A stretch of 41,903 bases of DNA from Chrysophaeum taylorii (taxonomy: Eukaryota > Sar > Pelagophyceae > Pelagomonadales > Pelagomonadaceae): positions 1 through 41,903 of the forward strand of contig JAQMWT010000335.1 in assembly GCA_029834535.1 (NCBI GenBank), given 5' to 3'. Position numbers and translations under genes: made by a program. A model generated the notes under the pieces. It saw only the letters and a program-made list of their open reading frames with translations. It was not told where the DNA came from and ran no database searches. Of the stretch, positions 1-41,903 are shown in pieces (position 1 is the stretch's first letter; the number at the start of each line of letters is the position of its first letter).

Positions 1-193
1 GCGATGTAGACGTTCATCTATCCTCGACCGAAAAGTCGTTGAACTACGTGGAGCCACAACACCATACTGTCGTTACTGCTCCCACTCGAACAACAACTCC
101 TCCTACTACGAACACACAGGGTATTCCTTCCAATAGTGTGTCTAACCTCTTTACCGCTTCCGCCATCTCGGCTTTACCACCAGCATTATTGTC
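1..193 (+). pseudogene. Gag C-terminal fragment of copy 1
   Basis: This is the tail of the gag region, entering from outside the window. The translation carries the junction peptide TEKSLNY (27-47), then a low-complexity linker rich in Thr and Pro. It matches 38370-38565 in copy 4. The frame is broken at 194 by an AGTT-tailed repeat. No zinc knuckle of the usual CX2CX4HX4C type is visible in any copy of this gag. Confidence 0.75.
27..47 (+). other. SLNY junction site, gag/protease, copy 1
   Basis: TEKSLNY at the gag-protease boundary. Codons for SLNY are TCG TTG AAC TAC; all other copies use TCG TTA AAC. Candidate protease cleavage site or nucleotide-level signal. Confidence 0.55.
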
Positions 194-480
194 GGCGTAG
201 GTTGGCACCTATTCGCCTCCCGGGCGGGCCGGTTGGCAGCCGGAACGTTCGCAGTGGGACGGGGTATGGCCGGGGGGCGAAGACGGAAGGTCATCGACGA
301 GTTGGTTGTCAGTCACATCGCGGTCTCCTCGTCGCATGGCGACAAGCTTGATGGTCACTCTCCGCCGACCGACCTTTCGGCGCTCCTCGTCTACAGGCCC
401 GTGGTTCCGGACTGGCTCCAGTCGGTCCGGCCTGGCTCCCATGCTCGGGAGGGGTCTGAAGTTAGTTAGTTAGTTAGTTA
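194..480 (+). mobile_element. AGTT-tailed short non-LTR repeat, copy a
   Basis: This 287-bp insertion starts GGCGTAGGTTGGCACC and ends in (GTTA)n. It shares its body with copies at 5027, 6548 and 35453. The uninterrupted site is visible in copy 4 of the Copia element near 38565, where the flanks are joined by about 8 bases missing here. No clear target duplication is seen for this copy. There is open reading in both strands over the body, which I attribute to GC-rich sequence, not coding. Confidence 0.75.
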
Positions 481-1367
481 CAATCTTCACAGGCCCAATC
501 TGCCCTCAACCTACCGTCACAAGCCCAAACCAAAAGGGATGCCGATCATCTTTCTCTATCGTAATTTGACGAAAAGCACGGCATGGCTGATGAGGCTGAC
601 GAGCCATCACCACCTGTTCAACCGATCATTATTCCAACGAATCTGTTATTGCTGAAGAACTTCATTACCGCCAGCCTCTCCACTACTTGCCCACATTCGG
701 AAAACGCCTTCCTCACCAACTACATGAAGGTAAACAGTGTCCCTCCACATTGCTCTTTTCTATATTTTGACTCTTGTGCTACCATCTCATTGATGTCCAC
801 CTACGATTTCGCAATACCCAATCATATGATTCCGCTGGACTCCAAATACGCTCCGATTGTTATTCAGACGGCAACAGGACAACAACGGGCATCACACATG
901 ATGTTAACACGCAACATCGTTATTCCCCTACCAGATCATCCACAAGTTGGTTATGTTAAGATCGACTTCGCTTTATGTCTTCAACCAGTGCATGACCGAC
1001 ATCTCGCTATCCTGAGCATGCTCGAATGGAACCAGACCCTTACCACCGTGCTCAACGATCGAGCTGAGCCAAAGCTCAGCGCTGTCACGAGCCGCATAGA
1101 CAAAGATGTACGTATACCCATACACTATGTAGCAGCTAATCTACCTGCTCTCCCTTGTCTCACTTACAACATCGCGCGCGACAAGCGGCTGGAACTTCGC
1201 TCCCTTGCATTTCCCTCAAGCGATACCATGAAAACAGGGATCTACTGCCATACTACAATTACCTACTCCAACGAGTTTTACCAGATCGGCCGTGGATTCG
1301 CCCTTTGGTTCTCAATCTTCGGAAACAGAACAAATTTGTTCAGCAAAATACGCAGCCATTAACTTGA
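481..1367 (+). pseudogene. Aspartic protease (retropepsin-like) of copy 1
   Basis: The main open frame is 583-1362. The active-site region reads YFDSCATISLM at about 765-797, in the position of the usual D-S/T-G-A of retroviral-type aspartic proteases but with Cys in place of Gly. The same C is found in the other three copies. Downstream are a block with QTATGQQ (compare the flap region) and a conserved C-terminal extension that ends at an in-frame UGA (1365-1367) in the correct frame. A one-base loss near 1212, seen by comparison with 39305, shifts the frame, and a TAA lies near 571. The role would be cleavage of the polyprotein in the virus-like particle. It is followed by the DNMT. Confidence 0.7.
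1365..1367 (+). other. In-frame UGA between protease and DNMT, copy 1
   Basis: The stop is followed by CTAC (UGA-CUA, a known readthrough-favouring context). In copy 1 two bases have since been lost downstream, so DNMT is now out of frame. Copies 2, 3 and 4 have the stop in frame. Confidence 0.5.
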
Positions 1368-1422
1368 CTACTTCACGCCAGTTTTTCTCTCACAAGAGTC
1401 CAATCTCCGCAAACCCTCTGTC

Positions 1423-3331
1423 ATGTTACTTTGTTCTGGTTTGTCAACTCCGGCGTTCCTGTCTCAAGCCACTAATGACTTAGGCTTAAATATCAATGTA
1501 AAAGTTGTTGTTGAGTCTGATGATACGCTTGTTCGTATGTTACGCCACCGTTTTCCTACTGTACTATTATTTGAATCTCTCCCCGCCTTTATTAACCATC
1601 TTCACCTAATCTCACCAGAGGAAAGGCGCACATTCTATTGTGATATAATTGAGATCACTCCTCCCTGCACAAACAGGAATTTACTAAAACAACAAAAGTC
1701 AGAAGACTTACACAGCCTGCTGGACGATTCTCTTTTCGACAGCATGCTGTCTGTCATCAAGCTACTCCAGCCCTTGGTACTACTGGCTGAGATGACGCCT
1801 CCGCATAAGTACTGTCATCAAGACCACATCACAGTGGCCAACCTTATCTATGCTACTCTTGATTACTGTGTCGATGTTGTTGATAGGTTCCCGACCTACC
1901 TATGTGGCGACTACCAATCTAGAGAAAGGTGGATATGCATCGCACGCAGATATTCTACTGGACCAATTAAACTATCATCGTGGCCCATCCTCCATCCACG
2001 CCCCTTCCTAAAGATCGTGGATGATCTACAAGTTATTCCCAAGCGCATTTGGCTACCTAACCACATATCCAAAGACTTGATCGGGTGTTCCCGATCCTCC
2101 ATACATATCCGTTCCTAAAACGTTTGCACCTTACTCGCACAGGTTCTGCTCAGCTTACTATGGCTGACCTTGAATCCCTCAATATGTTACTGCTTCGCCT
2201 TCACTCACAACAGGCTCACGAGCAACGTACTCACTCTGTTCAACCCGAGTGTACTTACCATCAGTTGTGCTTTAAACGCTCCTCTATGGAGCCATTACCC
2301 AATGCAACACATCCTATACACGTCAAGATTTTTACAATCCTCTATAACGTGTTCGCAAGCTTACATACTAACTCACCCACTCCTGTGTCCTATTACATAA
2401 CCGTTTTCGAAACTAACCAACCGTCACACAGGTTACTTACAACCTCATCAACATCACACAACTCCTACTTCTTAACTGGTGGCCACCATTCCGACGGCAA
2501 CCTCACCATAGAGAACGCTACCACCAACCAAAAGACCCCATCAGCGCCTTTGGAGGCACGTATACGTTCACTGCTTCCGACATCCCCCGCGACCGGGACA
2601 GGTCCATATATCTGGAGCCGTTTATGGGTTACTTGTGGATAGTCCAAGCCCTCCCTCAAGTTGGCTCCGCTACCACCTATGGCACCGCCATACAAAACCT
2701 CGTGTCCAGATGCGCTCGTGATGCCTGGCTGCCTTACCTACTAGGCCACCGACAACTCTTTCGATTACAAGGATTCTCTTTTGCTCTGGAAGATCATCAC
2801 CTATCTCATAGTCGCTATATAGGGTACCTTCGTGGAAGTGACCGCAAACTCGGCTCTAAAATCCACTCCATGCTTGCTCCATTGCCAACCGTCCGAGGGT
2901 ATGCCAATATTATTTTACTCGACCCTCGCAACGGGAAATTACGCTACCCCACTCGACCGGAGTTGATTCGTGCTAACAACCACACCAAACAACAGGAATC
3001 TTTCCTCTTGTCTCTACGCCATGACCTTTGCTGTGACATGCTCAGCAATGCTCTGCCTGCCGGTACGTACAGCACTCTGTACAAGCACCTTTCGCTCATC
3101 GTCGCCGATATTAAATCCCTTATGTTGGACCCTACCTTCCAACATACTGCTGCCGTGACGAAGAAATCCTATGTATCCAATTTCATGACCGTTGACCAAG
3201 CTCCCATCACGTGCAGCACAGATACCTTGTCTTTGGCACAATCCTTTATGATGACTATTTCCAGCAACTGCTTGACCGAAATGTCGTTAAACTATATATC
3301 GTCGTCCTACGAAGATACTCGCTACTCGTGA
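1423..3331 (+). pseudogene. C5 cytosine DNA methyltransferase (DNMT) domain, copy 1
   Basis: This family methylates cytosine C5 in DNA using S-adenosylmethionine. The motifs appear in order. Motif I is LLCSGLSTPAF (cofactor loop) and motif II VVESD. Motif IV is EITPPCTNRN, with catalytic Cys82 at 1666-1668. Motif VI is LLAEMTPP, keeping the Glu of ENV. Motif VIII is GDYQSRERWICIARR (QxRxR). After a long target-recognition region come a pre-IX stretch with LAPLPTVRGYANIILLD, motif IX RYPTRPELIRA (about 2940-2972) and motif X LSNALPAGTY (about 3040-3070). Frameshifts near 2085 and 2560 split it into three open frames (1423-2118, 2085-2642, 2624-3331), so this copy is inactive although the catalytic residues remain. 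It lies between protease and integrase. Homology is judged by motif order and spacing; no profile search was run. Confidence 0.85.
3275..3295 (+). other. SLNY junction site, DNMT/integrase, copy 1
   Basis: TEMSLNY in frame with DNMT motif X and shortly before integrase. Codons TCG TTA AAC TAT. Confidence 0.6.
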
Positions 3332-3399
3332 TAATGAGGATGCACCTCCAAGTGACCCTGCTGTGCACCAGGATGACGACGCACCGCCTTCCCTGCCTT

Positions 3400-4093
3400 A
3401 GACACCGAACTCAAGTTCGATGTTCGGCGCAAACGGCACATTCCGCTCATCCATTCCTCGTAAGTCCCTCGCACACGGATCCACCGAATATCTCAATGCC
3501 AAAGAACGTGCTAATCGCTTTCACCGGGTGCATCACTGCCCCGACAACGTCGCTGCCAAGGCCCCCAACGTACTTGCTCGCCCTGGATTCTCTGCTTCTG
3601 ACATACCATATCGCGACTTATGCACCGACTGCATCGCACACAACAAGCGCCACCCGCACAAGCATTTCAATGCGACCAAGCCTTCTTTTGAGCAAACCCA
3701 CAAAGCCGGCGAAGTCTGGGCGTGCGACGGCGGCTATGTGACCATCCCATCCGAATGGGGAGGCTTCACACATATCATCGTCTTCAAGGAACTCATTTCG
3801 AAATTTCTCTTGGTGTACTTTACACGCACCACCAACGCCACGGAGTTCACTCAAGCTCTGGATTTTGTGTATGACTTCTGTCGTACACAACTCAATGTGC
3901 ACATGCGCACCCTCTACTCCGATGCATTCAAGCCTTACTTTAGCCAGCACATTACCTCCCCGTACCGCGTCGATAAGGGCATTCAACTCATTGCCTTCCC
4001 GCATGCACCACTTTAACTTTGAAGTTGAGTCTGCCATCGGTTTCATCGCCTCCGCCTCCTCAACTCGCCTTCGTTCTCTCCTTAATGCGCACC
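3400..4093 (+). pseudogene. Integrase, N-terminal and catalytic core, copy 1
   Basis: This is a DDE integrase that would join element cDNA to the genome. A pre-integrase zinc-binding segment is seen (HHCPDN, then CTDCIAHNKRH). The core shows WACDGGYVTIP (first Asp) and LYSDAFKPYF (second Asp). After a one-base frameshift near 4008, FEVESAIG supplies the likely catalytic Glu. The first open frame is 3420-4016. It continues past the truncated repeat at 4094-4160. It is broken by the frameshift and by that insertion. Confidence 0.75.
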
Positions 4094-4160
4094 GGCTCCT
4101 GCCGGTCCGGCCTGGCTCCCATGCTCGGGAGAGGTCTGAAGTTAGTTAGTTAGTTAGTTA
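4094..4160 (+). mobile_element. AGTT-tailed repeat, copy e, strongly 5'-truncated
   Basis: Only the last 67 bases are present, from GGCTCCTGCCGG to the (GTTA)n tail, identical in layout to the 3' end of the longer copies. Loss of the 5' side with an intact tail is typical of elements copied by target-primed reverse transcription. No target duplication is clear. Confidence 0.7.
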
Positions 4161-4363
4161 TCGTGGCGCCAAGATCGTGGAACCCGCTATCATGTTCCCA
4201 TGGGCGGTGATACACACCGTTCAAAGCTATAACCTTCTCCCGAACGCCACGCTCGAGCGCATTCATCATGCTATTCTGAGTCCGCAACAGCTACTCTACA
4301 ACCAACTCAGCACACCCCAACACGATATGCTCAAGATATTTTGGCGCTGAATGTTGCCTCCTA
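4161..4363 (+). pseudogene. Integrase C-terminal/connection remnant, copy 1
   Basis: The frame reads RGAKIVEPAIMFPWAV and then a stretch with YNLLPNATLERIHH, resembling the post-catalytic part of Copia integrases where Asn-x-x-Pro is common. It stops at a TGA near 4348. The fingers and palm N-terminal half of reverse transcriptase expected next are missing, so an internal deletion lies near 4350. Confidence 0.45.
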
Positions 4364-5026
4364 TTGGAGCCCCATGAACACCACAAGTGGGAACCGTGCC
4401 GCCGCAAATATCTGTATCTCTGTTGCGCCAACGCGCAAAAAATAGACGGCTTCTTCCGTAGCCTTGGTTACCATCGCCTGCATTCGGACTCTTGCCTATA
4501 TGCTCGAGTATCCGCACATGCTAAGTTCGTCGTATGCAGTCTGTCTGTAGACGACATTGTTATTGTGTCCAATGACGACTCTCTTCGTACTGAATTACAG
4601 GACGCCCTCCACAAACGGTATGCTGTAGAGCAGTTTGAACCTGTCCATACCCTCCTAGGCATGCGTGTGTGTCGCACATCTGACGGCTCCATTTCTCTGG
4701 ATGTGCAAGCCAAGCTGGATGAACTCTTCGCTGATCACCCAGTCTTGCAGCAACTGACCCCGCTTAAATATCCCATGTCATCGTCCTTCAAGTACAAAGA
4801 TGGCACTCCCAGCACTGAAACAGAGTTGTACATCAATTCGCACTTTGCCACCCTCCTTGGCAAGCTGGTGTTCAAGCAAGTTGCCTGCAGACCTGACTTC
4901 TCGCAAGCCTTGGGCAGATGTTCGCGTGGTATGCATGCACCCACATATGTTCACGTCCAAATGCTAGAGCATTTGCTTCGCTATCTCAAGAAGCCGGAAA
5001 ACCACTCACTTCGCCTCTAGTATCAC
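4364..5026 (+). pseudogene. Reverse transcriptase, C-terminal half, copy 1 (Copia type)
   Basis: The open frame 4364-5020 starts inside the palm. FFRSLGYHRLHSDSCLYAR is the Copia block before the active site, and LSVDDIVIVSND holds the paired catalytic Asp (VDD). LLGMRVCR and LRYLKKPENHSLRL are the thumb/connection blocks. The N-terminal half (about 150 codons, with the first catalytic Asp) is absent. A TAG at 5018-5020 precedes an AGTT-tailed repeat inserted in reverse, after which the frame continues at 5308. Confidence 0.8.
5020..5026 (+). repeat. Target duplication GTATCAC flanking repeat copy b
   Basis: GTATCAC at 5020-5026 recurs at 5301-5307 on the far side of the insertion. Confidence 0.7.
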
Positions 5027-5300
5027 TAACTAACTAACTAACTTCAGACCTCTCCCGAGCATGGGAGCCAGGTCGGACCGACAGGAGCCAGTCCGGAATC
5101 ACGGGCCTGTAGACGAGGAGCGCCGAAAGGTCGGTAGTGACCATCAAGCTTGTCGCCATGCGACGAGGAGACCGCGATGTGACTGACAACCAACTCGTCG
5201 ATAACCTTCCGTCTGCGCCCCCCGGCCATACCCCGTCCCACTGCGAACGTTCCGGCTGCCAACCGGCCCGCCCGGGAGGCGAATAGGTGCCAAGGGGGGG
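5027..5300 (-). mobile_element. AGTT-tailed short non-LTR repeat, copy b
   Basis: A 274-bp minus-strand copy; its (AGTT)n tail is at the left (5027-5043) and the 5' end, next to a run of C, at 5300. It is flanked by the 7-bp duplication GTATCAC. It lies inside the region joining reverse transcriptase to RNase H of Copia copy 1. The Copia frame continues on both sides when the insertion and one duplicate are removed, apart from the TAG at 5018. Confidence 0.8.
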
Positions 5301-5482
5301 GTATCACCCTAAAGGTAATGCCATTGAAGCTCACCTTCGCACTGTCTCCGCTAATCGAATTGATCTATCCACAGTGGTTGACTACCAACCACAGGATGTA
5401 TCTACTGGACAGTTTGACCCCTTAGTTGCTATGGTTGACGCTGACAATGCTCCTTCCTTAGCACAGGAAGATAGGAAATCTA

Positions 5483-6516
5483 CAAGTGCAGGCCAGTAAG
5501 TTCGCCAGTAAGTTCACCTAGTCCCAATCTCTAACCCCAGTAAGTTCACCTGGTCCCAGTAAGTTCACCTGGTCAGTAAGTTCACCTAGTCCAAATCTCT
5601 AACCCCAGTAAGTTCGGCGTAAACCCACTCGTGCTCACACCACTCCTTCGAGCTCGTCGCTCTCGCCTCCGCCAATCTAAGCTGCTTTGATCCGCACACG
5701 CCGCTAACCTTTGAGTTTACTCTAAAACCCCCAGTAAGTTCACCTGGTCACTATATTCACCTAGTCCCAATCTCAAACCCCAGTAAGTTCACCTGGTCCC
5801 AGTAAGTTCACCTACAGTGCGCGTGTAGACGCCGGGAGGGGGCTTATCGGTATTGCGGAGCACGTGTGGGGTAGGGTGGAGTCGTCGACCCAGATGAGTA
5901 TATATCCTCGGGGATGCCGATCGACAGAGAGCCACGTAGAGCTGGACGTGGCAGAAGACGGGCTTGGGAAAGAGGACGCCGACCTCGCGGGGCGTCTGGC
6001 CCTGGCTCTTGTTGATCGTTTGGCGTCGGCGGGCCTTAAGGGATACAGGTTGGAGGAGCCTCGGTGACAACGACACGATCGATCATGTATCTGGTACCGT
6101 TGCAGTGGCCGTGCGACGGGTCGAGGTTGCGAAGACTTTAAGCTCGCGATTAAAGTCAGCATGCCGTTGGCTGTCAGGGAGTTGGAAACTCGACTGTAAA
6201 GAGCGAGGCGTCGTCTTCCGACCCAACCTAGTCTGCCTAAAAGAACTCCGACGCCTCGTCTCCGGGAAAAAAAGGCCGCGGTCATGCGCGCGTTGTCAGC
6301 ATCGACAACATCGTTTCGACGGGGCGTGAGAATGGCGCGCTGAAAGAGCCGCCGCGGGTCGTGGAAATAGTCTGCGAGGTCGCCGTAGACGGCTTGGAGG
6401 ATCACTGTCTGGCTCTCGCGCCTACCTGATCCTTACTCTCGTGCATACATGATCCTTACCCTAAATCGAGGGACAGACAAACAAACAAACAAACATCTGT
6501 CGATTAGTAGTTAGGA
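5483..6516 (-). mobile_element. Helitron A with degraded Pif1-like helicase
   Basis: The 5' end (minus strand) is TCCTAACTACTAATCGACAG at 6516 and the 3' end CCTGCACTTG at 5483. There is no target duplication: deletion rejoins the RNase H codons of copy 1 exactly. On the minus strand the end of a Helitron helicase is recognisable as RAILTPRRNDVVDADNA and TINKSQGQTPREVGVLFPKP followed by QLYVALCR, in different frames. The Rep domain is absent and the helicase is frameshifted, so the element is non-autonomous. The 3' side holds many copies of GGTGAACTTACTGG. The 5' side has a run of GTTTGTTT/GTCTG units. The 3' end CTTG differs from the usual CTRR. Confidence 0.85.
5812..6405 (-). pseudogene. 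Helitron A helicase C-terminal remnant
   Basis: Pif1/RecD-like helicase of a rolling-circle transposon, C-terminal end only. Motif RAILTPRRND is in one minus frame. TINKSQGQT (helicase motif near VI), PVFCHVQLYVALCR and SASPRIY lie in another frame (6076-5789), so at least one indel separates them. The same remnant appears in Helitrons B and C. Without the N-terminal Walker motifs or a Rep nuclease it cannot drive transposition. Confidence 0.8.
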
Positions 6517-6547
6517 CCACCGGGTTTGTCTTCTATCTTTTCAACTG

Positions 6548-6914
6548 AGACCCTTACCCTGATGGCCGACTGCGGTTGCGATGGAGGACGGTGCCTCATG
6601 AATCCTGAGCCTTGCGAGGGCATCCGCCCTCCCGGCGTAGGTTGGCACCTATTCGCCTCCCGGGCGGGCCGGTTGGCAGCCGGAACGTTCGCAGTGGGAC
6701 GGGGTATGGCCGAGGGGCGAATACGGAAGGTTATCGACGAGTTGGTTGTCAGTCACATCGCGGTCTCCTCGTCGCATGGCGACAAGCTTGATGGTCACTC
6801 TCCGCCGACCGACCTTTCGGCGCTCCTCGTCTACAGGCCCGTGATTCCGGGCTGGCTCCTGTCGGTCCGGCCTGGCTCCCATGCTCGGGAGAGGTCTGAA
6901 GTTAGTTAAGTTAG
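6548..6914 (+). mobile_element. AGTT-tailed short non-LTR repeat, copy c (longest)
   Basis: 367 bp between the 11-bp duplication CTTTTCAACTG (6537-6547 and 6915-6925), interrupting RNase H codons that rejoin correctly. It has about 90 bases of 5' sequence lacking in the other copies, ahead of GGCGTAGGTTGGC. TGGCCGACTGCGG near 6564 loosely resembles a Pol III A box and TGAATCC near 6598 part of a B box, so a tRNA-derived SINE head is possible but weakly supported. The tail is GTTAGTTAAGTTAG. Confidence 0.8.
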
Positions 6915-7442
6915 CTTTTCAACTGCCTTCTTGGTTGGAAAAGCAAACTTCAACCGATTGTCTCCTGCTCAACTCACGAAGCTGAGTTGATTGCCCTCAG
7001 TATTTGTGCTGATGAAGCTGTTTGGCTACGCAAGCTGTTGTTGGAACTCTCCTTCGTCGTCAACCCCACCTTCTACGTCAACAATGCTAATGGTGAGAAC
7101 ACCGCTGACCCTGTCGACTTCGATGACAATGACAACCCAATTGCTGAAGATATGCGCTTCATCAGAAGCCTACCTCTCTTGTCTGACAATGCTGCCGCTG
7201 TTCACACCTCTAATAACCCAGATGGGTCCTCTCGATCCAAGGCACTGTCGACCAGATGGTTTAAAATCCGTGAGTACATCTCGCTACAGAAAATACGAGT
7301 CCATCATGTTCCCGGCAAGCTGAACGTGGCGGATGGTTTTACAAAACCACTTGCTGCTGAGTTCTCCACTTTTCGTTCTCTACTCGGTATGCATCATGCC
7401 TCTCACGACAATCCTTTACAGGATTGAAGATACCTAACTCTA

Positions 7443-9492
7443 GTGACCGCAACGTCGTTAAACTATCCCTGGCCTTACCTTCTCTTGCCACAATTTTTTG
7501 TACACGGGCGAGTGTTGTTCATGTCTTTCTTGACACTCCCGTGGCCGTGGCATCTCTCCAGTCGTTCAAAGGACAATTCCACGCTCGCTTTCCACGGCCG
7601 AGCCTTCTCCCAAGTTGTTTCAAAAGCGACAACCCATAACCACTGTCACTCCTACTACCTCCCAGGCTGCTACTGTTTCACCGACACCAGCTGAACCTGT
7701 TTTACTACAATCCCTAACACTCCAGGATGGCCTCAACATGGATTTTGCCCTGATTGAACGAGGATACTCTCTCTCTGAGAGCTTCCGTACTCCTGCTACG
7801 CCCTTTCTCTCTTCTGTTATGCGAGCGGAAATCTCTACGGCACTCAACTCGATATATGAATCTGCTGACTCTTTACTGTTTGTGGAACTAACGACATTCA
7901 TATCCATGCGCCTACCCATTACTACATTTTGGGAAGCTGCTCCTGCTATTACTTCTATTGGCTGCTACAGAGGCCCCAAACGTGAACGTTTCATCCTGTC
8001 ATCCTACTGTACGCAATGCCTCAACGATTTGGGGCAGCCTACATTTCTTGCTTCTACCACATATAATTCGAAGTCACAAGCACCTAGTGAACTCCCCACT
8101 GAAGTACTGAGTCACCTCAACACAGATGACCACAAGAAGAATGGTCACATCCCCATCTCAACTATCACCACTAACATTTGTTGCGCTTGTCACAACACCG
8201 ATCAGGCGCCCATACAACCTAACGTATGTGCACGTAATGCTACTTCCTTCCAAGCCTCCTGTGATGGGTGCTCAGCTGGTCATATGCACGCAACCATCAT
8301 ACGCACGTATCATTTGCCAACGGAGCTACATACTCTCTTGACTAGCTGTCTAACGCGACATTCGTCACTTGCTCATTTAGTCTTATCAGTAACCGATGCA
8401 GCCACAGACTCCACTACTCAATTACCATAGGCACTGGACCTTCGGCTTATTACTCAGATGCACCTGGAGCATCTTAACTTTCTTGTAACGCTCGAGCGAA
8501 CACAAGCTCGTAAAACTCAGGCTATGTTCAAGCCCACCAAATACCACCATGTGATTCATACTGTTATCCAATCGTGGGTACAACACCTTGACGACTACGT
8601 ATCATCCTCAGACGATACAAAGCCGCCATCACTCTTGGATGTAATGTTCGGCCCCACCTATACTCCGGCCGAACGTCAAGACTTTCTGCACTTCCTAAAC
8701 ACGAAATACCCCCTACTTGCACAGCATGTGTTGACCGAAACGTTATTTAACTACTCACGTCCCTCATCAGAATCTACTCTGGAAATGTCTTCGCCATCGA
8801 CACACCCTGCTCCTTCTGCCTCGCCTGATGATGTCGATGCGTTGCGCCAAGAAGTCGAACAACTCCAGGAAACTCTTCGCCTATATATTCGCAAGGTCAA
8901 CACCCTCAGCGCTGAGAATCTATCTCTGCGCACAGATCTACAGGCTGCCATTGCTTCAATTACCTCCCTGGAAAACCGGCTCTTTCCTCCCACAGCCAAT
9001 GCACACGTGTTGCTTGTAACACTGTCCAAGATCACAGAGCTACTGTCTCGCTTAACGCCAACAGCTCATGACCAATATGCCGCCAACCATCCCTCCCCGG
9101 ACGATCACCTCCATCGTCTGCGTGATAATTTGCTCTCGTGTATTCGAAGCATTCCCTTCGCATGTGAATCGGAAGACCCCTCTATCCTCTCGGATCCGTT
9201 CGCTGAGTCCAACTTTTTGGAAAACCAACTGGACACCCTAAAACTTGACTCACTAGTGCCATCCCTACTGAATGCTTTACTTGCACTCACGTTTCGTATG
9301 GTACCACACCATTCTGCTATTGGCGTTCACCACCTGACAGCAGAAGCTGACGAAGACGATACCGATACTCTCGAACCAGTAACGTCCACCACCTCAGATA
9401 GCTTTAACACACTGTCTGCCGTACCTGTGTTTCGTAATGCTCTGTTCAAAAGCGTCAAGTCGACTCTCAGCTCCACCAAGTCCAAGCCCTAA
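7443..9492 (+). pseudogene. Extra 3' coding region after RNase H (unknown function)
   Basis: I do not recognise this protein. It begins in the RNase H frame just after a UGA, with VTATSLNYPW, shifts frame near 7610, and runs as one frame from 7615 to 9492 broken only by a TAG at 8428-8430. The total is about 620 codons. The first part (7615-8430) has paired cysteines: YCTQC, ICCACH, VCARN and SCDGCSAGH, suggesting zinc binding. The second part (8458-9492) has a heptad-like coiled coil around 8840-8985 (DALRQEVEQLQETLRLY) and an acidic tail. It lies between RNase H and the 3' LTR, the place of env-like or accessory genes in some LTR elements, but no signal peptide or membrane segment is evident. 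Only copy 1 reaches this region in the window. Confidence 0.6.
7446..7466 (+). other. SLNY junction site, RNase H/3' region, copy 1
   Basis: TATSLNY followed by PW, in the RNase H frame beyond the UGA at 7425. Codons TCG TTA AAC TAT. Confidence 0.55.
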
Positions 9493-9658
9493 CACACCCT
9501 GCTATGCTCTTGATGCTTCTTATGTGACCTCTGCGACCATCAATACTGTATTCTCCTTCCGCCCCTTTTTTTTTTTTTTCATCATCATCTTTCTCGAGAG
9601 ATGCTCTACAGTCGCACCTTGCGCTTAAGACATCTCGAGGGGGTGCAGAAAAATCCGC
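9493..9658 (+). other. 3' untranslated stretch and polypurine region of copy 1
   Basis: A T13-type run at 9567-9579 and the purine-rich CGAGGGGGTGCAGAAAAA (about 9636-9653) lie just before the LTR start. The purine run is the likely plus-strand primer. Confidence 0.45.
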
Positions 9659-9953
9659 TGCCTCTTACCCTTATCCGTCCGTTGAGAACGTGATCTCTTC
9701 CTTACCCTTTTTCTTCCTTTCTGCACAATCTAATAGTCCTCTGATTTGTGCCTACGCTCATCATCATGGTCTAGCGCGCCCCGAGGTATGTAGCACTATA
9801 CACTTTACCTTTCTCGTGTAGTTCTAGATGCCGCCTGTCGTGTTCTGAGGATATAGGGAACATACCTTTTCATTCCCCGAATTAACTACTTCCAGACGTT
9901 CACGATGAGACGGGATGGTTTCCCAGGTGACTTACCACTCTTTGCTAAATGCT
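9659..9953 (+). repeat. 3' LTR of copy 1, truncated
   Basis: TGCCTCTTACCCTTATCC onward matches 35865-36165 in front of copy 4 with few differences (CATCATCATGGTCTAGCGCG, GCCGCCTGTCGTGTTCTGAGG). Similarity ends after TTGCTAAAT at about 9953, where minus-strand integrase of copy 2 begins, so only about 295 bases are left. Confidence 0.7.
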
Positions 9954-10926
9954 CTGCGCTATTTATAAAGGTTTTTTGCGCACTCTTCTCGACGTACATG
10001 CGAGCGTGAGAGCGTATGATGCGCTGTATGGTATAGAAGAGAACGACGAAGTTTGAGCGATAATCGGGCGTGGTGGGGTGTTGGCTGAAGTACGGCCGAA
10101 ACGCGTCGGAGTATACTCTGCGTAGATGCACATTGAGTTGAGTGTTGCAAAAGGCATGTATGTAGTCTAATGCCTGCGTAAATTCGATGGCGTTAGTAGT
10201 GCGGGTGAAGTAGGCTAGTAGGAACTTCGATAGTCGTTCTTTGAAAACAATAATATGGGAGAAGCTGCCCCATTCAAATGGTATGGTTACGTAGCCACCG
10301 TCGCAAGCCCAGACTTCGCCAGATCGGTGGGTCAGTTCAAAATTGGGCTTGGTTTCGTTAGTATGGGCGTGGTGGTGACGTTTGTTGTGGCAAATGAAGT
10401 CTATGCACATATCCCTATATGGAATATCGGATGCTGAGAAGCCGGGGCGAGCAAGGACGTCTGGGGCTTTGGCGGCAACGTTATCAGGACAGTGATGTAC
10501 ATTGTGGAAGCGGTTAGCGCGTTCTTTGGCATTTTGGTATTCGACGGTGCCGTGGGCGAGTGATTTGCGAGGAGTTGCCTTGACCGGGATGTGTTTCTTC
10601 CGACGGACATTGAATTTGAGTTCGGTGGATGCATCTAGTGATGGGGCATGAGGGTCATCGCTAGTGTCAGCATCATTAGCAGGGGTAGTTGTAGAGAGGG
10701 TTTCCTCCGGTGTTGTTCCTGAGGAGCGGTAGTTTAACGACTTTTCGGTCCAGCTGCAGTTGGAACTGTGACTCATGAATGCATTCGCCTGAAAGACAGT
10801 GTATGAGCTGTGACTGGAAAGAAGCAGTTCACAGGTGAGGAAGGTAGATACACAAGTCTTCTTCAAGGTAGCATTGTCGTGTTGAAAGGAAGGGTTCAAC
10901 ATAAGTGACTTCATATCGACGACCAC
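9954..10926 (-). pseudogene. Integrase of copy 2 (with DNMT tail)
   Basis: One open frame covers the end of the DNMT, SLNY (10729-10749), a linker, and integrase. Zinc-binding segment: HHCPDN then CIDFICHNKRHHH. Core: WACDGGYVTIPFEW (Asp 1) and VYSDAFRPYFSQ (Asp 2). Downstream residues diverge from copy 1 and the frame runs into the truncated LTR of copy 1 near 9953, so the Glu and C-terminal domain are not securely present. The unbroken frame through SLNY supports a DNMT-integrase polyprotein. Confidence 0.75.
10729..10749 (-). other. SLNY junction site, DNMT/integrase, copy 2
   Basis: TEKSLNY, codons TCG TTA AAC TAC, in one frame with motif X upstream and integrase downstream. Confidence 0.6.
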
Positions 10927-11412
10927 GCGACAGACGTTAGTGTAAAGGATGTGATAATTGCCCGCAGGTAGAGCATTGCTGAGTAGGTCGCAGCATAAGT
11001 CTTTCTTCGATGAAAGTAAGAAGGGCGTCTGGAAGCGAGAGTGGTTGTTTGTTGGCTTTGATAAGTTCGGCTCGCGTAGGGTAGCGGAGTTTGCCGTTGC
11101 GAGGGTCCAACAGGATTATGTTGGCATATCCCCGGATAGTTGGCAATGGAGCCGACATAGAGTGAATCTTGGATCCGAGCCTGCGGTCGCTGCCGCGTAA
11201 GTAGCCAATATACCTGCTATGAGAAAGATGGTAATCTTCCAAGGAAAAAGATCTGTCCTTGGAAGTGAATTGATCGGAGGATTGGTTGTATGAGAGACAG
11301 TCGGGCATAACAGAGAGCACTGTTGGAGTAAGCTGCGGATGGCAGGGACAGTGTTGTGGGCTGCGTTGACAGGGGGGTAGGCTTGCACTAGCCATAGGTA
11401 TCCCTGAAACGA

Positions 11413-11532
11413 ATCGAGATGGAGCGTCTTATCGGCGGGATTATCGCTGGCGGTTAGGGTGTGAGTAGATCCATCGAGATGGAGCGTCTTATCGGCGGGA
11501 TTATCGCTGGCGGTTAGGGTGTAAGTAGATCC
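11413..11532 (+). repeat. 60-bp direct tandem duplication within DNMT copy 2
   Basis: Two near-identical 60-base units (ATCGAGATGGAGCGTCTTAT start) at 11413-11472 and 11473-11532; 60 is a multiple of three, so it adds 20 codons in frame. The encoded unit includes TLTASDNPADKTLHLD. Confidence 0.85.
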
Positions 11533-11580
11533 ATATGCGTTGATGGAAGCCTGATGTTTGCTTGCTTTGTTCTCAACTAG

Positions 11581-11661
11581 TAAGTTGCCATCAGAGTGGT
11601 GGCCACGTAAGTTGCCATCAGAGTGGTGGCCACGTAAGTTGCCATCAGAGTGGTGGCCACC
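11581..11661 (+). repeat. 27-bp unit repeated three times within DNMT copy 2
   Basis: TAAGTTGCCATCAGAGTGGT-type unit at 11581, 11608 and 11635; 27 bases gives nine residues (GHHSDGNLR) per unit. Copies 1 and 4 have at most one unit. Confidence 0.85.
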
Positions 11662-12782
11662 GGTGAGAGTGTGGATATTGAAGGTAGATGAGGAAGTTGT
11701 AAGAAATAGCCTAGGAGCGGGCTGGTTAGTTTCGAAAATCGCAACATAGCAAGATACAGGTGTAGCGTTGTTCGGCGAGATTCTGGCAAACAAATAGTAT
11801 AGAGTGACAAATGCCTTGAGGCGGAGAGGATTTGAAGATCCGGGTAGTGGTTGATTAGAGGATATTTGAAACCAAGGTGATGATAGGAACACTCCGAGTG
11901 CGTTTTATGTGTATGTTGTTCGAAAGCCTGCTGTGAATGAAGCCTGAGAAAGAGTAGGTTGAGGGTCTCAAACTCATAGAAGCTTAACCGAACGGAGCCA
12001 GTGCGAGAGTACAAAGGAAACGTCTTGGGAGATTGAACCAGTGGTGGATCTGGGTAAGTGCGAACCCAGCCTTGAGACAGAGTCTTGGAGAGCCAGAGGG
12101 TTTTAGGCACGGAGTTAATGTCATCTGCTATGTCCAAGAAGCGCTTCGGGTGCTGGTTCGGCCAGGACAGGATGTCCATGGGTCCAGTGTTGTACCTGCG
12201 AGCAAAGCAGATCCATCGTTCCCGAGATTGGTAATCGCCGCACAGATAGGTAGGGAAGCGGTCGACTACATCAACAGTGTAGTCCAGTGTAGCGTGAATG
12301 AGGTTAGCCACGGAGATGTGATCCCTGTGAATACACTTGTGAGGGGGTGTCATCTCCGCAAGTAGGACTAAGGGTTTTAGTAGTTTGATGACAGATAGCA
12401 TACTGTCAAAGAGGGAGTCGTCGAGCAAACTGACCAAGTCGGATGTTTTGGTGCTCGTGAGAAGATTTCGGTTGGTACAAGGGGGAGTGATTTCTATCAC
12501 ATCACAGTAAAAATTCCGTCTTTCATCCTCCGTTATAGACTGGAGATGGTTGAGGAAAGAGGGTAGAGATTCGAAAATAATAATCTATGGAAAGTGTTTG
12601 CGTAACATGCGTACAAGCGTTTCATCGGACTCAACGACAATCTTAACATTGATGTTTAAGCCCAAGTCATTGGTGGCTTGTGACAGAAACGCAGGTGTTG
12701 ACAATCCAGAGCATAGTAACATGGCCGTTGGTTTGCGAGAGCCATTGTTGGTAGTTGATAGGAATGCTGGGCGAGTGCGTAG

Positions 12783-12785
12783 TCA
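12783..12785 (-). other. In-frame UGA between protease and DNMT, copy 2
   Basis: GCT TGA CTA CGC on the minus strand; the next 21 codons are open and lead straight to motif I. The UGA-CUA context matches copies 1 and 4. Confidence 0.55.
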
Positions 12786-13122
12786 AGCGAGAGGTGGAGT
12801 GTTGTTCCCTACATATTCATTCTGCTTCCGAAGGTTGAGAAGTAGAGTACGCAGCCACGGTCGAGTTTTGAGCTTGGTGACCAGGTAATTGTAATAGTGA
12901 CAAAGGTCGCGGTTTTCGCTGTACCTCTGCAGCGGGAAGGATAGTGAACGTAGCTCAAGGTTCCTATCGCACACAAGTGTGTAGGGTAGACACGGTAGTG
13001 CCGGGAGGTCGTGGTCGACGTACTGAATGGGCACATGCACGTCTTTATCGAGTAAGCTAGTGTGATGCGACATATTTGGCTGTTCACTGTCATTGAGAAT
13101 GACAGTTAGCTGAGCCTTGTTC
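12786..13122 (-). pseudogene. Protease C-terminal segment, copy 2
   Basis: The frame carries the conserved protease extension: DKDVHVPIQYVDHDLPALPC, NLELRSL and LLLNLRKQNEYV, then PLA and UGA. The equivalent blocks follow the protease in copies 1 and 4. It is separated from its N-terminal half (16060-16941) by the Gypsy derivative. The function of this roughly 110-residue extension, present in all four copies, is unknown. Confidence 0.65.
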
Positions 13123-13455
13123 TGTGGTGGAAACTCAGCTCACCCGCCCCTCTTCGCCTAACCGTCGGTCACAACGTGACCGCTCAACTGTCCTGAACCA
13201 CGGGTGGTTCCACCACACGTCCAACCAAGCACTCACACTCCGCTCACGCCATGCTGTCGAACATTCAATTGAGGGTAATTTCAAGGAAACAACAAGAAAG
13301 CAATACAAATGCCCGGTACATTGGGTCCAGTGGAAGCGCAGGTGAAGGTGTCAAGATGACACCCCCCCATAAATGCAAGGTCAATACCAGGGCAACAATC
13401 AGGGTAAGTCAGGTGGCAGGCAGGCAAGTGGGGGGAAATGGGCATTACTGCCACA
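13123..13455 (-). repeat. 3' LTR of Gypsy derivative
   Basis: 333 bp, nearly identical to 15727-16059. The last ~150 bases (U5 side) match the LTR of the full Gypsy, while the U3 side contains a different segment. Confidence 0.9.
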
Positions 13456-13485
13456 TAAGCCCCCTACTTGAGATGAAGTCGTCCT

Positions 13486-13690
13486 CGACTTCAAAGGGTG
13501 ACGAAGGTCACGCTGACGAATGGTACGATAAGCTCGGTGAGCTACATCAGCAGGAACTTTGTTGCTGTGGAGGCCGAAGTTACTGACGAGGACATCAATT
13601 TCATTCAGGCGAAAGTCAGGCACAAGGTTCACAGCCGTCCATATTCGTTCGTAGACGAGTGAAGCTACCTCCGTCAGGGTCTTTGTCTTC
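13486..13690 (-). pseudogene. Pol C-terminal remnant of Gypsy derivative
   Basis: Matches the last 60-70 codons of the full Gypsy pol: DVLVSNFGLHSNKVPADVAH and RAYRTIRQRDLRHP. It joins pol residue ~106 to the C-terminus after a deletion of about 3.2 kb, removing all enzymatic domains. An extra T at the stop region opens the frame into the LTR. Confidence 0.75.
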
Positions 13691-13695
13691 TGGTC

Positions 13696-14000
13696 TCAAA
13701 TGTCGCTCTTCATCCGTTTTTCATCCTCATTTAAAGCGGGGTGGTCTGTAATGCCCAGCGCAGCCATCACCTCTTCGACCTGCGCGACGGTCGGAGGGAT
13801 GACTTGCATGCTCTCTTGATCAGCTAAATGAGGAGGCACCACTGGTACAGGATAACCATGTTCGTCGTTAGGCGCGTCCGCCCACGGAACTGCGTACGTC
13901 TTGAAATACGCTGGTCGCTCCTTCAATGTGCCTTCCTCTTCAGCGGTCGTAGAGACTTGGTTGCTCTGCATCACAGCAGTGGCGACGGAACAGCGGTGAC
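13696..14000 (-). pseudogene. Pol N-terminal remnant of Gypsy derivative
   Basis: VATAVMQSNQVSTTAEEEGT through ITDHPALNEDEKRM corresponds to pol 27430-27712 of the full Gypsy, ending at TGA just past the deletion. The RT domain begins beyond the deletion point and is absent. Confidence 0.8.
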
Positions 14001-14227
14001 GTTTGAAGTTTGGCGAGCTGGAAAACAGCTCGCGCTTGTGGACATGAGTCCAAAGCCAACACAATGCGAAAAGAGGTTCCATAGATCTCATTGCATCGTT
14101 GGATCCCCAAACTCGATCCACCAGCGCCGGCGAAATAAACGACGACGCTGATATAGGTGATTGGAATCCAAACCAAAGAAGCATGCCTAGCAATCAGCTC
14201 CTGAGTCGTGGCTTCTTCCTTCGACAT
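13940..14227 (-). pseudogene. DNMT N-terminal fragment inside Gypsy derivative
   Basis: This 95-codon frame starts MSKEEATTQE and reads VVVYFAGAGGSSLGI (14117-14134 encodes FAGAGG), then IVLALDSCPQARAVF. These fit motif I (F-x-G-x-G-G, S-adenosylmethionine loop) and motif II (acidic residue after a hydrophobic strand) of C5 cytosine methyltransferases. The sequence then jumps to RHCCDAEQ, the pol start in another frame, so the rest of the enzyme is deleted. The full Gypsy at 22777 has MSKE at the same place (27349) but no DNMT. The fragment is unlike the Copia-borne DNMT (LLCSGLST), pointing to a separate acquisition. Motif-level evidence only. Confidence 0.7.
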
Positions 14228-15261
14228 TTTTTTTTTGTTCCTTCTTCTGGAGGAGGTTCAGGAGGGGGTCTCACAGCTAAGACCTCCTCCTCGACTTCCG
14301 TCTCATCTTCGTCAGCTGAAGCAGTCGCAAAACAGACTCTTGTATCCTCTTCAGCGGCTTCCAGCTGTACTTTGACGCAACCTTCATGTGGTATGATCTC
14401 TCCCTCGATCATGGGTACCTCAGGGTCGAGTCCAATAGGTCCTGTGCCAACATGCTCCACAGCCACGTAAACTTCGTTCGGCTCGTGGAAGCAATATGAC
14501 GACAAAGAGTTTGGTATCACACGCAAATCAGGGTAGAGCGAGCGATAAGGGCGGTAGGCCTGACCTCTTATCAGTGGCGCGTCACAGACAAGCTCCAGCA
14601 CATAAGGATGGCATTCCTTACGCGTACGGTGGGGCTTGTCTTTTGGGACTTTGGTCTTTTTTGGATCTTCATGCTTGTCGCTGGACGTCCCCACCTCTGG
14701 CATCGCGTCCAATTGCAAGGCAAGTTGGAACGTCTGGTCTAGCGTTTGGTCCGGGGCCGAGATCCGAGACTCTTCTCGCTCGTATTCCATCGTCCCTTCG
14801 AGATAGTGGATCTTAGAGCGATATTCTTCAACTTTTTCGAGGAGGGTGCGCATAAGCGCGGGATCCCCCTCTATCTTTTCTTCTCCAGCAATCGCAGAGT
14901 AAGGTGGGGCCGGCGGTGCTCGAGTCACCGGCTCCCGGATTGCAGCTGGAGTTCCTGGGTCGGACCGTAGTCGTTCCGTACGGATCGTCTCGTCTTCTCG
15001 TACGTGCACGGGCATAGGCGTTGGATAGCCCCCGACTACCGTTGCAGGCATAGGTTCTGGGGCTGTCATGGCCCCCACCTCTTCACTTTCTGGAGTGCGC
15101 ACTTCTGGCCGGACAGCCGTATCCGCCGCACTCTCCACTGGTATCTCCACTCGTTCGCCACCCGTCCCGACATCTAGCCGTCTTCGGAGGGATGACTTCA
15201 TCACTGGGGTGATGACTCGCCGCAGGCGTTCCTGGGCGTCCCGAAACCACGGGGCCGTCAT
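14194..15261 (-). pseudogene. Fused gag-protease remnant of Gypsy derivative
   Basis: A 355-codon open frame. N-terminal 160 residues match gag of the full Gypsy (MTAPWFRDAQERLRRVI), then skip to RISAPDQTLDQTFQ, then skip again from HRTRKE to CHPYVLELVCDAPLIRG of the third Gypsy frame. Both deletions keep the frame. It ends in a Pro/Glu-rich segment (PPPEPPPEEGTK) and a basic tail. The capsid-forming region and the zinc knuckle are gone, so it is probably not a working gag. Confidence 0.75.
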
Positions 15262-15726
15262 CTAATTTTGTTTTTGTCGTCAAAGCAGCAATTTGCCGGC
15301 TACTGCTTGACTGCGCGCTTGAGCCGGTTTGCTAGAGGATATGGTCGTCCTCCCCGGCCTACCTGTTCTGGGAGATGGCTGTCTCCCCCAGGCGAACTCT
15401 TTTTTTTTTTGGGGGGGTTGTCTTGAGGATATGGTTGTCCTCCCCGGTCTGCCGTTCTGGGAGCGATGGCTTACTCCCCGCTCCCCAGGCGATTGTTTTT
15501 CGAGACTCACGACAACGTCCGCTCACGTTCGAACACGCCGAACGCTTGTTCCGCTTCGCGTATCGGAGTGACACCCTCGGTTCGCCGGAACCGCACCCAC
15601 AAACACGTCGGCTCTGCACTCGCTCAAAGCCTGAACACGATTCGCCGCCGACCGCGGGAGACTGACAGTCCGGGATTCGCGTAACAACAACCCCGGAAAC
15701 TGTCAGTTCCCGTTTCTGAGACCACC
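15262..15726 (-). other. Leader of Gypsy derivative with primer binding site
   Basis: Corresponds to 23136-23595 of the full Gypsy. TGGTCTCAGAAACGGGA (minus strand, 15724-15708) lies two bases from the LTR, as expected for a tRNA-primed start. Two copies of GAGGA-(8 nt)-TCCTC hairpins are present near 15340 and 15430. Confidence 0.65.
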
Positions 15727-16059
15727 TGTGGTGGAAACTCAGCTCACCCGCCCCTCTTCGCCTAACCGTCGGTCACAACGTGACCGCTCAACTGTCCTGA
15801 ACCACGGGTGGTTCCACCACACGTTCAACCAAGCGCTCACACTCCGCTCACGCCATGCTGTCGAACATTCAATTGAGGGTAATTTCAAGGAAACAACAAG
15901 AAAGCAATACAAATGCCCGGTAGATTGGGTCCAGTGGAAGCGCAGGTGAAGGTGTCAAGATGACACCCCCCCATAAATGCAAGGTCAATACCAGGGCAAC
16001 AATCAGGGTAAGTCAGGTGGCAGGCAGGCAAGTGGGGGGAAATGGGCATTACTGCCACA
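15727..16059 (-). repeat. 5' LTR of Gypsy derivative
   Basis: 333 bp with TGTGG...CCACA ends; only a few substitutions from the 3' LTR, indicating fairly recent insertion. Confidence 0.9.
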
Positions 16060-16972
16060 GTTCCACTCGGGGGCACTTAGGATAAACAAGTGTCGACCCT
16101 GCACTGGTTTGAGGAATAGGGCATAGTCAAGCTTGACGTAGCCGATGCCTGGGTGAGCAGGTAAGGGGGATACGATATTTTTCGTAACCATGATGTGCGA
16201 TACCTGCTGTTGTCCAGTGGCAGTTTGGACAACTGGGGCACATTTAGGGTCTATGGGAACAATGTGATTCGGCAAAGCAAAATCAAATGTGGCCATCAAC
16301 GAGATGGAGGCACAGCTATCCAAGTATAGAAATTGGAAATGGAGGGGAAGATTGTGGTCTCTCCGGTATTTGGTGAGAAAAGCGTTTTCGCGAGGTACAC
16401 TCGTGACACTGGTAGAGGGAATGCTGGCTGCGAACAAATTCGTTTGAGTGAGCAGTTTTGAGGTGACCACAACTTGTGAAAAGGTAATAGGAACGACGGG
16501 CGCGGTAGGTTCGCCGTTGTCCTTGCCGAGACCGTTGTTAAGATCGAATGGTGAGAGATCTTGTGGGTTACTCGACAATGTAGTATTGGCCGCTGCTTGA
16601 TCGGAACTCCTTCGGCACATTGCTGCAGTGACATGTGACGAGAGCTCCGTACGTCGCTCAGGTGACAATTTTGCTATGGCGTCAGCAGTAAAATTGACTG
16701 ATTCCGCGGCAGCAGTGGCTGGTGAAGAGCTGATGCCACTTGTGTTAGATGGTGTAGAGGTCTTGGGTGCAGACGCGGTAGGTGGGTCTCCCCCATAGTT
16801 TAACGACGTTGCGGTCGAACGCAGATGTATGTCAACATTCCGAACGATATCTTCGGCATAGGAAAGTTGATCATTTAAGCGGAGCAAGTCTGTATTATCG
16901 TCTGGGTTAGACGCAGTAGCGATAATATCTGCAGATTGCAACAGCGTTTCAAATAGCTCAGTAATTCCAGAG
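16060..16972 (-). pseudogene. Gag end and protease N-terminal part, copy 2
   Basis: The open frame covers LFETLLQSADIIATAS (gag end, as in copy 4), TATSLNY (16815-16795), a Ser/Thr/Pro linker, ENAFLTKYRRDHNLPLHFQF, and the active site YLDSCASISLM, followed by QTATGQQQVSH and a conserved block ending LSAPEWN. It is cut by the Gypsy derivative at 16059. Cys replaces Gly in the D-S-G-A motif. The frame from gag through protease has no stop, so gag and protease were one reading frame. Confidence 0.75.
16795..16815 (-). other. SLNY junction site, gag/protease, copy 2
   Basis: TATSLNY, codons TCG TTA AAC TAT; nearly the same bases as the RNase H junction at 7446 of copy 1. Confidence 0.6.
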
Positions 16973-16975
16973 CGC

Positions 16976-17104
16976 TACACTGTTTGTGTACGACACTGGA
17001 GTTCTTCGCACCGCTTTCCTTGCTCCTTCTACATGAGGGTTTTCTATCCGTAATGCGGCTTTCCCGTATACCTTCCTCCTTCCTTACCCTTCCGCAATTA
17101 TTTA
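16976..17104. other. Unassigned spacer
   Basis: Pyrimidine-rich, with CCTTCCTCCTTCCTTACCC near 17079. It links the broken gag of copy 2 to the left MULE end; no gene is seen. Confidence 0.4.
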
Positions 17105-17107
17105 TTC

Positions 17108-17321
17108 AGCGCGGTGGCTATATGTGTCATATGAACTATAATTGTTATATGTGAAATTTTAGTACATTTAATTGTTACAAGTGTCATTGCATGTACATAA
17201 AATGTTTTAAATGTCACTTTTCTCTGTAAATTGTATTATGTGTCACTCGTTGTATTTTAATGTTATAAGTGTCATGTCCTAATTTTTGTAATATTTTTAT
17301 ATGTGACTCTTTTGGAGTTAA
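17108..17321. repeat. Left terminal region of the MULE with subterminal repeats
   Basis: AT-rich; at least four variants of TTGTTATAAGTGTCA. It is continued at 18551 beyond Helitron B. Confidence 0.65.
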
Positions 17322-17358
17322 TCCTAACTACTAATCGACAGATGTTTGTCTGTCTGTT

Positions 17359-17394
<36 letters not shown>

Positions 17395-18550
17395 CCTCGA
17401 TTTAGGGTAAGGATCAGGTAGGCCCGCGAGCCAGGCATTGATCCTCCAAGCCGTCTACGGCGACCTCGCAGACTATTTCCACGACCCGCGGCGGCTCTTT
17501 CAGCGCGCCATTCTCACGCCCCGTCGAAACGATGTTGTCGATGCTGACAACGCGCGCGTGACCGCGGCCTTTTTTTCCCGGAGACGAGGCGTCGGAGTTC
17601 TTTTCGGCCGACTAGGTTGGGTCGGAAGACGACGCCTCGCTCTTTACAGTCGAGTTTTCAACTCCCTGACAACCAACGGCATGCTGACTTTGATCTCGAG
17701 CTTAAAGTCTTCGCAACCTCGACCCGTCGTACGGCCACTGCAACGGCACCCGATACATCATCGATAGTGTCGTGTCACCGAGGCTCCTCCAACCTGCATC
17801 CCTCAAGCCCCACCGACGCCAAACGATCAACAAGAGCCAGAGGCAGACGCCCCGCAAGGTCGGCGTCCTCTTGCCCGTCTTCTGCCACGTCCAGCTCTAC
17901 GTGGCTCTCTGTCGATCGGCAACCCCGAGGATATGCTCTTCTGAGTCGACGACTCCACCCTACCCCACACGTGCTGCGCAATACCGATAAGCCCCCTCCC
18001 GGCGTCTACACGCGCAGTGTAGGTGAACTTACTGGGACCAGGTGAACTTACTGGGGTTTGAGATTGGGACTAGGTGAACTGAGTGACCAGGTGAACTTAC
18101 TGGGACCAGGTGAACTTACTGGGTTTTTTTTTGACAACTCAAACTCAAAGGTTGGCGGTGCGTGCGGATCAAAGCAGCTTGGATTGGCGGGGGTGAGAGC
18201 GACGAGCTCAAAGGAGAGTGGGTGTGAGCACGAGTGGGTTTACGCCGGGTTAGAGATTGGGACTAAGTGAACTAACTATGCGTACGACCTACGGGCGGGG
18301 CCCGTCCTCTCTTCGCCTGCCCCACGCCTCGGCGATGACCCCGACTAGGTCCCGCGTACTTATCTCCGCCCGTCAGGCACATCCCTCATACCCCACAAAC
18401 CCACCCACATCCTTCATGCTCCCCACACACACCCCCCTCTTAGCAGTCGACATTTAAAGTGAACTAACTGACCAGGTGAACTTACTGGGACCAGGTGAAC
18501 TTACTAGGGTTAGATATTGGGACTAGGTGAACTTACTGGCCTGCACTTTG
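17322..18550 (+). mobile_element. Helitron B with degraded helicase
   Basis: It starts TCCTAACTACTAATCGACAG after an A, with a GTCTG/GTTTG microsatellite at 17341-17392, and ends CCTGCACTTTG before a T, giving an A|T insertion site with no duplication. The helicase end is in plus orientation (about 17438-17940). The 3' part repeats AGGTGAACTTACTGG and contains a block (18270-18460) not found in copies A and C. The host is the left end of the MULE. Confidence 0.8.
17438..18045 (+). pseudogene. Helitron B helicase C-terminal remnant
   Basis: The same Pif1-like C-terminus as in Helitron A: LQAVYGDLADYFHDP, RAILTPRRNDVVDADNA, then in other frames TINKSQRQTPRKVGVL and QLYVALCRSATPR. The Gly of SQGQT is changed to Arg. 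Frameshifts and absence of Walker motifs mark it as dead. Confidence 0.75.
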
Positions 18551-19205
18551 TTGTTGTAAATGTCACATCTCTTGCATCAAAATTTAAGTATTGTCGCAAC
18601 TTACTTGTAAACTCTTATCAGTGTCACTTTTTTTTTGGACGCTCTTCGTGTAAGTGTCGTGTATCGTGTAATAATTGCGATCAGTGCTACACTATTGCCA
18701 CGTGATAAGATGACTCAACACAGCGCGCCGCAGCAGGTGACGCACTTCAACGCAGCGCGCCGCAGCAGACGGCGCGGGTGCCCGCTGCGGCGCGCGGGCA
18801 CGCGCTCTTCCATCTTGTCCTCTTCTCTCCAACGGCGTTGGCGACATCACGTCAAAAGACGGGACGACACGACACGGCACGGCTCGCCGCTCGGTTATTT
18901 TCTCGCGCGTCGCTATACCAGCACTACCTGCCATGCATTCAAAGCAGCTCGCGGCCTCTTATTTAATTTTGCGCTTTAGATCGTTTATGTTGTTAATCGT
19001 CAGTCTGAGATTCAGGTGACGATGGTGTTGTTGTGCGGACGTGTCTCGAGTCGCCGGAAGCGACACAGGAGGGAGGGACGTAGGGAGGTAGGAGGAGCCG
19101 AGCTGCTTTGGTGAAGATAATCTTCTTAAGAAGATGATGACGCTGACGAAGTCCAAGTTGCCGATATTGAAATGACGGTGATGGTGGGGCGCGAGTGGAG
19201 CCAGT
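18551..19205. other. MULE left internal region without gene
   Basis: Continuation of the AT-rich end with GTGTCAC variants, then a GC-rich patch where CAGCGCGCCGCAGCAG occurs twice (18722, 18753). No convincing coding sequence; short frames here lack any recognisable motif. Confidence 0.5.
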
Positions 19206-21848
19206 TTAGAGAACGGCGTTGTTACCCGGGAGCTGGCGAAAAGCCTCAGCGCTGGCATGGGTTGCCCGAGCGGCTGTCTGGCGAAGATGACGGTGGGGTT
19301 CCTCTTCGCTCTCCTTCCTCTCCTCCTCGTCGTCACTGTCGTCCGTCCGTTGGTGATTCCGCTCCGCTCTCATCCTCTTCGCAGCGGCCTTGACGGCGTC
19401 GTTGCGGCCACCGCCGCGCTTCATGTTGGGCCTTCCGCGAGGCCGTGGGACGGCGAGCTGCTTGGTAAGGGCCGTCTCGGCCGGGACCACCGAGTCAAAG
19501 TCCGGCACAGGCAACTGGCCGGCGGCAAGGTACTGAGACTTCATCAGGGCCGTCGTGTCGAGGCGCGAGACGCACTCCTGCAGCGTCGTCTTGCCCGCGC
19601 ACTCATTGATGACAGAGGCAACGTGAATGCACGGAAACTCGTTGACTTGGGGTCCGCCACAATCGCAGGTTGGGCAGTCATGGTGGATATTCATGTGGAA
19701 GACGCGTCGACTGCAGAAGGCGCGCGCCTGCCCCCCCCCCCCCGCCAGACCAGGCGATGCGCGTCACTTTATCCCTCGCGGCCACTTCGACCTCGGCGAG
19801 CTTGCCGATCGCTTTTGTCGTCGCAAATGTCGACATGCTGCTCGCCTCTACCGCATACTTGTCAATCTTCTCCTCGCTCATCTCGACGAAGCGAACAAGT
19901 GCAGCAGCCGGGTCCTCGATTTCCCGGACCTCCTTTAGCAGAGACCAGAGCGACTCGACCTGGTTTGAGGTGTGCTTCTTGTGGAGGAGACCCGCGTTCT
20001 GCAGCGCGCACTGAACATCTCGTGGGAACTTGTCCACGAACGATTTTTCCTTCGGCGAGAGCTTCTCGTACGCAACCTGCTGTGCGAGCTCGCTCGTCGC
20101 CTCCACCTGTGAAACGTCTGTCGCTAACACGAGATTGACAACATTGAGAGTGACAAAAGGCGACGTTGCGAGACTCGGACGAACACGAAGTTGAAGTACC
20201 GATCCTTGGCACCCTTGGTGCCGGATTTGCCGGCGAGCAAGGTTCCTCTGTGCTCCTTGCACAGAAACATGCGTCCAAGATGAATTTCATTCTTAATAGC
20301 GGCAGCACCTTATCGCCGTCGACGATGAACACGGTGGTGGCAGTGTCTATCTTTTCCTCGCCGTAGTACTCCTTACCCTCGCGGGACAGTCGGGACCAGC
20401 TCTCCGTGGACTCGTTCTCGGTGGTGTGCATGAAGACGAGGGGAGTGGTGTGGTAGTTCGAGTCGTAGCCCGTAACGGCGCCGAAATTACCGCCGTCGAC
20501 ATGCTTGGCCCAGGCGAAATCGGCCGTAAACACTGGCTTGATCAAGTTGCCCTGGAGCATCCTCCAGGTCGTGGGCGGAGCGACGACCCAGCCCCTGTAA
20601 TAGACCTTGTCCGGATCGGCCCGCGGCAACGTTGCCTCGTCTGGGGTGACCTGCTTCTCACGGGGCCGGCTCTTGTTCAAGTGCCTGAGGTCCGCCTTGG
20701 CGCGTGGTACGACGATAGCGTTCATTTTGATCGGCGGAGGCAGTGAGCAACTTGGCGTGCCAGCCCGCGTCCTGTAGCGCTTGGATGTAGGGCTTGATCT
20801 TCTTCAGGTTGTCGCTCGGCTTTCCATGGAGCTGGAGGGCGGCCATCAACATCACACGCGTTACTAGGTCTTCGGACGGGGTCACAAGACAAATGGGTGC
20901 GAGTACCGCCTTGACACCTGAGCGGGGCACGGACATGCGGTTTCCCCTTTGGGACTGCACGGCGGCTTGAGCCAAGACTTCCGCCGAGTAAGCCGTCCTG
21001 CGATCGCGGTGCGGGTGCGAGTCGGCGTCTTGTCTATCACGACGCCCATCGACCGAGAGCACCCCGCAATCCGGGTCGTGTCGCTTGAAGTTTACAAGCT
21101 TCCAGGTTCTGAGACCTCGCGGCGGCGGGCGTCGAATAAATGGGAACACGTCGGCTGCGTACAGACCGTTCGCAGCCGTGTACGGTTGTTGACGGGCTTG
21201 ACTTTGGAGCGCGGATGGGCCGTGTCGAGGAACGTAAGGAACGACGCACCCGAAGCCTCGGAGTACTCCATCGCCGTCACCAGCGCCCCCTTTTTGGATT
21301 TCCAGCTCGTCGCAGACGCTTCCTTCTCGCCGTTGTACCAGTTCAGCACGGCGCGCGCGCGTAACAACTCCTCGGCGCGCAGTTCTTTACCCCAGTCGAC
21401 CGTACTGAGCTCACTCAGCGAGCGCAGAGCGCGCCAGGACTGCTCCTCGTCCTCCGCCGCGATCCGTGCCTTGCGCTCCTTATCAGCCTTGGCCTTATTG
21501 GCCTTCTTCTCGGACTCCGTCAAAGCCGCGCGCCGCACGAGCGCCGCGGCCTACTGCTCAATCTCTTCCTCCCCGAAATTCTCCTCCGACGACGACTCGC
21601 CGAGCGCGATTGCCACCGCTGCTAAGTTCTGCGACACAGGAGCCATCGTCGGCGGCACTGATGTCATCGCCGGCACTTTCTGTCTGCAGCACGCTCTCCT
21701 CTAGCTTGGCAACAACTCCGGAGACTGGAGCGCGCTGCTTAAGGCAGGACAGGATTATGCGCACTAACTTCTTACCTTGCTTCGACCGTGCCCTTGACTT
21801 CTCGAGGGTGCCGAGGGGGTTGAGGAGCGCCTCCTTCCTGTCGTCCAA
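19206..21848 (-). pseudogene. MULE transposase with SWIM zinc finger
   Basis: Cut-and-paste transposase of the Mutator-like group. From the N-terminus on the minus strand: a Lys/Ala-rich charged stretch, a sequence-recognition segment with CTQPTC and FKRHDPDCG, and AYSAEVLAQAA. The MULE core follows with FTADFAWAKH (first Asp), YDSNYHTTPLVF, NESTESW and FIVDGDKG (second Asp). Next are CKEHRGTLLAGKSGTKG and KKHTSNQVESLWSLLKE, then the SWIM finger CDCGGPQVNEFPCIHVASVI near 19670-19610 and an acidic/basic tail. The pieces lie in several frames (breaks near 21100, 20700, 20290, 20160 and 19735, the last at a C run), so it is inactive. Confidence 0.75.
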
Positions 21849-21914
21849 CCTTCATACTGCCCACGAGCTTCGAACCGAAAGGGGTAACCGCCAGGGGTAA
21901 GGAAAGCAATGTGA

Positions 21915-22200
21915 AGCAACTCAAACTTGTGACACTTATTACAATTTTTAAAAAAAGTGTGACGCTAAAAATACTTTACCAGAAAAAAAATGACACTTAT
22001 AACAATTTCAAAAAAGGCTGTGACACTTATTACAATATTTTTACAATGGCGGCCTCTATACCAATTTCGTTATAGTAGTGACACTTTTAACAATTACATG
22101 TATCTAAATGACACTTATAACAATATAGGGTTAAGCGGTTTACATATACCAATTTTATTTTCAAAATCACATATAACAATTTGCACCTCTTAAAGGACAC
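21915..22200. repeat. Right terminal region of the MULE with subterminal repeats
   Basis: At least six copies of TGACACTTATAACAA-like units (near 21930, 21990, 22020, 22078, 22110, 22170), inverse to those at the left end. Confidence 0.7.
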
Positions 22201-22229
22201 AAATAACCGAATAATTCTTATTTATTTAA

Positions 22230-22776
22230 TTTAATGACTGTGAAGAATACAGTCTGAAGCTCTCTTCCAACACGGAGTAGGCCACCAGGTGCGTACCGTT
22301 AGGTACGGGGTTTTCTGTTTAATGAACAGAGGCTTCGTTCCTCGTTGTCAGTGTAAACGCTTCTATGGGACCTAATGTCCTTAAGGAGTTAGGGCGTAAA
22401 TCCCTACCTTGTGAAGTAGCATGTGACAAGCGGAATGGTCTGTACACGCCTAAGACTGCACGCAGCCTCTACCATGTACCCGGAGAGGGTCAAATAAATC
22501 TCTCCAGGTTATGGGCCCAGATGCGTTGGTGTGTCAGCCCAGCTGCGTTGTGCGTATAATGGAGTGATCAGTTTACGCCTGATCACGAGTACAACGCGAT
22601 GATGTGTTTGGCGGTGGTCTACTGTACATATCTGTTGTGTGGCGGTGCGTGTCCACCATTTAAGTTGGTTCATGACCGAGTTGGGTCGGTCACTGGTCAC
22701 GTGCACTCGCATAACTAATAAAACTAAAATCTTCCTACACAACCCGCGGAAACTTGCGTGGGGCTTTCCTTGCATT
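22230..22776 (+). repeat. Probable 5' LTR/leader of Copia copy 3, first part
   Basis: No gene is seen. Joined to 31488 after removing the Gypsy element, this gives about 760 bases before the copy 3 gag ATG, close to the 820 bases between LTR start and gag in copy 4. The start is guessed at TGACTGTGAAGAATACAG. There is no direct sequence match to the copy 4 LTR, so the assignment rests on position. Confidence 0.4.
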
Positions 22777-23135
22777 TGTGGCGGTAATAACCATTCCCCC
22801 CCCCCACTTATGTGCCTGTTACCTGCCTGTTACCTTGAATTTGGCGGTGTCATGCTTGACACCCACACCTGCTTCTCCAAGGATACTCCTGTACCGAGGA
22901 CCTGTGTTGCTCTTGCCGATCTAGCATATCTTGCTGGATCTCCCATTGGAATCTATCGATTCTTGCTGATTCCTTGAAATTACCCTCAATTAAATGTTCG
23001 ACAGCATGGCGTGAGCGGAGTGTGAGCGCTTGGTTGGACGTGTGGTGGAACCACCCGTGGTCCAGGACAGTTGATCGGTCACGTTGTGACCGACGGTTAG
23101 GCGAAGAGGGGCGGGTGAGCTGAGTTTCCACCACA
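22777..23135 (+). repeat. 5' LTR of Gypsy element
   Basis: 359 bp; a poly-C run at 22796-22806. It ends TTTCCACCACA. No TATA box is obvious. Confidence 0.95.
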
Positions 23136-23137
23136 GG

Positions 23138-23154
23138 TGGTCTCAGAAACGGGA
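23138..23154 (+). promoter_or_regulatory. Primer binding site of Gypsy element
   Basis: TGGTCTCAGAAACGGGA, two bases after the LTR, complementary to a tRNA 3' end in -CCA. It is conserved in the derivative at 15708-15724. The tRNA identity was not determined. Confidence 0.65.
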
Positions 23155-23399
23155 ACTGATAGTTTCCGGGGTTGTTGTTACGCGAATCCCGGACTGTCAG
23201 TCTCCCGCGCCCGGCGGCGAATCGGTGTTCAGGCTTTGAGCGAGTGCAGAGCCGACGTGTTTGTGGGTGCGGTTCCGGCGAATCGAGGGTGTCACTCCGA
23301 TACGCGAAGCGGAACAAGCGTTCGGCGTGTTCGAACGTGAGCGGACGTTGTCGTGAGTCTCGAAAAACAATCGCCTGGGGAGCGGGGAGTAAGCCATCG

Positions 23400-23530
23400 C
23401 TCCCAGAACGGCAGACCGGGGAGGACAACCATATCCTCAAGACAACCGAAAAAAAAAGAGTTCGCCTGGGGGAGACAGCCATCTCCCAGAACAGGTAGGC
23501 CGGGGAGGACGACCATATCCTCTAGCAAAC
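23400..23530 (+). repeat. Duplicated leader hairpin of Gypsy element
   Basis: Two units about 82 bases apart contain GAGGACAACCATATCCTC and GAGGACGACCATATCCTC, each a 5-bp stem with an 8-base loop. Both are kept in the derivative, which has lost its enzymes. A packaging role is possible. Confidence 0.5.
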
Positions 23531-23595
23531 CGGCTCAAGCGCGCAGTCAAGCAGTAGCCGGCAAATTGCTGCTTTGACGACAAAAACAAATTTAG

Positions 23596-25458
23596 ATGAC
23601 GGCCCCGTGGTTTCGGGACGCCCAGGAACGCCTGCGGCGAGTCATCACCCCAGTGATGGAGTCATCCCTCCGAAGACGGCTAGATGTCGGGACGGGTGGC
23701 GAACGAGTGGAGATACCAGTGGAGAGTGCGGCGGATACGGCTGTCCGGCCAGAAGTGCGCACTCCAGAAAGTGAAGAAGTGGGGACCATGACAGCCCCAG
23801 AACCTATGCCTGCAACGGTAGTCGGGGGCGAGCCAACGCCTATGCCCGTGCACGTACGAGAAGACGAGACGATCCGTACGGAACGACTACGGTCCGACCC
23901 AGGAACTCCAGCTGCAATCCGGGAGCCGGTGACTCGAGCACCGCCGGCCCCACCTTACTCTGCGATTGCTGGAGAAGAAAAGATAGAGGGGGATCCCGCG
24001 CTTATGCGCACCCCCCTCGAAAAAGTTGAAGAATGTCGCTCTAAGATCCACTATCTCGAAGGGACGATGGAATACGAGCGAGAAGAGTCTCAACGCCAAT
24101 ACCGAGACGCTGAGCTTCAGCGTCGAACAGTTCGGCATGAACGAGCCGAGAATGAACGGCTTCGACGAGAAATCGAAGACACGAGACGAGCTCGAGAAGA
24201 ATATCCACCATCTCTCGATACTACCCTCGTCGAGCAACATCGTCGAGAGGCCGAGTTTCAGCGGCACGAGGCCGAGAAGCTGCGGCGTGAGCTTAAAGAG
24301 GCCACACGAGTCCGAAACAAGCGACCACCATCACCTGACGTTGATCGCGCCAGACCGGAACTAGCGGACGACGCCGCGGCGACTCGTGCAGACGACCCCC
24401 CGCCTCGAAAGCATCCCGAACCAATACGGCGGAGGCCCTCTGCACCTGACTTCGATCCTTCTGGCGACGATGATGAGTTCGATGATACCATCAGCATCGA
24501 TAGAGGTCCAACGGGGATGCACAGGTTGAACTTCCCGACACTCCAAGGCCCTATTGTCAAGACGCGTGACGAAGTACGGACGTGGTGGAACCAACTGATG
24601 CGGATCATCGAGCTAAGGCTCGACCGTCCTTCATGCGCCATGAACATGATCGGTGGCGAATATCAACTCGCTCCCATGACTGTTTATAACAAGTGGGAAG
24701 ACGAGCACAAGCCACTATGGAAAGGGTATTTACGCGGACGTGTTTCGAAGGCGGAAATCCGTAAGCACGACGAGGAGTACTTGGCCAAAATCGAGGAAGC
24801 ACTCCTATTGCCCTGCCCTCCTCGAGCTACTACAGAGCAACTGGAGTATGAGTGGTACACGATGACGCAAGGCAACCTTCCGCTCTCCAAGTACGTCAGC
24901 AAATGGGTCCAAAAATTTGGACTATGGCGAGCTGCTTCTAAGAACCCGGTGGAACCCGAAGCTTTTCGGATGCACTTTCTCCGATGGTTATCGTCTGAAA
25001 AGCTCCGACGCGACATTCACCTTGCGCGGATCTCGGCCCCGGACCAAACGCTAGACCAGACGTTCCAACTTGCCTTGCAATTGGACGCGATGCCAGAGGT
25101 GGGGACGTCCAGCGACAAGCATGAAGATCCAAAAAAGACCAAAGTCCCAAAAGACAAGCCCCACCGTACGCGTAAGGAATGGTATCAGCAGCAGCAGCTA
25201 GCAGGTTATGTCACCAGCTCTGACGCGTCAGGTCGGCTGCCGGAGAACCTCGACCCTGAGTTACGCTATGCGTTGATGACGTGCTTGAACTGTGGGAAGC
25301 ATATTTATTACGGGCACGATGATGGGGTGTGTCCTAAGCCTGGAAATTCTGATCGGAAAGCTCGCGCTGCCCGAACGTTGAAGGCTGCAGCTTCCCACCG
25401 ACGGCAGAAGGACAGGCCCAATGTTGACAAACGGTCACGGCTAATCAAGCTGCCGTGA
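23596..25458 (+). CDS. gag: Gypsy gag polyprotein
   Basis: 620 residues. The N-terminal 130 residues are Pro- and charge-rich. A long charged coiled coil spans residues ~138-240 (AELQRRTVRHERAENERLRR). The retrotransposon gag domain is ~310-500, with WWNQLMRIIELRLDRP, YNKWEDEHKPLW and FRMHFLRWLSSEKLRRDI. A zinc-knuckle-like CX2CX7HX4C lies at C563-C579 (CLNCGK...C), longer in the middle than the usual CX2CX4HX4C. Gag forms the virus-like particle and binds element RNA. The start ATG at 23596 is the first in the frame and is shared with the derivative. The stop overlaps the next frame by four bases (-1 step). Confidence 0.9.
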   Translation: MTAPWFRDAQERLRRVITPVMESSLRRRLDVGTGGERVEIPVESAADTAVRPEVRTPESEEVGTMTAPEPMPATVVGGEPTPMPVHVREDETIRTERLRSDPGTPAAIREPVTRAPPAPPYSAIAGEEKIEGDPALMRTPLEKVEECRSKIHYLEGTMEYEREESQRQYRDAELQRRTVRHERAENERLRREIEDTRRAREEYPPSLDTTLVEQHRREAEFQRHEAEKLRRELKEATRVRNKRPPSPDVDRARPELADDAAATRADDPPPRKHPEPIRRRPSAPDFDPSGDDDEFDDTISIDRGPTGMHRLNFPTLQGPIVKTRDEVRTWWNQLMRIIELRLDRPSCAMNMIGGEYQLAPMTVYNKWEDEHKPLWKGYLRGRVSKAEIRKHDEEYLAKIEEALLLPCPPRATTEQLEYEWYTMTQGNLPLSKYVSKWVQKFGLWRAASKNPVEPEAFRMHFLRWLSSEKLRRDIHLARISAPDQTLDQTFQLALQLDAMPEVGTSSDKHEDPKKTKVPKDKPHRTRKEWYQQQQLAGYVTSSDASGRLPENLDPELRYALMTCLNCGKHIYYGHDDGVCPKPGNSDRKARAARTLKAAASHRRQKDRPNVDKRSRLIKLP

Positions 25459-26459
25459 CGCGGCGCGTTCAAGCACCATTCACGCCACCCCCACAGGCCG
25501 TCTACACTGCTGCGCAGGGCACAGGTGCAGGTCCCCAACAGGTAATCGCAGCCGCTCCGCAGCAGATGGTTCAGCAACCAGTGGTGCAGCAGCAGAGTGC
25601 ATCGCGCACGCTGAGATCGGAGGACGTTGCGCAGGCATTAAACACCCTGTCGTTGCTACGCCAAGCTACCCAGTCGACACAGCAGCAGGCCAACCCCAGC
25701 CAGTGCAGTGCCGGCGCCGCCTCGCAGTGGCTCGATGTGCTTGATGAAGATAAGGGCGGCCCTAGGCGATTCAATGGATGCACGGTGCAGAATGCGGCGC
25801 TGATGGACGGCAATGTGATCAGCGGAGACGACGAGGATGAGAGCCGTGGTGATGTAACACCAGAGGAGCACTCCTTTTGTGATGAACCCATGGAACCGCC
25901 CTCCTTTTTGGTGATCACCGAGGACGCATGGACGGCAGAAGAGAGTCGGAGTGCTGAGGTGCGCAAAGTCGCGTCTATCATTTCCAGTCAAGACGGAGGG
26001 GAGATGACGATAGACGAGGACCCAAGCTGGTTTACTGGTCGAGACCAATTGATGGCCATCGCTGTGGAGCCGTCATCAGACGATCTTGCCACTGGCTCCG
26101 CTGCATGCCCGAGCATTAGCTCTGATTTCGATGAGTTCTGCCCGCAGACAGCGATGAATACAGCTAGTCATCCCGATCATCGCGAGAACAAAGCAGTGAC
26201 ATACGACGGGACGAAGTTGACATGTTTGACGTATATCCCTGTCGCCGTTGTGTCTCAGGATGGTGCATCTTATTCGGTCCTTGCAGCTGGGCTGGATGGT
26301 ATGGCTGACTCGCCATACATCGATCACGTGCTCTACAACAAGCTCAGACGTGAAAATAAGATCATTTATCGCCAGGCGCTGCCCTCTACTCGCACTCTTA
26401 GCGGATCAGGTGGTTCGGGAGCGGCTATTCGCGAATGGATAGTCTTGCGCGTTCTATGA
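25455..26459 (+). CDS. Gypsy gag-pro linker and protease N-terminal part
   Basis: 334 residues in the -1 frame after gag with no clear ATG of its own, so it is probably reached by frameshifting. A Gln-rich stretch (QQVIAAAPQQMVQQPVVQQQ) is followed by an acidic region, then TCLTYIPVAVVSQDGASYSV and VLAAGLDGMADSPYIDHVL, which sits where retropepsins have hydrophobic-D-S/T-G-A. Here it reads D-G-M-A, so the active site is atypical. The second half of the protease fold continues in the overlapping next frame. Confidence 0.65.
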   Translation: MTRRVQAPFTPPPQAVYTAAQGTGAGPQQVIAAAPQQMVQQPVVQQQSASRTLRSEDVAQALNTLSLLRQATQSTQQQANPSQCSAGAASQWLDVLDEDKGGPRRFNGCTVQNAALMDGNVISGDDEDESRGDVTPEEHSFCDEPMEPPSFLVITEDAWTAEESRSAEVRKVASIISSQDGGEMTIDEDPSWFTGRDQLMAIAVEPSSDDLATGSAACPSISSDFDEFCPQTAMNTASHPDHRENKAVTYDGTKLTCLTYIPVAVVSQDGASYSVLAAGLDGMADSPYIDHVLYNKLRRENKIIYRQALPSTRTLSGSGGSGAAIREWIVLRVL

Positions 26460-27451
26460 CGCCTGGAACTTCCACTCTGCTGATGTTTGTCGTGGGGCAG
26501 ACGGTTGGGCAGCTACTACTAGGAGCGCGAGAATTACGACTTTTGGGTTCTATCATGGATTACGCTTCCGAGTTGGCCATTTTCCGTCGCTCTGAAGTCA
26601 CCATTGGAGTTCTGAAAAGTAGAGATCCCGATGCGCTTCAGGACCACCAGGGCGTTGTCCTCTTTAACGAAGCGTTCGATGCGACTCCAACAGTGGTTCC
26701 TATGTTCCCGACGGCGAAGCTCGCAATACACGACGGGAACCAGAAGCAGTGGCAGCCATTTGCTACTCCTTGGCGGTACGATAGCTTGCTTCGGTCCATC
26801 CAGGCTAGAGCCGAGCACCATCGCACTGACCCAGAACATCCTCCGCTAGACGCGCATGGTTGTGAGATTTCTGCGGGTACGGGCGGACAAAGTCAGGTTT
26901 CCCGTGAGGATCCCACCGTCGTCCCTCACTTCGCGTTTGTGACTAAGACCCACTATCTCGCACCCGGCCATCCTTATGTGCTGGAGCTTGTCTGTGACGC
27001 GCCACTGATGAGAGGTCAGGCCTACCGCCCTTATCGCTCGCTCTACCCTGATTTGCGTGTGATACCAAACTCTTTGTCGTCATATTGCTTCCACGAGCCG
27101 AACGAAGTTTACGTGGCTGTGGAGCATGTTGGCACAGGACCTATTGGACTCGACCCTGAGGTACCCATGATCGAGGGAGAGATCATACCACATGAAGGTT
27201 GCGTCAAAGTACAGCTGGAAGCCGCTGAAGAGGATACGAGAGTCTGTTTTGCGACTGCTTCAGCTGACGAAGATGAGACGGAAGTCGAGGAGGAGGTCTT
27301 AGCTGTGAGACCCCCTCCTGAACCTCCTCCAGAAGAAGGAACAAAAAATGTCGAAGGAAACTGTTCCCCCCCGCCACCCCACCACCACCATTGGTTGTAT
27401 CGCCTGGGACGGCTCAATCTTTTTCAGGGGGCACCGTCGCCACTGCTGTGA
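26435..27451 (+). CDS. Gypsy protease C-terminal part and linker
   Basis: 338 residues. The start has FVVGQTVGQLLLGARELRLL followed by GSIMDYASELAIFRR, matching the retropepsin C-terminal block of Gypsy elements (D-I-L-L-G-x-x-x-L then I-D/D-Y). A 25-base overlap in the -1 direction with the previous frame means either programmed shifting or an indel splits the protease. The rest is a conserved linker (HPYVLELVCDAPLMRGQAYR) ending in Pro/Glu-rich PPPEPPPEEG; the derivative keeps this linker. The function of the linker is unknown. Confidence 0.6.
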   Translation: MDSLARSMTPGTSTLLMFVVGQTVGQLLLGARELRLLGSIMDYASELAIFRRSEVTIGVLKSRDPDALQDHQGVVLFNEAFDATPTVVPMFPTAKLAIHDGNQKQWQPFATPWRYDSLLRSIQARAEHHRTDPEHPPLDAHGCEISAGTGGQSQVSREDPTVVPHFAFVTKTHYLAPGHPYVLELVCDAPLMRGQAYRPYRSLYPDLRVIPNSLSSYCFHEPNEVYVAVEHVGTGPIGLDPEVPMIEGEIIPHEGCVKVQLEAAEEDTRVCFATASADEDETEVEEEVLAVRPPPEPPPEEGTKNVEGNCSPPPPHHHHWLYRLGRLNLFQGAPSPLL

Positions 27452-30400
27452 TGCAGAGCAACCAAGTCTCTACGACCGCTGAAGAGGACGGCACATTGAA
27501 GGAGCGACCAGCGTATTTCAAGACGTACGCAGTTCCGTGGGCGGACGCGCCTGACGACGAACATGGTTATCCTGTACCAGTGGTGCCTCCTCATTTAGCT
27601 GATCAAGAGAGCATGCAAGTCATCCCTCCGACCGTCGCGCAGGTCGAAGAGGTGATGGCTGCGCTGGGCATTACAGACCATCCCGCTTTAAATGAGGATG
27701 AAAAACGGATGATGCGACATTTGCTTTCCTACTCGTGGGCATTCTTTGATGACGTGATGAGACCCGTTGATTCGCCTGAGGTCACCCTCCGGTTCAAAGA
27801 GGACAATCCGAGCCCGATTAAGTTGTCGCCGTATCGGTTGTCCAAGGAGAAGATCGAGTGCTTGAGACTTCGAATCGAGGAATGGAGCCGAGACGGAGTT
27901 GTCCGCCCCGCGAACTCTCCTTGGGGTTTTCCTATCCTGATGCTGCCTAAGAAAGGGGCTGAGCCAGGCACCTCCAACGCTTACAGAGCGGCTGTCGACC
28001 TGCGGCGCCTCAACAAATTGCTCAAGGATGACAGTTGGCCGAGCGTGAGCATGACCGACGCGTTGATGTTTCTCACCGACAAGTTTCGTCGTTCTAGCAT
28101 GGACATCCGATGGGGTTACCACAATTTGCGATTGTCAGCGGACGCGCAGGATGTAGTGACCTTCACTAGTCCTTTGGGAGCATTCAGTTATATGCGTTTA
28201 CCTTTGGGAGTCAAGCCTGCTGGCAGCCTGTTCTGCAAGCAACTCAACACCGATCTGTCGAAGTGGTTGTACCGTGACCTAGTGGCTTATATCGACGACA
28301 TTTTGGCTGGGCATGCAGACACTAAGAGTCATTTGCAATGCCTTGTTCAAGTCATTCCCCACTTGGCGTCGAAAGGGTATAGCGGCAAGGTTAAGAAGAT
28401 CCACTTCATGAAGGAGGTCATTGAATTCTTGGGGCATTTGTCTACCCCGAATGGACTTCTCCCGTCACCAAGATCGACGGAGGCCATCCGGCATATGCCA
28501 ATCCCTGGTACTTTGTCAGATGCTGATCCCAAAAAGCAAGTCCGCTCCTTCCTTGGGATGGGGAGTTTTTGTCGTCGTTATGTGCGCGATTTCGCGCGAG
28601 TCGCGGAGCCGTTAAGACAGTTGACTTTGCCAGATGTTAAGTTCGAGTGGACGAAAGAGTGTCAAGAGGCCTGGGATGCCATAATCGAAGCTATTGTTAC
28701 TTCTAAGGGCATGTACCATCCGGACTACTCATTGCCGTTCTACATTCGGACAGATGCATCTGCGCATGGATTAGGCGCTTACTTGTTTCAGAAAGTGCCA
28801 GTCGTTGGTGACGATGGAAAAGAACGGGTGGAGGAGAGAGTTATTGAGTACTGGAGTCGAACTGTGCCCAAATCGATGAGGAAATATGATCCTCGGCGCT
28901 TGGAACTCCTCGCAGTACTCTCTGCTCTCGAAAATTTCCGATTTTATATCGAAGGTCATCAGACAAAGTTAGAGACGGATCATCGTAACTTAACGTTTCT
29001 GCGGGATTCGAATCATACGTCTGGACAGTTAGCACGATGGGCTATGCGGCTTGCTGCGTTCGACCGGGAGCTCGGATACAAACCTGGAAGCTCCCCGGGC
29101 ATGCGCATCCCTGATTGTCTGTCGCGCAATCCAATCGACAAGTTAATCGAGCAGGACGAAGACGGAGAACCGATCAATGAAGCGTATCTGATCTTCCAGG
29201 AGATCCCCACCGATGTTCCGGGCACAGCGTGCTTCACCTTCTCATCAGTGACGATGTCTCTGTTGGCAGACAGGGAGTATACTGCAGCTCTAGCAGCAGT
29301 TAGTACGCGTCGGAGCGCGCCGCCGCCTCAATTTGCGTACGAAGCCGAACCGGTAGACCCCGTTGAACGGCTCCCTTTTGCTGATCAAGCTGAGGATGAG
29401 ATCACTCTCGAGGAGATAGCTAAAGAACAGATTGAAGACAAGACTTGCACGCAGATCCGTCAGAGCCTCGATTCGGAGCAGAAGGATCCACGCGATAAGC
29501 CACCCCTGCCGTACGAGATCGAAGACAACGTCTTGTACAAGGTTGACGAGTCAGAATCTCGACGTCTGATTGTGGTCCCACAGTCGATGCAGGAGCGTGT
29601 GATCACCATGCACCATCGAGGGCTGTTCGGAGGCCATGTGGGACGAGATTCGACAGCGAGCCAGATTTTGGAGCGATACTGGTGGTCCAACGTCATATCG
29701 TCGGTCACCGACTTCATCAAGGCCTGCATCATCTGTCAGAAAGTTCGATCCACTGTGCCGAAGCGCTATGGCCTCCTTTGCCAACCGAATCGCATTGGTG
29801 ATTGCTATGTCCTAGGAATGGATCTCTTTGGACCACTGAGAGGAGCCGACTTGCACACGTATATCCTCGCGATGTACGATGCTGCGTCGCATTTTCTCAA
29901 GCTGGCGTTGATAAATACCAAGCATGACTACGCGATCTTGAATGCATTTGTTGACAAGATTGTCCTCGAGGGATGTCTCCCGCGGTGTATAGTTACGGAT
30001 AATGGCAGTGAGTTCGCGAACAAGTTGTTCCGGACGTTCGTTCGTCAATTCAACGTTCGATACCGCACGACCATTCCTTATCACCCACAGAGTAATCATA
30101 CTGAGCGAGTCAATCGGTTCATCAAGGCCTTCCTCCGGGCCGCGATGGATGAGCAGCGCCAAACGGACTGGTCTATTTTTGTCCAGTACGTGGCTTTCAT
30201 GTACAACCGGATGTACATCCCCGGAACGAAGATCTCGCCGTTTATGATGCGTACCGGCAAGCAACCCCTGTTACCGCCTGATTACAACATCTTGGGCGAA
30301 CAGCGTGGTCTGCCTCAATCGCGTCAACAGATCCTGACGGACTTTAAGCACAAGTTTGAATTTTACAGTCAACTCGTCGCTCGGGCACATCAAAAGGCCC

Positions 30401-31092
30401 AGGAGACTCAGAAGATCAACTACGACGCCCATCAGATCGACATCCAGTTCTCTCCTGGCGATTATGTCTTGCGTTTTGTGCCTATGACGCGTCACAAGTT
30501 GCGGCCTATTTGGCGTGGCCCATATATTGTGACCAAGAAGAAGTCTCCAGTCGTTTACGAAATTAAAGACGTGCACGACGACAATGCCGAACCCGTTGTG
30601 GTATCCGTGCAGCAGATTGTGCCTTTGAAAGTGCCGATAATCGACACCTCTTCGGCCCGCCTGCACACGCCTTCAGACCGCGACCGCTTTAAGCACGGCA
30701 AATTTGTCATTTTCCGGGTCAAAGCACGAGGTAATGCGTGGAAGAAACGTATTTATGTTGCCGAGGTCTATGAAGACTATGATCACGACAATGATACTGT
30801 GGCATTGCACTATTATACTGATCTAGGTTCACGCGATGACCCCCGTGTTTTCGACCCTACCAAGCCTCTAACTGAGCGACAGCTCAGACCAGAATACAAA
30901 GATCGTGACGGATGCAGTTTCACTCGTTTTCGAGCGAACATGGATGGCTGTGAGCCTTGTGTCAACGATTTCCGCCCTGACGAGATCGATACCCTTGTCA
31001 CTAACTTCAGCCTCCACAGCAACAATGTCCCTACGGACATCGCTGAACGCGCTTATCGTCTCATTCGTGAGCGCGACCTTCGTCACCCTTGA
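27391..31092 (+). CDS. pol: Gypsy pol: reverse transcriptase, RNase H, integrase
   Basis: A 1233-codon open frame; the first ATG is 27451, but it overlaps the protease frame by 61 bases (-1), so it may be translated as a fusion. RT blocks: VDLRRLNKLL, YMRLPLGVKPAGSLF, and active site YIDD at residues 300-303 (28288-28299). RNase H: YIRTDASAHGLGAYLF (Asp455), ETDHRNLTF. Integrase: HHCC finger with H741/H749 region and CIIC 779-782; catalytic D811 (GMDLFGPL), D870 (VTDNGSEF) and E905 (HTERVNRF). The C-terminal GPYIVTKKKSPVVYEIKD resembles the GPY/F module. No chromodomain was recognised. All catalytic residues are present and no internal stops occur. Confidence 0.95.
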   Translation: MVVSPGTAQSFSGGTVATAVMQSNQVSTTAEEDGTLKERPAYFKTYAVPWADAPDDEHGYPVPVVPPHLADQESMQVIPPTVAQVEEVMAALGITDHPALNEDEKRMMRHLLSYSWAFFDDVMRPVDSPEVTLRFKEDNPSPIKLSPYRLSKEKIECLRLRIEEWSRDGVVRPANSPWGFPILMLPKKGAEPGTSNAYRAAVDLRRLNKLLKDDSWPSVSMTDALMFLTDKFRRSSMDIRWGYHNLRLSADAQDVVTFTSPLGAFSYMRLPLGVKPAGSLFCKQLNTDLSKWLYRDLVAYIDDILAGHADTKSHLQCLVQVIPHLASKGYSGKVKKIHFMKEVIEFLGHLSTPNGLLPSPRSTEAIRHMPIPGTLSDADPKKQVRSFLGMGSFCRRYVRDFARVAEPLRQLTLPDVKFEWTKECQEAWDAIIEAIVTSKGMYHPDYSLPFYIRTDASAHGLGAYLFQKVPVVGDDGKERVEERVIEYWSRTVPKSMRKYDPRRLELLAVLSALENFRFYIEGHQTKLETDHRNLTFLRDSNHTSGQLARWAMRLAAFDRELGYKPGSSPGMRIPDCLSRNPIDKLIEQDEDGEPINEAYLIFQEIPTDVPGTACFTFSSVTMSLLADREYTAALAAVSTRRSAPPPQFAYEAEPVDPVERLPFADQAEDEITLEEIAKEQIEDKTCTQIRQSLDSEQKDPRDKPPLPYEIEDNVLYKVDESESRRLIVVPQSMQERVITMHHRGLFGGHVGRDSTASQILERYWWSNVISSVTDFIKACIICQKVRSTVPKRYGLLCQPNRIGDCYVLGMDLFGPLRGADLHTYILAMYDAASHFLKLALINTKHDYAILNAFVDKIVLEGCLPRCIVTDNGSEFANKLFRTFVRQFNVRYRTTIPYHPQSNHTERVNRFIKAFLRAAMDEQRQTDWSIFVQYVAFMYNRMYIPGTKISPFMMRTGKQPLLPPDYNILGEQRGLPQSRQQILTDFKHKFEFYSQLVARAHQKAQETQKINYDAHQIDIQFSPGDYVLRFVPMTRHKLRPIWRGPYIVTKKKSPVVYEIKDVHDDNAEPVVVSVQQIVPLKVPIIDTSSARLHTPSDRDRFKHGKFVIFRVKARGNAWKKRIYVAEVYEDYDHDNDTVALHYYTDLGSRDDPRVFDPTKPLTERQLRPEYKDRDGCSFTRFRANMDGCEPCVNDFRPDEIDTLVTNFSLHSNNVPTDIAERAYRLIRERDLRHP

Positions 31093-31127
31093 AGTCGAGG
31101 ACGACTTCACCTTAAGTAGGGGGCTCC
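31093..31127 (+). promoter_or_regulatory. Polypurine tract region of Gypsy element
   Basis: AAGTAGGGGG at 31114-31123, four bases before the 3' LTR; the likely primer of plus-strand synthesis. Confidence 0.6.
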
Positions 31128-31487
31128 TGTGGCGGTAATAACCATCCCCCCCCCCCCACTTATGTGCCTGTTACCTGCCTGTTACCTTGAATTTGGCGGT
31201 GTCATGCTTGACACCCACACCTGCTTCTCCAAGGATACTCCTGTACCGAGGACCTGTGTTGCTCTTGCCGATCTAGCATATCTTGCTGGATCTCCCATTG
31301 GAATCTATCGATTCTTGCTGATTCCTTGAAATTACCCTCAATTAAATGTTCGACAGCATGGCGTGAGCGGAGTGTGAGCGCTTGGTTGGACGTGTGGTGG
31401 AACCACCCGTGGTTCAGGACCGTTGAGCGGTCACGTTGTGACCGACGGTTAGGCGAAGAGGGGCGGGTGAGCTGGGTTTCCACCACA
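31128..31487 (+). repeat. 3' LTR of Gypsy element
   Basis: 360 bp, TGTGGCGG to CCACCACA, followed by CATT. It has about five differences from the 5' LTR. Confidence 0.95.
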
Positions 31488-31703
31488 CATTCCCCAACAA
31501 AAGACTGACTGCTAGAGAATTAATCCATTCTTCAGTCTCAAATCATCATGTTTAAATGGCATGTTGCTTTGTTTGGTCTTGTGAATAAATCCACGCTTAA
31601 ATATAGCGTACTGTACATATGTACCCGCACTCAAGAAACCCTTCATTCTTATGTGTCGAACCTGTTTATCAATCCTCTAACCTACCTCGAGTAGGTCATA
31701 ACA
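31488..31703 (+). repeat. Copy 3 LTR/leader, second part
   Basis: Continues from 22776 across the Gypsy insertion. It contains TTAAATATAGCG near 31591, a possible TATA element. It ends at the gag ATG (31704). Confidence 0.45.
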
Positions 31704-34304
31704 ATGGCAAAACTCAAACCGATATCCACCACGGATATTTATAATCAGGAGCAGCCTCTTGTTGATAAAGTAAACGAAGGGCTTCGTTTCCAAGACAATT
31801 CAACTAAGGTCAGTCTGCAACTCTAAATGCTTCGTAGGCACATGACAAGCCCATATGCGGACGCGTTGTTTTGCTTCGATTCATATGAAGCTTACACGCG
31901 GAATGCCCCGGAGTACAACCAACTGATCGACCGCGAAGTTAATATCATTCTTTCCCGATGGAAATTATAGAAAGTCAACGAACTTCATCTTCCAGATGAA
32001 GACGCGCTCCCTGACCACCTCAAGACGTGGCATATAAATCACACCCGTTGACTATCTGTCGATGAGCGTAATGATCTTGAACGACTCTTCTTTCAATAGT
32101 CTTTTAATCTTGTTCGTCCCGAATTAAACGACGATGTTAAACTTGCACTTGAGAATTTAAACGCCCAATTCCCTAAATCAATTGTATATGATCCATCTCT
32201 AACCAATATATCCTTCTCAGGTCTTTCTAATGCCGATTGGTATAAATATTCCGAGACCTACGCGGGGTTCTTGTACACGTTTTTCAATTTAGAATCTCAA
32301 GATCGCCCCGCCCTCGCTATGTGGGCACAACTCAAAGAAATTTATGCGCTAACTGCGCACCCAAACAAAACCAGAGCAATAATGTTATTGTCCTATTATT
32401 ACTACGAGACTGTATCTTGTACGGATGTTACTGAACTTAAATCACAATTCAATCGAATGTCCTTACATGTTAATTGGCACGCTCATGTATTTGTTGAACA
32501 ACCTCTTGCTTTTCAAACTCAGGCCAAACAACTTAATAAAGAAGAAGCTTCAATTCAGTTTAACGACTCTATAATAGCCCTCAAGGCTCACGAGGAGATT
32601 TATCGTTTATATGCCAACCCCACTGATCATGAACGCTACGCACAATCTCTGTTAGACTGGTGTAAACTATATGAATCACGCTCAAGCAACGCCTCTACTC
32701 GCGATCCTGATGTTTTGAAATTAGTGGATCCTACTGATGTTCGCCCGTTACTGGAGTTCTTATTGAAGGTATACAAGTGCAGGCCAGTAAGTTCACCTAG
32801 TCCCAATCTCTAACCCCAGTAAGTTCACCTAATCCCAGTAAGTTTCATATAAGTTCACCTGGTCAGTAAGTTCACCTAGCTCACACCAACTCCTTTGAGC
32901 TCGTCGCTCTCGCCTCCGCCAATCTAAGCTGCTTTGATCCGCACGCGCCGCCAACCTTTGAGTTTACTCTAAAAACCCCTTACTCTAAAAACCCCAGTAT
33001 GTTCGCCTGGTCCCAGTTTCACCTGGTCACTCAGTTCGCCTAGTCCCAATCTCAAACCCCAGTTAGTTCACGTGGTCCCAGTAAGTTCACCTATAGTGCG
33101 CGTGTAGACGCCGGGAGGGGGCTTATCGGTATTGCGCAGCACGTGTGGGGTAGGGTGGAGTCGTCGACCCAGATGAGTATATCTCCTCGGGGATGCCGAT
33201 CGACAGAGAGCCACGTAGAGCTGGACGTGGCAGAAGACGGGCTTGGGAAAGAGGACGCCGACGTTGTGGGGCGTCTGGCCCTGGCTCTTGTTGATCGTCT
33301 CCTTTTTTTAGTTCTTTTAGCCTAGTCAGCCGAATGAACTCCGACGCCTCGTCTCCGGGAAAAAAAGGCCGCGGTCATGCGCGCGTTGTCAGCATCGACA
33401 ACATCGTTTCGACGGGGCGTGAGAATGGCGCGCTGAAAGAGCCGCCGCGGGTCGAGGAAATAGTCTGCGAGGTCGCCGTAGACGGCTTGGAGGATCACTG
33501 TCTGGCTCTCGCGCCTACCTGATCCTTACTCTCGCGCCTACCTGATCCTTACCCTAAATCGAGGGACAAACAAACGGACAAACAGACAAACATCTGTCGA
33601 TTAGTAGTTAGGATAATGAGACGAAGTTTTCAACTAACCGACGCTTGGATAAACCAGCCTCTTGGATTCCGCACATCCCTGGTACTACCGCTACCAAACC
33701 ACCTAAAGTACTGCAAATGGATACCATTCACCAGTCCCATGACTCGTTAAACAATGCCTACTCATTGTTAGCTACAGTCGCTGGACAATCTGGTTTTAAC
33801 GCTCGTAAACTGCGTAACGCTAAAGATAAAGCGTCTACAATCTCACCTCGAAACACGTCTTACTATCGTCCACCTTCAAATTACAATGTTAAAGGCACCA
33901 GTTTCGACCGTCCTGTCTATTCACAGTCCACTAACCGCAACTTGCGCTCCAATATGTCATTAATGAATCGGGCTACTTATCAAGTTGACCGTCTTCGTAA
34001 TCTGTTTGGTAAATTACAGGAAGCGAATCCCAATCCTTCTACCGACTCTAAGATGGTACAAGAAGAAATGACGAGCCTACTAAGTACCCTCTGGACCACT
34101 GCTTCTCAAGCCTCTACGCGGACTCTTGATCCTGAGGAAGCCATTCAAGTTCACCTATACATATCACGCGTTGATACAATGTCCAACACCATCTCGAACT
34201 TCACAGAGACAGATAAAGAGTCTCACATAGTAGAAGAAAAGGATCAAGTTGATATATCTGCTCCTACAGCGCCCCCCGTGATGCGGAACAGAGGGGAGTG
34301 CTGA
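31704..34304 (+). pseudogene. Gag of copy 3, with stops and a Helitron
   Basis: The ATG at 31704 opens MAKLKPISTTDIYNQE. Blocks shared with copy 4 gag are FDSYEAYTR, FNLESQDRPALAMW, NKTRAIMLLSYYYYE, HVFVEQPLAF and YESRSSN. In-frame stops are at 31824 (TAA), 31968 (TAG), 32049 (TGA) and 32097 (TAG). The coding pieces are 31704-32773 and 33614-34304; deleting the Helitron gives KVYNETKFSTNRRLDKPASW without a shift. The expected SLNY position reads TISNFTETD instead, so the junction peptide is not conserved in this copy. No zinc knuckle is visible. Confidence 0.75.
32774..33613 (-). mobile_element. Helitron C with degraded helicase
   Basis: 840 bp. Minus-strand 5' end TCCTAACTACTAATCGACAG after A; 3' end CCTGCACTTG before T. 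Removal restores GTATA|TAATGAG and the gag frame exactly, showing a classic A|T site. Helicase remnants on the minus strand include TINKSQGQTPHNVGVLFPKP and RAILTPRRND. The internal part between these motifs is shorter than in copy A, a further deletion. Confidence 0.87.
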
Positions 34305-35283
34305 AACGGAAAGATGTTTCATACCGTTCTTTCTATCAAAGATGAAGAAATCGACAATATTCCTCAACCATTACTGCAGCACATAAATGCCAAAGCACAG
34401 AATGCTATCGTTCGTCGTCAAGCACGGGGAAACTCCTCATCATTCTGAGCTTTCCAATAATCAAAATGACGGAGAGAACGAAGATGGCACAGAGCCCCCT
34501 AGGTTGCTTCCAAAATTAGATAATGGTTTTACACTCGTTGTTGTACCTTCCGAACAAACGCAAAGTTTTATGGGGCAGTGTGTCTTTGGTCAAAGCTCCA
34601 CACATGCGTGTTACGCAACAATGCTTAAGTTGTATAATGAGTACAACTTACCATTAATGACTACACCTGGGTATGCAGACACATGTGCCTCTCAACACGT
34701 GGTTAACTTCAAACGTTATGCTGACCCAATACACATCGTTAAGCTGCCCGAATCCTTGTCGCCCGCCATCCAGACGGCTACGGACACGTGAAGCATCACC
34801 CACGCAATGATAATAAAAACTGCTATTCCTGCTCTCGCAAAGCATCCTAACGTCGGCTACGTCAAGCTATATGTTGATCTTTTCCTACCCAAGCAAAATC
34901 AGCATAACGATCCTGATTTGCACATCATCAGCATGACTCAGTGGGGAGAACATAAACTTGGTATACATCTCCATGGGGTTGAATTTAAAGGACAGTCAAC
35001 TATCCAGAGCAAGATTGACGACAACGTCGAGATTACTCTGTTTAGGTTAAACAGCCTATTACCTACGCTCCCAATCTATTCGCTACAGCAAGCTAAAGCT
35101 CGAAAGATGGAGCTTCGCGCCTTACAGTTTAAATTAGGTGCTTTCAACGAACATCGTGAGATGCCAGAACTCTACTCCAAATTACTAGAACGTGCAATCT
35201 ACATCCCGTGGCTTAAAACCATTTTGGAGTCCATGCACTCACAGTTGCCTTATGTTCGCAAGCATTTCTCACCACCTCAATGA
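34305..35283 (+). pseudogene. Aspartic protease of copy 3
   Basis: Two open frames, 34387-34791 and 34807-35283, are separated by a TGA near 34789. The active-site block is PGYADTCASQHVVNF, with D-T-C-A instead of D-T-G-A, followed by AIQTATD. The extension carries KHPNVGYVKLYVDLFL, LHIISMTQWGEHKLG, and LERAIYIPWLKTILESMHSQ, all with counterparts in copies 1, 2 and 4. It ends at UGA 35281-35283, after which the DNMT continues in the same frame. Confidence 0.7.
35281..35283 (+). other. In-frame UGA between protease and DNMT, copy 3
   Basis: CAA TGA CGC AAG, then 21 open codons to the DNMT motif I in the same frame. The context is CGC, not CUA as in the other copies. There is no ATG just before motif I here (VTLPCSGL). 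Confidence 0.55.
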
Positions 35284-35864
35284 CGCAAGTTTAACCCAAG
35301 TTTGCTTCATACCACAACATCCTACTCTAGCTCACGCGTACCCACTGTAACACTACCTTGTTCTGGGTTGTCTATTCCTGCATTCTTGGCTTGCGCCTCC
35401 AATGACTTGCGAATCAACATTAATGTTAAAGTTCTTGTTGAAAGCGATGAAACTAACTAACTAACTAACTTCAGACCTCTCCCGAGCATGGGAGCCAGGC
35501 CGGACCGACAGGAGCCAGTCCGGAATCACGGGCCTGTAGACGAGGGGCGCCGAAAGGTGGGTCGGCGGAGAGTGATCATCAAGCTTGTCGCCATGCGACG
35601 AGGTGACCGCGATGTGACTGACAACCAACTCGTCGATAACCTTCCGTCTGCGCCCCCCGGACATACCCCGTCCCACTGCAAACGTTCCGGCTGCCAACCG
35701 GCCCGCCCGAGAGGATGATGAAAGCGATGAAAATCTTACGCATATGCTTCGAATGCGGTTTGGCAATTCCATTGAAGTGTTTCCGTCCCTTCCAAAGTTT
35801 CTAACCTATCTGCATCGCGCATCAGACGCAGAACGTGCTAGATACTACTTGCAGATAAACCTGC
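35284..35864 (+). pseudogene. DNMT N-terminal part, copy 3
   Basis: Pieces 35284-35452 and 35733-35864 around the repeat copy d. They read VTLPCSGLSIPAFLACASND (motif I), INVKVLVESDE (motif II), then LTHMLRMRFGN, FPSLPKFLTYLHRASDAERA and YYLQI. The catalytic PPC motif lies beyond the point where the copy 4 LTR is inserted and is absent. Deleting the repeat with one copy of its 14-bp duplication keeps the frame. Confidence 0.75.
35453..35718 (-). mobile_element. AGTT-tailed short non-LTR repeat, copy d
   Basis: Minus-strand copy, tail at 35453. It is flanked by the 14-bp duplication TGAAAGCGATGAAA (35439-35452 and 35719-35732). It is truncated at the 5' side relative to copy c. It is inserted in the DNMT of copy 3 between motif II and motif IV. 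The duplication is the clearest evidence for target-primed insertion of this family. Confidence 0.88.
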
Positions 35865-36684
35865 TGCCTCTTACCCTTATCCGTCCGTTGAGAACGTGAT
35901 CTCTTCCTTACCCTTCTTCTTCCTTTCTACACAATAAAATAGTCCTCTGATTTGTGCTTAAGCTCATCATCATGGTCTAGCGCGTCCCGAGGTATTTAGC
36001 ACTATAAACTTTACCTTTCTCGTGTAGTTCTATATGCCGCCTGTCGTGTTCTGAGGATATAGGGAACATACCTTTTCATTCCCCGAATTAAATACTTCCA
36101 GACGTTCATGATGAGACGGGATGGTTCCCCAGGTGACTTTACCACTGCTTGCTAAATACTTTGTAAGTTGTGGGCCCAGGCGGGTCCCTGAGAAACCATG
36201 TGTTAAAACGTGCACGTAACCTATGGGTATTGGGCCGTTACCGCGCCGGTTCAGCCTCGAGACGCAAACACGCTTGTGAATACAACGCCATTACCATTGG
36301 GCTGTATATAATACTTTTTGCACACGTGATCGTGTAACCTTGTGTGCACCTGTTCATAGTATCGTATTGTCATGTCAATGTTGATGTGTCTGTAATTGGC
36401 TAACCTGTACTCTTGCACACGTGTTATGGAATATTTTGGGTACGTCCACTCGTACATTCCATGGCAATGCACGTAACAAGCTCCTTGAGAGCACCAAAAC
36501 TAACCAGCTGCCTGAGTGACTACGCTTAGCGACACTACTCTGGACTCACAGCTTGCACAGTCGTCAAATAGACACATTCCATCGAAAACGATGAGTGTAC
36601 ATAGACACCGATAGACAGACCCCCTTCGAATGTCTATACAGTGTCAACTGCGTGACTGAACCCACAGGTTCCCCGTCAACTGCT
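35865..36684 (+). repeat. 5' LTR and leader of copy 4
   Basis: The first ~300 bases match the 3' LTR of copy 1 (9659-9953). GTATATAATAC near 36304 is a plausible TATA box. The LTR end and primer binding site were not located with confidence; the gag ATG is 36685. Confidence 0.65.
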
Positions 36685-38578
36685 ATGGCAGAACACGCAG
36701 CACGAGCCGCACCCAAGGCGATCACAGGTGCGGACATATTGAAGCTCGAAGCTCCTGTAGTTGAGTTTCTTAACGACGGAAATCGATTTCAGCTTCAGAC
36801 TCGCAAAGTATCCTTGCAAATCAAACACATTAAGCCATTATTACGGTCCAGTCATGCCGATGCTTTCCTCGAGTACGACTCGTACGAAGCATATACTCGG
36901 TCATGCACGGACTACGAGATCCTCCGGAATCAAATTCTCGATCGCGTTTTCCTGGAATGGAAGACCGATAGGGCTGCTGATCTCCGTTTAGCTGTTGATG
37001 AATTGCCCCCTGAGTATCAGGAATGGCATTTCACCAACGAAGCTTTCCCCCACTTACCTGATGCAGAAGTAGCTCAGCTAACTACTGTCTGTTACGACTA
37101 TGAAGTCAAGGCATTACGTCCTGAAATCAATGCTCGTTTCTTAGAAGAGGAACGAATCTCAAATCGCGCGCATCCGAAGGCACTAGCTTTCGACACCCGT
37201 GTTCGTGCCCCTGTTACCATGTTTTCGTTAACTGCAGCTGACTGGCACACTTACCAGAACACGCACGCTACATTCTTGCATACTTACTTCAATCTCGAAA
37301 GTGTTGGAAAACCGGCACTTGCGGCCTGGCCCGCCATCAATGAGGTATACAACGAAAGTTATTTACCCAACAAGGCTCGAGCTATTATGCTCATCGCCTT
37401 TAGTCACTACGAGTCTGTTACGACTACTGATGTGTCCTATTTGAAACAGCAATTTAACTCTGTTGTTTATAATCCTAACTGGTATGTCCATGTATTTATC
37501 GAAGCTGTCCTAGCATTTAGGCAAATCTCTTACCAACTTAACCAGGAAGAGACTGACCTTCAATTCGACTTTGGCACTCTTTGTATAAAAATTTATGAAG
37601 AGATACATCGGCATTATGCCGATAATACCAGCAACAATCGTTACGATCGTGGTTAGGTAGATTGGTGTTATATGTATGAAACCCGATCTTCATCTCGGCC
37701 TGTGCCAGAAGCTGAACGATTGTGTCACCCTACCAACCCTAGCTACATTTTAGAATACGCATTAGACTTATACAATGTAGTATCAAATGGGTCGAACAAA
37801 AGACGCTTAGAACGCCCTGTTTCTTGGCAACCCTATGTCGAAGGTTATCATCTCAACCAAAGCCAAAGTTACTACTTACAAACACGCTGGATTTTGCAGA
37901 CAAAAGTCTGACTCAAACTGCTAACACACTCGCCCTCATCACTGCGTCTCAACCTGGTACATCTTCCACGTTTAGTGCTAGACGCTTGCGTAACTCTATT
38001 GATGCTCGCCAGCCTTTCTCTCGCAGCGATTTATCGTATTATCGTTCTGGTGATTCTTACGTCACCAAGAAAACTGCTGGACAGTCCCATGACCGTCCAA
38101 TTTACCCCCGCACTTTGACAGGTCCTCTCGGTCTAACATGAAATTATTAGATCGAACAAATCACACCTTAAACACCCTGCGAGAACAGTGTAGTGAACTT
38201 ACGAAGCATGTGACAAATAATGATACCACGGCTCAGTTACAACCGAATATCCACAAGTTATTTGAGACTCTATTACAATCTGCTGACATTCTGTCAACGA
38301 CATCTACTGAGGACAACAGTAATTTACTTCGTCTAAACGAACAACTCATGTTTGCAGAAGACATCATTTATGATGTAGACGTTCATCTATCCTCGACCGA
38401 AAAGTCGTTAAACTACGTGGAGCCACAACACCATACTGTCGTTACTGCTCCCACTCGAACAACAACTCCTCCTACTACGAACACACAGGGTATTCCTTCC
38501 AATAGTGTGTCTAACCTCTTTACCGCTTCCGCCATCTCGGCTTTACCACCAGCATTATTGTCCTCGTTATCTTCATAG
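36685..38578 (+). pseudogene. Gag of copy 4
   Basis: MAEHAARAAPKAITGADILK begins at 36685. An open frame runs to a TAG at 37654-37656, where copy 3 has a coding triplet, then resumes (DWCYMYETRSSSRP). A frameshift near 37880 and another near 38138 follow, then LLDRTNHTLNTLREQC, LLQSADILSTTSTEDN, TEKSLNY (38396-38416) and a Thr/Pro linker. A TAG at 38576-38578 replaces the CAG seen in copy 1. Gag would form the particle; it is about 600 codons and has no zinc knuckle, so RNA binding must lie elsewhere. Confidence 0.75.
38396..38416 (+). other. SLNY junction site, gag/protease, copy 4
   Basis: TEKSLNY, codons TCG TTA AAC TAC. Confidence 0.6.
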
Positions 38579-39462
38579 GTCCAATCTGCCCTCAACACAC
38601 CATCACAAGCCGAAACCAAGAGGGATGCCGATCATACTTCGCTATCGTCATTTGATGAAAAGCACGGCATGGCTGATGAGGCTGACGAACCATCACCACC
38701 TGTTCAACCGATTATTATTCCAACGAATCTGTTATTGCTGAAGAACTTCTTCACAGCCAGCCTCTCCACCACTTGCACACATTCAGAAAACGCCTTCCTC
38801 AACAACTACATGAAGGTAAACAGTGTCCCTCCACATTGTTCTTTTCTATATTTTGACTCTTGTGCTACCATCTCATTGATGTCCACTTACGATTTTGCAA
38901 TACCCAATCATATAATTCCACTGGACTCCAAATACGCGCCGATTGTTTTTCAGACTGCCACTGGACAACAACGTGCCTCACACATGATGTTAACACGTAA
39001 CATCGTTGTCCCCCCTACCAGATCATCCACAAGTTGGCTATGTTAAGATCGACTTCGCATTATGTCTTCAGCCAGTGCACGACCGACATCTCGCTATCCT
39101 GAGCATGCTCGAGTGGAACCAGACGAACCTGACCACTGTGTTCAATGATCGAGCTGAGCCAAAAATCAGCGCTGTCACGAGCCGCATAGACAAAGAAAGA
39201 TGTACGTATTCCCATAGACTACATAGCAGCTAATTTGCCTGCTCTCCCTTGTCTCAATTACAACATCGCTCGTGACAAGCAACTCGAACTTCGTTCCCTC
39301 GCATTTCCCCTCAAGCCATACCATCAAAACAGGGATCTACTGGCATACTGCAACTACCTACTCCAAAGAGTTTTACCAGAACGCCCGTGGATTCGCCCTT
39401 TGGTTCTCAATCTTCGGAAACAGAACAAGTTTGTTCAGCAAAATACACAGCCACTAACTTGA
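38579..39462 (+). pseudogene. Aspartic protease of copy 4
   Basis: The frame 38669-39046 gives MADEADEPSPPVQP and the active site YFDSCATISLM, with Cys for Gly. One extra base near 39010 and further indels near 39190 split the C-terminal extension (39006-39233, 39235-39462). The last piece ends LLLQ...LNLRKQNKFVQQ, PLT and UGA (39460-39462) followed by CTAC. It is otherwise like copy 1. Confidence 0.7.
39460..39462 (+). other. In-frame UGA between protease and DNMT, copy 4
   Basis: ACT TGA CTA CTT; the next 19 codons are open into DNMT motif I in the same frame. Same UGA-CUA context as copies 1 and 2. Confidence 0.55.
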
Positions 39463-41270
39463 CTACTTTCACGCCCAGTGTTTCTCTCACAAGAGTCCAA
39501 TCTCCGCAAACCTTCTGTCATGTTACTTTGTTCTGGTTTGTCAACTCCGGCGTTCCTGTCTCAAGCCACTAATGACTTAGGCTTAAATATCAATGTAAAG
39601 TTTGTTGAGTCTGATATACGCTTGTTCGTATGTTACGCCACCGTTTTCCTACTGTATTATTATTTGAATCTCTCCCGCCTTTATTAACCATCTTCACCTA
39701 ATCTCACCAGAGGAAAGGCGCACATTCTATTGTTATATTATTGAATCGCCCCTGCACAAACAGGAATTTACTAAAACAGCATAAGACAGAAGACTTACAC
39801 AGCCTGCTGGACGACTTCTCTTTCGACACATGTTGTCTGTCATCAAGCTACTCCAGCCCTTGGTACTACTGGCTGAGATGACGCCTCCGCATAAGTACGT
39901 CATCAAGACCACATCACAGTGGCCAACCTTATCCATAATAACACTTGATTACTGTGTATGTTGTTGATAGGTTCCCGACCTACCTCTGTGGCGACTACCA
40001 ATCTAGAGAAAGATGGATATGCATCATCGCAGATATTCTACTGGACCAATTAAATATTGTCGTGGCCTATCCTCCATCCACGCCCCTTCCTAAAGATCGT
40101 GGATGATCTAAAGCTATCCTAAGCGCCTTTGGCTACCTAACACGTATCCAGATGGATCCGGGTGTTCCCGATCCTCCATATATCCTCGTTCCTAAAACGT
40201 TTGCACCTTACTCTCGCACAGGTTCTGCTCAGCTTACTCATGCTGACCTTGAACCTCAATATGTTACTGCTTCGCCTTCACTCACAACAGGCTCACGAGC
40301 AACGTACACCACTCTGTTCAACTGGTGTACCTATCATCATCATTGTGCTTTAAACGCTCCTCTATGGAGCCCGCACCCAATGCAACAATCTTATGTCGAG
40401 TTTTTGCCAATCCTCATAACGTGTTTGCCAGCTTACACACTAACTCACCCACTCCTGTGTCTATTACATATCGTTTTCGAAACTAACCAACCGTCACACA
40501 GGTTACTACTTACAACCTCATCAACACATATCATGCTTATATTGACGCGTTTGGAAGCACGTATACGTTCACTGCTTCCGACATTCCCCGCGACCGCGAC
40601 AGGTCCATATATTTGGAGCCGTTTGTGGGTTACTTGTGGATAGTCCAAGCCCTTCCCCAAGTTGGCTCCGCTGCCACCTATGGCACCGCCATACAAAATT
40701 GTCCCAGTCCAGCAATGATGCCTGGCTGCCTTACCTACAAGGCCACCGCCAACTCTTTCGACTACAAGGACTCTCATTTTGCTCTGGAAGATCGCCATTT
40801 ATCTCATTGTCGCTATATAGGGTACCTTCGTGGAAGTGACCGCAAACTCGGCTCTAAAATCCACTCCATGCATGCTCCATTGCCCACCGTCCGAGGGTAC
40901 GCCAACATTATTTTACTCGACCCTCGCAACGGGAAATTACGCTACCCCACTCGACCGGAGTTGATTCGTGCTAACAACCACACCAAACAACAGGAATCTT
41001 TCCTCTTGTCTCTACGCCACGATATTTGCTCTGACATGCTCAGCAATGCTCTGCCTGCCGGTACTTACAGTACACTGTACAAGCACCTTTCGCTCATCGT
41101 CGCCAATATTAAATCCCTTATGTTGGACCGTACCTTTCAACATACTGCTGCAGTGACGAAGAAATCCTATGTATCCAATTTCATGACCATTAATCAAGCT
41201 TCCACCACGTGCAGTACAGATACCTTGTCTTTAGCACAAGCTTTATGATGTATATTTCCAGCAACTGCTT
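39463..41270 (+). pseudogene. C5 cytosine DNA methyltransferase, copy 4
   Basis: Motif I MLLCSGLSTPAF at 39520; then many small indels relative to copy 1. The catalytic segment is altered: a small deletion near 39748 leaves RPC where others have PPC. QSRER-type codons are visible near 40000-40020. The end is better preserved: GYLWIVQALPQVGSAATYG, then in frame 40613-41248 GSDRKLGSKIHSMHAPLPTV, RYPTRPELIRA (motif IX) and LSNALPAGTYSTLY (motif X). It is not functional. Confidence 0.75.
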
Positions 41271-41271
41271 G

Positions 41272-41292
41272 ACCGAAATGTCGTTAAACTAT
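41272..41292 (+). other. SLNY junction site, DNMT/integrase, copy 4
   Basis: TEMSLNY, codons TCG TTA AAC TAT, same as copy 1. Confidence 0.6.
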
Positions 41293-41399
41293 ATATCTTC
41301 GTCCTGCGAAGATACTCTCGCTACTCGTGATGATGAGGATGCACCTACCTCCAAGTGACCCTGCTGCGCACCAGGATGACGACGCACCGCCTTCCCCTG

Positions 41400-41903
41400 C
41401 CTTAGACACCGAACTCAAGTTCGATGTTCGCGCAAACGGCACATTCCGCTCATCCAATCCTCGTAAGTCCTCGCACACGGATCCACCGAATATCTCAATG
41501 CCAAAGAACGTGCCATCGCTTTCACTGGTGCATCACTGCCCCGACAACGTCGCTGCCAAGGCCCCCAACGTACTTGCTCGCCCTGGATTCTCGGCTTCTG
41601 ACATACCATATCGCGACTTATGCACCGACTGCATCGTACACAACAAGCGCCACCCGCACAGCATTTCAATGCGACCAAGCCTCTTTGAGCAAACTCACAA
41701 AGCCGGCGAAGTCTGGGCGTGCGACGGCGGCTATGTGACCATCCCATCCGAATGGGGAGGCTTCACACATATCATCGTTCAAGGAACTCATTTCGAATTT
41801 TCTTGGTGTACTTTACACGCACCACCAACGCCACGGAGTTCACTCAAGCTCTGGATTTTGTGTATGACTTCGTCGTACACAACTCAACGTGCACATGCGC
41901 ACC
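41400..41903 (+). pseudogene. Integrase of copy 4 (cut by window end)
   Basis: Nearly identical to 3400-3910 of copy 1: HHCPDN segment, DIPYRDLCTDCIVHNKRH, and WACDGGYVTIPSEWGG with the first catalytic Asp. Single-base losses near 41430, 41510, 41660 and 41780 break the frame. The second Asp would lie just beyond the last base. Confidence 0.75.

Follow-up and report, generated by a model that had tools for sequence, protein, structure and literature searches.

A C5-methyltransferase-like domain under purifying selection in Copia retrotransposons of Chrysophaeum taylorii

Transposons mostly suffer cytosine methylation, and few are known to encode the enzyme. The window analysed here, 41,903 nucleotides of contig JAQMWT010000335.1 (C335 in our search of the genome, which covers 70.8 Mb in 697 contigs), raises the question of whether a Copia retrotransposon encodes such an enzyme itself and, if so, how the protein would be made and what it would modify. 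A first-pass annotation had read a C5-cytosine methyltransferase (MTase) at 1423–3331, and at three further places, between the protease and the integrase of such an element. What we find is a selected, retrotransposon-borne, C5-MTase-like domain in Copia, with putative activity and target.

Four broken copies of a Copia element

We located the motifs in six frames with patterns built from the family itself. Because the patterns come from their own family, a comparison with 100 shuffled windows, in which pattern IV matched twice and patterns VI, VIII and X never, shows only that the copies are non-random; homology is tested separately below. The features are:

565–1362, forward: copy 1, C-terminal part of Gag-protease (ORF), with a putative aspartic protease site FDSCAT at 766–783
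1365–1370, forward: copy 1, UGA-CUA, conserved and probably a readthrough site, shifted out of the MTase frame by small indels
1426–1932, forward: copy 1, MTase core, motifs I–VIII (ORFs, motif scan and genome-wide matches)
1426–1452, 1504–1521, 1663–1680, 1786–1806 and 1909–1932, forward: copy 1, motifs I, II, IV (PPCTNRN at 1660–1680), VI and VIII
1933–2938, forward: copy 1, long insert resembling a target-recognition region, after motif VIII and before motif IX, frameshifted, of presumed function
2939–2965 and 3044–3070, forward: copy 1, motif IX LRYPTRPEL (by eye) and motif X SNALPAGTY
3402–4016, forward: copy 1, integrase (rve, E 6e-4, below cut-off), integrase marker at 3717–3740
4280–5020, forward: copy 1, Copia-type reverse transcriptase (RT) fragment (RVT_2, E 1.4e-8, over cut-off)
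6915–7427, forward: copy 1, RNase H end of Pol (ORF; Pfam silent)
9886–12785, reverse: copy 2, UGA-CUA in frame at 12780–12785, core 12213–12719, integrase ORF 9886–11115
12693–12719, 12624–12638, 12465–12482, 12339–12359 and 12213–12236, reverse: copy 2, motifs I, II, IV, VI and VIII
10954–10980 and 10288–10311, reverse: copy 2, motif X and integrase marker
35281–35448, forward: copy 3 (subfamily C; placed at 35284 by the first-pass annotation), UGA-CGC in frame at 35281–35286, motifs I and II only
35353–35379 and 35431–35448, forward: copy 3, motifs I and II
39460–41779, forward: copy 4, UGA-CUA in frame at 39460–39465, MTase and integrase start in shifted frames, continuing to the contig end
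39523–39549, 39750–39767, 39872–39892 and 39993–40016, forward: copy 4, motifs I, IV, VI and VIII
41042–41068 and 41714–41737, forward: copy 4, motif X and integrase marker

The interval 1423–3331 spans motif I to past motif X, as first described, and the placement between protease and integrase is confirmed, with the integrase marker downstream of the domain in copies 1, 2 and 4. Ordered motifs had been claimed for all four copies; motifs I, IV, VI, VIII and X do follow one another in copies 1, 2 and 4, while copy 3 holds only I and II. The six-frame scan found neither motifs IV–X in copy 3 nor motif II in copy 4. Motifs IX and X lie about 1 kb past motif VIII, beyond the long insert. At residues 529 (P0002) and 783 (P0001) we place what we take to be motif IX, and at 563 (P0002) and 817 (P0001) motif X, by eye and from known motif patterns rather than a profile.

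All four copies are broken, and the ORF list holds an unbroken protease-MTase-integrase frame for none of them (0/4). Copy 1 has its own in-frame stop, TAA at 1360–1362, and its RNase H protein sequence, which continues the RVT_2 frame of locus L044, is parted from the RT by repeated insertions. Copy 3 is broken by a repeat of about 267 bp (35448–35714), and a 46-residue match restarts at 35720. Compared with locus L043, the upstream protease is 93% identical in copy 1 (window 508–1212 against the Gag-protease frame), 47–53% in copy 2 (split by an insertion), 32% in copy 3 and 84–94%, in pieces, in copy 4. Copy 2, from a diverged subfamily, shares 68.9% identity with L043 over its residues 1–305. 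Since Pfam is silent on the copy 1 protease, we name it from its D-S-C-A motif and position.

By domain content the window element, which we call family A, is Ty1/copia, with an RVT_2 RT and a weak rve integrase. RVT_2 E-values are 7.7e-42 in L043, 5.4e-42 in L044, 1.6e-38 in L009 (a member of the sister family B) and 1.4e-8 in the window, the last likewise over cut-off. Integrase precedes RT within one Pol in L043 (rve 784–866, RVT_2 1431–1651); rve scores of 16.9–20.5 bits in family A and B Pols are under the Pfam cut-off, and L010, of family B, has none. Fourteen loci of about 10 kb, 13 of them with elements, showed no repeat pair around gag and pol, and a complete element with both LTRs may be longer than these stretches.

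The family A core has at least 152 genome matches, with identity down to 73% (150 of 1002 candidates scored), the subfamily C protease (the kind in copy 3) at least 150 (150 of 711 scored), and the family B MTase at least 89 and at least 157 with two queries, some being fragments of one copy; all of these are lower bounds on matches and not counts of elements. Homologous proteins elsewhere were absent for both families at E ≤ 1e-3 among 897 and 2846 candidates, as were confirmed stretches in viral contigs (0/10 for alignment A1, 0/12 for A2) and in genome contigs of other organisms (0/42, A2 only). As most of what these collections contain is prokaryotic or viral, the result bears little on other eukaryotes.

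As separate observations on the assembly, beta-, alpha- and gamma-type tubulins occur in single frames among few tubulin matches (typed by eye), an FtsZ that looks plastid-type by eye is present, and the genome search gave no match to phycobilisome linkers (PF00427). The tubulins mark the genome as eukaryotic, and their small number together with the FtsZ suggests an alga; a red alga, considered because of the few tubulins and the single-frame genes, gained nothing from the linker search.

Relationship to C5-methyltransferases

Is the domain homologous to C5-MTases? In family A, PF00145 is the sole Pfam match of L045 (E 0.073, 12.9 bits) and L054 (E 0.061, 13.2 bits), over motifs IV–VIII; these loci represent two diverged subfamilies, and both score below the PF00145 cut-off. 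Even at E 10, PF00145 gave no match in 6/7 A-type members of one set, nor in L057, L056, L046 and L043 of a second. L057 has no Pfam match at all, though it is of the same subfamily as L054, and L056 gives DUF2441 instead (E 0.13). Family A profiles found no MTase in the PDB, and an AlphaFold model from window sequences only (A3, three rows; pLDDT 43.8, pTM 0.28) was of too low a quality to be searched for its fold. With LLCSGLST, motif I is unusual and departs from the common pattern.

Family B gives a clearer picture. The Pol of L009 is 1951 aa in one frame, with PF00145 at 349–475 (E 1.1e-7, over cut-off), a weak rve at 1016–1110 and RVT_2 at 1686–1933, so that the MTase precedes the integrase; L010 likewise has PF00145 and RVT_2. 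All ten family B members of alignment A5 exceed the PF00145 cut-off of 22 bits (28.9–46.1 bits). The profile check proposed by the first-pass annotation therefore came out in favour of the MTase reading for family B (10/10) and under the cut-off for family A, the window's own. All ten also match the Dcm model TIGR00675 (E up to 10, best 5.6e-11), with member 1, at 33.9 bits, far under its strict cut-off. Against the PDB, four of the five sequences matched by the family B core profile at E ≤ 1 are cytosine methyltransferases (three at E 0.010–0.013 and HhaI at 0.09), the fifth being an unrelated channel (0.84). Motif IV of family B reads PCQ; that of DNMT3 is PCN.

Taken singly, profile tests give weak evidence for a link between A and B. 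Three versions of an hhalign comparison gave E-values of 0.04, 0.067 and 0.11 (probability 0.5–1.3%), and the alignment is collinear, with the motif II Glu, the motif IV PC, the motif VI Glu and the block before motif VIII in register. With the A profile, 6/15 B proteins scored above all 3000 shuffles and 12/15 fell within the top 13; in the reverse hmmsearch, real matches to the B profile were intermixed with shuffles. When an A-type core profile was run against 888 ORFs from the window and loci, five B MTase ORFs ranked next after its own family (E 0.088–2.7); these are five of 20 B ORFs, and the others ranked lower, among unrelated ORFs.

The window pieces have no Pfam match for the MTase domain, in line with the earlier warning that automated annotation may miss it; annotation based on Pfam would overlook family A despite its at least ~150 genome matches. 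The same silence could mean that an unrelated Pol insert mimics a C5-MTase through words such as PPC and QSRER. We regard such chance resemblance as highly improbable: the domain sits where family B has its Pfam-recognised C5-MTase, two diverged subfamilies have members that match PF00145 and nothing else, and motifs I, II, IV, VI, VIII and X are ordered, in blocks under strong selection. No single family A test is decisive; the evidence from A and B taken together gives us high confidence that the window-family domain is homologous to C5-MTases. The first-pass reading is supported, with reservations: what would have refuted it, a family that fails to score as a C5-MTase or whose intact copies lack the Cys and cofactor loop, is not what we found.

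The catalytic Cys of motif IV is present in 28/28 A-type and 19/19 B loci, taken as best matches (L004/L018 and L006/L019 are the same places, leaving 17 distinct B copies). The motif VI Glu is invariant in the nine rows of alignment A6 and the 15 rows of A2. Across nine rows, the Cys (IV), Glu (VI) and Q.R.R (VIII) are all invariant, in subfamilies that are only 55–59% identical.

Selection was estimated as dN/dS by NG86. For the A-type core, 23 of 45 pairs were saturated and gave no value. The ten pairs with dS of 0.5–1 gave omega of 0.036–0.084; only two contrasts among them are independent, one between four loci and two others, the second between two loci and a single one. Omega was 0.071–0.237 in four near-saturated pairs (dS 1.8–2.2), and in eight recent pairs 0.075–0.488, as expected if post-insertion decay adds replacements. 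In the same ten pairs the insert showed 0.187–0.271, with the exception of one short comparison (50 codons, 0.038). Between L043 and L044, values were 0.077 for the core, 0.118 for motifs IX–X, 0.049 for integrase, 0.088 for RT, 0.11 for protease, 0.215 for the insert and 0.409 for the linker. In family B (11 pairs, all against L009), six pairs with core dS of 0.56–1.16 gave 0.100–0.154 and five recent pairs 0.069–0.254; integrase and protease fall in the same range as the core, and the insert is not consistently less constrained (in L013, 0.103 against 0.124 for the core). With dN/dS in the range of integrase, RT and protease, the MTase core is under purifying selection and constrained like the replication enzymes, which bears out the dN/dS check across copies proposed at first pass. 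For the insert itself, we considered a 2-oxoglutarate dioxygenase on account of an HxD in A and B, and rejected it: Pfam gives no support, and the HxD is lost in subfamily C.

Could the domain be a former MTase that has lost catalysis and now serves Pol as a structural or nucleic-acid-binding module? The atypical motif I of family A and the weak family-level matches would fit. Such a module need not keep the catalytic residues, however, and with the Cys in 47/47 loci and the Cys, Glu and Q.R.R invariant as described above, we consider this reading unlikely.

The stop codon between protease and methyltransferase

How would the MTase be made? In family A the protease frame closes with a UGA whose next codon is CUA, and the MTase frame continues from that UGA. 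Of the 21 main-family loci (L024–L044), all but L044 have UGA-CUA at this point (20/21). The UGA shares its frame with protease and MTase in 17/21, and L024, L025 and L036 have an indel. L045, L047 and window copies 2 and 4 likewise have it in frame. In subfamily C the stop reads UGA-CGC, with CGC and not CGG, and is in frame in 4/4 loci and in copy 3 of the window. Of 114 sites in the genome that match the upstream anchor exactly, 87 carry TGA at in-frame spacing, and 84 sites fit a version of the anchor lengthened past UGA-CUA. In six subfamily C protease matches the open frame has the identical length of 916 aa, as would follow from a fixed end of Gag-protease.

The in-frame UGA between protease and MTase suggests stop-codon readthrough, with the MTase as the first domain of Pol. 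In type II viral readthrough, the context is UGA followed by CGG or CUA, and most, though not all, of the cases described in the sections of PMC3542737 considered here have a 3' extended stem-loop. Here, by comparison, we found no RNA structure 3' of the UGA better than shuffles in 6/6 folds (z −0.04 to 0.92).

Family B seems to use another route. The next frame is −1 in 8/9 junctions, and CTTTTTCG lies directly before the Gag stop in 7/9, from which we infer −1 slippage. Given the UGA in A and the −1 frame in B, both families may make their MTase-bearing Pol by recoding, so that in two Copia families of one genome this Pol may be a minor recoded product.

The explanation we favour, and think somewhat probable, is that the first domain of this Copia Pol is a C5-MTase that would be made by UGA readthrough, packaged and, most likely, directed at the element's own new cDNA. 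It starts from the domain order, the catalytic residues, the purifying selection and the conserved UGA. Gag and protease would share one frame ended by a leaky-type UGA-CUA (UGA-CGC in one subfamily), and occasional readthrough would give a Gag-protease-MTase-integrase-RT-RNase H protein. As part of a readthrough Pol, the MTase would be as scarce as the replication enzymes and would be packaged along with them. Most likely it would methylate cytosines of the new cDNA, or of DNA close to the integration complex, ahead of integration or while it takes place. What this explanation proposes beyond these observations is readthrough as such, packaging, catalysis and DNA as the target. It is tempting to speculate that an MTase kept by selection over many copies may let the element mark the new copies it makes, and not only undergo silencing by the host. 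An MTase standing first in a probable readthrough Pol would share the particle with integrase and RT, and methylation of the element's own cDNA becomes directly testable.

Host methyltransferases, possible substrates and known systems

What would the enzyme meet in the host? PF00145 has 57 matches in the genome, of which 32 overlap or adjoin family B matches and 23 more were assigned to them by eye; the Copia placement was read directly at those of the 55 that lie in sampled loci. The two outside family B are DNMT2-like, a tRNA-type enzyme (E 3.9e-39 to PDB 1g55), and DNMT5-like (E 1.6e-159 to PDB 7r76, named Rad8 in its entry, which we take to be the fungal DNMT5 of Cryptococcus). DNMT5 of Cryptococcus is a maintenance-type enzyme. 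The search ran exon by exon with 123 of 474 candidates scored, and a DNMT that is split or distant may have escaped it. With the other PF00145 matches only DNMT2- and DNMT5-like, this genome is well suited to the question of how organisms with DNMT5 alone obtain de novo methylation. That retrotransposons supply it is a conjecture we consider doubtful; if true, Copia-encoded enzymes would seed the host methylome and DNMT5 would maintain it, with two Copia families, each with its own recognition insert, competing over the sequences marked.

Observed/expected CpG is 0.89 in family A, 0.96 in subfamily C and 0.99 in family B. Nine loci of host genes, two of them from a single gene, stand at 1.18–1.46, and a window Gypsy element without MTase at 1.08. 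The lower CpG of the elements, together with the DNMT5-like gene, would suit a form of self-restraint, in which the enzyme seeds methylation of its own copies, host DNMT5 maintains it, and copy number and damage to the host are limited. However, GC is 0.43–0.53 in elements and 0.56–0.63 in host gene loci, so the CpG difference may reflect base composition, and the Gypsy element lacks an MTase and still stands at 1.08. Mutations also speak against it. Across 19 family A loci, in alignment columns where nearly all agree, C to T changes affect 9.2% of CpG sites, 9.35% of other C and 4.7% of CHG-like sites; these loci show no CpG excess. Five family B loci show a slight, one-sided CpG signal (G to A 5.6% at CpG against 3.5–3.9% elsewhere; C to T 3.2% against 3.4–3.5%). 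The mutation spectrum gives no support for past CpG methylation of the copies, and we hold self-restraint to be quite improbable.

The missing CpG signature in family A would also fit an active C5-MTase that acts on RNA, either the packaged genomic RNA or the primer tRNA. Retroelements package RNA, and the 2018 authors raised RNA as the substrate of SymbioLINE-Dnmt (PMC5890265, in the sections considered here). For family B, the models matched (Dcm and PF00145) are of the DNA type, and the PDB entries it finds carry the names of DNA-type cytosine methyltransferases, which points towards DNA and is compatible with RNA too. We regard an RNA substrate as rather unlikely, with a somewhat better chance than self-restraint, and return to the favoured reading, a packaged enzyme acting on new cDNA, for comparison with known systems.

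That some retrotransposons carry C5-MTases had been stated at first pass, and PMC5890265 does report them from Symbiodinium and Klebsormidium. In the sections of that paper considered here, KnitGypsy-Dnmt3 of Klebsormidium nitens is likewise an LTR element with a C5-MTase inside Pol under purifying selection (Ka/Ks below 0.2, without introns). It differs in being a Gypsy element, Dnmt3-related and with a DIRS-like repeat structure, whereas the present elements are Copia (RVT_2), carry the MTase before the integrase and, in family A, have a conserved UGA ahead of the MTase. SymbioDIRS-Dnmt3 and SymbioLINE-Dnmt of Symbiodinium are, as here, numerous retrotransposon DNMTs under purifying selection; they reside in DIRS and LINE elements, not Copia, and the Symbiodinium LTR Copia elements described in the same sections are without any DNMT domain. 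The SymbioDIRS enzymes performed de novo CG methylation in yeast; SymbioLINE-Dnmt gave no DNA methylation there, a result its authors call inconclusive.

One sentence of PMC12344493, citing PMC5890265, places some DNMT3s in LTR Copia and DIRS elements. This may be a slip, as the cited paper describes Gypsy, or a new case without details, and it is possible prior notice of a Copia DNMT; the section concerned gives no architecture, readthrough or selection data for the 'LTR Copia' DNMT3s. The transposon MTase in the part of PMC12477816 considered here is a different one, predicted to make N4mC or N6mA, in a Sola element. Among the open-access papers listed by our searches, no title or abstract opening described a Copia MTase between protease and integrase, and no paper on Copia with readthrough came up.

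Closer to hand, the host's DNMT5-like and DNMT2-like genes share the C5-MTase domain with the Copia MTases and do not lie in elements. Retrotransposon DNMTs are thus known from LINE, DIRS and Gypsy elements; judged by its domain order, a Copia element with the MTase before the integrase appears to be a new variety, and the UGA-CUA or UGA-CGC stop between protease and MTase is new here.

Gypsy elements and other features of the window

Several features lie in the window beside the Copia element that carries a C5-cytosine-methyltransferase-like domain (the MTase element).

22796-31447: Gypsy element with long open frames, between direct repeats at 22796 and 31148
13122-16025: inverted partial copy of this Gypsy element, inside copy 2 (minus strand) of the MTase element
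193-468; 5025-5293 (minus); 6633-6908; 35448-35714 (minus): short repeat of about 270 bp
19206-19763 (minus): ORF that resembles a SWIM zinc finger weakly, at E 0.0019, which falls short of the cut-off

The Gypsy element encodes a 1256-aa Pol with RVT_1, RNase H and integrase domains, together with a second ORF of 620 aa that has no Pfam match. Its bounding direct repeats are 99% identical and look like LTRs. In the inverted partial copy, the arms are mostly 97-100% identical, with one at 78%, and this copy is bounded by direct repeats of its own at 13122 and 15726 (99% identity).

The short repeat, 95-99% identical in most comparisons, ends in runs of the tetranucleotide GTTA and has inserted several times in the window, once within copy 3 of the MTase element. 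ARAGORN found no tRNA in the whole window. The ORF at 19206-19763 is possibly the remnant of a MULE-type transposase.

Host methyltransferase genes

The loci read from the same genome include two host methyltransferase genes.

L017 6468-9899: DNMT5-like gene, within a 2086-aa open frame
L001 1498-2574: DNMT2-like gene

Gag/Pol junctions in the two Copia families

Among the subfamily C protease matches listed, a frame of exactly 916 aa recurs in at least six rows (compare L054 1-180). This recurrence fits a Gag-protease frame ending at a fixed position, the in-frame UGA of UGA-CGC before the MTase domain.

The second Copia family, family B, has its MTase domain in the same place.

L009 1900-9452 (contig C96): family B element whose Pol contains a Pfam-recognised C5-MTase

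Immediately 5' of the Gag frame at this locus lies a 217-bp tandem duplication (1457-1891, 99.5% identity).

Gag and Pol of family B overlap. Pol occupies the -1 frame, and a CTTTTTCG run lies close by in seven of nine junctions. This arrangement suggests that family B would express Pol by frameshifting rather than by readthrough.
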